Made by a program: the position numbers and the translations under genes. A stretch of DNA of 64,000 bases from Apostichopus japonicus (lineage: Eukaryota; Echinodermata; Holothuroidea; Aspidochirotida; Stichopodidae): positions 5,145,001-5,209,000 of the forward strand of contig NC_092579.1 of NCBI RefSeq assembly GCF_037975245.1, read 5' to 3'. The notes below the pieces were generated by a model. It did no database searches and was not told the origin of the DNA. It was given only the letters and a program-made list of their open reading frames with translations. How positions within the stretch are numbered: position 1 is the first letter of the stretch; every line of letters starts with the position of its first letter. This document shows, piece by piece, positions 1 to 64,000 of this stretch.

Positions 1-26
1 TATATACTCTGTCAACTTGGTCCAAA

Positions 27-1037
27 ATGAAAAGTTTTTACGAAATGGACTTTTGTGTTTTTGGATATAATATTGAAATCGACAAAAGTCGAGAATCGCC
101 GTCGATGAGTTTAACAAGTGAAACAGCGAACTCTCGATTCAAAACATGTCAACAACAAACTCAAGTAGGACACGTGGCAGAAGAACGAAAGTCTCAGGTT
201 GAACCAATCATATTTAATAAAGATGCAAATTCCACGACAGGTGCAGGTTGCACCATGTACACTTACTTCCAAAGGTTAGAAAACACTAAAGACGTAGATG
301 TACTATTGCAAAACATAACCCTCAATACATGGCGGGCAGCTTGGAAAGCAGCAGGATGGAAAACTCGTATTCTAACGGAAGCAGATGCCCTCTCCCATCC
401 CGAATACGAGTTACTTCGAAAGAAATTTGAGACTTTTCCAAGTGTTAATGAAGGCGATTATGAAATTTCTTGTTTTATGCGTTATATAGCTATGGCGAAT
501 ATCGGTGGTGGATGGATGACTGATTTTGACGTCATACCGATTCGTTTCCCAGCATGCACCGAGGAACTATATCATGGGAGTTTTACTATCTACCAGAAAC
601 ATATTCCAGGTATGGTATCAGCGAGCCCCAGTGAGTACATGCGAATCGTTCGTCTCATGGCAGACATTCAATGGCAAGGAGACGATCACTTTACCTTCAA
701 TGGGAGGCCGCACGTCTCTGACATGCACTGTATTTTGAAATTTATCAATCAGGGTTTAGTCAACACAGTGAATGTGATCGTTCCAGCTGACATTTTCTTT
801 ACCAAAGAAAATTTTTGTCATGCGTCAAATTATGACCCATTTACTGGTCAGATAACTCCTCAGTTGTCAACCCTTGCTTGGGCTGTTCACTTTTCTCACC
901 ATTCTGGTCTAATGTTGAAAGATAACATAAATACATTGCCAGAAGACTTAGCTACAAAGTTACAATTAAAAAATAGGGCTAATCTCATGAGGAGTGCTTA
1001 TAGAGTTTTCAGAGAGACATGTCATTATTATGATTGA
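27..1037 (+). CDS. Glycosyltransferase-like protein with DxD motif (GT32-like), intronless
   Basis: An uninterrupted 336-codon ORF. Residues about 95-175 look like the nucleotide-sugar-binding half of a GT-A fold: a Trp-rich stretch at about 102-111 (TWRAAWKAAGW), then a MRYIAMANIGGGWMTDFDVIP segment in which DFD (residues 166-168) would be the metal-binding DxD motif, preceded by the Gly-Gly usual in GT32/'Gly_transf_sug' proteins. Such enzymes transfer a sugar from a nucleotide donor, usually in the Golgi. No N-terminal membrane anchor is visible in the first 60 residues. The ORF begins only 26 bases into the window, so the true 5' end, or an upstream exon carrying an anchor, may lie outside. 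The ATG at 27 is simply the first in frame. Seen: ORF and DxD context. Known: DxD in GT-A enzymes. Inferred: family. Acceptor and donor are not recognisable. Confidence 0.6.
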   Translation: MKSFYEMDFCVFGYNIEIDKSRESPSMSLTSETANSRFKTCQQQTQVGHVAEERKSQVEPIIFNKDANSTTGAGCTMYTYFQRLENTKDVDVLLQNITLNTWRAAWKAAGWKTRILTEADALSHPEYELLRKKFETFPSVNEGDYEISCFMRYIAMANIGGGWMTDFDVIPIRFPACTEELYHGSFTIYQKHIPGMVSASPSEYMRIVRLMADIQWQGDDHFTFNGRPHVSDMHCILKFINQGLVNTVNVIVPADIFFTKENFCHASNYDPFTGQITPQLSTLAWAVHFSHHSGLMLKDNINTLPEDLATKLQLKNRANLMRSAYRVFRETCHYYD

Positions 1038-3286
1038 GCTGTATGACTGTATATTTTAGACATAGTTGCACACCCATTTATTCGAAACTTCAAGTAACAT
1101 GTTCTTGTATCATCAGATATTACCTAATGAGAGTTATTTCCGTTAACTTACGGGTACTTAGGTAATTACGTTTGCTACGGGAAAGGGAAAGTGGTAAAAC
1201 AAAGGAGGGTATAAATATGAACTTGCCTTGTGGTTCATTTAAATTTAGACTGCGAAGCCTTTATCATGAACAGAGTTGTGGATCTTAAAGTATATGGAAA
1301 CCTCGCCCTAGATAGTCGAAAAAGACTGATATTATGGGCTGATCATGTCGTATATACAGACTGATGATTGGTAGAAAGTATGCACACCGATATAAAATTT
1401 GACTATTAATAAGCACATTGCTCCAAAGAGCCAATCACAAAGTGAAGCCAAGACGTTTTCCAAGTAAGCTCCGCCTAGCTGCTTGCGCGCCGAACACTTG
1501 CGTCTAGAAATGAACCTTTTATTATAAATTGTCATTGCTCTAAAATTGTTTAAATTTACATCATGTAAGACACAATTTCTTTTTATAATCGAGGTTAAAA
1601 AGCTTGAGAATGAGATTCTTTCAGTGATGCAAAATTAAAAACATTCCGGGAATGTTTCCGCGGGGCTACAATTGTAAGATACTTCAAGGAGCTAACAGAG
1701 TAAATTAACATTATAAGTGATATGTCACGGACGCAACACCGGCATGATTTCATGGCTAGTCTCAATGTATTAGAGGACTATATATAAGACTACGAGGAAG
1801 ATCAAGTTGTTCAAGTTTCGTGCTTATGATATACCTTGGCTGAGTTTTTATTTTCCACTTGAAAAGTAATTAATCATCTACTGGCAAGATCTTCATATTA
1901 ATTGAAATACTGTTCATTAGTTAATCATCTCACGTCGTTTCCACTAGGCTATATGTCACGTCAAGTTCAATACGATTACACTATTACTTTTGCAAGCTAT
2001 ATAAACAGGATACTGAACACTAATTCCAATGCAGATGAATTGAAATCTAATATTTTCATTTAATATTTAGATGTTACCAAGAAAAAAGGCGACTGTACAG
2101 AAGATTAATGCCAAAGCTTTACGAACAATTTAAATTTTGAAGAAAAAAAAGAAGAAGAAATAAATAAATAATGGGGCAATAATGAGATAACGATTTGGCC
2201 ATTTTGAACCATTCTAATCGGAAGGAATTGGGACTACATGTTAATCAATATTTTTCCAGTTTCAAAGCCGAGCAGCCAGTTTCCAAAATCTTCGTCAGTT
2301 CATTGATTTCTTTGTTTTGTTTTATTCTACGTTTTTATTAAGAGCACCTAGGATTTTCACCTGTGTTTTCTTACTTAAGTTTCAATTTGTTTTGGAGTCA
2401 TGTTATTGTCTTTGTCTCAAGGATACTAAATTCGATAGTAATAAAGACTACCCCATGTAAATTGTTCTGTGTTTCCGTTAAGAGACATTTGCAAGCGAAA
2501 TTGATTGCAGAATCTGGTCGATTTGGTCTGTGCCACCTTTGAGCACAAATATGTCAATGAACAATATTGGGTTTGATCAAAATGTACAATTGTAACCCAA
2601 ATAAACTCAATTTAATGTTCTACTAAACAAAGGCTTCAGTACGAACACAGCCTGTAAACAATAATGCGATCAAGGTTTTGGTACGCGGACAATACAATTC
2701 ATATTCGTAAATTTGCATATTCTTTCAGCATCTAAAAATAGGGTGAATGCTATATTTCAAGTAACAAACAGTAAAAAAATACGCATTCATTTAAAACATT
2801 GTATCTATGAGCATAGTTGTCGTACGGTACCTAAATAAATTTGCAAATTCCACGGAATGATTCGTTATTATAATATTTTTTTCTATTTCTTTAATAACAA
2901 AATAACGTCATAGGAATGTGTTTGCGCGTGTGTTTGTGTGTGCGGTGATAAAGAGAAGTGGAGGGCGAAAGGGTGCCAGTTTCTTTTTCTGAAAAAAGGT
3001 CCATAATCAAGTTTAAATCTTGGCTTATCCATTGTTATTGATTTTACTGGGTGATTTTGTTTTTTATGTGCAGTGCGATCATTGTCAGCCTGATCAACTC
3101 ATACAGCTTTACTGATTTTCCTTGCTCTTATTATATCACTAATTATGGTAACAATAATCATATCCGATGCAGGAGAAGATTTCCTCCAGAACACGGATGA
3201 ATGATACAATTATAATAAATATAATATATGATAACGAACGAACGAAAATATAACGAAAAGGTACTGAACGTTGTTTTTCAAAAGTA

Positions 3287-3288
<2 letters not shown>
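1038..3288. other. Non-coding stretch after the glycosyltransferase ORF
   Basis: AT-rich sequence with no convincing exon or RNA gene on either strand. The longest open frames are short and show no family resemblance. I see no clear polyadenylation signal close behind the preceding ORF. Confidence 0.5.
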
Positions 3289-3347
<59 letters not shown>

Positions 3348-3487
3348 TACATATATGCATATATATATATTTATTTATTTATTTATTATATTTATTTATT
3401 ATTATTTACATATATATATTATATATATATTATTATTTACATATATATATATTTATTTATTTATTATATTTATTTATTTATTTATTA

Positions 3488-3548
<61 letters not shown>
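3289..3548. repeat. Compound AT microsatellite (TA)n with TTTA/TTA variants
   Basis: About 50 bp of nearly pure TA dinucleotides begin near 3289. They are followed by interspersed TTTA, TTA and ATACAT variants and a second TA run from about 3487. Low-complexity Tyr/Ile 'proteins' on both strands here are translations of the repeat, not genes. Confidence 0.9.
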
Positions 3549-3552
<4 letters not shown>

Positions 3553-5699
3553 TTATAGGCTATAACCGTTTCAACGCCATTTTTCAATTCTACCACACTA
3601 ATCACTTGTCATAAATTAAAAACTTTCTCGTGGAGGTTACAAGGACTTCATTGTTAAGTGATTCATCACGATTTCATTTACAAAATAAGTATATCCCGTC
3701 CTGCAAGTTCCCAGCCAGTCAGTTCCATGAATCCTTTTGCCCGTTAAACACGCATTTGACGAACCTATCACTGGACTCGGCCACCCACAATTTGCCACTC
3801 AACGCTGTGACAGAAATTTGACAACCTTTGACGACCTTTGAAGTCCTTCGCAAATGACTAATTTAGAGATAAATACTAACCATAATTGCCGTAACAAAGA
3901 ACTGACCGTTTCTCTTTTCGGCAACTTCTTCTATGACCTTTTGAGAATTATTCATGCTTCAATATTTTACACAATATAGTAAAAAATAGTACAAAAATTA
4001 ATTTTATCGTGCGAAAGATATTTCTTGAATTTGTCATTAGAGGATTGTACCACTAACAATAACCAGGTCACAATTCTTAACACCTCACTGCCAACTAATA
4101 CAGGTTTCGTGCAACGCTCGTCACTCCCAAGACCCCTTTGAGAGCATCGATAGAAGTTTTCAACTGATTGGCTGATGTCCTACCCACCATATGATGATTG
4201 GTGGCATGGGGGTTGAGCTATCACGGCATATTCAATTTACTCCAAAGCAACCGCTACGATTTTGAGCTATAAGAGGTTAAACTTTTGCATAGTGCTCCCC
4301 CAACTTTACCTGACAGATCTCGCTCTGGAACTTTCTTGTTTCATCCAGGGTTTTCTAAAATGACTTAAATCACTTTCAATCCTCCATATTTTAGACCATC
4401 AGTAGTTATTTTAGCCTCTTTGACATTCAAGCAAACTAAAATAATAATGAAAGGCGAAAAAAGGCACTTCAGCAGGCCAATTGAGGACAATTTTTCGAAT
4501 GTTAACCCTTCATGCGAACCACGTGCACTCCTACCTACATATCTGTGGCGATAAGACTTTCGCCAACATCAAATATGATATAATATAATAAATATATGTT
4601 TATACGATATATATCTATATACACACATTACCACCCATCTGTCAGAACATTCATCATCACCGTCCCTCAATGGGACTTTGCATCCCTGAAGGAAGATAAG
4701 TCTCAAGCTGAAAGCTTTAGTCCACCTCGCCTGTTACCAATCTTCCAACTATTGTCTTCCATACTTTCTAAAACACAAACTACGTGAGGAGGTATAACAC
4801 TGGTTGTTATAAAAAACACGCTGTCAAATATTGCCACATTACCACCGGGACCAATGTTACTATATAACTAAAATGTTATGTATGTGCGTATGCGTGTATG
4901 TGTGTATGTATGTATGAATGTATGTATGTATGTGTGTATGCAGTCAGTCTCTTACATTCATATTTAACGTCCTGATTATGAATTTTCAATTGCCAACAAC
5001 TCTGTAACTTCCGGAATGATCAAAAATTCCAAATCTACAGTGTCTGGGTAGTTGAAAAATTTCGAAAACGGGGAATCCTGGAAATGAACAAGGATTGACT
5101 GTTTTTTGTGTTTTTGTTGCGATTTTTAAACGTAGGCTAGGTGACACCGATAACCCGTGTCACCTACATAATTTCCCTCTTCACAAAGAACGTATAATAT
5201 AATGCAGTTGAATATGTAAATCACATTGCTGGGATTACAAGAGAGGGAAGGGGACAAAGGGGTCATAAACAAAAGTCAGAATTGGGAATTTTAACCATGT
5301 AATGCCACTGAGCTAGGGTAATTTGGGGGCATGTTTGACGAGGTTTTGCCTCAAATGAAATTACCTGCCGTGATGGAAACAGGTGTGGGAAGTCTGGAGG
5401 GAGTACCTTAAAAGATATTGTTCTATAGAATGATCATCTTTGAATATAGCAAATCTTGTTCGATTTTGCAGCACATATAAGGGATTTGATGAGTGGTTTG
5501 TAACTGGTCACAAACGAAATGCATGTCTTAGGAAGTTTTGGACCCTTTACTCGACACTATTCCTTCAGTATATATACACGTTCTACACATTTTGGAGAAC
5601 CCTAAATAATAGTCAGGCGCAATGCTTGGCAATCCATTAAAAGAGCTCTCTCCCTTCCTAATATCCACTCTCCTGAATGAGAAGTCCAAAGTAACTGAA
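3549..5699. other. Intergenic sequence without recognised genes
   Basis: No exon, RNA gene or intact mobile element recognised. A short TATG/TGTA-rich microsatellite lies near 4877-4940. Short open frames here have no family features. Confidence 0.45.
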
Positions 5700-5880
5700 A
5701 ACAACGGCCAAAATCTTCTTAATTGTTGTCAATTTCTATCCCAATCTGACTCCTCTTCGCCATATTACTGAAAACCATTGTCTTCAAAGAGCCATTCCTG
5801 ACAAGCCAACCATTGCCTTCAGACGCCCAAATAAGCTGCGGGACTTATTGTACCACCTTAACTTAATCTCCTCCCCGTCC
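5700..5880 (+). mobile_element. Decayed retroelement coding fragment (Penelope-like?)
   Basis: One plus-strand frame at about 5775-5860 reads ...RAIPDKPTIAFRRPNKLRDLL. The phrase 'AxRRPxNLRDLL' is familiar from the C-terminal region of Penelope-like reverse transcriptases. The frame is not open over a useful length and no GIY-YIG domain can be seen, so this is a dead fragment. Family assignment is from motif memory and is weak. Confidence 0.35.
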
Positions 5881-5884
5881 ATAA

Positions 5885-6560
5885 TTGGGTTACACTTATC
5901 CTAGTCATATTAATAAGCTCTATATTCTTCAAAAGAAAGTGTTGGGTGCAATTTATGATGTTCCTTACAATAGTCACTCGTACAACCTCTTCTGTGACAG
6001 TAAACTCTTAACCATATTTAAATTAGTCAACTACTACACCTTAATTTTGTACATAACTTTTTTCACGAGAAGTAGCTTCTCCTATTTTTTTGTATCAAAT
6101 AATTGTTTCATGCTTACAATACTTTCCTTCCCCATTATTCTCTTGCAAGTAGTCAACATTTTGTCAAATACTCTGCTATTTCCTTTTGGTATTCCGTTCC
6201 AACTGCATTGCATTCAATTAATAATTTATCCTCATTCAAACGTAATTTAAAGCGTTACCTTCTTTCGAATAGAATTTTCTGATTTAGTCTAAAATTCGGG
6301 CCACGTTTGGTTTAAGTTTTTTTTCTTCTTCCCCCACACTTTTTCTTATTATTAATATTATTCATTTTCTTGTAACTTTTTTTGTTGTTGTCTTACTTTG
6401 TACCTTTGTTATACTTTGTCAGTTTGTATTTTGGGGATACCTCACTTATAAGTTCCTATGAACTTTTCGAGGATCCCCACAACCATATACTTTGTATGTA
6501 TATACTTGAATTATGTAAAATGTTGATTACGTTGATGGTTGAAATATAGTTGAACAAACA
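5885..6560 (+). mobile_element. Truncated non-LTR retrotransposon (LINE) 3' end, frameshifted
   Basis: The frame from 5885 carries INKLYILQKKVLGAIYDVPYNSH, typical of the region after the reverse transcriptase in CR1/L2/RTE-type LINEs, where an 'LxxLQKRAIRxI...' segment is followed by '...HTxPLF'. Farther on, in a different frame at about 6190-6276, the characteristic 'W(N/Y)S(L/V)P' ending appears, with SSFKRNLKRYLL and a stop. At least one frameshift therefore separates the two parts. A short 3' untranslated tail follows. The element is 5'-truncated and inactive. Confidence 0.6.
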
Positions 6561-7360
6561 ATTGTACTCGAGTCATATGCGCTCTTCTCTCCAGGTGCGT
6601 TGTCTGCAAGGTCCATAGTTCACACCACCTAACACACAATTTCTACGCAACCGACCTCGATACAGTTGGCAATACGCAGGGACCATTTTTTTCAGTTCAA
6701 TACCTATACTTCTCCTTCGTTGTGTCGATTTTAACTTTTCATCCTTCATTTGTCCAATGCCTGCCATGTCAGTCTGTGTCTGTTAATGTGTCCATCTTTG
6801 TCTCCTACTGTGTTCTTAGGCTCGTTTCTGTTAAACTCCAAAGTTTAGTCTAAACTAGATCCTTTTATATGATCGAAACGACACCCCATTCTAACTGTTA
6901 CCTTTACACGTATACAGGCTTTTTACAGTAAATAAGCAGTTGGCTCACTTGATCTCTCTCCTCTTTTACGCCTCACTATAAGAGCTATTTGTTAAACGCA
7001 ATATGAAAATTTAGTTTTTACTTAGATGTCTGATATTTGTATTTCTATCTTTTTACCGTCATTTTTGTGCTTTTGGATGTTACTGATTTTCTATTGCATA
7101 ATATTGTATATGTATTTTGTATTGAGTGCTCCTCTGGTAACTTCAGTGCTTCTGCACTTGAGCAGGACTACCCTCATTGAAGAGGACAATAACCAAAAAA
7201 ATTAAAAAAGACTGTTTTGCAGTTAATCCGTTCTACGTTTAGAACTAGCCATTGAAATTTACGTTATGTAGGTTTGTTATTCGGTTTATGCAAGTTACTT
7301 GTTGTTTGTCTAAGCGTGTACATGTTTGTATGTACATGTTGTGTATCTACTAACGGGTGT
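6561..7360. other. Non-coding interval, possibly another LINE tail
   Basis: No gene recognised. An A-rich run after 'gaggacaataacc' at about 7180-7210 looks like the poly(A)-like end of another retrosequence, but no coding part is visible. Confidence 0.35.
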
Positions 7361-7399
7361 TCACAAACACAAGCTTTCAGTGGCTTTTCAGTGAATCTG

Positions 7400-7409
7400 C
7401 TCAACGATC
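7400..7409. repeat. Left 10 bp target-site duplication (ctcaacgatc)
   Basis: Exactly matches 10377-10386 on the other side of the foldback element. The same decamer occurs once, uninterrupted, in each intact 275 bp unit (10652-10661 and 10927-10936). Confidence 0.9.
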
Positions 7410-10376
7410 GGCCAGGTCGATAACGCGGAAACGAGGAAACCGCGGAAATCGAGAAACCGGGTTCGATATCAACGGTTTCCGCGGTTTCCGCGTTATCGAC
7501 CTTGCTATATAGCAAGGTCGAAAACGCGGAAACCGCGGAAACGAGAGGAATTTGTCAAGGGAGGGTGACAAAGTCTTTTGGGCGCATTTCAGCCTATATT
7601 CGCCAGGAAGGGGTGCGGGTTTAAAGCTATTTCAGTAAATGTAGGTCGAACACGCGGAAATCGTACTAAGCAATGGATGAGTTAGATTATTTTGTCAAGG
7701 GAGGGTGAAGAAGTTTTTTGAGCGCATTTCAGCCAATATGCGCCAGGAGGCGGTCGGAAAGGGCTAAGGTTTTTTTTTACTAAATGCAGGTCGAAAACGC
7801 GGAAATGTTTTTGTACACAATGAATTGCGTAACTAGAGGATTTGTCAAGGGAGGGTAAAGAGTTTTCGGCTCATTTCAGTCAATACGCGCCAGGAAGGTG
7901 ATTGGGTTGTAGGCCTTTTCCCTAAATGCAGGTCGAAAACGCGGAAATGTTTTTAACAAAGGCGGAACTAGAGGAGTTTGCCAAGAGAGGGAAATGAAGT
8001 GTTTTGGCCGGCGCATTTCAGCCAATATGCGCCAGCAAAAGTGTGGGGAGGTGGGATTGAGGCTTTTTCACTACATACAGGTCGAAAACGCGGAAATATT
8101 TTGTTTAAATGGCGAAACTAGAGGATTTTGTCACGGAATGCACGGTGAAGATGTTTTCTGAGCGCATTTCAGCCAGTATGAGCCAGGAGGGCGTGCGGGA
8201 GGGGGGGGCAGGCCTTTTCCCCTACTAAATGGAGGTCGAAACGCGGAAATGGTTTAACAAAGGCGGAACTAGAGGAGTTTGATAAGGGACGGAGAAGAAG
8301 TGTTTTGGCAGGCGCATTTCAGCAAATATGTGCCAGGAAGGGGTTGGGGAGGTGGCATAAGGCTTTTTCACTAAATACAGGTCGAAAACGCGGAAAGGTT
8401 TTTTTTTACAATGGCGAAACTAGAGAATTTTGTCACGGCAGGCACGGTGAAGATGTTTTCTGGGCGCATTTCAGCCAATATGCGTCAGGAGGGGGAGCGG
8501 GAGGAGTGATTTTTTTTACTTAATGCAGGTCGAAAACGCGGAAATGTTTTTTTTTTTACAATGGCGAAACTAGATGATTTGTCAAGGGAGGGTGAAAAAG
8601 TGTTTTAGGTGCATTTCAGCTGTAATTCGCCAAGAAGGGATTGGGGTAGAAGATTTTATTTCACTAAATCCCGGTCGAAAACGCGGAAATGTATTCTTCT
8701 CATAAACGATCAAAAGCTCCTTTGCCGTCCCCTAGCTGTGAAAATCCTCTAGTCCGCCATTGTACATACGCACGTACTTTATATATACCGACAGGGTGGC
8801 CCAAGAGGGGGAGGGGGAAGCGGGGTAACAGTCCCAAAAAAAAAATGACAAACGCCTACAGTGGAATTGCGACCTTCCTTACCGGTTTCGAACCTCTGGA
8901 CATACAATCAGCGTCCATAGCCTAGTGGTTAGGGTGTCCGCGTACAGAGCGGAAGGCCCGTGGTTCGAATCCCGGTGGAGGCTGAAAGTTTTTTCACTGT
9001 TCTTGATATTCCAACTCATTACGATTTTCATTTATATATATATATATATATATATATGTATACATTTAATATTACAACGTGCACACAATTGTTTTTTTTT
9101 TATCTTTTTCTGCCTGTATTTAGTGAAAAAGAGCTTCAAACCCAAACCCTTCTTGGCGCATGCTGGCCGAAATGCGCCCAAAACATTTCTTTACTTTTCC
9201 TGCATGCATTTAGAGAATTTCCGTCATTGTTAAAAAAAAACGCGTTTACGACATGCCTTTAGTGAAAAGACCTCAACCTCACCCCTTCCTGGCGCCTATT
9301 GGCTAAAATGCGCCCAAAACACTTTTTAGTTTCGCCAAATGTTGTGAAAAAAATACATTTCCGCGTTTTCGACCTACACTAACTGATAAAAGTCTCATAC
9401 CCCCACTCCATCTTTGCACATATCGGCAAACAGGTTTTCCGCGTTTTCGACCTGCATTTAGTGAAAAAGCCTCAACATCCCTCCTCACCCCCTTCCTGGC
9501 ACTTTGGCTGAAATGCGCCAGCCAAAAACACTCCTTTTCCCTCCCTGAGCAAACTCCTCTAGTTCCGCCTTTGTTAAAAACATTTCCGCGTTTTCGACCT
9601 CCATTTAGTAAAAACAGCCTACACCCCCTCACCTTCCTGGCGCATATTGACTGAAATGCGCCGAAAACTCTTAACCCTCCCTGGAACAAATCCTATAGTT
9701 TCGCAATTGTAAAAAACAATTCCGCGTTTTCGACCGGCATTTAGTGAAATAAAATCTTCTACCCCCACCCTTCTTGGCGGATTACAGCTGAAATGCACCT
9801 AAAAAACTTTTCACCTTCCCTTGACAAATCATCTAGTTTCGCCATTTAAAAAAAAAAAACATTTCCGCGTTTTCGACATGCAGTTAGGGAAAAAGCCTAC
9901 AACCCCATCACCTCCCTGGCGCATATTGACCCTTCCCATGACCAAATCCTCTAGTTTCGCAATTCATTGTGTAAAAAACAACATTTCCGCGTTTTCGACC
10001 TGCATTTAGTAAAAAAAAACCTAAGCCCTTCCCACCCTCCTGGCGCATACTGGGTGAAATGCGCTCAAAAAAACTTCTTCACCCTCCCTTGACAAAATAA
10101 TCTAACTCATCCATTGTATGTACGATTTCCGCGTTTTCGACCTACATTTAGTGAGAAAGCTTTAAACCCGCACCCCTTTTTGGCGAATATAGGCTGAAAT
10201 TCGCCCAAAAGACTTCGTCACCCTCCATTGACAAATTCCTCTCGTTTCCACGGTTTCCGCGTTTTCGACCTTGCTATATAGCAAGGTCGATAACGCGGAA
10301 ATCGCGGAAACCGTTGATATCGAACCCGGTTTCTCGATTTCCGCGGTTTCCGCGTTTCCGCGTTATCGACCTGGCC
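7410..10376. mobile_element. Non-autonomous foldback DNA transposon with tandem-repeat inverted arms
   Basis: The element is 2,967 bp. Its termini are perfect inverted repeats starting ggccaggtcgataacgcgga. The outer ~130 bp of each end match almost throughout and contain nested palindromes (accttgctatatagcaaggt; runs of ggaaac/gtttcc). Inside the left arm, a diverged 128-154 bp monomer (landmark aggtcgaaaacgcggaaa at 7515, 7643, 7788, 7930, 8079, 8233, 8379, 8527, ~8670) repeats about nine times. The right arm (about 9115-10260) carries about eight copies in inverse orientation. The unique centre, about 8700-9115, holds a tRNA-like sequence and a TA run. No transposase ORF is present. Long modular inverted arms with 9-10 bp duplications resemble foldback elements (Drosophila FB, sea urchin TU) and some Mutator-like elements. 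Superfamily is not certain. Confidence 0.85.
8911..8983 (+). tRNA. tRNA-like sequence / SINE head (anticodon position reads ACA)
   Basis: Box A (tagcctagtgg) and box B (ggttcgaatcc) match the RNA polymerase III internal promoter consensus. Acceptor stem 8911-8917 with 8976-8982 pairs in 6 of 7 positions. The D stem is 4 bp with wobble pairs. The anticodon stem 8937-8941/8949-8953 is perfect, with loop gtacaga. The T stem pairs in only about 3 of 5 positions. Anticodon ACA is not normal for any eukaryotic tRNA. I therefore read this as a tRNA pseudogene or the head of a tRNA-derived SINE, sitting in the central spacer of the foldback element. Confidence 0.5.
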
Positions 10377-10386
10377 CTCAACGATC
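10377..10386. repeat. Right 10 bp target-site duplication (ctcaacgatc)
   Basis: Identical to 7400-7409. It abuts the last base of the inverted terminus (...tcgacctggcc). Confidence 0.9.
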
Positions 10387-11163
10387 CGCATGCCTTTCTT
10401 TGTACTATTACCGTACGGTATGTATACATATATATACGTGTATACACGTATGTATACGTGACTACAGTCACGTAGTCTTTTTTATACCGCTGTGTATCTG
10501 TTATAATGGTTGAAATAAAGAACACTTTAAAAGAATACCATGGTTACAACGGGAAAAGCCGTTCGCGGGATAGTCCCTTAAGTTTAGAACAGAAAGATAA
10601 ACACCTGTTTAGTCACAAACACAAGCTTTCAGTGGCTTTTCAGTGAATCTGCTCAACGATCCGCATGCCTTTCTTAGTACTATTACCGTACGGTATGTAT
10701 ACATATATATACGTGTATACACGTATGTATACGTGACTACAGTCACGTAGTCTTTTTTATACCGCTGTGTATCTGTTATAATGGTTGAAATAAAGAACAC
10801 TTTAAAAGAATACCATGGTTACAACGGGAAAAGCCGTTCGCGGGATAGTCCCTTAAGTTTAGAACAGAAAGATAAACACCTGTTTAGTCACAAACACAAG
10901 CTTTCAGTGGCTTTTCAGTGAATCTGCTCAACGATCCGCATGCCTTTCTTAGTACTATTACCGTACGGTATGTATACATATATATACGTGTATACACGTA
11001 TGTATACGTGACTACAGTCACGTAGTCTTTTTTATACCGCTGTGTATCTGTTATAATGGTTGAAATAAAGAACACTTTAAAAGAATACCATGGTTACAAC
11101 GGGAAAAGCCGTTCGCGGGATAGTCCCTTAAGTTTAGAACAGAAAGATAAACACCTGTTTAGT

Positions 11164-11741
11164 CGGTGCTTTACACAGCATATGATACCGTTGGAAAGAA
11201 TAACGAACCTATTCAAAATGAACATCAATTATATTTGAATACAAAAGATCTGTCAGAGAGGATTGAAAGAAGGACGCCAATGAGTTATTGTGGCACCCTA
11301 ACCGCGCATCGGATATGCCCCGCAAGACAACCATGCAGCTAACCATAAATAAGGTACTATAAAGGCAGGCGTTATCTTTCTGTATTTATTCTTCATTTTG
11401 TGTGTACTTGTGTGGTCAGATGGTGAAACAGGATAAATAATACGTTGTAATACTAAGGCGTAACGAAACTAATCACTAAGCTAAATACGATAAAGATTGT
11501 ACTTAGAACAGTGACATGCAGCTATATTATAACAATGCCGTAGTGTCAATGTGTAGTATGTGTTCCTTTACTTATTTTAGTGGATATGCACTGGGGAAAT
11601 TTAGCGGAACTCGTCCTGTCCTAGGTTTACATTCTACACTCACATCATGTTTATAAATGACGATTTCAAGAGCTCCTCCATACTTGCTAATGAGACAAAA
11701 CTATGAGGGCCAAACCTTTATCATAAGAAACGATATAAGTA
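11164..11741. other. Non-coding interval after the 275 bp array
   Basis: No exon or RNA gene recognised. AT-rich single-copy-looking sequence up to the MITE-like terminus at 11742. Confidence 0.4.
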
Positions 11742-12295
11742 CAATTATAGAATACACGGCCATTCATTAACTCTTCCAAGCATCCGCATGCGCGGTGTGT
11801 CTGTAGTTTTATTACCTATGTGAATATTCTCAGCTTAATCTATAAACTCCCGCCCATTTGTCCTTATCTGCATCTAATAAACTATCGACAGTTTATTTGC
11901 AATATCACCTTCCTAAATTCAGTCCTTAATACGCTTATGCTTAGGAGATCTTTTCTTATGTAAATAATATCGTCGTATTTCCTATCCATATACCGTCACG
12001 TATTTCATTTTGACTCCGCATCCGCGCATCCTCCCCGAGAGTACTAGGAAATGACTAGTAAAGTTTCCACATATACCATTACGTATTTCAAATACTGAAA
12101 GTCCCGCATGTAGGAATATATTCCACATCAATAGTGTGTCGTTCTTGAAAGGCATCCGTACATGTATGATGCCCTCTAAAATTCCATCACGTATTTCATC
12201 TTGACTCCGCATCCGCGCATCCACCACGGAAGTACTAGGAAAGGGCTTAGGAAATTTTGACCCCGCATCCAAGCATCCGCGCATTCACTCAAAAA
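11742..12295. mobile_element. Degraded MITE related to 17655-18073
   Basis: Starts with aattatagaatac.cggccattcattaactcttcc followed by catccgcatgcgcggtgtgtctgt, which matches the reverse complement of the right end of the element at 17655-18073. The body carries the same ttgactccgcatccgcgcatcc motifs and 'aaattccatcacgtatttca'. The distal inverted terminus is not preserved, so the 3' limit is approximate. Confidence 0.55.
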
Positions 12296-13580
12296 GAAGT
12301 TTAAATGAGATCTTGCATCATATATATCAGAATAAAGCGATATATATCATAATTAGATTTGAAACAGTGAGACCAAGAAAACAGCCTTGTTTCATACCAA
12401 CCGTGCCATCCATTCTACATTAAGAGGCTGACCCTTAAACTTAGGATGCGAGTGCTGGTCAGAAACCACCATCGAGGTCCCTGCTTCAAATCTGATGCTA
12501 GCCTAAGACAAAAATTCTCAGAATTAAATATGTTAACATTATCCAACTTATTTTCTTTTTATCTCTTGCTTAAAAAGTATTGTTTATAGAGTATTTCTAA
12601 ACACCTAATCTTGATGAACTGTTTTTCATTTTTGGCTTTGGCTTCCAAATTTTGTCCCGTTGCTACTGCCAGATTGAACCCCTGTCTACTAGGGCTACTT
12701 TGGATCACTCAGAGATACATAGAAATACACATAGATAGGGATCCACTGGGAGTTAAAACCATGTTAGGTTGCACCATATCATAAAGAATACATTAAAGTA
12801 AAACTTTATGCTAAGAAATCTATCTATCAATCTATCAGAGATGAGGTGAAATATTCCTTTAAATGTACGTGACAAGAACAAAGGAAACCTCTCTATGAAT
12901 TATACATAACACTATACAATCCATGATACGCAATTGGCAAAGAGCCCATGCAATATTTCGAGGGTCGGTAAACGGAAGTATGTTCTCACTTTCCCTTTTT
13001 CCTCTTTAATAACCTTTACGCAATCTTCACAATTACACAATACTAAAATTTTTAATTTTGGTTAAATATACTAAAGGTGCATTGTCCCACATTTGGGTAA
13101 AACTGGCGCAAAAGTTACAATTTGGGTTACAGCCCGTTCCACCTGCAGGCTGTAACCCTTTGTCTCCTTATGGTCAATTGCAGCTTGGTTTGTATTAAAT
13201 GTTTGTCTCTTCATCCCCATTTGTTTCTAACTTATGATAATGATCCACCTGGAATGCAGGCATTCCACCAAGCTAAGCAGCAAGTTCAGTTGATAAATCC
13301 ACTTAACACTGTCCATTAAAAAAGTTAACAGGTTAACTGTAATGCAGAATTCTTTTATAATTTGGATGATCACTTATGATGCAGAAAATCGTGGAATGAC
13401 ACCCGAAAGAGCAACAGGCTTTAATCTTGACTGACGTGTGTGGTAAACCCACGGCCTCCCAGATGCTAGGAACCTTTACTTCTGATGGGGGTCGCTTCCA
13501 TCCATCTGATCCTCTTTCCTCTGCAGTAAAGGGCATAACATGTGTTTCTCCTACATCCATATACCAGTCATGAATATCCA
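12296..13580. other. Region downstream of the CCDC137-like gene
   Basis: Lies beyond the stop codon of the minus-strand CCDC137-like gene, so it includes its 3' untranslated region. No further coding exon is supported. A degenerate tRNA-like stretch near 12440-12490 is too weak to call. Confidence 0.4.
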
Positions 13581-16500
13581 TCATCTTCGATTCCCTCCTT
13601 TTGACATCCTTTGCATTTTAACTTTTCTGTAGGCTTCTATAGCCGCACTCTGTTTCTCGTCGAACGTTTTCCTCTCATATAGAGTCATGGCTTTCCGTTT
13701 CTTGTACTTGGAGGTACTGCTTTCTTGGTGTTTGACAGGAGCAGTAGCATTCTTTGACAGCATTGCACTCAGATGAAGTTGCCTCTTACCGCTCTATAAA
13801 TTTACGAAAAATAAATAAATAAATCATAATAATAATAGTGGCTTACCAAAAGAGAAACATATGACTTAACCACCAACGATGAATCTGTTCAGAGAGTTAC
13901 CAAAGTTTGGAGGTCACTCGCATTCAAACATTTTTTTGGCCTGGTGACCCCAGTTTTCACCTTCTTGAGCTTGGCAACCCTCCCGCAGATGTTAGGAAGG
14001 TGGTTTACGGGGAGACGGTAACACACTCCTTTTTAATATGAATATGAAGGTGCACAGTTGCAAAATGGTGATGAAATTTGCATCTTTTGTTTTCAAGCAA
14101 TTTGTGTTCAAGACTTTCCACCTTTTTCTTTGCCACGAATAGCAGCAATTTCAGTTTGTTTTTGCTTTGTTTTTGATGAACCTCCAAAATCGTTTGATGA
14201 CGCTAACAGGGGTAGCGACTCCACCTTGAATACTAGGGGCGTATGTCACTGATTAAACCAAAGTAGCAGGGACACTAGTTGGTTTCATTGGACACTAGAA
14301 ATGAAGGTATTTCAAATTCAAATATCCTGAGCTAAGAGCAACAAGATCTTAAGATGAAGTTTTCTTGTTGCAGTAGGTTCTCTTTGTGGGTCACCTGTGA
14401 TTTGATGGTCAGTAAACAACTTCTTTGTTGCCTAACAGGCAATATGTATCTTGATCAAAACTCCACAAATTCAGTTGATACTGCTGCAAGCCATTTCTTG
14501 TTGTTTTTGGAATTGTACCATATGCAATATATGATTAATCTACCATTTGAACTGTCAAGAAACGTGAATCCATGTGAACCATTTTATCACTTCATACATA
14601 AAAAGAAATATTCTTAATCTATCACATAATAAGTTTAGTTTGCAGTACTAGTTAATGTCAATTAAAAACCATAGTAACTTTTTCTGGTTTGAAACTTAGC
14701 TTTCTACTGTGGCTTTCCCTTCTCTGGGTTTGGCTGTAAACTGTGGAGGACATCTTGCCACATCACCAAATGCTATTTTTTCTAGAAGTGAATATGAAGG
14801 CACAAATATCAGGTTTATAAACTTTACATTACTGATAGTAAAAACTTGATACAGTTAACTTTTGCAAAAATAATATCTTCCCTTAGTCCTCTCTTTGTCT
14901 CTCTACAGTTTATCTCCTACCTCTCCTCTCCCCCCTGTTGGTGTCTTTCTTCGCTCCATCCCTTGTCTACTAATCCATCCTCTTACATCTATCTCTTTTG
15001 TGTTCACCCTGCTCATTCACCTGTCCGTATTCACTGCTTGTATTTGTCCCTTCTGTTACTGTTACTTGTCATTCAGCCTCTGAAGAAGATCGTGCTAGGA
15101 TCGAAACGTCAGGCCAACTTTTACACAAACATAATATCTCTTTGGACTTAATGACTGTACCAGAAATAGAAAACATGGCATTGCAAATATTTTTTTTTCT
15201 AAAACAGAATTGACATGATCTTGCTGTAGTGATTTTCAAGATTACAACCAGTTTGACAAATTTTTTAACTTTTGCAACTTTATTTAGTGCCTGGGTTCAA
15301 GCTAGGCATATATATGTCCTAATAATGACACGTATGGTTAAAATCTCTTGTAAAACTTACAGACATTTCCTTCCATGTTTTAATATATATCATGATAAAA
15401 TTTAAAAAAATAAAATAAAAGCAGGGGACAATTAAGTGTTTTGAATTTGGTAAAGCAAGTTTTATGTTACTGAATCCTGTTGACAGTAGAATAATGAAAA
15501 TACTACAAATCTGTGGATTCAAAATTCTTTGCAATTGTGCAACAATTTCACGAACTTGCTTTACCAGGTAAATTATTATTAGCACAGCAGCCTTTTGTCA
15601 CCAATCACCTCCATTACTTTCAAAACAGAAGCTTGCGTGCAGCACTGTTTTGTGGAACTCAAAAGTAATCTGTAACTAGAAATGGAGATAATTTAAATAT
15701 CTTGATCATCTTTACATGAACTTCATTAAATATAATATGTTCTACCTGTGAAAAAATCTTTTTCCAACTGATCTAGATTCTTTTCTATCTTCTTGTGCTC
15801 CGCTTTCTTCTTTAGTAGCGCCAGTCTTCTGCGGAATACAGAAAAGTGATACAAAACGTTAAAGTTTTACAACATATGATGTTTTAAGTTAAGGAGAAGG
15901 CGATACCTGAAGGTCATGACTGAAACAAAAAGGCTCATTCCTTTTTAAGTGATATCAATGAGATTTAATGTTCCTTCATATAACAGGCTGAAGACTTGAG
16001 CAAGTCTAAATGTGGCATCTTCATGCCACTTGTGCTTCAAATATTGTTTTTCTTTCAAAACTTATTTTCTTAGCTGTTTTGGGGTGTTCATCAACAAAAA
16101 TATAAAACATATAAGCTAAATATGAAAATTAGGTTTAATGTCTCAGATTCCAAGAAGAAACTTAAAGCAACTTGTTGACTCTTCACTATTTTAAGATATA
16201 TCTCTATAAAACAATGTCACTTTCCTCTCTTTGTGGTCAAATAATATATAACATACAGTTAGCATAGACTATACAGCAGTACGAGTGAACTTGATGATAT
16301 ATAACATAGAGTTAGCATAGACCATGTAGCAGTAAGAGTGAATTTGATGATATATAACATAGAGTTAGCATAGACCATACAGCAGTACGAGTGAACTTGA
16401 TGATATATAACATAGAGTTAGCATAGACCATGTAGCAGTACGAGTGAATTTGATGGGAAAGGAAACAAAATCATGAAATGGAAACCATTGCTTTAATGAA

Positions 16501-18971
16501 TATGGAAACATAACTGGTAGCTAGGTACTTTTAACTTTTATCAAATCGCTAAAATGTACAACCATGAAAAAAGAAAGATACCCTGTCTCTCCTCCCTCCC
16601 TCTCCCTCCCCCCAACCGGAAAGAGATATGTTTTCATTCAAATATTAACTACCTGAGTTGATCTGGACGCCATACAGTATTTCTTCTCAAACAACAATAT
16701 ATGATCAGGTTGTAACTGCCTTGACCACTTAATCATAACAAGTTCTGACAAGACTTTTCTTTTTTTACAAATTCGGCAAGGTGTAGATACTTCTGCACAT
16801 TTTCTGTGAAAGAAGGTAAATTCCCAACTTCAAGTGTTAAGCATTTCTTCTGACCAAAAACTTATGCATCACAGTAAAAACACATTTTATGACAATTTTA
16901 GAGATATTATGTTGAAAATATGACCAAAGTGTGTCATGATGTGACACAACAACGACATGATCTTACACAACTCAACAAACCTTGGTTCAAAAATTTCCAT
17001 ACTCTTTAGAGTAAATCTAAACTTGCAGGGAAAAAGTCAGATGAGGAATAATTCAAGACCAAAATTAACTAAGAAATTTTTTAAAATTATTTACCTCTTG
17101 TTACTGTCCGATACTTTCGTTTTTCGATCGCTGTTTTCATCGTGACTATTTACAAGTATTTTCATCCTCTCTTCTCTGATTTTCTTATTTGCCGATGATG
17201 AAACTGGCTGGACGAATGCATCCATTTTTTCACCTTCTTCAGGATAAGTATCTGGCTTTATTCCCACTACATTAAAAACAAGTTCCAAGAAATCTATGAA
17301 ATAATTGGTATTTTAAATGATGATGATGTATTGATCACGAATCTGATCACATGGCTAATTTGTCACGATGTTTGCAGACTCACAAACGTTTGTTTATATG
17401 CTCATCTAAAAACAAAAACATTTTACCTTCTTCCAATGCAGCTACTTCAACTTTTCTCTTCTCTGCCTTCTCCCTTTTCTTTTCTGCTTTTGTTTTCTTT
17501 GCATCTTCAATAGTTCCCAGCATCGACTTGAAACTATTAGGCGCAGACTGTTCTCCAGGATTAATAGGTGCCACATCCTGTTTCTCTTCCCATCGCTTTT
17601 GCTCGCTGTAAAAGAAAACCGAACTAGTCAATGTTCACGGAACATTTGGGGAGTAATTATAGAATACAGGGCCACTCGATGATTCTATCTGAGCATTCGT
17701 ATACGCGGATGCTCAGTCTCACCCCAGTACGTATGTGAGTAAAAAATGTCAAAGTCCAAGTTCTTTCTTTTTGAGTGGATGCGCGGATGCGTGGATGCGG
17801 AGTCAAAATTTTCCTAAGTCCTTTCCTAGTACTTCTGTGGTGGAATTTTAGAGGGCGTCGCACATGTACGGATGCCTTTTAAGAACGACACACTATTGAT
17901 GTGGAATATCTTCGTACATACGGGACTGGTGGATGCGCGGATGCGGAGTCAAAATGAAATACGTGATGGAATTTTAGAGGGCGTCATACGTGTACGGACA
18001 TGTACAGACACACCGCGCATTCGCGCATCCGGATGCTGGGAAGAGTTAATGAATGGCCCTGTATTCTATAATTGTACCATAATAATCGACCTGCCTTGGT
18101 CGTAAAATTACCTTTTGACCAATTAGTCTGCAAATACTGCCATATATTTTTTCTTGTGTGAGGGTCTTTGTGTGAACGCTGTATGATAAACTACACTGTA
18201 GATATGAACATACTTCCACACAGTGACAAATAACCTAATGGTGTTAAGAAGCTATGCAGGCTAATCTTAGACTGCCTGAGGTGGATTTACAACTGTGGCA
18301 GGTCGATTACGTAATCACAAAACTTTCCTAGCTATAGCGTGCTATAATTGGAGCCAATAAAGCAGATCTTTAACATAGCCTACAATAGTGCAGAGGTGAA
18401 GTGTAAATTTCAAAATAGATTTTATGTTCCTTTATAGATACTTAAAAAATATTTTCAAAACTTTCTGAACATTTAACTCGCATAGAAAACGATTGGGTTC
18501 AATGATGGGTCGTTCTCATTATAATGCAAGGGTTTTCGATGAGTTTTCGACAGCGTTTGTGTAGCCACTCCACGGGATTGCTTTAGACTTAGAAAATTTT
18601 TTCATACTTTCTCAGTAAACTCGCATAAAAATAGACTTCTTCTCAATGGTGCCAACGTAGCCACTCACGGGGAAACCTTTGGAGATCTCGACGTACACAC
18701 TCGATTTGAGTGGGTATTTTACAACAACCGCAAAACCCTAACGATCTAGCATCGTTGAGTGCAAAGACAACTACAAAACAATGGTATACAGGGTAGGGTA
18801 AACCAATTACACGAAATATTACAACGTTCGAACTCCCTAAAATGAGGCTTCTGTAAAATTAGCTTCTCCATCAGATGGGCCATAAACAATTCTTAATTAC
18901 CGGACACGTTTATCTCTTCTGGGTCCCGTGAGAAAGGGGTCAATCGCTTTGATCCTCTTGTGTTTACCCAT
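13581..18971 (-). CDS. CCDC137: CCDC137 (RaRF) orthologue, six exons, 263 residues
   Basis: Exons in order: 18971-18901, 17605-17427, 17266-17095, 15828-15746, 14781-14708, 13793-13581 (TGA). Every junction has AG/GT and a matching phase, summing to 792 nt. The protein starts MGKHKRIKAIDPFLTGPRRD, is Lys/Arg/Glu-rich throughout, and carries the family hallmarks: KRRLALLKKKAEHKKIEKNL (human has a QKRRLDKVRRKKEEK-type helix), then IAFGDVARCPPQFTAKPRE (human FGEVVLQPPELTARP), GKRQLHLSAML, and the C-terminal YERKTFDEKQSAAIEAYRKV (human ERERAVQAYRALKQ type). Human CCDC137 is about 290 residues, nucleolar and chromosome-associated, and binds retinoic acid receptor alpha. The ATG was chosen because it opens exon 1 with conserved-looking basic residues. 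Exon 1 is duplicated at 62230-62300. Alternative: another nucleolar coiled-coil protein, but the motif order makes this unlikely. Confidence 0.85.
14850..15110 (+). repeat. Possible retroelement tail (EEDRARIETSGQL segment)
   Basis: Lies in an intron of the CCDC137-like gene. A pyrimidine-rich stretch ends in ctgaagaagatcgtgctagg atcgaaacgtcagg, a kind of 'EEDRxRxETS' ending seen at the ends of dispersed retroelements in many invertebrates. Support is only this motif. Confidence 0.25.
16246..16455. repeat. Four tandem copies of a 53 bp minisatellite
   Basis: The landmark gttagcatag recurs at 16258, 16311, 16364 and 16417, exactly 53 bp apart. Copies differ mainly at acagcagtac versus gtagcagtaa. 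It lies in intron 3 of the CCDC137-like gene. Confidence 0.9.
17655..18073. mobile_element. MITE with ~19 bp inverted termini, intronic
   Basis: Left end aattatagaatacagggcc and right end ggccctgtattctataatt are perfect inverted repeats. The interior has several gatgcgcggatgcg-type blocks and a ccatcacgtatttca block shared with 11742-12295. No coding capacity. It sits in intron 1 of the CCDC137-like gene. Flanking duplication is not clear (at most TA). Confidence 0.7.
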
Positions 18972-20651
18972 TTTAAGTTGTATATATTCTAAAATTGACT
19001 AGTTCCAGCTTGACTTTATTCACTAAGTATACATCTGCCGCTGGTACATGCGATTCCAGTCCAGTCGTCTCGTATGTTCTCCCATGAAGCTATAAACAGA
19101 TGGTTCTCCAAGCAAGGTCAGCATGGCCCTAAACCCTGAGAGTTCCAACTCAGATGTTATGGTCTTTCCTTGGTCTTATTATGGTCTTTCCTTGGTCTTG
19201 AAGTTGGGGCTCGTACAAAGAAGTACCTTAAATAACTTCTCGTGTTTTCAGTTTGATAAAATACGATAAATCTTCCCCACAAAATTGATGGCAAACTATA
19301 TTTTGTCGACATGCATAAATTAAGTTTGAAACACTCGAGATTTAGAGAGTTTGGCAACACCTAAAAATTGTGGTAGCTTAACACATACAAGGATACTATT
19401 CACCTCAACTGTTTCATAAACGATGCTGTCAAGCATAGAAAATGGTATTTTATTCCCCTAACCAACCCTTGGTAATGAACTTATCGATTATAGGCCTCAA
19501 TAATGAAGGTCATATTTTGTCATTTCCACCAGTGTTTCTTTGTGGGCGTCATGATGCAGGGAGCTTCCAGCTCCCGCATGTATTATGTAACATTTCTTTC
19601 TGGGCGACAAATTTGTCTAAGTAAAAATGCAATGTGTCTCACTTTGATCTGAGAGTGTAATCATATTTTGAACAGTAGGCCTGTACTAGGTTGGTAAATT
19701 TGTTGAACACTGAACGTTATTCGCAAAATGCTGCTTCAAAATAGATATGCCTAACATCTAACGTTTATTGGTGTCTAGAGGAATCACATCGATACCCAAT
19801 TAGAGAATACTTTCGTTTTATTGAGACTTGTATGTTACCATTTCGAATATGGATGGCTTAATTGACATGAAACAATCAAACCAACCCTTACGTCGTCATC
19901 TAGTGATTTTTAGGCCTGCTCTGATAGAGTATGTTATTATATCAAGTACGGAAAGGTGTCTTTCTTTTATCAGAGCAGTGGTACTGGGAAACGGTTTAAG
20001 CTGTCTAGCCCGTACCGAACAACTTATCCAACTTGAAAAATGTAGTAAATAATATAAAATGAAGGAATATGTAATTCTGTGGAACATTTCAGTGGAAGTT
20101 GGCTTTCTGGTTGCTTTAGCTGAACTGATTAGCATTTTTAGTACGGTGTAGGACAGGGTTTCTCCAACTTTACCCCCCTCCCCACGAACCCCCTGTGGAT
20201 GTCAGAGTTGTCCACGAACCCCAACTTTTCGAGAAAAGATCTGAGTCATTATTATACTATAATACGCATAACAGTGCTTCGTAAAAGATCAAGTTCATAG
20301 TGTAGTATTGTAATGAAAAAAACAAAACAAGAGATGAACAAATATTTATTTGGAAACTTCAAGATAAGATCACGAATTGTATCACTCATCGATCACTCAT
20401 CACACACGATGAGACGGATGCTCCTGTGTTTTATCACATGCACGGTACTACTATGGCAACATATGCGTATGGAACGCGAAAATAGTTTGTCAATAGGTAA
20501 GACTTTTGTACATTACAAAAGTATATGATATATCAGATTTTAGTTCAACAAAAAGTGCTCTAGTTTTCACTTTCAGAAACGTCTCACGAACCCCCTGGGA
20601 TGGACTCATGCACCCCCTGGGGATTTATGCACAACAGTTAGGGAACCCTTG
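18831..20651. repeat. Segmental duplication copy A (exon 1 plus upstream DNA of CCDC137-like gene)
   Basis: From aactccctaaaatgaggctt onward this matches 62160-64000 in the same orientation, with scattered substitutions and small indels, through to the gaaccccctgggatggact segment. It includes the first coding exon with its splice donor and about 1.7 kb upstream. Similar small ORFs in both copies (19442-19624 and 62768-62950) are by-products of the duplication. Confidence 0.9.
20154..20651. mobile_element. hAT-like MITE (cagggtttctccaac...aacccttg)
   Basis: The ends resemble the CAGGGGTTCCCAAAC termini of hAT/Charlie-type elements, and the body has repeated gaaccccc motifs. I could not find a matching 8 bp flanking duplication. 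The same element lies in copy B of the duplication (from about 63502), so it was present before that event. Confidence 0.45.
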
Positions 20652-23600
20652 CGCTACAGCGAGAAGGGTAAGATTTAGTCCCATTCCATTCTGAATTTTG
20701 AGGTTCTTTGTTAATATTAACCTTCATTGTCGTGCACCCGGGGGGATGGGGGATGTATCCCCAAACATTCGACTAGGGGGAAGGTCCATGTTATCATCCA
20801 CCCCCCCCCCCATGTTATGTATATGCGTGTGCCAGATAGTACATTTATTCTCCACATGAAAAATAATGATTAATTCAAGAAAGTAATATTATAAATGTGT
20901 TTTTAATTTTGAAATAAGGTTACGAGATCGGAGGAATGGGAATATATCCCCCAACATTTGACTGGGGGAGGAGGAGGGGCATGACCCATTTAATCATCTC
21001 CCCCCCATGTTATTAATAGACCCTAACAAATGTTACATCGTTAGAAAGTTAAAAATAACGTAAATACTGTAATTATACTTGTCTATGTCGCTATGGCTGT
21101 GCCTGAAGCTCGGAAGTGTTGGTAATCGCGTCCTTCGCGACACATTATTTGGTAGGATGTTAACGGACAACCCTCCGCTCATACCCTTCCCGGGTATCTC
21201 ACTTGCACTTTGCTCTTGGTTCGCTACCGTACCCCTCATCTCAAAATATGTGGATAACCTCCTCCCCCTCTCCATCCCCTCCCCACCGATGTCAAAAAGA
21301 TATCTACGCCACTGTTCACCTTTATCCCGATGTTTTCATTTGTACACGCACGCGAAGTGTGGGAAAGGCCTCGCTATAGATACAGGATGAGGAAACTTCG
21401 TCGTGAACTTCCCATTAACGGTGCCATGTGCATAGGGTATTGTGTTAAATATGGTGCATTGGAGCAACAGTGTGAAGTCATTATCTTTTATAGCCATATA
21501 AGCTAACTATAATCAACATTGCCGAGTACTCCAATATTTACTTTCGATATTTAACTGAGCACAAATAACGACCTTTGAACACAGATACAGTTTTATTTGA
21601 ATGCAAAATCATATTTGTAAGCTCTCCCCTACAGACTGCATGTTAGACTTAACGTGTTTGGTAAAGCAACCGCTGCTCGAGCTAAAACGAAACTACGTTA
21701 GTACATTGCTAGTCCAAAGTGCTTACTAACATCAGCGTTGCATAGGAACTCTTGATATTAAGTATTAAAGCAGTACAGTATATATATTTAAGGTTTCTCT
21801 TAAACACCGCTATGCACTGAACAAGGCTTTCCATGTTAATTTTATTTGGAGGCCGAAATTGTGTTCCAATGGGAATGGAAGTTAATTAAGGCTGACTCAT
21901 AGAAGAACGAAGCTCATACAGGAAGCTCAACATCTTTCGCCTGCATGCGTGTGCACTGACACACACGACGAACCGATTTTGGAACATATTTTCATCCACT
22001 CGATATACTCCCGTCTGAATACCCCAACCTCACTCCCTCCCCCACTTATCTAAACTGCCCAATATACTCTGATGTGAAACAATTCATCTCCTTATTTTGT
22101 CAGGTTTCTATTTTGAATAATAACGGAAACTAGTAGAGAATTTTCCAATATTCCGCTATTAGATACGACTATATAGGACCGTTGACCACACAAGTCTGCC
22201 GTAACTATTTGAAAGACGCTATAACAACTGTATTCGCCTTTTACAGACTGATGTTGGACTGGTTAGAAAGACAAATATGGTGGCCCACTTACTCAATAGA
22301 AGTTAGATTGAGGGAGAGGGATATCTCAGGCTATGCGATTATCTCAATGATGATATGTAGACTGTACAGGCAGACCACCTGTATTGATATTAAGCCAGCC
22401 CCCCCCCCCCCCACATCAACGAACTGCTTTTAGTTCAATATTGACTTAAAAATCACGCGATATGGTTTATATCTAAGAGGTCAAGGGTTAGTGGGCTTAA
22501 TTTAGTCTTTTACTCATTTGCTATAGATACCAGATCAGATCAAGCCTGTCCTCCTCTCTTACTGTAGCAGTCAACCCTCCATTACCTCTTTCGTGCTCCA
22601 CGCTTCAGTTTTTATTATCTAATATTCAGTAGATAATTTCTTCGATCCTCTGATCAAAGCCATAGCAATCCGTTGTCTTTTCAATTATCTCAAAGGACCA
22701 TCTGTGTGAAATTTGTGTTATCACTTCACGCTTCGTTGACCTGCCAGCAACTCAGCATACAAACCTATGCAATTATATCAAGAACAAGTCTATATTCAAG
22801 ATAATATTCGAAGAATATTAGCTGTACCTCACCTGCACCTATCTTAAAGAGACGTCTATTATTGTAAGTAAAAAGAAAACATTGATGAATTTTTATTAGC
22901 AGCATTCCAGTACAGGGAAGTATAGCTAAATTGTACAACATGCGTATACGGGACAGTTTAAATAAAAATATCAATTTCTTTAAAGAAAATGTCCTCTTTT
23001 CACCATCGTATATATAAATTCATTAATTTTACGAAATTTAAACTATTTTTTCACGATTTCGTTGTCTTTTTCGCAATCCAACATGAACTAAAGATAGCTG
23101 AAAATTAAAGAGTATGTCCAGGGAACCTTTCCTGATGACCAAAAACATAATTTCATACATCATTAAGTGCAAGGTTGTTCGTTAAAGATCATAAAGGCCA
23201 CATGATTCACCCAAAAGAAGTCTTCTTTCCGTTCCACTGATCTCTGTATTTATTGCGATATTCCTCGATAAGAATATATTTTAGAAAGTAGTATTTGTTT
23301 CTTTAGACTTTTTCTAATTTTATCCGCAGATCAGGACTCCCGCTGCATTAAAATAATTTTCTCAGAACTAATTAAGCACATTTCAAAATGGCCGCCACAA
23401 AAACCTCGTAAGATTTACTATTGTTTTCTTGTTTTATAAAAGATTCAAATGTGTTTATACCAGGCGATTATACATGGCAGTATAAGAAAAATATTGATTA
23501 TTTGTTTACTTTACATTCATCTATATACAAGCAATGTTGAATACTGAAAATCTTTCATAAACCGGGCTGTTCGTTCCTCAGATAACTTATGAAATGGAGG

Positions 23601-25582
23601 AAAGGGTTCAGTGACGAAGGGGTGGGGTAGGGGTGGGATGGGCGTGGTACAAACTCCTAAGGTTGGTAGGACATCACGGTGGCGTTGAATTGAAAAGGTA
23701 AAGTACAAAGCCATCTCAAATCGCCAATAAAATGGATCCTTTCTGCATTTCATGCCACGAATTCCATTATTTCCATTATTTTCAACGATATAGGACCTTT
23801 CAATTGATTAGTTTAATTTATCATCAAAAATGGCACTTCTTGATTACACTTTTCCTAAATGTCTCAACGAAAGGACCCGTTTTAAATAACAAAGAATGAC
23901 AAAGAACGGAACTTGTCAAAAATTGGCACTTCTAATCTATGAAACGGGGCACTTCTTAACGTTTGTGTTACAAAACAGGAGGAACTTGTATCCTCGGATT
24001 CCCCGCATCGGGTCAATCGCCCATGGATATAACACAAATGGTTATGTCAAAGCTTAGCCTGGTAGACATAAAGGGTTACTTTAAATACAAAATTAACTTA
24101 ATGTTTTGTATACTTTTAAAATACTCTGCTATCAGCCCATGTTGGATGTCTATAACACTTTTCATTTTAAAGAAATGGTCCTTTATACAAATGAGGTTCA
24201 ACACTTTGAAGTGACTGGACCGTATTTAGTCTCATACAGATACCATTAGGTCAGTTTCTCTGATACAACACAAGATTCACTGTGAAGACTTTTATGGCCT
24301 CCAATGCCATATGTTAAGATGCATTGCAAATTTGTCATGTAAAAAAGGTGTTAAACGTCATCCAAGGATGTGTTTTGCTTTTAGGGAGATCAAAGAACAT
24401 GTTTTGGTGAAGTTATTAGAATTTCTAAGCAATGGATTAACATAAAGACTTAGGATTGCACTGAGGCGCGACGCATTGATCTCTGGACCCGAGCATTCCA
24501 GAGTTTAAGCATATTTTGAAGGTAAGTATAAGGTAAGAAGGTAAATATAAGTGGAAAGCTGCGTAGCTATAAAAAACATTATTACCAGCAGTCAAATTTG
24601 TCCTTTTTTTCTCTTGGACTTAATATGTCAAAGAACTCAAGACTAAATTTCAGTCTGAAGTCAACCCGTGAAAACTTTAGACCAAAGTTGGCTTTCTTGA
24701 ATAGCGCCATCACTAAATGATTACCGGAGCCTTTCACAAAGTTAGCTTTCTTGAATGGCTCCACCACTTTTACACAACTTGCGGTATCTCTCTCTCCTCT
24801 TTCGGCGCTGAATTCAAATGTAATGCACTGCATGCGTGTTGTCGACAAACACAAGTTGAATCAGAAAGTTCCATCAGTACCGTACATACATATTGATAAC
24901 AACGAATATTGAAGATAATTAAATGTGTTCAAGCAAACTAAATATAGCCTATGCAATTTTATCAATTTGACTGAAACTGCTTATTAACAATTAAGGCATA
25001 TAGTCGGTGTAATTGTTATATGTGAGAGAAATTTTGTGAAAGGAATAGTTTCATATCCGTACAACACACAGTAATCAATTGGAAATGTTTTTCTACATTC
25101 TGACGTTTATTTAGACTTTAATAGGATACTTTAATAGGATTTTTTTTATTCGGTCGATTTTCCAGTTTATTGCACTTTATACCCCGTTTGCTATATATAA
25201 ATTCACGCAGCCATGTATTTTCTTCACGTTAGTGCGCGAAAAAGTTCTTCTTAATGGGAAACCATTGTAAGTCGTGGGTCTATAGGCCAGTATCCCGATA
25301 ATTCCTTATTATGAGGCTTTCAACGTCTCGTTTCTTATATCTTCGAGATTACCTTGTCGATTAATTTGCTCTGGACATCTGCCAATGTGGCCACGACTTT
25401 GTAATTCCATGCATAAATCAATAGCTTATTAAACATGCAGTGCCGTTTGCAAGACCTATACTAGGCAACTTCGCAGTTGTTCATCATTCTTTCGATCAAA
25501 AATCACTCTAAATTCTTCGTTACCATGGATACAGCCTCCAACCTTGACCTAACTTTACACGTTTTGCCTTCCACACACACAG
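20652..25582. other. Gene-poor interval
   Basis: No supported exon on either strand. It contains two copies of a C/G-tract block (about 20735-20825 and 20930-21015, each with a gggggatgt.tatccccaaacatt.gac-type core followed by cccccc.catgttat), which looks like a decayed repeat pair, and a C-run at about 22398. The rest is AT-rich without recognised structure. Confidence 0.4.
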
Positions 25583-25583
25583 A

Positions 25584-26438
25584 GTGTACACAACGATACC
25601 ACGATTCACTGTACAAGATGATTACGAGGTGTCGGTGATTGACGTGCTAGATACAGGCCGTTTGGCTGTCGCTGGATATAATGTCAAGACAAAATGCAGC
25701 TTTATCGATCTGTTTATGTTACAATTTGATCCTGATTCTCCAGAAAAACCGTTAATATTGACGTCAGAACCGTATTATTCTGAGGAATTTACCGAGTTTG
25801 GTTCAGAATGGCGGACTGTTTGTTTACTGGATGATCGTCTGTTTTTAACGTGTTGAAAGAATACGATAGCATTGTACGATAGTAGTAATGGCGGTCTGGT
25901 CAATCAAGGGAAGTTTAACGGTACAGCCACGTGTATGACAACCAGAGATGTGTTAGTGTATGTCGGTTTAATATCCAAAGAGGTGATTGTCTTAGATTCG
26001 AGAGAATTGAGAATAAAGAAGACAATCACCTTAACAGGATTAGAAGGAGGAGACTGGCCCAGGGATATAGCAGTTAGTAATAATAAACTGTTTATCTGTA
26101 CAGCCGGTGGGAGAGCTTTAATGTATAATAGTGAGGGAGAAATAGAACAGGAATATACAAACACACATTATGGAGATGCACTGAGTATAACAGTCAGTGA
26201 AGAGAAAGGATTAATATTTATATTATGGGAGGGTGGTGGTGGGAGTACACAAGTTGTTGTTTACTCTCTATCTGGGGGTCATTCTTCCATCTCTGGGGGT
26301 CATTCTTCCATCTCTGGGGGTCATATCTTGGCTTCTTTTAAAGTTCCTGATGATTCCCAGAGAATCAGGATCAATAATAACATAAACAGATTGTTTTTGG
26401 TGACCCGGGAAACTGGAGAAGTATATGAATATCACACA
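25584..26438 (+). pseudogene. Beta-propeller-like exon (TRIM/NHL-type) with in-frame TGA
   Basis: One frame runs for 285 codons from an acceptor (acacacag, ending about 25582) to a good donor (cacaca|gtaagt after 26438), broken only by a TGA at 25854-25856. The translation has propeller-like repeats of short strands: GRLAVAGYNVKTKCSFIDLF, TIALYDSSNGGL, ATCMTTRDVLVYVGLISKEV, WPRDIAVSNNKLFICTAGGR, INRLFLVTRETGEVYEY. Such blades are usual at the C-terminus of echinoderm TRIM-like or NHL-like proteins, but no RING/B-box exon is seen upstream. The stop falls between strand-like segments that read on smoothly, so it is either an inactivating mutation or a sequence error. A 7-residue repeat (SGGHSSI) is inserted late in the exon. 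Confidence 0.55.
26271..26325 (+). repeat. 21 bp coding minisatellite, 2.6 copies
   Basis: tctgggggtcattcttccatc is repeated in frame, giving SGGHSSI-SGGHSSI-SGGHILA inside the propeller-like exon. It is probably a loop insertion by slippage. Confidence 0.85.
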
Positions 26439-26696
26439 GTAAGTACTAATAAAGGATATATAGGCCTGTGGTAAAAATTAGGACTTTTTATCACTTTTAT
26501 TCAAACAATCCTTTGAATGAAGATCAACTAATTTGGTTTCATTCAATGCGAACAAGTTAGGAGAAGACAATCTTAGATGTTTTGAGATCTACTTTGCAAA
26601 ATTTAAAGAAAAATAAGGACATTTTTGGTTCCTTGCTTTAGCAAAAGGAACCTATGCTGTCAGGTTTGTGTGTGTGTGTATGTATGTGTGTATGCA

Positions 26697-27239
26697 TGTA
26701 TGTATGTATGTATGTATGTATGTATGTATGTATGTATGTATGTATGTATGTATGTATGTATGTATGTATGTATGTATGTATGTATGTATGTATGTATGTA
26801 TGTATGTATGTATGTATGTATGTATGTATGTATGTATGTATGTATGTATGTATGTATGTATGTATGTATGTATGTATGTATGTATGTATGTATGTATGTA
26901 TGTATGTATGTATGTATGTATGTATGTATGTATGTATGTATGTATGTATGTATGTATGTATGTATGTATGTATGTATGTATGTATGTATGTATGTATGTA
27001 TGTATGTATGTATGTATGTATGTATGTATGTATGTATGTATGTATGTATGTATGTATGTATGTATGTATGTATGTATGTATGTATGTATGTATGTATGTA
27101 TGTATGTATGTATGTATGTATGTATGTATGTATGTATGTATGTATGTATGTATGTATGTATGTATGTATGTATGTATGTATGTATGTATGTATGTATGTA
27201 TGTATGTATGTATGTATGTATGTATGTATGTATGTATGT
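26697..27239. repeat. (TATG)n microsatellite, ~540 bp
   Basis: Uninterrupted tgta/tatg tetranucleotides, about 136 copies, flanked by gtgtgtatg variants. It is open in several frames on both strands (Met-Tyr-Val-Cys or His-Thr-Tyr-Ile repeats), which gives spurious ORFs of more than 200 codons. Confidence 0.97.
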
Positions 27240-27544
27240 GTGCTTGTGTGTATGTGCTGTTATTTTGTATTCTGATTAAGGACTTGAACAAACCAATTCC
27301 AGGTTCTCGGATATGATTTTAAAAGAATCACTACGTCTTTGCACGAATTATATTGTTATGTGGTATTATTAAAGTTAGGGAACGTGGATTAGAACAATGG
27401 AATAAACAAAGAGGACCTTGGTCTGAATGTAAAACACAGCTGTGTGTGTATGAAGCCCTAACTTGTAAACATGATATATCAAGATGGGTAACTGGAACCT
27501 CAGCAATTCTTATATTTGGCATGTGGCTTCCCCATAATTAGTGC

Positions 27545-29160
27545 AAGAACCCTATTGTTTTGGGTGAAGGTCAAAGGTCAGCAGAGGGAAAGTAGTGGAA
27601 ATCACAAAACACTGTTTCCCTAGGACCAGAACATCAAAGGAGCTCTGTACATCCAAGGTAGGATAGCCGTATGTAATGAAAGGTTTTTACACTTGATGTA
27701 TGTCAGAGTTCATTTAAGGTCACCAGGGTTCAAAACGTGAAATCATTGTAACCATGCTATCTCCATATAGGAAAATGAATTGGCTGTAATATTTGCATGT
27801 TACCTCCCTATAAAGAGTACAAGAACCGGATTGTTTTGGGTGGAGGTCTGAGGTCATTTGGGGTTCGCAGAGGGAAAAATGTGAAAATCTCAAAAATGCT
27901 GTATCTTCAGAACCAGAACGTCAATGGAGGTCATATACATTGTATGGTTGCCTTACATAGTGTAAAGTTTTTGCACAATTTGGTGAAGGTCAAAGTTCAT
28001 TTAAGGTCACCAGGGGTCAAAATTTGAAATACTTGTAAATACGATATCTCCAGATCGGAAACTTTATTTGCTCTCATATTTGTTATGTGGCTTCCCTATA
28101 GTGAGTATAAGAAACCTATTATTTGTAAACATGACATTCCAAGATAGGTTACAGCATATAGAGCTCCTACTTTGCATCTTTCTTATAGAGTACAAGATGT
28201 GCGGATGTCATAGGTCATTTAGGGTCAGCAAAGGTGCAGATTTCAAAATATCAAATGGATCTCATCAGGTTAAGTATTATTAAACCAGAATGCAAAAATG
28301 CATTGTGGTTTCAATAATTTAACATGAGCAGTTTTCTTCATGAATCAGATTATCTGACGTATGTTTACAAGGGTTTCACAATTTGACCTCTAATAACCCC
28401 AAATAACCTACTGTATTGACCTCCACCAAAAACATTAGGCTTCTTTAACTCAATGTGGTACTTCTACACACTAAATAAGATTGTCGGCCCAAGCTTCCAG
28501 TATTGAGATATCGTGATTACAAGGTTTTCACAAATTGACCCTTGGTGAACCCAAATGACCTTTGACTTCAAACAAAAACAATAGGCTTCTTTCACTTAAT
28601 GTGGTACTTCTACACCCTAAATATGAGGTCCTCCCAAGCTTTCCTTCTTGAGATATCGTGTTTACAAGGTTTTCACAATTTGAACCCCTCGTGACCCCAA
28701 ATGACCTTTGACTTCAAACAAAAACAATAGGCTTCTTTTACGCAATGTGGTACTTCTACAAACTAAGTATGAAGTTAGTCTGACCTTCCCTTTTAGAGAT
28801 ATCATGTTTACAAGGTTTTCACAATTTCACCTCTGGTGACCTTAAATGACCTTTGAACTCCACCAAAAACACAAGATTTTTGTAATTGATGTGGTACTTC
28901 TACACACTAAGTATGAAGTTGATCCGACCTTCCTTTCTTGAGATATTGTGTTTACAAGGTTTTCACAATTTGACCCCTGGTGACCCTAAATGACCGTTTT
29001 TAACCCCACGAAAAACAATAGGCTTCTTTCAGTCAACGTGGTACTTCTACACATAAAATATTAAATTGGTCTGATCTTCCCTTCTTGAGATATCGTGTTT
29101 ATAAGCTGGGCGTCACAAACACGCACACAAACACACGCACATACGCCATCATGAATGCAA
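27545..29160. repeat. AGGTCA-rich dispersed repeat, two opposed blocks
   Basis: 27545-28280 carries the family in one orientation (aaggtcaaaggtcagcag; tcaccagggttcaaaa.gtgaaa; gatatctcc). About 28360-29110 carries it inverted, as five tandem units of about 145 bp (tacaaggttttcacaa at 28366, 28518, 28663, 28809, 28953). The block ends with a cacacaaacacacgcacatacg tail and a caaaggttatgattgtcatcg segment that recurs at 55760-55800 and about 56236. No coding content. Confidence 0.85.
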
Positions 29161-31279
29161 AGGTTATGATTGTCATCGAAACCAAAACTGCAAAGTCAGC
29201 TCTTTGTTGTTAGACTGGGCATGCAAAATAAACTACAGACGACAAACAATGTTCCTCTGTCTTTCTTTTCTTGTTGTGGTATTAAGTCACATGATTCTCT
29301 GTCATCAAACCATGTAAGCACTGACTCTATTTAGATTTATCCTGCCCTCCATCTCCAGTATAACAGTGTTATTAGCGTGCAAATACTCTTGAGCTACATA
29401 TGTATCTAAGACAAGTAAACACTGGGAGGGGTTACCCTCTGGTTACAGTACTGTTGATGTAACTGCTCATCTACACAACAGTGATACCATAACAACTTTA
29501 ACTGTCACTGTTTTAAAACATTGCAACGGCCTTTTACATGATATTGAAAAATGATTCAAAGTCATAAATATCCTCTTCAGATTTTAGGGAGGTGTGATCT
29601 ACCTCACTTGATGACATGAAAGTAGATCACATTATAAGGCGAAAATGGGTAAGGCTTTTATTTTCTACATATTTTACAAGAAAGACATTGGAGGTGTTGA
29701 TATGTTTTATGTTATTTGCTTGTTGACCCCAGCACACTTTGTCAGTTTGAAATGAGATTCTTATCCAACAGAATGTCACTATACAGTATATAACAGACAT
29801 TTACGGTTAATGATATTTGTTGCTTTAGTTTGGATAAAGACGATGTTGACATTTTCTTTTCTGTGTCAGAAAATGCTTGATCTGCATTTGTGAGACCATG
29901 TATTAATGCAATTATTAATGTATTAAGGCAATTACGTTTGTGTTGCTAAGGAACAGCGAATCCTGTCTTCTGCTACTTATGTCAATTTACACTATGCATG
30001 CACAGTCCCAATATGCTGAATGTATTTCATATGCAGTCCAATCTTTTAAAAGGAACTAGCAACTTTGCAATTGAAAAATTACAGTAAACACTGATATGTG
30101 CATTACTTAGCTAAAATTCTGGGTTTGCTAAGTTTTTTTTCAGGACTGTGGTAGTTATCCATTGATTAGTTGTTGAAGGGATACATCAATACAAGACGTA
30201 GGATCGAAGTTGAGTGCTACCACATCACATGACCCTCTATGGTTATTATATCTTTATTTTCAGACATCTTCTAATTGACATTCTCAAGCTTGACTAATCT
30301 CCTGGTTAAATGTGTATATGATCGACTCCCAAATGACCTCAGTTAAATTGCTCTAAATTTGTTTCATATATACAACCAATACCTATATGAGTTAGTTTGT
30401 TTGTATTAATAGTGATCACATGACTACCGGACGGGTATGTGCTATCCTGTACACCATGTCCTTTCACAAAATGTCATGCTGAAACCAAAAGCCTATTACT
30501 GACCACATCCCTAACTAGAAAGAAAGGTTTTCAGAAATTAAATTCTGCTAGCCTTAAACAAGTCTCTCTTGAAAAACAAAATTATCCAGCTATAGTGCGT
30601 TTAAGGTTTCTACACTTTCCTGATCTTTGACCTTCACAAAGAATTACTGGGCTCTTGAACTCATTATAGCAAAGTAATATGTCACTATGAAATCTGATCA
30701 AGCTGCCTATCTTATGATGTCATGTTTATAATTTCCAGAATGTAACCTATGCTGAACCCAAATGACCTGTACCCTCCACCCAAAACAAAAGGGTTTGTGC
30801 TCATTATAGAGAAGCAATGGCCATATCTACCAGCTACTGCAGCTTTCTATCTGGAAATATCATATTTAAATAGCGTTCACGTTTTCACACCTGGTGACCT
30901 TAAATGCTTTCTGACCTACATGAATTTGTGTACAAACTATACAATACACAAGGCTATCATACCATGCATACATTAGCTGCTCTCATTTTATGGTTCTGGA
31001 GATATATCACTTTGATATATTCACATTTTGCCCTTTACTGACCCCAAATGACCATTCACCTCCACCACAAACAATAGGTTTTGCTTAACTTATTACAGGA
31101 AATCCATAAGCCACATATAAGAATTGAACACGCTACCTTCCGTGAGATACAGTATCATGGTTACACGATTGTCACACTATTTTCCATCTGTTGACCTCAA
31201 ATGACCATTGAAATTCACAAAATACATTACAGATCGTCTGCTCACCAAGTTTGAACTCCCTGAAACTTCCACTTTTGAA
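29161..31279. other. Non-coding interval with scattered AGGTCA-family fragments
   Basis: Fragments such as ctgaacccaaatgacctgtacc (about 30751) and actgaccccaaatgaccattc (about 31036) belong to the same repeat family. No exon is supported here, although downstream exons of the minus-strand DED-coiled-coil gene could lie here unseen. Confidence 0.4.
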
Positions 31280-32075
31280 TAATTGTGCGAACAATGCTTT
31301 CAGAATTTGACGTAAATTACCTTTCACCAATACCAACAACAACAGAGCATTGTCAATTACCACACAGCTATTGCGGAGACTGTAGCGTGGTGTGAAACCA
31401 ATTACCTTTTTATTAACAGCTCCAAAACCAAGGAATTAATTGTCGATTTCCGTTCAGTTCAGATGCATGATCCAGTTATAATTAATGATAGTGAGGTTGA
31501 GGTTGTGTCAGATTTTAAATATTTAGGACTCATATTTAATCATACTCTCACTTGGGACTCTCATATAGGCTCAACACTTGCGAAAGTAAAGCAGCGGCTA
31601 TATTGTATTTATAGGTTGGGAGGATTTGGTCTAGAATATGAGAAACAGCTTTGGCTCTTCCGTTCCATGGTGCTTTCACTCATGGTCTATTGTGCTCCTG
31701 TGTGGCTCTCTTCCTGTTTCAAGACTCAACTCAATTTGATTAACAGACATTTCAGAAAGTATTATTCTATAGATGATCAGTACATTGAAGAAATTGTACT
31801 TCATTATGTAAGAGGGATTTTGGCTGATCCTGACCATCCTCTCCATAAGTATTACACCACTCCACGTAGGTTGTATACCCTACCTCGTATGCGTACTGAA
31901 CGCTTTAGACATTCTTTTTTACCGAGGAGTATAAAGCTATTGAACTGTCATATAACTAGATGATATTTTTATCATATTTTTGTATATATATTTTGCATAT
32001 TTTTAAGCTGCGGAATCCATTTTATTATATCTTCATTTTATGATTGATATCAATAAATTTTACTTTACTTTACAA
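31280..32075 (+). mobile_element. 5'-truncated LINE, reverse-transcriptase C-terminal region and 3' tail
   Basis: A frame open from about 31370 to 31963 reads ETVAWCETNYLFINSSKTKE, LIVDFRSV, EVEVVSDFKYLGLIFNHTLT, KQRLYCIYRLGGFG, VYCAPVWL and PRRLYTLPRMRTERFRHSFL. These are the standard blocks after the catalytic core of Jockey/CR1/L2-class reverse transcriptases: W(C)xxNxLxxNxxKTKE, FKYLG, the thumb, and the RFRxSFxPxxIxLLN ending. The catalytic YADD block and everything upstream are missing. The 3' end shows aataaattttactttactttac, a short tandem tail usual for this class. Inactive copy, within the 3' part of the DED-coiled-coil locus on the opposite strand. Confidence 0.85.
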
Positions 32076-32524
32076 CCCCAAACCAGTTCTATATAAGGGG
32101 AACCTACATACCAAATATGAAATGTACCACAGTTATCCTTCTGAAGTTTACAAACAAATGTTTACAGCGTTTACAAACGTTTACAAACAAATGTCACATA
32201 CACACACATAATACACACGCCATCACCATCGCTTAGATTCCTTCTGCCTTCGGCAAGGTCAAATAGATTTAACCTGTTTCCATGATACTCCTTGATTTAT
32301 TTACACCTCTGGCGAGCTAACTTGACTTTAATATCTTAACAAAATTGACAGTTTGACAATACATCCTACACTACTTAAATTGATTCAAGTCACCCCCCCC
32401 CCCCGGATACTTGAAAAGCTGCACATGGGACTATGTAAGGATACACAGACTTTACATAATGAAACACAATAATGTCTGGAAATTTATTACAAGCAGCAGC
32501 AATGATCTTTTCATTGTTACCTAC

Positions 32525-34978
32525 CTGCCAAAGTTGATCCCTGTGATATGTCTAGAGTTTCACGTTCTCCAAGAAGGGTTTCTTCCTCCGCAACAGAAGC
32601 GGAGTAAGCCTGCAAATAAACAAAATAAGAAAGATATGTTATATGGTTTACTGACACATTAAAAATAGAACCTCAGCTTTCATGTCTGTCACCTGTCAAG
32701 TTACACCAATTCAGTCTTTAGTTGATAAAAGCAACTGATTTAGTATAGGTGAATGTACTCATTACTCACTTCACACTACTTGTTATCAAATGTAGCATGA
32801 CTTTGAACATTTGTTTTTAACTCATTGAACTATTTCTGTAAAGCTCAAGATTATGTTGTTACTTGTAACACCTTTAACAGTGGAACGTTTGATCATAAAT
32901 TCAACACAGTAATGGTCTCATCACAATATTTTGCTAACTTTACACACACACACTTCTTTTGCTACTGATGGTATACTGGCTACAGATACACACTGTTCTA
33001 TATTCATAATTCACTTACTATTTACTTAATCATAGTACTTACCAATTGTTGCTGATTCAAGGCTTCCCTAGTCTGCTTCAGGACCTCTTGTAAAGCCATG
33101 GATTCTTTGGCATATTCCAGTTGAGACTTCACAAGTTCATCTTTTGTAGCCCTTAGACTTGATTTAGCCTCTTCGTGCTCCTGTCATGTAAACAACACAG
33201 TGAATGAAACAAGAAGGATGAACCTCCCACTGGTTACTTGCCACAAATTAAAGTTTATACCAACATTGGAGTAGCATATGTCTGAAGGGAACATTATTCA
33301 AGTTGACAAATTTCTTCACACTTAGTTTTAGGCAGGCTGAAATGATTACCTTTTGACTTTTACTTGAGGGTGTGACGATATTGCAAAATTACTACCTTGC
33401 TCAGAGAAAATCACAAGTTTAATTTAGTGCTGAAAATTGTGACCTAACTTTCAAAAGGAAAGTTCCAGGAATGGTGGAACTACTGTTCTAGAAGAAGGAA
33501 AGTAGGCCTATCACATTGAAGGATAGACGTTCAGTTATATCAATTAGATTAATTAATTACATGTTTCAATGTCTTCAGCTTGTTTTCAGTTGTATCCAAT
33601 CTATCTCTGAAGTGTTGTCTTTCTTCCTCTGTTGTCTTTAGTCTTCCAGTCAGCTGTTGTCTTTCCTCCTCTGTTGTCTTCAATGTATCTTTGAATTGTT
33701 GTCTTTCCTCCTCTGTTGTCTTTAGTCTTCTAGTCAGCTGTTGTCTTTCGTCCTCTGTTGTCTTAAGTCTTCCAGTCAGCTGTTGTCTTTCCTCCTCTGT
33801 TGTCTTCAATGTGTCTTTGAATTGTTGTCTTTCCTCCTCTGTTGTCTTTAGTCTTCCAGTCAGCTGTTGTCTTTCCTCCTCTGTTGTCTTTAGTCTTCCA
33901 GTGAGTTGCTGTCTTTCTTCCTCTGTTGCCTTCAATGTGTCTTTGAATTGTTGTCTTTCCTCCTCTGTTGTCTTAAGTCTTCCAGTCAGCTGTTGTCTTT
34001 CCTCCTCTGTTGTCTTCAATGTATCTTTGAATTGTTGTCTTTCCTTCTCTGTTGTCTTCAATGTATCTTTGAATTGTCATGAATACATCCATATATTAAA
34101 TTACATATATCCATATATTAAATTTCAAAAGGAAAGGAAATAACAAAATTTTACCAATCTTGTCTGCACTTATCTCAAATGAAACCTTTGATTGAGTATA
34201 TCCCATAATTTACAAGACTTATGCAAGTCTTCCACCCATGAGACTTAGTTATGTTAATAAACATAGTTCAATATATCTTAATAATTTATGCAGTAAAAAC
34301 TTCCAGGAAAATATTGTGACAAACTTGCACCAAATTTTGGTCCAACATTAGCATGTTATATGAGGTGACCATGCAATCTTTCACTTTCTTTGGTGTTGAT
34401 ATTGGCCCTGCTTCTGAGCAATTGAACAAAGTCAAGCCCCTTCAATGATCCTCCAACATATATAGGATAAGTTACAGACTTAGGCAAATATTTGACTGTA
34501 ATGCAAGCCCTTGACATTGAATGAAATGTTTTCTTGCCTACTTATTTATCAGATTATACTATTCAAATTGTATTAATGGAGGGTCCTTCTCCTAACAACT
34601 ATGGGTTAATTAACTTAAGTGAATATAATGGTATATTCCCTCAAATTGCAGTTATTTATTTTGTGGGCAACACATTTGTATGTTTTGCGATTCATAACAT
34701 ATTTAACTTGTTAAGCTATCTGATATAAACATACCTCGAGCTTGTTGGTAGACAGCCAATACTGCCACTACTTTACTCAGACCTTTGTCAGAGCATGCTG
34801 TCATTAAATGGTGGATGTCATCAAAAGAAACCTTCCCTGCCTCTCTGAGATGGTGGACAAGAGATGAAAAGGGTGCATCACTCTTAATAATGTCCTTTGA
34901 TTCCTTAGCTGGAACCTTAAGATAGTCAAGTAGCTTCTGACAGTCATATTTGTCAATCATTGACTCTGAGTTCATCAT
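32525..34978 (-). CDS. DED plus coiled-coil protein, 5' four coding exons (3' end not found)
   Basis: Exons: 34978-34735, 34066-33561, 33180-33043, 32609-32525, with agreeing phases (1, 0, 0, then 1). ATG at 34978 opens MMNSESMIDKYDCQKLLDYL. Residues about 30-80 resemble a death-effector domain (helix pattern FSSLVHHLREAGKVSFDDIH, HLMTACSDKGLSKVVAVL). Exon 2 encodes eleven 14-residue repeats of the KTTEEERQQLTGRL / KTTEEERQQFKDTL kind, i.e. paired heptads forming a long charged coiled coil. Exon 3 (EHEEAKSSLRATKDELVKSQ...) continues the coil. Exon 4 is Ser/Glu-rich and ends in phase 1, so more exons should follow at lower coordinates. DEDs recruit partner DEDs in caspase-8/FADD-type signalling, so an oligomerising adaptor role is inferred. 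The acceptor of exon 2 has a weak pyrimidine tract. The gene is divergent from the DED-ZU5-UPA gene. Confidence 0.7.
33561..34066 (-). repeat. 42 bp coding minisatellite (11 units)
   Basis: Each 42 bp unit encodes one 14-residue coiled-coil repeat. Two alternating types (QQLTGRL and QQFKDTL) create 84-126 bp higher-order periodicity. The antisense strand is also open (33580-34143), but only as a shadow of the repeat. Confidence 0.9.
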
Positions 34979-36869
34979 GAGGTTACCAAAAGTTAGGATG
35001 GCACTCTATATCAAAAGGACAACGAACAGAAAATCAAATAAATATACTGGTGGTAGCAGACTATAAAATAGATTGAGGCATTGAAACAGCAACACATTCA
35101 AAAGGAGGGATTTAAATTAATATGAAAGTGTGAATAATGTGGTTGTGATTTACTTTAATTACAGTATTATTTATATTCTGATAAAATAAAAGTATTAAAA
35201 GTGAACAATTGGTTTGATTGATTTTTAAGACTATACATACCACATTCTTCTATACATGAAGCTGTATCAGGCATATTATTGTTGATTGAATCTTGATGCC
35301 ACCACCTTATAATTATAGTTTAATGGGCTTAACAAGTTATTCAACAAATTTAACCAAAAGATACTACCTTGCAACCCATGTTTGTGTGGGAATGTGATCA
35401 TGGACATAGAACTACTTAAAGTGTCTTCTATTCTGGGCAATGTAGGTGGTCAAAAACACAGCTAAAAGTTACATGTGCTGCAGCTCAAATGCTTGAAGAA
35501 TCAAAGTCCATATATATGCACTGTGAGTCTTTTCAAGATTGGTGGATACACTAAATCGTATAGTGCAGCTACTGCACTACGAGCTACTCACAGCTTCATG
35601 ACAAAGAATTCATGTGAAACATTTAATTATTGAGACTATGTGCAGTTATCAACTATAATGCTAAACCAAGTTTCCTGGGTCACTTAACTTGGTTATTTAG
35701 TAGTATATGGTGTGGACAAATGACATGTATAAAAAAGCCTCTTACTGTACAGGAAGACCATTATTCTTACACTGGTTGACATGTGGTAATGCTTTCTCGT
35801 GCATGGGTAGCAATGATCAGGGAGTTCCATAACAACTCCCTGCAATGATCATGTTAAATCCATGTGCATATCAATTGCATACATTACACTGCGTGCTTGG
35901 TGACAGCTAATGAGTGGGGATCTTCACTGCAGTTAATTAGTGTATTGGGTATTTAGAAAATTAAGCAGGATATTGTGTATCATTACTTACACAAAGTGAT
36001 GTCTATAATCGTTACTGTCACAAACTTACCAGAATTGACTGCAGTAATATATACATTACTTTCTTAGTTTTCAAACAAAGAAATCAACATAATTTTCAAA
36101 ACAGTTAATATTTGCCTCATTTTTCCTGCTTATTCCCCATATGACCTACATTATGAGTGTAGTACAGCTAAATTGTACCTAATGAGCATTGTCAGGAATT
36201 AATTCAAAATCTGTTTCTTATTGTTACTTATAAGGACTACATTACACTGTGCATTCTTCATAATGGAAATCATAGGCCATCAGTGAAATGAACCATTTGA
36301 AGAGAACCGACAAGAAGACTCTCAACTGATTCGATACAATTTATTCTCCTCAGAAGTACTGAAGATGATTTCAATGGCTTTGCAAATTTTGCAGCCTTTA
36401 CTATGTTGACAGTGTGAAAATAGTACCACAAGGCTAAGGTCACATTTTCCCCTTCTTTTTCTGCTTTTTTACTAATTTGGACCAAAATAAACCACCCCTA
36501 CATCCCAAAATAGAAGCAACCTTGTGTCATACCATTTTATCAAGACTTAAATACTGTGATCAAATCAAGGTATCATCATTTGCTATACATGGATGCACTA
36601 ACTAGTGCAAAACTAATCACTATGGCCTAAAATAAGATAAAACATATTGCCCCAAATTTTTCTTGAATTTTATCTCATTACAAGGAAAATTGCACCTGTT
36701 GTGTACTTAACAATAGTTTGCATTGATTTTTGTCAAATTTGAATATTTTAGCAGACTTTGACAGCCAATATTAATGACAAAGGAACTACACTTTTTTAGT
36801 CTGAGCTGTTACACTATGGACCATTCATCTTGCATCAATTTGCAAAGTTTTGACCTAGAATAGAAATCA
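34979..36869. other. Upstream region of the DED-coiled-coil gene
   Basis: Probably includes the 5' untranslated region and promoter, but I see no defined TATA box or upstream exon. No other gene is supported. Confidence 0.35.
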
Positions 36870-37670
36870 TTGCCTAAAAAATAGCACTTATATTTATTTT
36901 ATCTTTTCCAGCACTTAAGTGCAACAAGATTGTAATGGCCTAAATTTTTCATAAAATATTGTGCTTACTTTTCCTTCTTAACAAACAAGTTATAGTTGTG
37001 TTCTTAATAAACTTCCGCATCCACTAATACCAAGTTAGCAGCTCGTAAGATCAGAAAATAAGAAGAAATATTTTCCAAATTTTGTGTGCTGCTCTAATAT
37101 TGGAAAGTGCTACAAGCTTCCAATGGCCAAAATTTTTCATAACAATTTGCTCTTACTTTTCCTCCATTTTGATCTCCCTCTGAACAAACAAGTAATAGAT
37201 GTGTTTTTAATGAAATTCTGCATTCACTAATACCAAATTTGTAGAAATTAGCAGCTCGTAAGCTCAGAAAATAAGAAGAAATATTTTCCAAAGTTTGTGT
37301 GTTGCTTTAATATTGGAAAGTGCTACAAGCTTCCAATGGCCTAAATTTTTCATAAAAATTTGCCCCTACTTTTCCACCATTTTGATCTCCCTCTGAACAA
37401 ACAAGTAATAGTTGTGTTCTTAATAAAATTCCGCATTCACTGATACCAAATTTGTAGAAATTAGCAGCTTGTAAGCTCAGAAAATAAGAAGAAATATTTT
37501 CCAAATTTTGTGTGTTGCTCTAATATTGGAAAGTGCAACAAGCATCCAATGGCCTAAACTTTTCATAAAAGTTTGCCCTTACTTTTCCACCATTTTGATC
37601 TCCCTCTGAACAAACAAGTAATAGTTGTGTTCTTTATAAAATTCCGCATTCACTAGAAACAATATTGTCT
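36870..37670. repeat. Tandem array of a 213 bp unit, about four copies
   Basis: The landmark aatggcc recurs at 36933, 37122, 37335 and 37548 (189, 213, 213 bp). Shared blocks are tattggaaagtgctacaagc, ttttgatctccctctgaac and agctcagaaaataagaag. The near-identical small minus-strand ORFs at 37094-37291 and 37307-37504 are consequences of the array. Confidence 0.9.
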
Positions 37671-38039
37671 ACATTTGAAGCTATGAAGACTGAGAAAATA
37701 AGGAAAACCAATTTTACTTTTACATTGACAGAACAAATCACTTCCATGACAACCTTCCCAAAACCAACATATCCCAAGGAAAACAAGAGCCCAAGGGCAC
37801 TGTGGTTCCTTGCTTGGGGTATATGACAATACACATAATATTATCAAGCAAGATTGGGCTCAAATAGTCCAAGTAATTGTGGTCCTACATGTTCCCATAA
37901 AGTAACCAACACTATAGCCAACACTTTTGTGATCACAAAATGTGATCGGATTTTGGATCAAAAGGCACTTTTGAGATCTAAATATGGCGTCGAAAAAGGT
38001 AAGAAATATAAGAGACCTACAAGCGTGTCAACAGATATG

Positions 38040-40270
38040 ATAACATTGGTGACCTCAGATGACATGACCTTTAAGTTTCAAAATGTTCCACCACCCCGTT
38101 CACAACTTGTCCCAAAATATCAACCATGTCACACCTTGGCATTGAGATTTAATTGCATTAAATTAAAAAAAATAACTTTGAACTTGTATACATAACTTCA
38201 CACACAAAGGTCACCCGAAGGTCAACCAATTGACATTTTTGATCGGTGAGACCTAAATATCTGAGCATGACTGTAAAAATTCGAACATTTTTTCTTTGCC
38301 CATTTTCTCCCCCCAAAATACTACTTTTTTAACATTAGCTGACCTTTGGTGACGTTGGACCACATGACCGTTAAGTTTGAAAATATTCCCCTATACCATT
38401 TGCAACTTGTCCAAAAAAATAAACCTTGTCACACCTTGGCACTGGGAGTTATTGCATTAAATGTGTGAAAATTAACTTTGACCTCATATAACTTCGCACA
38501 CGAAGGTCACATGGGGGTCAACCCATTGACATTTATGATCAGAAGGTACCTTTAACATCTGAAAATAGCATCGAAACTGTAAAAATCCACAAAACACGAA
38601 AAGATCACCAGAGGTCAAATTGAGGTCAAGGGTCACCCAGATGCGGGTCGACAATTGGATTACATTGAAGCAACTCCCAACCCTAACGGACAATTTGTTC
38701 TCAAGTTATCGCAAAAATACTAGTTTTTTATCATTAATTGACCTTTGGTGACCTTGTATCACATGACCGTTAAGTTTGAAAATATTCCCCTATACCATTT
38801 GCAACTACTCCAAAAATATCAACCTTGTCACAACTTGGAACTGGGAGTTATTGCATTAAATGTGTGAAAATTAACTTTGACCTCATATAACTTCGCACAC
38901 GAAGGTCACATGGGGGTCAACCTATTGACATTTATGATCAGAAGGTACCTTTGACATCTGAAAATAGCATCGAAACTGTAAAAATCCACAAAACACGAAA
39001 AGGTCACCAGAGGTCAAATTGAGGTCACGGGTCACCCAGATGCGGGTCGACAATTGGATTACATTGAAGCAACTCCCAACCCTAACGGACAATTTGTTCT
39101 CAAGTTACCGCAAAAATACTAGTTTTTTATCATTAATTGACCTTTGGTGACCTCGGATCACATGACCCTTATGTTTGAAAATATTCCCCTATACCATTTG
39201 CAACTTGTCTCAAAATATCAACTGTGTAACACCTTGGCACTGGGAGTTATTACACTAAATGTCTGAAAATTAACTTTGACCTCATATAACTTAACATACA
39301 AAGGTCACCTTGGGTCAACTTATTGACATTTTTGATTGATGAGACCTAAATTAGAGCATCAAACTATACAAATTCAAACTTTTTTTCTTTGCCCATTTTC
39401 TGCCCCCAAAATACTAGTTTTTTAACATTAATTGACCTTTGGTGACCTCGGATCATATGACCGTTAAGTTTGAAAATATTCCCCTATACCATTTGCAACT
39501 TGTCCAAAAATATAAACCATGTCACACCTTGGAACTGGGAGTTGTTGCATTAAATGTCTGAAAATTAACTTTGACCTCGTATACTGTAACTTCGCACACG
39601 AAGGTCACACGGGTGTCAACCAATTGACATTTTTGATCGGAAGGTACCTTTGATATCCAAATCTAGCATCAAAACCAAACAATTCCTTCTTTGCTCGTTT
39701 CCTCCCAAAATAAGCACATTTTTTCTAATGTGACCTTTGACCTTTTGACCTTGGTTTCAGATGTAGTTTAATCTCCTGATTCCAAAAAACAAAACGACAA
39801 GTCTGTACAACCATCCTAACTCCGACCGAAAAACTTTGACCCCATATAACTTCGCACATAAAGGTCACACAGGGTCAACCCATTGACATTTATGATCAGA
39901 AGGTACCTTTGACATCTGAAAATAGCATCAAAACTGTAAAAATCCCCCAAAACACGTCAAGGTCACCAGAGGTCAAATTGAGGTCAAGGGTCACCCAGAT
40001 GCGGGTCGACAATTGGATAACATTGAAGCAACTCCCAACCCTAACGGACATTTCGTTCTCAAGTTATCGCAAAAATACTAGTTTTTTATCATTAATTGAC
40101 CTTTGGTGACCTTGGATCACATGACCGTTTAGTTTGAAAATGCTCCCCTAACCAGTTCACAACTTGTCCCAAAATATCAATCTTGTCACACATTGGCACT
40201 GGGAGTTATTGCAGTTTTAATATTTTCGGTTTTTGGACCATAACTGACCTTTGGTGACCTTTGTGGGCAC
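38040..40270. repeat. Tandem array of a ~399 bp AGGTCA/TGACCT-rich unit
   Basis: The landmark tgacctttggtgac occurs at 38340, 38739 and 39138 (399 bp steps), then 39433, 40097 and 40245 in rearranged spacing. Recurrent blocks are gaaaatattcccctatacca, cttcgcacacgaaggtcaca, gatgcgggtcgacaattgga and gcaactcccaaccctaacgg. No coding potential is conserved between copies. It lies between the two divergent DED genes. Confidence 0.9.
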
Positions 40271-40868
40271 CAGAAACAATAGGGCACACCTTCTCCATAT
40301 GGCGGATCTATAGTCCAAGTTTGGCCTCAATCCAACATTCCGTTATTGAGATAGAGCGTACCCAAGCAAGTGTCACAGACACACACACACACACATACAT
40401 ACATACATGTTTGTGTTTCATTCCAACCGAGGACCCTATTGTATTTTCCTTTGTTCAAATCCACGTACCCTAACCTTAACAATACCCCATACTATAGAAT
40501 TCTTCCGAGGACGTGGTGATTCTTTAGAAATCACAACCGAGGACCTGAAATTCTTTTGTTCAAGTCCTCGGTCGGATAGAAAAACAAACGCACCCACACA
40601 CACACACACACAAACTTGACTGTATAGGTTAATAGGAATTAAATTTATTCAGATTCCACAGAAATCATATCATTTTCCGTTATTGAACAGATTTAAAGAA
40701 ATGTATTTTATTTCTATATATAAATACATAGAAAACAATCTAACAATCAAGGTGATAAATTGGAAAATGTGATCTCATCCATTATTTTATAATCGGTTTT
40801 ATCAGTTGGTTTGTTGTGTTGAGTGAGATCCTGAACTATATTTTTGGTTACTTTTATTTATTTTTCAG
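40271..40868. other. Region just upstream of the first DED exon found
   Basis: 40400-40500 is an inverted copy of sequence at about 27350-27440 (ggttagggtacgtggattt core), and a CA microsatellite lies at 40380-40400. A 5' exon of the downstream gene must lie before 40869, since that exon starts in phase 1, but I could not identify it. Confidence 0.4.
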
Positions 40869-41192
40869 CTGATTACGGCAGATTAATGGTCAACGTTGCC
40901 CAAGATCTTACTCTAGACAGCACTCTGAAATTAGCAACTCTGTTCCGTCTACCACCAGCAGAAACTGATATGCTACGCCGGGTTTCCCTGATAGAGACAC
41001 CAGGAATCACTCTGATTAACTTCATGAAGACAAGAAACATCATCAATATGTATGATGTCACTAACCTACAGAAGGGTTTGGTTTATATTCAGCTAACCCG
41101 AACAAATGAATATCACTTAGCTCCATATCAGTCTAAAGTTGACCCCTTTCAGTTTGAGGAAAACCAATTACCGCAACTGCTTGACTGGCCTG
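40869..41192 (+). CDS. Exon: DED1
   Basis: Preceded by tttatttatttttcag. Helical death-fold pattern: YGRLMVNVAQDLTLDSTLKL, ATLFRLPPAETDML, TPGITLINFMKTRNIINMYD, VTNLQKGLVYI. The 'L-x-x-F-M-K-T-R-N-I-I' followed by 'V-T-N-L-Q-K-G-L' matches helices 4-5 of a DED. The classical RxDL motif is not evident. It starts in phase 1 and ends in phase 1. Confidence 0.65.
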
Positions 41193-44100
41193 GTAAGAAT
41201 GAATAAAATGATGTAATCAGAATAGATGAAACCAAAATACTACAGTACAATACAAACTCTAGAAATGTGTGTGAGTCGTGTTAATGTTCTGCTTTCAGGC
41301 AATTTGTTATTTTAAACTATTAATTATCACTGTGTATGTATGGTGAAAGTAATTACAAGGCGGATATTTTGACTAAGTATTTGTTGCCATTTGGTTAATT
41401 TCTTCATAGTAAAAGATTGAAAATAGAACAATGCTAAACAAATTAGGTCCCAAGGATTAGCCAATATTTCAAGGATCCATTTAAGCTGTCTGGTCACTCT
41501 CAGACATGATGCTAGATTCTTTTGATACTCCTGTTGTCAAATTCTCTAACAACATAAAACTTGTGTTACATATCTATTACATTTTATATTATGATTACTT
41601 CAATAATACCTCTTTCATAAATCAGTTGCAAGGCTTTTGTATTTTTGAAGAACTTTAGATTAGCAGGGAATGATTAAGTTTATCCATAGTACTTATAGGA
41701 GACAAAAGTCTAAACAAAATGATAAAATTATCCAGTATCACATCGAAAAATGCTACGTTAAATGGGCAAATTAAACACTTAATTATTCTCTGATTAGGAA
41801 TTAATGTAGCTCAGTATGGCAGATTTGGTTTTTAAACATAAAAGCTTCATTTAATGTTGTTTGTGTTTCCATTATTCTATTTTCAGTTGACAATGTCAAA
41901 TTTGACCCTGATAATGAATCAACTCCATCACAAGGTTCTGATGAAAGAGAGGAAGATCATGACCATAGTAAGGAAAGTTTGATGGAGAGAGAAGAGAGAG
42001 AAGTACCAAAACAAAGAAAAGATTCACAAATACTTGAAATGAGGCACTATCATTCATACATTGAACACAGGATCACGTATGAAGGTGGAACTATTACCAT
42101 CATGGGGGTACATCTGACTATTCCTGAAGATGCTTTATCCTCTGATCGTGTAATTGCTGTTAAAGTGATCTATGATCCCACCATACACCTCCCTGGCCCC
42201 TGGCAGTGCTCGTAGGGGCAGAATGACACCTCTGATAAAACTAGAGCCAGAAGGGCTCACCCTCGACAAGCCAGCCCAGCTGACTATTCCTCACTCGGCT
42301 ATTATCCCTGAGCCAGATCGACATGATGTTATAATCTTCACTGGTCTGAAAGACAAAGAAAGTTTAAAAGAAGGTAAAGATGGTAACCAATAAACACTTT
42401 AAAATGCAATTGAATAATGTACCAGGAGAAGTACAATGAGTTATATGCTGAGAATCAGTTCTGTTGAATTTAATATATATCTTATCTAATAGGGTCTTGA
42501 TATATACTTTTTTAGGTTTACTCAATACTATACTTTATATAATATTACTTATTATAGGTGAAATAACTTGGACTGAAGAGAAATCTATTGATTGGAAGCT
42601 AGACCCAGAGAAGATCAGTCTTGATATAACCATCTTGAGCTACGTCTTTGCTAATTTAGTCGACCAAGAAACAGAACAGAAGCATATATTCCGTATTGTT
42701 CCATTTATTGATGGGATACTTGATGCCAATGATGATGTCTTAATAACTGTTTGTTTCTGTAAGGACAGTGATGAAGAGTACAAGGTGAGGATAATCTCTT
42801 GTTACCATGGTGATATATGTAGTAGCTTAGAGGTCAGTTCTGGTTTATATTATGATTTGTAAGTCGAGTACTGGCAATGTTACTTTATTTGTTAAGTGGT
42901 TATCATGCTTCACTGGCAAATTATGAAGTGATTTTGTTAAAGGTGCATTTGTGTGACATAATTTTGTTGATTCATCATAACACATCAAAAAGAAAAATCT
43001 GAAATTTGAAATGAAAATATTTAAACTTGACGTTGACATAAAACATGTGTCTGTCAAAAGTGTTTGTGCTTAAATGAAACTGAGAGTATCCCCATAGTCA
43101 TAGAGGAAGAATGCTGATAGTCTTATAGAGGGCTGATGATGGTATTTTACTAACATTATATTTTATTTCTTCGGTCAAAATGTCATTTTCTTACAAAATA
43201 TGTGGTTCACCTCAAAAATATTCAGATGGCCCAAATTTTTATTGTGGCTCAAAGTGTGCACAACAAGGATTAAGAGGGTTGGGGGCTCTGAAGAAAGAAG
43301 CAACATTGGTAATGTGAGGAAATAATGGAAACAAAGATGATGTTACTTGCTATAGCAGTATTGATCTCTCTGTACAGAGTGAAGGCACAACAAATTGTAT
43401 AATCAACTTTCTGCTTGTTTCTAGCAATTTAAATCTTCATGTCCTTATGTTTTAGTTGCTGTTAGAGGACCACCATCCCAAACTGTGTCTAGGAAACTAT
43501 ACAACATCTCAAATTACCCGGACATTGAGTGACGGCAGAGACCATGTTTCTTACATTGATCTGATCATGTCATCACCCAGTGGTGGTTACCATCTAACGG
43601 GGGAAGAATCAACAAAAGTTTGTAATTGCCAATGCTATTGAAGTTTTTCTTTTAACATTACAAGACTTGTAGTTAAGGATTGGTTACTTAAAGTGGATCA
43701 AATTGTGTAGCAGTTAGAGTGTCGCCCTACAACTATGCGGTTTCTGGTTCAAAATCCCAGCAGGAACCACAATATAGGCAACCTTCTGCTGTGCAGTGTT
43801 GCTAAGCAGGATCTTGTGCGGGTTGGTATTCCTGGTTTGTGAATAAGGAAGTGAAGTTTGGTCCTATGTTCTTTTGTTCGGTATTGCGAATAGCTTCATT
43901 CACCGTGGCTTTACTTTTGGTGTCTATAATTCACCTCCGTTTGTATTGGAGGCAGTGTTCAGTTGTATTGTGGCACTCTCTCAGTTCTTGGATTGGGATG
44001 TTGATTAAATGGATATCCTGAGAGCAGGAATGATTGAGACAATTACATGTCTGCCTAGAAAATCTCTGAACATTCATCAAACAGAATGATTGTAATAAGC

Positions 44101-47100
44101 CGGTGTTTATCCACAATGACACGAATACCCATGGCTTGAATATGTTTCTTTATGGTTCCTACCAATTGGAACAATCTTAACCTAAATAATGTCATGTAGT
44201 TCTTATTACAATAGGAAAGTATAACCTTCACCAGCTGCCCATGAAATGTGAGGATTTGTACATGACAACATGTCTTGGCTCCTTACCAGCTTTTTGTATA
44301 TCTTATATGTCGCACCTTTTCTTTAAATACTTAACAAGCATTCTCATCCTAAGTACATTGATCTTTAATATCTTTTAACCATTAGCATGTAGACATTGAT
44401 TACCTCTGTGCTGCCAGTAGAGTCTCTCGTCAGTTCAGACTTACAAGGGACAAAGATGGAGACACTGGCATGGTTGATGTGAAATTAAAAGTATTTCAAA
44501 ATGAAATGAACCAGACAGCCCTTATCCTCCAATCAAAGGTGAGTAATGTCTGTTGATTATCTTCCAGCTCTCATATGTCTCTTCATTACATCACATTAAG
44601 CAGCATCTTCTCCCATCTGCTAAGTAATGTCCTATCTGTTGGAAGTCTTGCAGCTGTTTGCAGGCTGATTGAATAATGTTAGTGCTGTGGCTGAATTATA
44701 GTTATTTGTTGGCATATTCTCTCATGGATGCTTTTCTTCGTAATATGCATGGTGGATGATAATTTAATTTAATTTAATTACAGCAGTGTTTTATTACTGT
44801 ATTCTTATTTTTCAGTCACTCCAGTGAACCTGGTATTCTTATGTTTCTTATTTTCATCCTGTTTTCCAACTTTTTCCGACTCTTTCGTGTTGTTTCGTAA
44901 ATAAGGAGTGCAGTAACTTGAAAGGCAAATAATTGCTGAAAAAGTGTACATATGACCTGTGTGTTACCACATACACAGGTCAACAGTTATGGGAAACTTA
45001 GGTACTAATGAATATTACATAAATAATAGGTATGCTGTCGTCAGCATTCCTTTTCCTTTTGGGATTTCACACATTTATAATGTGTTGTTCCATGTCTGTT
45101 ACAGCCCTATTTTCTACATTACGTTCCTACTTGAAACCCTAATCATTCACAGGGGTGTGATAGATAGCCTGCATAATTGTATGTTAAATATTCTTACATT
45201 GAAAGTTTTCATTAGTCATATAATTTTTGTTTTTGGGTTTTCCTTCAGGTGAAAGACATTCTCTTATCCCCCGAAAGCCAGAAAATTCTGCACCCAGGTG
45301 AGTTTTTATGTTAAAGTGGAACAAATGGGTGGACTTAGCTAGTTTTAGAAGTCCACCCTGACCTGTATCTAAGTGCAGTTTGAAGAAGAAAAATGAATGC
45401 TCATTATTCGTAGACACACCCCAGGTAAATGTGTATTAGTGGAGATGAAAAAATAAGCACACGCAGAGCACATGGACCCAGGTGAGTGTCTAAGTAAAGG
45501 TGAAGAGGTAATAGCATTTGGGTTTAGCAGTAGACACACCTAAGTGTAATACTTACATCAACTTATTTTATTGGGAAATATTTCATCAACATAATCATTT
45601 TTGATGGAAAGAAATTTAATCATGCTGCTGAACCCTCCAAAAAAAGTCCTATTTGCATGCTTTCATTTTTAGTTAGTATGCTCACTTCCTACTTTGTAGC
45701 TCAAAGAAACCTTGAAGGTGAAGCTGTATACATGAAAAGAATTATGCACAAGACAAGGACTTAAAGTTGAAAGTTGCATGCAAGTTATGGACAGTATACT
45801 TAACAATAGTTTATAACGTGAGGTTGCATACCAGCATTCTCCATGCAGGTTGCATGCTTCATGTGGGCCAGTTGTGTACTTGTGCATGCTAACTGTGAAC
45901 ATTGTTTAAAGTTCAAACCTGCCAATCAATCAGCATGTGCTTCAGTTGCTCGTATTTCTACATGTGATATCTAGTCTTTGCTATATATTTTAGAATTTCA
46001 AGTGGATGTTATGTCCACACTTTCAGGCTTACACAAATATGAAAAGTTGAAAGGAGACATTGCCAAGCTTCTGGATAAACAACATTGGGCAAAGCTAGGC
46101 ATGCTGTTTGGGCTCAGGCCAGCAGAAAATGAAACAATTCAGGAAGCAGCAGAATCTGGAAAGATGCTGATGAAAATTTTGGATGAAAGAGAACTCATCA
46201 TGCCAGACAGAATGATCGGAATGTACGAAGGATTGAAAGCTATTCACTTTGATAAGGTGGCAAGACTGGTGCTGGAGTACATCGATACATCACAGGAGAA
46301 GAATGGAAAGGAAAAAAAAGAGGAAAAAGATGTTAACAAAATGGTTTGTGTTTTGTAAAAACTTGTCAAGACTATGAAACTTTAAGCTTGAATCCAACAA
46401 TGGTTACTTTGCATAACATCAGAATCTTAGAATGGTTTAGTCCTGTATTTTCTGATATGAAATGTATCATTTTTGCTGTCATGCAAGTCACAAAACAGAA
46501 AATTAATTATTACTCCATTACTAAAAAGTCTTCCTATTACTCGTTGTAAAAGAAACAGGGCATTTAACTGATTATTTCTGCTTACATAAAGTTACGTTTG
46601 TAGAGATCAAGTGTACAGCAAGTCTGTGTAGAATATTCACTGAAGCCAAATCAAATGCAGTAATTAGTTTTATATCATTATGAAAGTATGACCAAGTTGT
46701 GAATTTGATAAACAATTTGTAATATTTCAACATTGTTTCAGGTAAAACTTCCAGAGAAACAGGAAGTATTCTCAAAAAGGGAATCAAAATCGTCAGTAAA
46801 TTACACAATTTTGATAGAAGAGGGTTACAAGAGACTGGATGTCCAAAGAGCCTTGAAATTGTCTAATGGAAAACTGGACTTGGGAAGACGGATATTGCTA
46901 CTAGCAAAGGAAGATCATGGTAAAGATACCCTATGTATTCAGCTACATGGGTATTTCTTTTAATATTTCTACCTGATTTACCTCAATGTTGAATCACACT
47001 CTAGGACCACATTTCAAGCCCTTGCTGTTTCAGTGTTTATGGAAGAAAAAGTATTTTTTATTTACTTTAGGAAAATTACTCACAAAATAGCTAGATCATA

Positions 47101-50100
47101 TGAATATGATCTAGATACCTGAAATAAAACTAATTCTTGTTACTTTCAACGAAATATTCTCTTCAAGATCTCTTTTCATCAATCAGGTCAATTATTTCAT
47201 GTCTAATGTTCACTGTCAAAAATTAAAATTATTGTGATTCTTAATTATTTTGTTTCTACAAGTAGAAGTGTTAAAGAGACTATTTTCATTAAATGTGTTG
47301 ATGCATTGAAGTGGCATTGAAGTGGCAAAATCACTTTCCTTTATATATTACTTTTCTCCTCCAGAGAGGCTTCTTTTTTTCCCAGGATCCAATCTTTATA
47401 AGGAGCAGTACTTTGATCAGCATGGAGGAGAGATGTTTATCGCAGGTGTTATTCTCCTTGTACCAGCTGGGGCATTACACACTGGAAGGATTGTTAGTCT
47501 GTGGGTTTCTACGGAACCTGCCATTAATGGACCTTTCGCAAAGAAGAGTCTAAGATTGACTCCTTTTGTGAAATTTGGTCCAGAAAGCCTTACCTTTCAC
47601 AAGCCTGTCACCTTGATTATTCCACACTGTGCTTTTAATCAAGCTGACCAGACGGGTCTTGATGTTTACTCTGGTGTATTACAAACAGGTGTGTTTCTGT
47701 TTCTTTTGCGTTGTGTTTATTAGTCCATTGATCATTATATTTAGTTACTTAAATTTGTTGTATCAACAGAGGTATGTATATGAGTAAGTGTGTTTGTATG
47801 TCACCCCTAATGTACTGTTTATGCTTGCTTCACTGTATGGCTGACCACTTGTACAACTGCTTGCAGATATAACAAACTCCTACTTTTGGAAAATGCCGTA
47901 CTGTATCAACACTATTAGATTCCTGCATAACTGCAAAAGTAAAGCTGGGATGAAAGTCACACTTGATATGTGAAACCACATTAGTACAAGAATGCTATAT
48001 TGGCAATAAAATCACTAAGCCCTCTGGGTGTCTAGTTCTGTGTAATGTAAAAATGATTTTCTCAAGAGGGAGGTATTGTCCCAACAGATTATGTTTGATC
48101 CTTGTTTCAGACGACAGGAATCTATGCAATGGTGATGGCATGTTTGTGTGACACTTGCTTGTATAAACAGGCAAGTGGCAAATTTCATAGTGGATTAACT
48201 TCATACTTGGTATGTGGATATGTATTATGGAGTACAAGAACCCTATTCTATTCTGTGAATATGTAAACATGATATCTCAAAAATTTCATCTTTCTTGAAC
48301 TTCATACTTAGTACGTAGATCTATCTTGGTGAGTGTATGAACCCTAGTCAAAGTCACATGAGGTCAACAGGTGTCAAAATCTGTAAACCTTGTAAAAGTG
48401 ACACTCCTATATTAAAGCTACAATTAATTTGGGAGTTCTCTGCTGCTATGATTTTCTTTTCTGGCTTTCACTTAATTCATAGACAAATTTAAGACAAATT
48501 TAGACAAATTTCACTCATTTGCTCTACATTAGTCTTATAGGTATGTGGAATTTTGAGCACATTTTATGGCACGGAATCACAAAGCTAACAGGTTTTTCAA
48601 GGTACCCTTCTCTTCTCAGTAGTACATTGGCCTGATGACCTCAATCATTTGTTCCACAAAACAAATTTGATCTCAATCATTTGTTTATTTGGGATAAATA
48701 AACAAGATCATTAAAAGAGAAAAAAGCACTTCAAGCTATGGCAAGCTGTAGTTAGCAACACAATTTATCTGGCAACCTTGCAATTGAAAATAAAGATATT
48801 GTACTGTTTTGATGTTCTTTGTATGCAGTGTTGCATTTTCTAACACAAGACTGTCCCTTTAAAATCATCTTTGGTATATTTTAGGATTGGTGTTCTACCT
48901 TTCAACATGTTATAAATACCTATCTAGCAAAACTTTTTTTAAATCTTCAGATAAAATTATCAAATGGAGCCAAGAAAGGAAACACCTCAGCTGCTCTATG
49001 AATAATCAGCACTTTGCAGTTGAAGCAGAAAAACCATGTCTCATTGGTCTTCATGTCCCTTTCATACCCAAGATTTTGAAGCGTGTCTGCGTCTTACCGA
49101 TTGTAAACAGAGTTTCTGAATTGGGGAATCAATTGACAATTCATCTTTGGTTTCATAATGATGACTCACTGGAACGTAAAGTAAGTAGTAGATTTTGTCA
49201 GCTCGAGTGGTATTGCAATTTATCTCACGGAGTCCAGTTATCTGCCTTAATTCAAACTAAATTGATTTCAGAGTAACATAATAATAACAATAATAATGAT
49301 AATCAGCAGTTATTTTTACGACGCTTAAGCAACCACAAAATGGGGAGAAACCACAAGGGCTTATGGATTACACCTTACCCTTCGGATGGCTTCCAACTCA
49401 ATATTTTTACTCAAATTTGGAATCTTTTCAATTTAGAAAGTCATTTCAGATAAGAAAACTGTAGATTGCTCTTGGATGAAAAGTCCACCTTACTATAACC
49501 TGGCCGTTTATCTTATTCGGAAACCTCCAGATTGCTAAGCCTCCAGATTGCTTCAAATGCCATCGCCTTTACCCACTCGGCCACAGCACCAGTGGAATGA
49601 TACAGTTTCAACCTGATGCCCTACAGACACAAACCTCTCTGAAAGTCAAATTGTGATCATATAGCAGGCGCGTATCCAGGATTTTCTAACCCGGGGGGCG
49701 CGAATTACTATCTAAGCGGAGCGCCACCATCGGTTGGGGCGGAGCGTACAAGAAAATTTCTGGTTTTGATACCCCCCACATCACCGGAAATGGCACTTCT
49801 CGGGCTTGAAAATGAGCAACCAGATGTACACTTTTGCCTGAGTACCAAGTATTTCCCAATAGTTTTTTTCCATCCATAACATTTTTGAAGATTGTCACCA
49901 GTCACACATCATGTTCGACCTCATTGCATGTCCTGTGGATCATTGCTTTTGTAAGTGATTCTACGTCACGGCCCACAATATCCGAAAGCCCCACTTTTCA
50001 TGGTTTTAAGCCCATTATTTGTTCAGAATTTGAAAATTCACATTTCTCGTGAATAAAATCACTTCAAAACATACCCATAATGTTGCACAAAATTCAATCT

Positions 50101-53100
50101 ATGGACAACCAGTATAGAAAAACCCCCTTCAACCACTAACAGACAGGTCAAAATTGCACGAGTAGAGGGATGTATGATGAAGAATGTTTGTCAGGAAATT
50201 TTCGAAAATTCAGACACAGTTAATTTATTGGTGTAGAAATATTGCAACCTCTTATAACGGCTATTATAAAACTTGGTTGAAGGAAATGAAAAATAGCAGA
50301 TATTTCCAATATCAGATAACCGAACACTACACACATAGGCGTAGGAGGCGGGGGCTGCAGCCCCCCCCCCCAACCAGATTTTTTCCCCTGAAAATTCGGG
50401 CAATGTGCTGAGAATTTTTCGGGCACCTATACTGAAAGAAAAATTAATAGCAATGGTGTAGCTTAAGGAAATGAATAGTTTAAAAATTATCTCCTTGGTA
50501 ATTCAAATAAAGTTCTAAGCTTGGCCGACTAATTCGCCATTACCACTGTAAAAGAGAGTTTTGACATAATTGGACCTGTATGCTTTTTCTCCATAAGACA
50601 TTTCGTTGTTCACAATAGCATCCGGCGGTATACTGTGCAACTTTCACGGACCGTACGGTACACGATGCGAAGTAATGACCGATGCTTGCTTATACGATAT
50701 TGACATTAACATGTTAAATGCGCGCGAAAAATTTTGGTTATATTTTTCGTGCAAGTCGTTACAGCCCCCAAGTCCAATTGGGCTCCTACTACACACATAG
50801 ACAGTTTTGAGGCTGTTCACCCTGGAACATGCATTTTCATGCTCACTGATATGATGTGATATCTGCTCTTTGCTTTGCCAAGGGAGGGGCGAAGCCTGTA
50901 GGCAAACTATCTAAGCGTAGCGCCACCATGAGTTGGCGCGAAGCGTGCAAGAAAATTTTGGCCGAAAATGCCTCCCAGATCGTTGGAAATGACATTTCCC
51001 AGGCCTTGTAAGTTGCATCTAAGCATTGCCTTTTTTGAAATTACTAGCGATATCATAGAAAAAATTTGCTCGGGTGGGGGGGGGGGTGGTCGCCCCTTCC
51101 CGAAATGCGTCATGTTCCCCGACGACTCGGTTGAGTTCAAGACCAGCCACAGTTGGTTCCATAGCACAATTGTACAATTGTTTAAGGCGTCCATACACAC
51201 ACACGCGTTATGATAGACCATATATAGTATATATATAGATACATTAGTGAAAGAGGAAAAATGGAAACGTCAAAAATGGAGTTGTCGGTGTAAGGGGTAG
51301 GGTGAGGCGCACGTCCCCTCCGTAATCCTCGATCTGTCACTGGCAACCCTGTGTATATTATAGGGGTCAACGCTGTAATTATGACTGTTCCTCTTTCTCT
51401 TCCCGAGGTCTTGGCGTTTATCTTCTACTCCCTCCTGTTCTCCTTTTTCTCTCTTTCTTCTTTTCTTTTCCCTTCCTTCCTCTCCTCCTTTTCTTTTTTT
51501 CCCCCTCCTTTTCCCTTTTTTCTTCTCTTTTTTCTCTCCTCTTTTCCTTACCCGGGGGGCGCGCCCACAACGCCCCCCCCTGGATACGCACCTGTATAGT
51601 CAAGCAAGGGGTCCAGTGAGATTAGCCCGTTCAGGACATTGATGGTTGAAAATAAACTTTGTAGTGGATGAAACACACTGACCAGATGTCCTACGAAAAA
51701 ATATGCATGTTCAATTTTGTTTTCGTCTGTGGTCATTGACAACTGACAACAACTGTTGTAACAGCCACATTTGTGAATACGTACACCTTTTCCAATATTA
51801 GAGTGCATAGTTTATATTTCAGAACATAGGCCATGAGATTATGAATGGTCTTTGATAATGCATCTGGCAGACAATCAATGTGTAATATATATAATAGTAA
51901 TAACAACTCCCTGATTTCAGTTTATATTCCCCAGATTACATGGGGATTCAAGTCACAGGCTTGTGTTGTATAACAGAGCTCAGTGTTTGATAACACATTA
52001 GTTGGTCCAGTTAATCACCCAGACAAGATTTGGACAGAAAATCTGTACAGACAGTTAGACCTCATTGCATTCGATGTATGAAATATTTAAAGTAGCTGTT
52101 TGTTTTACCAAATCATGGCCACACCAGTTTTAATGAGAGGGTCATACTAGGGAGCTGTTATTGCTTCCTGATCATACATGGGACAATGCAATGGGTGCAT
52201 GCATTGATGGTAATGTTTAAATAAACATTAATTATAATGTATTATTGTGTCATTTCTATTTTAACAGAGCCTTATCAATGAAGAAATCTATCAGCAAAAG
52301 GGATCCATAATTCATGATCCTGTGTCTGTTCAACTCCATTCTATGACTTCAACTTTACATGTTAGCACTAACTCCAGTACGTCACAGTGTAACCCAAGAA
52401 GAGTGGTTAGTATTGTCTGTCAAATATTCTTATTTATTTTATGTCAACATGTAGAGAAAGCAGGTAGTTCCTGTTCCACGGGTAATTTGCATTTGTTGGG
52501 AGAATAGTTGTATGCATCTGTTGAGTGGTATGTAATAATGCTAGCATATGTTATTATATTGTAAACTGTTGTTTTGTTTATATCATACATTAAAGGTATG
52601 CTGTATTGGCCCAAATATAGTATATAAGTAAGTAAAATACAGTAATAAGTAGGGTCACCTTTGGACAAAATTCTTAAACTATATTTGTTATCACCCTGGA
52701 GGACATTTACCTCACTGGGACATTCAAACATCTTGTGTGTTCCTTTAGAATGTCTGAGAACAATTTGGAGAGTAAAGACTTCCAGGAGGGTACTTTATGA
52801 CACTTCTAGCAATTATAGCATGCTATAATTTGGGTCCTATACAGACTACTTTTTATTACAAATCAATGTTTCATGTTATATTGAAACTGTTTCTTTCTCA
52901 ATTTGTCATGATACTCAATGAGAGTATCATATAGTACAGTGAAAGTTACCTCGCAGGTTTACATTTATCCATCTGGGTGAAGAGGGGAATTTCAGATCAA
53001 GTGCCTTGCCCAAGGTCACAGATTAAAAATGTGCAGGAATGGAACCTGTAATCCTTAGAATGTCAGCACATTAACTTTAACCACTTCAATGTCAACTTAA

Positions 53101-55420
53101 ATGCCTTAAAGTCTAAAGTTTTATAATATAATAATTAAAGACCTTCTGATTATTCTCCTTCAAAGGATGTTGCAATGGAAACCCTATGGTTAAAGAACAG
53201 ACACAAGATAGAATTCCATCTTCAGTATAAAGGGATCAAAGATACTGTCAATCTGGAAATAGAAGCAAGATATGGGATGTTAAGGTGGAATCTTTTCCAG
53301 CTTAGTATTCAGTTGCAGGTAACTTTATTTTGAATTAATGTTACAGAAAGAAATATTTGAATATGAGGAGAATGTCTGGTTCAGTTAATACTTGGTACTG
53401 TGTTGTAACTACATAGTATGTATATGTTCTTTGCATCAACAATGTTACCTCATTAATATTTATGAGTGGAAAATTGTCCAAAACAGTTTGTAAATACGAT
53501 ATCTTAACAAGCACAAGTTGAATCAATGTTATATTTGGGAGATAGATGCCCCATGATGAGTAGATGTGCCCCATTGTTCTTGGTTCTCATCTCATGAATA
53601 TTAATGAGTGGGCAGGGCTTAACGTGAACTTTGGTTCATACTGGTATGGTCATGCTGGTGCACATAGAGCACATTTTCATGATGTCTCCAACTTCATGTC
53701 ATTAATATTCATCAAATCGCAAGAAATGGCTTTTAACACACGACAAGAACGAAATGTTTCATGATTTCCATACTTGACATATTAGGTTTGTCACACTACA
53801 TTATTCATACAATCAACCGTGTTGTTTTTTGGTTGCATATCATGAATTTTATTCAGTGAACATTAAATTCTTAATCAGATATCTCTGAAGTAGTATGTCT
53901 AATTAGCTTTACACATGTACTTGGATAATATGATGTAAGTATATAGATACATGCTTATGAGATCATAAAATTTGACCTCATTAAAATCCATGTCTTTTCT
54001 GTTTTTATAGTATGTCTCAACATGATAACACATTCCTTTAAATGTTGCAGCATTAGTCACTCATTTGGCTGGGCATAAGTTCATGAATATTAACATGTAT
54101 GGCTTACCACACTATGTATTTCTTTAGACATCAGAACCACTGAACGTTTTCCTTTCTGTTCTATTGAAATCTCTACTCTGTCGGTCTTAGTTGATTAACT
54201 GATCTTCATTATAAAAGTTTGAATGAATATTTTAAAATGCCAGAAAAAACTTATAACCAGCTGTCTTATAGAAAATATACTGTATAAACAGTAAGTCCTA
54301 ATTAGCATATCTTAAAAGTATTAGTGAAACTGCTTCTGGAGACATACTCTTCATTGATAGAGGTGAAATATGCACAAACTAATTTTCTAGGGCAATCATA
54401 AAGCTTTCCTCTGTTTCCTCTTCACAGATTGAAAAGTTACGACACATTGACCAAATCACATCTCCATTCCAGCTCATTCTACCTGAATGTGAGTAATTAA
54501 TTACTTTAGCATGTTAATGCAGCTGAAGATGTTTCATTACAATGTTGCACTCAATACCAGATTTGTAAACTAGAACAGTTTCTTCAATATCAAGTTTTGA
54601 AAATAGCTGATAGTTACATATATTCCACCAGTTGAAATGACAACTACAGCCTGGACTCCTCTTTGCAAAGTAGGATTAGGTGTACACATCTCATATGTAA
54701 GGAATTGTCGGCAGTATGTAAAATGTTGATGTATGAATAGTAAGATTACATGTACACATCTCATATCAAAGGATTGCACCTAACTTGTGTATAAGTATTG
54801 ATGTGTGCTTAGGTGTTAAACATAAGTATTGATACCAAAGCAACACACTTAGACTGAGTATTGATACTGTATTCAAGTCTCATTGCAGTGGAAAACAACA
54901 ATTACTGAAATTCAGCCACCTGCTTTAAATATGCATTCTCAGAGTTAAACCAGATTTCATTTGTAGTCTCATTGAAAGCTTTTACGGTTTATTTTGCCCC
55001 TGAGTGTAAGAAACACATTTATGTTGTCTCACATTGCTGGTATTTTTTTGTTTAAAACAGGATTGGTTTAATTCACTTTATGTAGAGTTGCAATTTACTT
55101 TTTTTTTCAACCTTACAGCCATCATCAAATCTTTTGATCAGCTAAAACAGAACGTATCAGAACATCTTGATGTAGACCAATCTACCCTGCTGGCATATAT
55201 TTTCCAACTTCCTGAAGAAGGAATTACTGATATCAAAAAGCACAAAACACCAGGAACTCTTTTGTTAGAGAAGCTGACCAAAAGTTCACTAATATCTCCC
55301 ACAAATGTCACAAAATTCGAAAATGCCTTAACAGAACAAGGAAATGAAGAATGTGGAAAACTTGTCAGAGATTTTAGATGGGAAAATCCTGTAGTTCAAG
55401 CAACATTGTGCAAACAATAA
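40869..55420 (+). CDS. Tandem-module DED-ZU5-UPA protein, 14 exons (5' end not found)
   Basis: Exons: 40869-41192, 41887-42373, 42558-42784, 43456-43617, 44386-44538, 45249-45297, 45994-46343, 46742-46919, 47386-47688 (or from 47365), 48951-49180, 52268-52405, 53166-53318, 54428-54488, 55119-55420 (TAA). All borders are AG/GT and every junction is phase-compatible, giving roughly 1,040 residues. Order: DED1, acidic linker, ZU5-1, UPA-1 (three exons), short linker, DED2, UBA-like, ZU5-2, UPA-2 (three exons), linker, DED3. Introns after equivalent positions in both modules have the same phase, so an internal duplication of a whole DED-ZU5-UPA unit is inferred. ZU5-UPA-death-fold proteins (UNC5CL, PIDD, UNC5 tails) signal in apoptosis and NF-kB pathways. 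No signal peptide or membrane segment is seen, so a cytosolic adaptor is likely. One frameshift lies in ZU5-1. It could instead be two adjacent genes, split before DED2. Confidence 0.7.
41887..42373 (+). CDS. Exon: acidic linker and ZU5-1, frame broken once
   Basis: Begins after ctattttcag. About 50 residues are Asp/Glu-rich, then ZU5 strands YEGGTITIMGVHLTIPEDAL and, in the next frame (+1), RMTPLIKLEPEGLTLDKPAQ and LTIPHSAIIPE. The exon is 487 nt, one more than phase agreement with its neighbours requires. The first frame stops at 42213-42215. The switch must lie between about 42176 and 42205, a C-rich stretch (gatccc, ctccct, ggcccc). Either a sequencing or assembly indel or a real disabling insertion. 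Confidence 0.7.
42558..44538 (+). CDS. Exons 42558-42784, 43456-43617, 44386-44538: UPA-1
   Basis: Three exons, all phase 0 after the first. GEITWTEEKSIDWKLDPEKI and DANDDVLITVCFCKDSDEEY correspond to the early strands of the UPA domain (the UNC5/PIDD/ankyrin conserved domain next to ZU5). LLLEDHHPKLCLGNYTTSQ and DHVSYIDLIMSSPSGGYHL correspond to the middle strands. DYLCAASRVSRQFRLTRDKD with MVDVKLKVFQNEMNQTALIL corresponds to the last strands. The resemblance is in strand pattern and order to UNC5-type UPA, and identity is low. Confidence 0.6.
43700..43840 (+). repeat. tRNA-derived SINE fragment, intronic
   Basis: Contains a box A-like gtgtagcagttagagtg and a box B-like ggttcaaaatcccag at tRNA spacing, followed by a non-tRNA tail. 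It lies in the UPA-1 intron. Confidence 0.5.
45249..45297 (+). CDS. Exon: short linker between UPA-1 and DED2
   Basis: 49 nt encoding VKDILLSPESQKILHP, ending in phase 1. It is positionally equivalent to 54428-54488 in the second module (61 nt, same phase, IEKLRH...FQLILPE), which supports the module duplication. Confidence 0.55.
45994..46343 (+). CDS. Exon: DED2
   Basis: Death-fold helices KYEKLKGDIAKLLDKQHWAK, LGMLFGLRPAENETIQEA, LMKILDERELIMPDRMIGMY and EGLKAIHFDKVARLVLEYID. The ILDERELIMPDRMIGMYEGL stretch closely follows the DED helix 4-5 consensus (LLEERGLLSxxNLxxLxxLL). A Lys/Glu-rich tail follows. Phase 1 in, phase 0 out. Confidence 0.7.
46742..46919 (+). CDS. Exon: UBA-like domain
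   Basis: After a basic linker, residues TILIEEGYKRLDVQRALKLS and NGKLDLGRRILL follow the ubiquitin-associated domain pattern (xxLxxMGF...xxALrxtxgxxxxAxxxLL), with Gly-Tyr in place of the usual Met-Gly-Phe/Tyr core. UBA domains bind ubiquitin. Its placement between a DED and a ZU5 is unusual. Phase 0 in, phase 1 out. Confidence 0.55.
47386..47688 (+). CDS. Exon: ZU5-2
   Basis: FDQHGGEMFIAGVILLVPAG, RIVSLWVSTEPAINGPF, RLTPFVKFGPESLTFHKPVT and LIIPHCAF give a complete ZU5 domain, including the conserved 'L(T)PxVxxGPxxLxFxKPVxLxIPHC' signature of UNC5 and ankyrins. Two acceptors in the same phase are possible: 47365 (cctccag) or 47386 (tttttttcccag); the latter has the better pyrimidine tract. 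Confidence 0.8.
48951..53318 (+). CDS. Exons 48951-49180, 52268-52405, 53166-53318: UPA-2
   Basis: DKIIKWSQERKHLSCSMNNQ, AEKPCLIGLHVPFIPKILKR and ELGNQLTIHLWFHNDDSLER match the start of UPA. SLINEEIYQQKGSIIHDPVS and DVAMETLWLKNRHKIEFHLQ with WNLFQLSIQLQ match the middle and end. The exon pattern and phases (1-0, 0-0, 0-0) equal those of UPA-1. The 3.1 kb intron after the first exon is swollen by a SINE and a large transposon-like element. Confidence 0.6.
49276..49590 (-). repeat. tRNA-Ser/Leu-derived SINE (minus strand), intronic
   Basis: On the minus strand it starts ggtgctgtggccgagtgggt, continues aaaggcgatggcatttgaag, like a class II tRNA acceptor/D-arm with a TGA-like anticodon region, and ends in an (ATT)n-rich tail at about 49276-49306. 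Box B is degenerate. Confidence 0.6.
49665..51594. mobile_element. Non-autonomous DNA transposon, hAT-like termini, composite interior
   Basis: Ends caggcgcgtatccagg and cctggatacgcacctg are inverted apart from one mismatch. Possible 5 bp duplication tatag; the 8 bp expected for hAT is not found. Inside, two copies about 1.2 kb apart of a ctatctaagcg.agcgccacca block (49710 and 50908) and a cgggggctgcagccccc block (about 50350) suggest nested or duplicated elements. No transposase ORF. Confidence 0.65.
52940..53100 (-). repeat. SINE fragment (minus strand) with conserved-core-like tail
   Basis: Read on the minus strand: gtggttaaagt (box A-like), ggttccattcc (box B-like), then gaccttgggcaaggcacttg and cacccagatggataaatgta. 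The latter two blocks are typical of widespread SINE central/tail domains in marine invertebrates. It lies in the UPA-2 intron. Confidence 0.6.
54428..54488 (+). CDS. Exon: linker between UPA-2 and DED3
   Basis: 61 nt between ttcctcttcacag and t|gtgagtaa, encoding IEKLRHIDQITSPFQLILPE. It ends in phase 1, as does 45249-45297. Confidence 0.55.
55119..55420 (+). CDS. Terminal exon: DED3 with short tail
   Basis: After tttttttttcaaccttacag. Helices IIKSFDQLKQNVSEHLDVDQ, TLLAYIFQLPEEGITDI, TPGTLLLEKLTKSSLISPTN, VTKFENALTEQGNEECGKLV. The TPGxxLLxxL core parallels TPGITLINFM in DED1. It ends WENPVVQATLCKQ then TAA. Confidence 0.7.
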
Positions 55421-55832
55421 TGACTGAAATCATATTGTGGGTTATTGTAGGCAAGTAGATATGAACATATCACCAGTGATGATGTAACACTAACCAGGAA
55501 CTTGTTCACTTGAGAGGGGCAGAGGAAGTCAGTAAGTCTTTCTGTAATCACTGTTAATTACAGTTGGAGCTTATTAAACAGGATTATATGCTTAATTACA
55601 CCTGTATGAGTGACTTATATACAATATGCTTCTCCCCCTCTTACATGGTTATGTATGTAAATACTTTATGTGACTATATGCTCTATTCTTGGCTTTGATA
55701 AGCAAACAATTAAAAGTTACCTATGCATTCATGTCAGCGTGTGTGTGTGTATGCTGTAAGTTTTGGTTTCGATGAGAATCATAATCAATGCAGTCATGAT
55801 GACTTGTGTGCGTATGTGTGGATGTGACACAG

Positions 55833-55973
55833 ATGCCGACCGAAAAATTCACTGATTTCTTCACAAAATTAGAAAAAGCCCTGACAGAGAAAGAAAACGA
55901 AGGATGTGCAAGACTTGTCAGAGATTTCAGAAGAAACAAAACTGTACTTCAAGCAACAATGTGTCAGGAATAG
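55833..55973 (+). pseudogene. 46-codon duplicate of the DED3 C-terminal half
   Basis: Open from ATG 55833 to TAG 55971-55973. It reads FFTKLEKALTEKENEGCARL and VLQATMCQE, aligning with ...KFENALTEQGNEECGKLV... and ...VVQATLCKQ of the terminal exon. The N-terminal helices are missing, and repeat sequence (gtgtgtgtgtatg, about 55739) abuts it upstream. It is a remnant of a tandem last-exon duplication or of a former neighbouring paralogue. Confidence 0.75.
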
Positions 55974-56220
55974 ATTTATGGCTTGTCAAAATTTTGCTGT
56001 GGGCACTTAATTAGCACCATCGTATGCAAACATATTTATTCGCAGATTGGAATAGGAAAAGCTTTCATTTTCTACGCTTAAGCCGTAACATTATTACAGA
56101 TATATTGACAATATATTTTTCGTCAGGCCACATGGTGAACAAATCGCTCAAGTGTTTTTTTTTTTTTTTGTACATGTTAATTCATTTCATTACAGTATTA
56201 AATTTTCTGTAGAAGTCTTA

Positions 56221-56740
56221 CAAAACCAAACATTTTCGTTTCTGATGGTAATCGTAACCTTTGTAGTCATTCAGGTGGATGAGTGTGTGCATGTGTATGT
56301 GCATGTGACGCCTTGCTTTTAAACATGATATCTCAATAAGGGAAGCTTGTACCAATCTCATATTTCTTGTGTAGGAGTTCCACATTGAGTAAAAGAAGTC
56401 TATTGGTTTTTAGAGGAGTCCAAAGGTCATTTGGGGTCACCAAGGGTCAGATTGTGAAAACCTTGTAAACACGACATCTCAAGAAGGGAAGCTTGGACCA
56501 ATTTCATATTAAGTATGTAGTTGTGGCATGTTGAGTTCAAGATCCCTATGGCTTTGGTGAGGTCAAAGGTCATTGGGGTCATTAGGGGCCAAATTGAGAA
56601 AACCTTGAAGACGAGATATGTCATACGTTTTGTAGAGTTGTGACTTTTGTAATTGTGCTCCCCTGGCCCAAATTGTGAAAACCTTGAAGACAGGATATCA
56701 CGAAGACATGAGATATGTCATACGTTTTGTGGAGTTGTTA
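56221..56740 (+). repeat. AGGTCA-family dispersed repeat copy
   Basis: Starts with a cgtttctgatggtaatcgtaa segment and a gtgtgcatgtgtatgtg run, then repeats of tctcaa.aagggaagcttg.acca, tccaaaggtcatttggggtc and gtgaaaaccttgtaaacacg. This is the same order as the 27.5-29.1 kb copies, so it represents a defined element rather than random satellite. Confidence 0.75.
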
Positions 56741-58450
56741 CTTTTGTAAATTGTGCTCCCTATAGGCCCAATAGCCGTCAGTATTAGACACCAAATAAGG
56801 AACGCAGGCCTAGCCTATGGTCCAGCTAAACATCTAGGTGGAAACTTTAAAACTAGGGCTAGACCCTAGCGTAGGTCATTTGGGCCTATAGAAATTGAAC
56901 TATGAAGAATGCTGAAACAGTGTATCACCGTGTTGTTAAGCAGTGGAGCCTTGATAAAAGTGAGGGCGCTTCGCGTTGTACATATATACATTGCGCATTC
57001 CACTTTGAAATTGATTTGAAATCAATATAACGAAATGATTTTTTCGAAAGAGTAGACCTGCATAGACATGTTATAGCGATCAAATGGTAAGTTCTATACT
57101 CCTGACGTAAGAACCAACTTTGAAAACCCTTTCTTTCTTTTTTGGCCTCTAATTACTGGAGCAAGTGGAGTGTTTTATGTAACTTTAAATGTCTAAAAAG
57201 TGTCATTTCCGGTATCTGAGAAGTTCATGGCAAACATTTTTCTGGCTTGTATTATTCCAGTTCTCCACTCAGTGTGCCATAGTTATCCCAGGAAAATGCC
57301 GTGAAAAAGCAACACACCTACTTTTATGTAATACTTCCATATTAGTGTATGTATGCAGTAAATTTAATGTTGCAAAGTGGGTAGTAGTTTATGCAGGATA
57401 ACAGATCCCACCTAATGTAGTGATAGTGCAAAAAGCAGTTTGTTGCATGTCTACATTCAGACAGCCATCAAATGATGAGATGTTAGCACGAGTAGTTGCT
57501 TCAGTGTGTCGCTTTGCCTACGAAACTTTGTTCCGCGAACATGATTAGTGAAATCATTTAGCCTTAAAGTCATAGTTGAGTAAGTTAAGATACATAGCTT
57601 TTAAAATTACTCCCACGAACCTGAGTAGGCTTCGGCCTATATCAAAACTCAGCTAGGCCTATACTAGCTGTTAATGTCGCTTTGCCAAATTACAGTGTTG
57701 GGAATATGTTGCAAACTAGAGGATGTGTTTGAATATTTGTCCAATTCTAAATATGTTAATAGACTGAAATATTATAGGTTTAAAATAAGACCTAGGCTAA
57801 CCTAAGTTAGACCAAAGGCAAGGCTGCGTACAGAGGCCTAAGTTGGGCTAAGCCTATTTGCCTTGTATTGAATTGTTAGTGATAAGCCCAGGACATCATA
57901 ATCGTCAACCCATGTTATTCTGGCATGTGGATCTATCGTTAGATTTTTTAGTAAAATGCGGTGGTGATATTTTTTGTCATTAGGCTTTAGTCATATCACA
58001 ACAAATAGGACAGCAGTAGCCGGTCTATGTGCCAAGGCTAACTATATCCAGAGTCCAGTTAATAACAATACAGCAGCTGAGCAGACGATCATTAGTATCA
58101 TTAGATTCCTATGTAATTGCTTCTACTATCGCTTCCTAAAAATTACCTGTACAAACTGCAGTCCACTGCCACATTTTTGACGATTTTGGCACCCAAATGC
58201 GGCACACGATATATCCATTTCGAGTGACTTATGCCAAATATATCCCTTTAGTTATGTCAAAGATGTGATTGTATTACGCGACGGTACTTTCTTGCCGTAC
58301 AAGCAAAGCGCCACCAGTTGGATGAGTGGCTTCAGTTGACGCATGACGTCATTCTCCCTACTTTCATTTCTATGTTTAGGCCTACCAAAAAGGATCTATG
58401 TTAGAAAAAGAAGAAGAGTACACATTTAGACTCGGATCAAGAACTAGAAA
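56741..58450. other. Non-coding interval
   Basis: Many taggcct/aggccta words, but no exon, RNA gene or inverted-repeat element that I can support. Confidence 0.35.
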
Positions 58451-59310
58451 TAAAAAACATAGCATCCCTTTAATGCTAAACCAAAACATGCCCAAAATGA
58501 CAATTACCCTTTAAGATTGGTAATTATTGAAACGATAATTGAAAATGATTTGTCCCCTTTAAGATTGTTTATTCAAATTTAAATATTTAGTAGACAATCC
58601 CTTTAACGTGACAAACTATTTATGTTAATTCATTCAGGTAAATCGTACCATCACTTTTAAGTTAGTGGTCCACTGTAAATTTATATGGCTTCCCAAATAT
58701 ACCGGTCTCCTGAACGAAATAGTACCTTTAAGCAATGTATTAGTTATTTCTCCTCAAGTAAATCTAGCATTGTGATAAATATTTATACGTACTATTTACA
58801 GTGAGACTAATCCTTTAACTCACATTGGTGTCATATCTCCAATAGAAATGATACCAGTCCTTTGAAACACTCCACATAAGATAGGATTGCTCCTTATAAT
58901 GTATCTACTAACTGTGGAACAGGCTGCTCCTTTATTATTAACACACAACAGCAACAAGTTAGTACTGTCTATTTAACTTGGTTGTTCGAAATCATTACAT
59001 TACCTAGTGTACATTCAGGGAGACTGTCACTTAAATGTCAATACTTAATATTTAGTAAGACCTTCCCTTTAAAATAATTAAAACAGTTTTCATATGCATT
59101 TATGGTTGTTAGCGGTAAACAATACACTGACTATGGAAACCATGCGACCATAATAAAGAAAGTATAATCTCAATTACTGAAATGTTGATGCCATTAGTAG
59201 TTACCTAAATTAATTCTGGATAATCAACATGTATAATCAACTCTGGAAAACAGATTATTAGTCCCTAACGATGATCCTATAAATTAAGCATAACAGCCCC
59301 TTTAAATCTG
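58451..59310. repeat. Degenerate array with phased CCCTTTAA motif
   Basis: ccctttaa or a one-base variant occurs at 58466, 58507, 58555, 58599, 58724, 58811, 58858, 59065 and 59298. Many intervals are 41-48 bp or small multiples of about 43. The intervening sequence is AT-rich and strongly diverged. Nothing coding. Confidence 0.5.
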
Positions 59311-60503
59311 TCCAAAAACAACATCATTATTTAATGATATGTATTTTATACTTGATGGCAATGAATGAGCCTGCAAAAATCATGCAACTAAATTAACACT
59401 AGAACTGCTCCCTTAATCTTGTAACAACAATATTAACTGCAGTTGATGAACTCAGTAAAACAGTTAACTGATCAGTCCCAAATACTTTTAAGAGAGAATT
59501 ATGTATTCTATCATTTTAGACTTAAAGGGTGTGAAGACTCGCGCAAAGAGAAACGTCTAATGCCGGTAATCTGACCTAGTTTCGAATGAGGTTTAACAGA
59601 AGTTTGCTACCATCGGTAATTAGACACTAGTGCACAGTCAGTACATACAGCTGCGGTCAATACCCATAGCACAGTGTACAAACAATACAGCGATGGACAT
59701 TCTCAGGTCCAGCTAAAGATATCACGTTTTATTACTGTCTGCATTTTGTAGCGACACGAATAAAACGTCACTTGCAAGCAACGGAAAGTTAACTATTTCA
59801 GATGGCCGCACGTGGTTTGGGCGAGTCTTCAATGCCTTTAACTGAATATTGGACAGAAATAGTACTAAAATAAGCATGAAACTATAACTAGCAGTTTGCA
59901 GTCAGTTAGGAGGACCTAACCCTTTTCAGCAATATTGCTACTGTTGAAAACATATCAAAATTAACTGGACATTTACTCTAGGGAGAATACACATACTTAT
60001 AACGTTAATGAATATGGTACGAGTGACACTTGCTTGGCCTATTATCCTTCATAAGCACCAGTACCAAACATAACATTTTCCTCGTCTGCATGGGCGCGAC
60101 CATTTTGAATCACATCATAAGAGAGCGTTTGTTACAGCGCACCTATTCATGTATTGACCCATGCGAAACGTGATACCACCAGTCGGACATACTATACTGT
60201 GTAGTTGAACAGTATGTAGGCTTCCAACACTAAGGGACTATGTCTACGAGAATACATTTTTATGAAATTTGAAACAAGGATGGCAAGACAAACCACTTTA
60301 AATATATTTTCAGGACCTCACACATGTGCATGTATTGTCAGATTTAGAATAGGTCCCATATGTGAGTGGTGGCTAAAGTGATGAAGGCATCAAAATAAAT
60401 CAGTGGTTGTTCGTTGGAGTCCTCACGCAAGTTACCTCGGTTGCTATGTAGATCTGCATCTGGTAATCGGGTGAATTCTGTTCGGAGCGTACTATGTAAC
60501 CAC
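59311..60503. other. Non-coding interval
   Basis: No gene or clear repeat recognised before the hAT MITE insertion site. Confidence 0.35.
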
Positions 60504-60511
60504 CGTGTACC

Positions 60512-61085
60512 CAGGGACGTTGCTAAGGCCTGATGATTGGGGGTGTAGTGGCTGACAATCCAATCCATTGCCCCCCCCACCCACCCTCGCGCTAATCGTC
60601 AATGATACGGTCAGTGTCAGTCAAACACCCCAATCTTTCGCGACTGCACTTTTGTTCCGAACTATTTTCGATACATTTGTACCCATGCACTGGCAGTCGT
60701 TTCACAAACTTATTAGCCCCCACCCCCCACCCAAACCCAATATTTTTGTGAATATTCGGGCAATATGCTGATAAATTTTCGGGCACCTACTGAAAGAAAG
60801 ATAGTTCGCAATGTGTTTTTCAGTGGTTAAACGACTTCCCCAATAATTATAACCAATATGGAAGGGAAATAACACGGAAGATGATTGTATTTTTTTGGCA
60901 TGCGAGTATTTGGAGTATTCAAAATCATACCAAGCTTTGTACGGTGGAGTATAAGAATCGCGAGATACAATTTCTCAAAGTGGCAGGGAAACGTGGTAAA
61001 TAGGTCAATTTTGACCGAAATATTTCAATTTTTAGGCCATGCACAATGCACACCCCCACACCCCCTCCCTCTAGCGACGTCCCTG
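60512..61085. mobile_element. hAT-type MITE with perfect 8 bp target-site duplication
   Basis: 574 bp, ends cagggacgttgcta / tagcgacgtccctg, flanked on both sides by cgtgtacc (60504-60511 and 61086-61093). hAT elements make 8 bp duplications and begin CAGNG. The interior shares cgggcaatatgctga.aa.ttttcgggcacc with 50398-50430 in the 49.7-51.6 kb element. No ORF. Confidence 0.9.
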
Positions 61086-61309
61086 CGTGTACCCAGTGTT
61101 CTCACTGTGGAGTAAACTCCGGTATCACTCAACAACAAGGTAACATGGGATGCGCTGCCACGGAATATGCTCCCTATTTCATTTACCCAATATTGGGAAC
61201 GGGCACCGTCTTTGAATCACCATCTACAACTAAACAACAAAAATGTACAGGCTTTGGCTCTAGCTATGAAGTGCTGTCTCTAATGATAATGACGGAGCGC
61301 ACTAGTTTT

Positions 61310-61790
61310 CTACTGGAATCGCCCGAAGATGCGGCGTCTGTAATCCGAGGAACCAACGAACTTCTCTGCTAACTCCTCAGGCTTCAACTGGGCTAGAATT
61401 CGCGGTGAATATGGCACACCATCGCATGGTTCAGTCTCTGTTGAGTCATGGTGCTCCGGAGCCATGTCTTCAAACGCCTCAAAGCACTAAAAGATCTCTC
61501 GGCTTCCGTCGAACTGGCGGGGGAGACGGGGAGCAACCGCAAGAGAGCTTCGACTTCACCAAACATATAGCCCGTACCGCTGGATTTATCGACTTGAATA
61601 TTTGTCTATACCCGTCAACCGACGACGACTGGAACTGGCCTCGAAAGAAAGGCAGACTAAGCTTAGGATTGTCGGAGAGCTCAGGGTACCAACTCACGAT
61701 ATCTGGGTGGAATTCTCCATTCACCAACATTGATTGATATTCGATGATATGAATCCTGAGATGTGTAAGCCCTAACAAAATAGAGCCACG
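61310..61790 (-). pseudogene. Decayed hAT transposase, C-terminal dimerisation region
   Basis: Minus-strand frames give, in order, LSLPFFRGQFQSSSVDGYRQ with SINPAVRAIC, then in another frame LRLLPVSPASSTEAERSFSA and LRRLKTWLRSTMTQQRLNHA, then in a third frame LAQLKPEELAEKFVGSSDYR and a stop. The S-T-x-x-E-R-S-F-S-A-L-R-R-L-K-T-W-L-R-S-T-M segment is the hallmark of the hAT dimerisation domain. At least two frameshifts make it inactive. The catalytic core upstream is not visible, because a C/G-rich repeat begins at about 61805. Confidence 0.85.
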
Positions 61791-62159
61791 ACAATACTCC
61801 TTTTCCAAATGTGGGGGGGGGGACATTTGATAGTGTGTCCCCCACCCATCGAAATGTGGGGGGACGTGCCCCCCCCCTCCCCCAGGATTGACGCCCATGC
61901 GCCCATGTACTAAAGTAATACTATGACTTAGAAACAACCTTCATTGACCAATTCACTGAACGAAGGAAGTTAAAATGCTCTCGCTGACACGTTAACGTAT
62001 AATACAAAACTGTCTCTCGTTGAACGCTGGTCCTCTTTGTTCTGGGAGCGAAGATAAGCAAGAAAGTTGGGCAACAGAATGTTTGTAAACAAAATACGTA
62101 GGCTGTTCCACTTTGCGAGAGGGAAACTATATAGGCTTGCTTGCAGTGCAGTCACTATA

Positions 62160-64000
62160 AACTCCCTAAAATGAGGCTTCAGTAAGATTAGCTTCTCCAT
62201 CAGATGGGCCATAACCGAATCATAATTACCGGACACGTTTATCTCTTCTGGGTCCATTGAGAAAGGGGTCAATCGCTTTGATCCTCTTGTGTTTACCCAT
62301 TTTAAGTAGTTTATATTTTAAACTTGGCTAGTTCCAGCTAAACTTAATGCACTAAGTATACATCTGCCGCTGGTACATGCGATTCCAGTCCAGTCGTCTC
62401 GTATGTCCAAACAAGGTCGGCATGGCTCTAAACCCTGAGTGTTCCAACTCAGAACTTCTGGTCTTTCCTTGGTCTTATTATGGTCTTTCCTTGGTCTTGA
62501 AGTTGGGGCTCGTACAAACAAGTACCTTAACTAACATCTAGTGTTTTTAGTTTTATAACATAGGATAAATCTTCCCTAATTTTGAATTTTTATTTAAATT
62601 AGCCACAGAATTGATGGAAAATTAAAAACTGTCGACATGCATAAAGTAAGTATAAAACACTCGAGATTCAGAGAGTTTCGCAACAACTAAAAAATTGACG
62701 TAGCACATCACATACAAGGATACTATTCACCCAACTGTTTCATAAACGATGCTGTCAAGCATAGAAAATGGGATTTTATTCCCTTAACCAACCTTTTGTA
62801 ATAAACTCATCGGTTACAGGCCTCAATAATGAAGGTCATATTTTGTCATTTTCACCAGTGTTTCTTTGTGGGTGTCATGATGCAGGGAGCTACCAGCTCC
62901 CGCATGTATTATGTAACATTTCTTTCTGGGCGACAAATTTGTCTAAGTAAAAATGCAATGTGTCTCACTTTGATCTGAGAGTGTAATCATATTTTGAACA
63001 GTAGGCCTGTACTATAGGTTGGTAAATTTGTTGAACATTGAACATTATTCGCAAAATGCTGCTTCAAAATCGATATTCCTAACATCTTTCAAACGTTTAT
63101 TGGTGTCTAGTGTAATCACATCGATCCCCAAAGGAGAATACTTTGGTAGAAGTACAATTTTTTTGTTATATTGAGACTTTTATGTTATCATATCGAATAT
63201 GGATGGCTTAATGGACATGAAACAATCAAACCAACCCATACGCCGTCATCTGGTGATTTTTAGGCCTACTCTGATAGAGTATGTTATTGTGTCAAGTACG
63301 GAAAGGTGTCTTTTATCAGAGCAGTGGTACTAAGAAACGGTTTAAGTTGTCTAGCCCGTACCGAACAACTTATCCAACTTGAAAAATGTAGTAAATAATC
63401 CAAAATGAAGGAATATGTAATTCTGTGGAATCTTACAGTGGGAGTTGGCTTTCTGCTTGCTTTAGCTGAATCGATCAGCATTTTTAGTATACGGTGTAGG
63501 ACAGAGTTTCCCTAACTTTATCCCACATGAACCCTCTGTAGATGTCAGAGTTTTCCACGAGCCCCAACTTTTCGAGACTCGATCTAAGTCATTATTATAC
63601 TATAATACGCATAACAGTGCTTCGTAAACGATCAAGTTCATAGTGTAATATTGTAATTAAAAAACAAGAGACGAACAAATATTTATTTGAAAACTTCAAG
63701 ATCAGATCAGCTGACGTATGACGTACTGTCATGCGTAAAACAACTTCACCAAAGCCACGCGGGCTGGGTATGTTTCATAATTCAGTTATTTATCACATGC
63801 AGGGTACGGTACTTTTATGGCAACATATGCATATGGAACGCGAAAAGAGTTTGTCGATAGGTACGACTTTTGTACATTACTAAATTATATGATATACCAG
63901 ATTTCAGTTCAACAAAAAGTACTCTAATTTTGACTCTCAGAAACGTCTCACGAACCCCCTGGGATGGACTAAGGCACCCCCTGGGGATTTATACACTCCA
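62160..64000. repeat. Segmental duplication copy B (runs off the window)
   Basis: Colinear with 18831-20630 in the same orientation. It differs by substitutions and indels, for example a small insertion near 62580-62610 and a longer segment at about 63690-63780. It includes the hAT-like MITE also present in copy A. Confidence 0.9.
62230..62300 (-). pseudogene. Orphan copy of CCDC137-like exon 1
   Basis: ATG at 62300 opens MGKHKRIKAIDPFLNGPRRD, followed by KRV and a preserved donor (ccg|gtaatt), 71 nt as in 18901-18971. It differs from copy A by one residue (Asn for Thr). No other CCDC137 exon is found at lower coordinates down to 55 kb. The strong conservation of the coding part suggests either a young duplication or continued use as an alternative first exon of something not seen here. 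Confidence 0.7.

Follow-up and report, generated by a model that had tools for sequence, protein, structure and literature searches.

The question raised by this locus is whether a chain of exons that reads as an unusual string of signalling domains belongs to a real gene and, if so, what kind of protein that gene would encode. Within the window analysed here, a stretch of 64,000 nucleotides from Apostichopus japonicus, an earlier note had described 14 exons of agreeing phases that encode DED, ZU5, UPA and UBA-like domains. The reading that we favour, to which we give a probability of about 0.5 as a whole, is that the window holds a rearranged and probably dead copy from a family of about 54, whose members would encode a long multidomain protein working by the mechanism proposed below. 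The predicted order is DED-like domain, coiled coil, DED, ZU5, possible UPA, DED, UBA-like domain, ZU5, possible UPA and DED. This combination is unusual, and the protein may act as a signalling platform in cell death or immunity.

Fourteen exons flanked by GT/AG splice sites lie on the plus strand within 40869..55420, and the exons, splice sites and phases described earlier were found again, except that the frame of exon 2 is broken; all 13 junctions are phase-compatible when the two sides of this break are read in their own frames, and the other 13 exons are open. DED1 in E1 (40869..41192) is similar to DED3 (E=1e-4 within the window), and its acceptor AG and donor GT are kept in 13/13 paralogs having the exon. 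E2 (41887..42373) carries a linker and ZU5-1. The region at the UPA position in the first half comprises E3 (42558..42784; open, dN/dS 0.38), E4 (43456..43617; 0.79) and E5 (44386..44538; 0.37), and is followed by E6 (45249..45297; 0.42 over the shared length), a short linker exon preceding DED2 that has 12 extra bases in several C15 copies. DED2 occupies E7 (46027..46343), the UBA-like domain E8 (46742..46919) and ZU5-2 E9 (47386..47688). The region at the UPA position in the second half spans E10 (48951..49180; 0.27), E11 (52268..52405; 0.35) and E12 (53166..53318; 0.49, 5 copies), after which come a linker exon, E13 (54428..54488; 0.22, 5 copies), and DED3 in E14 (55119..55420), where a TAA at 55418-55420 closes the chain. 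The start of E7 was moved from 45994, where AG is found in 0/15 paralogs reached; AG directly precedes 46027 in 19/19 paralogs, with the phase unchanged. Homology between the two ZU5-containing halves extends over their full length (blastp E=2e-18), their exon sizes and phases match, and by this alignment they are an internal duplication.

That the gene is real is borne out by its presence in 19 of the 20 ZU5 loci of the host genome that were fetched as 10-kb stretches. Every covered exon is present, in order, in 16 of these 19; L010 has no trace of E1-E4, in L026, E5-E6 are not clear, E6 being matched at no better than E=0.075; and L025 carries an additional partial E3-E4, a partial duplication. 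E12 and E13 are also present in P17, P18, P19 and P22, and in P19 the whole of E1-E14 is open. The middle DED exon (E7) has 54 matches in the genome, two with an internal stop, and pooled dN/dS lies below 1 for all 14 exons (0.22-0.79). Because paralogs retain the exons, their order, splice sites and selection, a chain of exons arising by chance was rejected. Judged from these matches, the window gene is one member of a large family of about 54 clustered copies. The order described earlier, with a leading DED, two ZU5-containing halves each followed by a DED, and a UBA-like insert, is a single-gene architecture common to the examined paralogs. That description missed the family, the 5' part of the gene, the frameshift and the true boundary of exon 7.

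Three alternative accounts of the gene itself have to be weighed. E1-E14 could be split between two adjacent genes, the first closing with DED2 and the second opening with the UBA-like exon, as the reading frame of E7 runs on past its donor for a few codons to a stop, this donor (GTTTGT) is not of the strongest form and the two halves are duplicates. However, the read-through past the donor differs in length and sequence among copies, the donor GT is kept in 18/18 paralogs reached, and E8 has its acceptor AG in 18/18 and its donor GT in 19/19 paralogs where these are seen. Moreover, an in-frame Met upstream of E8 occurs in 0/20 loci, the E7-E8 gap measures 271-425 bp in 19 loci (2479 bp in L012), and dN/dS of E8 is 0.37. 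With every one of the 14 exons at dN/dS below 1 and a conserved E7-E8-E9 link, two genes are therefore very improbable, and we are nearly certain from these comparisons that E1-E14 form one gene whose architecture is common to the examined paralogs. E1 is not its start, since the internal Met of this exon is missing in 2/14 copies and further exons lie upstream. In the window these exons sit inverted, on the minus strand, at 32525-35005: a first recognised DED-like exon, DED0 (34735..35005; open, 271 nt, phase 0 to 1), a coiled-coil exon with 14-residue repeats, CC1 (33561..34066; damaged in this copy), a second coiled-coil exon, CC2 (33043..33180; 138 nt, phase 0 to 0), and exon X (32525..32609; 85 nt, phase 0 to 1), which links CC2 to DED1 in phase. 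CC1 measures 527 nt in P19 against 1454 nt in P14, open and of phase 1 to 0 in both, while CC2 is 92% identical between the two over 167 nt and has its splice sites in three copies. That this upstream part is a separate gene could be argued from the join between X and E1, which is read through in only two paralogs (P14 and P19, where DED0-CC1-CC2-X-E1 closes in phase and stop-free), from the first exon, none being recognised 5' of DED0, and from the 7/54 copies in which DED0 is missing from its place. Nevertheless, DED0, with 53 genome matches, co-occurs one-to-one with the gene in 47/54 copies, lying 8.4-27.2 kb upstream in the same orientation; E1 lacks a conserved start codon; and the end phases of CC2 and X fit E1 in P14, P19 and the inverted stretch of the window, the three places where X was found. 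A separate gene is thus quite unlikely, and the family gene in all likelihood includes DED0 and the coiled coil. The idea that DED1 closes a preceding ZU5 unit was also rejected, as tblastn of the upstream sequence turned up nothing convincing as a third ZU5 (the best match, at 13.1 kb with E 0.022, contains a stop).

The condition of the window copy allows a further alternative. The segment 27217..40391 is inverted relative to the paralogs and separates the 5' exons from the rest: P14 is collinear with the window from 37128 to 27217 on the minus strand and then from 40391 onward on the plus strand, and a 223-bp inverted repeat, 75% identical, lies at both ends. CC1 of this copy lacks the conserved acceptor and first residues. 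In exon 2, earlier read as intact, the frame is interrupted at ~42195-42202, and a different frame is common to 14 of the 15 paralogs whose exon 2 was aligned; relative to the window, 9/15 have 7 bases fewer as deletions and the rest 10-14. Exon 2 of L014 has a different break, and by this alignment the frameshift is private to the window copy. A micro-intron was rejected because the ZU5 alignment spans the break without loss on either side and the paralogs keep one frame straight through it. The inversion and frameshift could instead be assembly or sequencing errors in an intact gene, given that repeats, together with a long microsatellite of 4-bp units, lie at the breakpoints of the inversion and that the remaining 13 exons of E1-E14 are open. 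Yet this would have to account for three separate lesions (inversion, frameshift and lost CC1 acceptor), and private breaks are also known from other copies (P14 in E2; L020 in E10 and E11). We therefore consider an intact gene unlikely, and the window copy probably a rearranged, dead one.

Of the domains assigned to the protein, ZU5 is the most securely recognised. ZU5-2 in E9 is matched by Pfam above the cut-off (E=1.5e-11) and by structures of UNC5B and ZO-1 (UNC5B chain, E=2e-7). The part of ZU5-1 after the frame break in the window stays under the cut-off (E=0.0036), and ZU5 is matched by 6/6 family sequences (best 3.1e-13). The two ZU5 domains claimed earlier are firmly indicated by these Pfam and structure-profile matches. 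The UPA domain claimed after each of them is unsupported by any profile test: Pfam found none in 6/6 family sequences, and a PDB profile search of the region at this position gave no match. The hhalign comparisons of this region, at 0.2% probability against the native UNC5-like UPA (L001) and without a match to the second exon of another ZU5 family, have little power because that second exon was itself unmatched to L001; two native UPA pieces found one another by BLASTP. The region thus fits UPA in position and size only. SF/S or HF/S is the motif at which ZU5-UPA units of FIIND and PIDD cleave themselves, and for reactions of this type threonine, too, is named as a residue that may act as nucleophile (PMC3210808). 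This motif is absent from both units, ZU5-1 reading IFTG in 9/9 paralogs with an open exon 2 and ZU5-2 reading VYSG in 19/19 copies including the window; since threonine is a possible nucleophile, cleavage at IF/T in ZU5-1 may occur.

The claim of several DEDs holds in profile matches and in the fold of DED3, although the family stays under the Pfam cut-off. A profile of 14 family sequences, DED0 included, matched cFLIP DED2 at E=7.2e-6 and viral FLIP at 0.18; when DED0 was left out, cFLIP was matched at E=0.008, with no other matches up to E=1. PF01335 weakly matched 6/14 members (best E 0.0019). In a separate Pfam comparison the best score was 17.9 bits against a cut-off of 35.9, a paralog version of E7 reached 0.0037, also under the cut-off, and E1 alone gave no Pfam match. 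None of the 45 PF01335 matches in the genome (107/107 candidates scored) lies at these genes. The predicted model of DED3 has a six-helix fold nearest to DEDs and aligns best with DED2 of cFLIP and viral FLIP (Foldseek best E 0.064); in this model, DED3 has the DED fold. DED0 matched the DED1-3 profile by hhalign (89.9% probability, E=1.7e-6, over 85 columns); on its own it found no DED among its matches in the PDB, and Pfam placed WHD_CHMP7 (0.0012-0.0015) ahead of DED (0.028-0.087), both under cut-off. Because the DED3 model and the match of DED0 to DED1-3 hold, the DED reading was kept, with DED1 and DED2 likely DEDs and DED0 likely a DED-like domain. The RxDL charge motif lies in helix 6 of DEDs; by eye it is not evident in the family, where RIDL of cFLIP faces lekv in the consensus. 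Elsewhere in the genome, 32 DEDs score over the Pfam cut-off and are possible partners. The UBA-like insert does occupy the place in the chain first given to it, but its profile score is marginal: the E8 profile matched the CBL UBA at E=0.018-0.037 over about 40 residues, with the unrelated CmeR close behind (0.056-0.068) and CBL-B at 0.74-1. Pfam gave UBA_DHX29 at 0.09 in 1/7 sequences, and the AlphaFold single-sequence model of E8 alone contains strands (pLDDT 51), so that UBA-like remains a marginal assignment.

The multivalent DED scaffold proposed in the earlier note is plausible, and the more specific mechanism that we tentatively suggest, at somewhat less than even odds, is an autoinhibited platform for DED assembly. 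The ZU5-UPA unit of UNC5b holds its death domain in check. By analogy, each ZU5/UPA-like unit would restrain the adjoining DED, while the rod-like coiled coil of variable length would drive oligomerisation and the UBA-like domain would read ubiquitin or aid dimerisation; activation would free the DEDs to recruit other DED proteins, caspase-8- or FADD-like, into a signalling assembly. Alternatively, the protein could be an inhibitor whose DEDs, devoid of the usual binding motif, would block DED assemblies by capping or titration in the manner of cFLIP and viral FLIP. In both profile and fold, cFLIP DED2 and viral FLIP come closest, no caspase domain occurs in the exons found and RxDL is not evident, all of which would suit capping; several DEDs on an oligomerising rod nevertheless fit clustering better, and closeness to cFLIP may mirror the fold only, which leaves inhibition a doubtful alternative to the autoinhibited platform. 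A bolder reading, which we consider less probable still, is that the family forms a class of sensors not described before, active in innate immunity or cell death, with about 54 clustered genes each encoding one pre-assembled switch for DED filaments. Such a protein would have four DEDs, two of them gated by ZU5, along with a ubiquitin reader and an oligomerising rod of variable length, and would take over the tasks that vertebrates divide among receptor, adaptor and FLIP. Known ZU5-UPA units are paired with death domains and CARDs, and two ZU5 units with several DEDs in one protein would extend this principle to DED signalling. Dozens of clustered copies would indicate that the host has an extensive repertoire for immunity or cell death, and the family, with its halves duplicated, its exon phases shared and its rod varying in length, would illustrate modular protein evolution well.

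No such domain architecture was found in the literature searched, and each known system shares part of it. The family has the DED fold in common with cFLIP, viral FLIP and caspase-8, but its DEDs are spaced by other domains and no caspase domain was found in its exons; the marginal likeness of E8 to the CBL UBA is not accompanied by any other CBL domain in the exons found. PIDD1 combines more than one ZU5 with a death-fold domain, and a paper title gives ankyrin-B as ZU5-ZU5-UPA-DD. The family resembles both in having several ZU5 plus a death-fold domain, but its ZU5s are non-adjacent, each with its own downstream region and DED, and no LRR or ankyrin repeats were found in its exons. NLRP1 and CARD8 carry a FIIND (ZU5-UPA) followed by a CARD in an immune setting (PMC3210808); here too a ZU5-type unit precedes a death-fold effector domain, although this is a DED instead of a CARD and the SF/S or HF/S motif is lacking. 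MACC1, described as a ZU5 protein with two death domains, and SH3BP4 are comparable in joining ZU5 to more than one death-fold domain, but MACC1 has SH3, a single ZU5 and death domains rather than DEDs. With UNC5 and UNC5CL the family shares a ZU5 followed, after ~195 residues, by a death-fold domain; it differs in having a DED and no C-terminal death domain (DD), and in its two ZU5 units, extra DEDs, coiled coil, UBA-like domain and undetected UPA. The host genome also contains an UNC5-like gene, L001, in which ZU5, UPA and Death all score over the Pfam cut-offs.

The fourteen exons of the window gene (E1 to E14) span positions 40869-55420, with GT/AG splice sites, matching phases and a TAA stop. 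E1 carries DED1, E2 ZU5-1, E7 DED2, E8 a UBA-like segment, E9 ZU5-2 and E14 DED3; E3-E5 and E10-E12 occupy the UPA positions, and E6 and E13 are linkers. The fourteen-exon phase chain of the earlier note stands in its exons, GT/AG sites and agreeing phases but missed a frame break: thirteen exons are open in the window, and the frame of the exception, E2, is disrupted at about 42195-42202. A single E2 frame is common to 14 of 15 paralogs, and against nine of those the window E2 shows a net 7-base difference, in-frame indels aside; the E2 of one locus, L014, has a separate frame break of its own. The exon-7 acceptor of the earlier note had to be abandoned, with AG at that site in none of the 15 paralogs reached; an AG precedes 46027, the corrected E7 start, in all 19 paralogs. 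Just 3' of the stop, the C-terminal part of DED3 recurs at 55863-55970 (+) as an incomplete and diverged copy (58% identity, E=3e-10), perhaps an old duplicated last exon; it also occurs in the paralog P17.

The window spans C19:5145001-5209000 of a genome of 671.6 Mb in 35 contigs. A ZU5 search of this genome gave at least 150 matches (150 scored out of 204 candidates), 69 of the 150 scored lying on contig C12 and 30 on C15. In 20 stretches of 10 kb sampled around ZU5 matches on C19, C15, C23 and C16, a gene of the window type was found in 19; the other, L009, holds a different ZU5 type. Among these 19 loci E7 and E8 are present in all and E9 in 18 (none in the L025 stretch), and all exons covered by a locus's own stretch are visible in 16. 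In L010, E1-E4 left no trace in the 4.5 kb upstream of E5, itself present only in part; L026 has no clear E5-E6; and L025 carries a second E3-E4, a partial tandem duplication, at 7029-7310 on the minus strand of the fetched stretch. Identity of the exon proteins to the window is 65-100% (48-75% in L026), with E13 and E14 reached in P17, P18, P19 and P22 only. Genome-wide, E7 has 54 matches (139/139 candidates scored), two with an internal stop.

The gene very probably includes four further exons 5' of E1. In P14 and in the intact paralog P19, at C15:22995500-23019499, these follow one another on the strand of E1: a DED-like exon (DED0, phase 0-1), a repeat-rich coiled-coil exon (CC1, phase 1-0; 527 nt in P19, 1454 nt in P14), a second coiled-coil exon (CC2, phase 0-0) and an 85-nt exon (X, phase 0-1) whose end phase fits E1 (phase 1). 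The translations of DED0-CC1-CC2-X are open in both, and no exon was found ahead of DED0. DED0 has 53 matches genome-wide (130/130 candidates scored; a few weak or fragments). Within a distance of 40 kb, 47 of the 54 E7 matches can each be paired with a same-strand DED0 of their own, 8.4-27.2 kb upstream. Among the remaining seven, only the window has a nearby DED0 on the opposite strand, 11.3 kb off. P14 is collinear with the window from 37128 to 27217 (minus) and then from 40391 onward (plus), a strand switch repeated in P19, and therefore the 5' part of the window gene is inverted. A 223-bp inverted repeat, 75% identical, lies at both ends of the inverted segment. The left breakpoint adjoins a long 4-bp microsatellite (26.6-27.3 kb), and a repeat-rich element at 37780-40408 shares 95% identity along 2644 bp with sequence lying downstream of the P19 gene.

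Because of the inversion, the frameshift and a damaged CC1, which in the window is without the conserved acceptor, we consider the window copy probably a pseudogene (roughly 0.7). The alternative is that these same lesions are errors of the assembly. The interest of the finding lies in the family rather than in this copy. In the family, dN/dS per exon is 0.22-0.79 (pooled Nei-Gojobori, uncorrected for gene conversion; 28 to 171 pairs for E1-E11 and 10 for E12-E14, window included, copies with stops excluded), and internal stops occur in 4 of the 194 exon copies collected (E2 in the window and in P14; E10 and E11 in L020). All 18 paralogs reached retain the E7 donor GT, and all 18 the E8 acceptor AG; upstream of E8, none of 20 loci has an in-frame Met. 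Together, these sequence features speak for a single transcript across E7-E8-E9.

In UNC5b, ZU5-UPA restrains the death domain. By analogy, the two ZU5/UPA-like units, several DEDs and rod suggest that the family proteins could form an autoinhibited assembly platform; the main functional rival is a FLIP-like inhibitor. For the platform, the 32 DEDs above the Pfam cut-off elsewhere in the genome are possible partners. Of the 45 PF01335 matches, 24 lie in a dense cluster of typical DED domains at C16:10.2-11.1 Mb, likewise possible partners of the family. Unlike CARD8, NLRP1 and PIDD, in which an SF/S or HF/S motif is described (PMC3210808), the family ZU5s end without either motif, and self-cleavage is therefore not predicted from their sequence, although cleavage at IF/T in ZU5-1 is possible.

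Among the 20 papers listed, out of 33 open-licence papers with at least one of six terms, the orders ZU5-DED, DED-ZU5 and UPA-DED had no occurrences; they may be published elsewhere. Death-fold combinations such as DED-NACHT are a known feature of amphioxus and sea urchin (PMC2575513), which makes a new invertebrate combination less surprising. Elsewhere in the genome, L004, L006-L009 and the C12 cluster belong to another large ZU5 family with a different downstream exon, in which, for L006, Pfam finds no UPA. L001 contains a single-frame UNC5-like gene (742-2874, +) with ZU5, UPA and Death all above Pfam cut-offs. Within the window, two open stretches at 25548-26474 (+) resemble, on visual inspection, a beta-propeller or NHL protein and have no Pfam match at 0.01 (Beta_propel 0.068 for the second), and 61396-61605 (-) encodes a hAT transposase C-terminal dimerisation region (Pfam E=1.6e-5).
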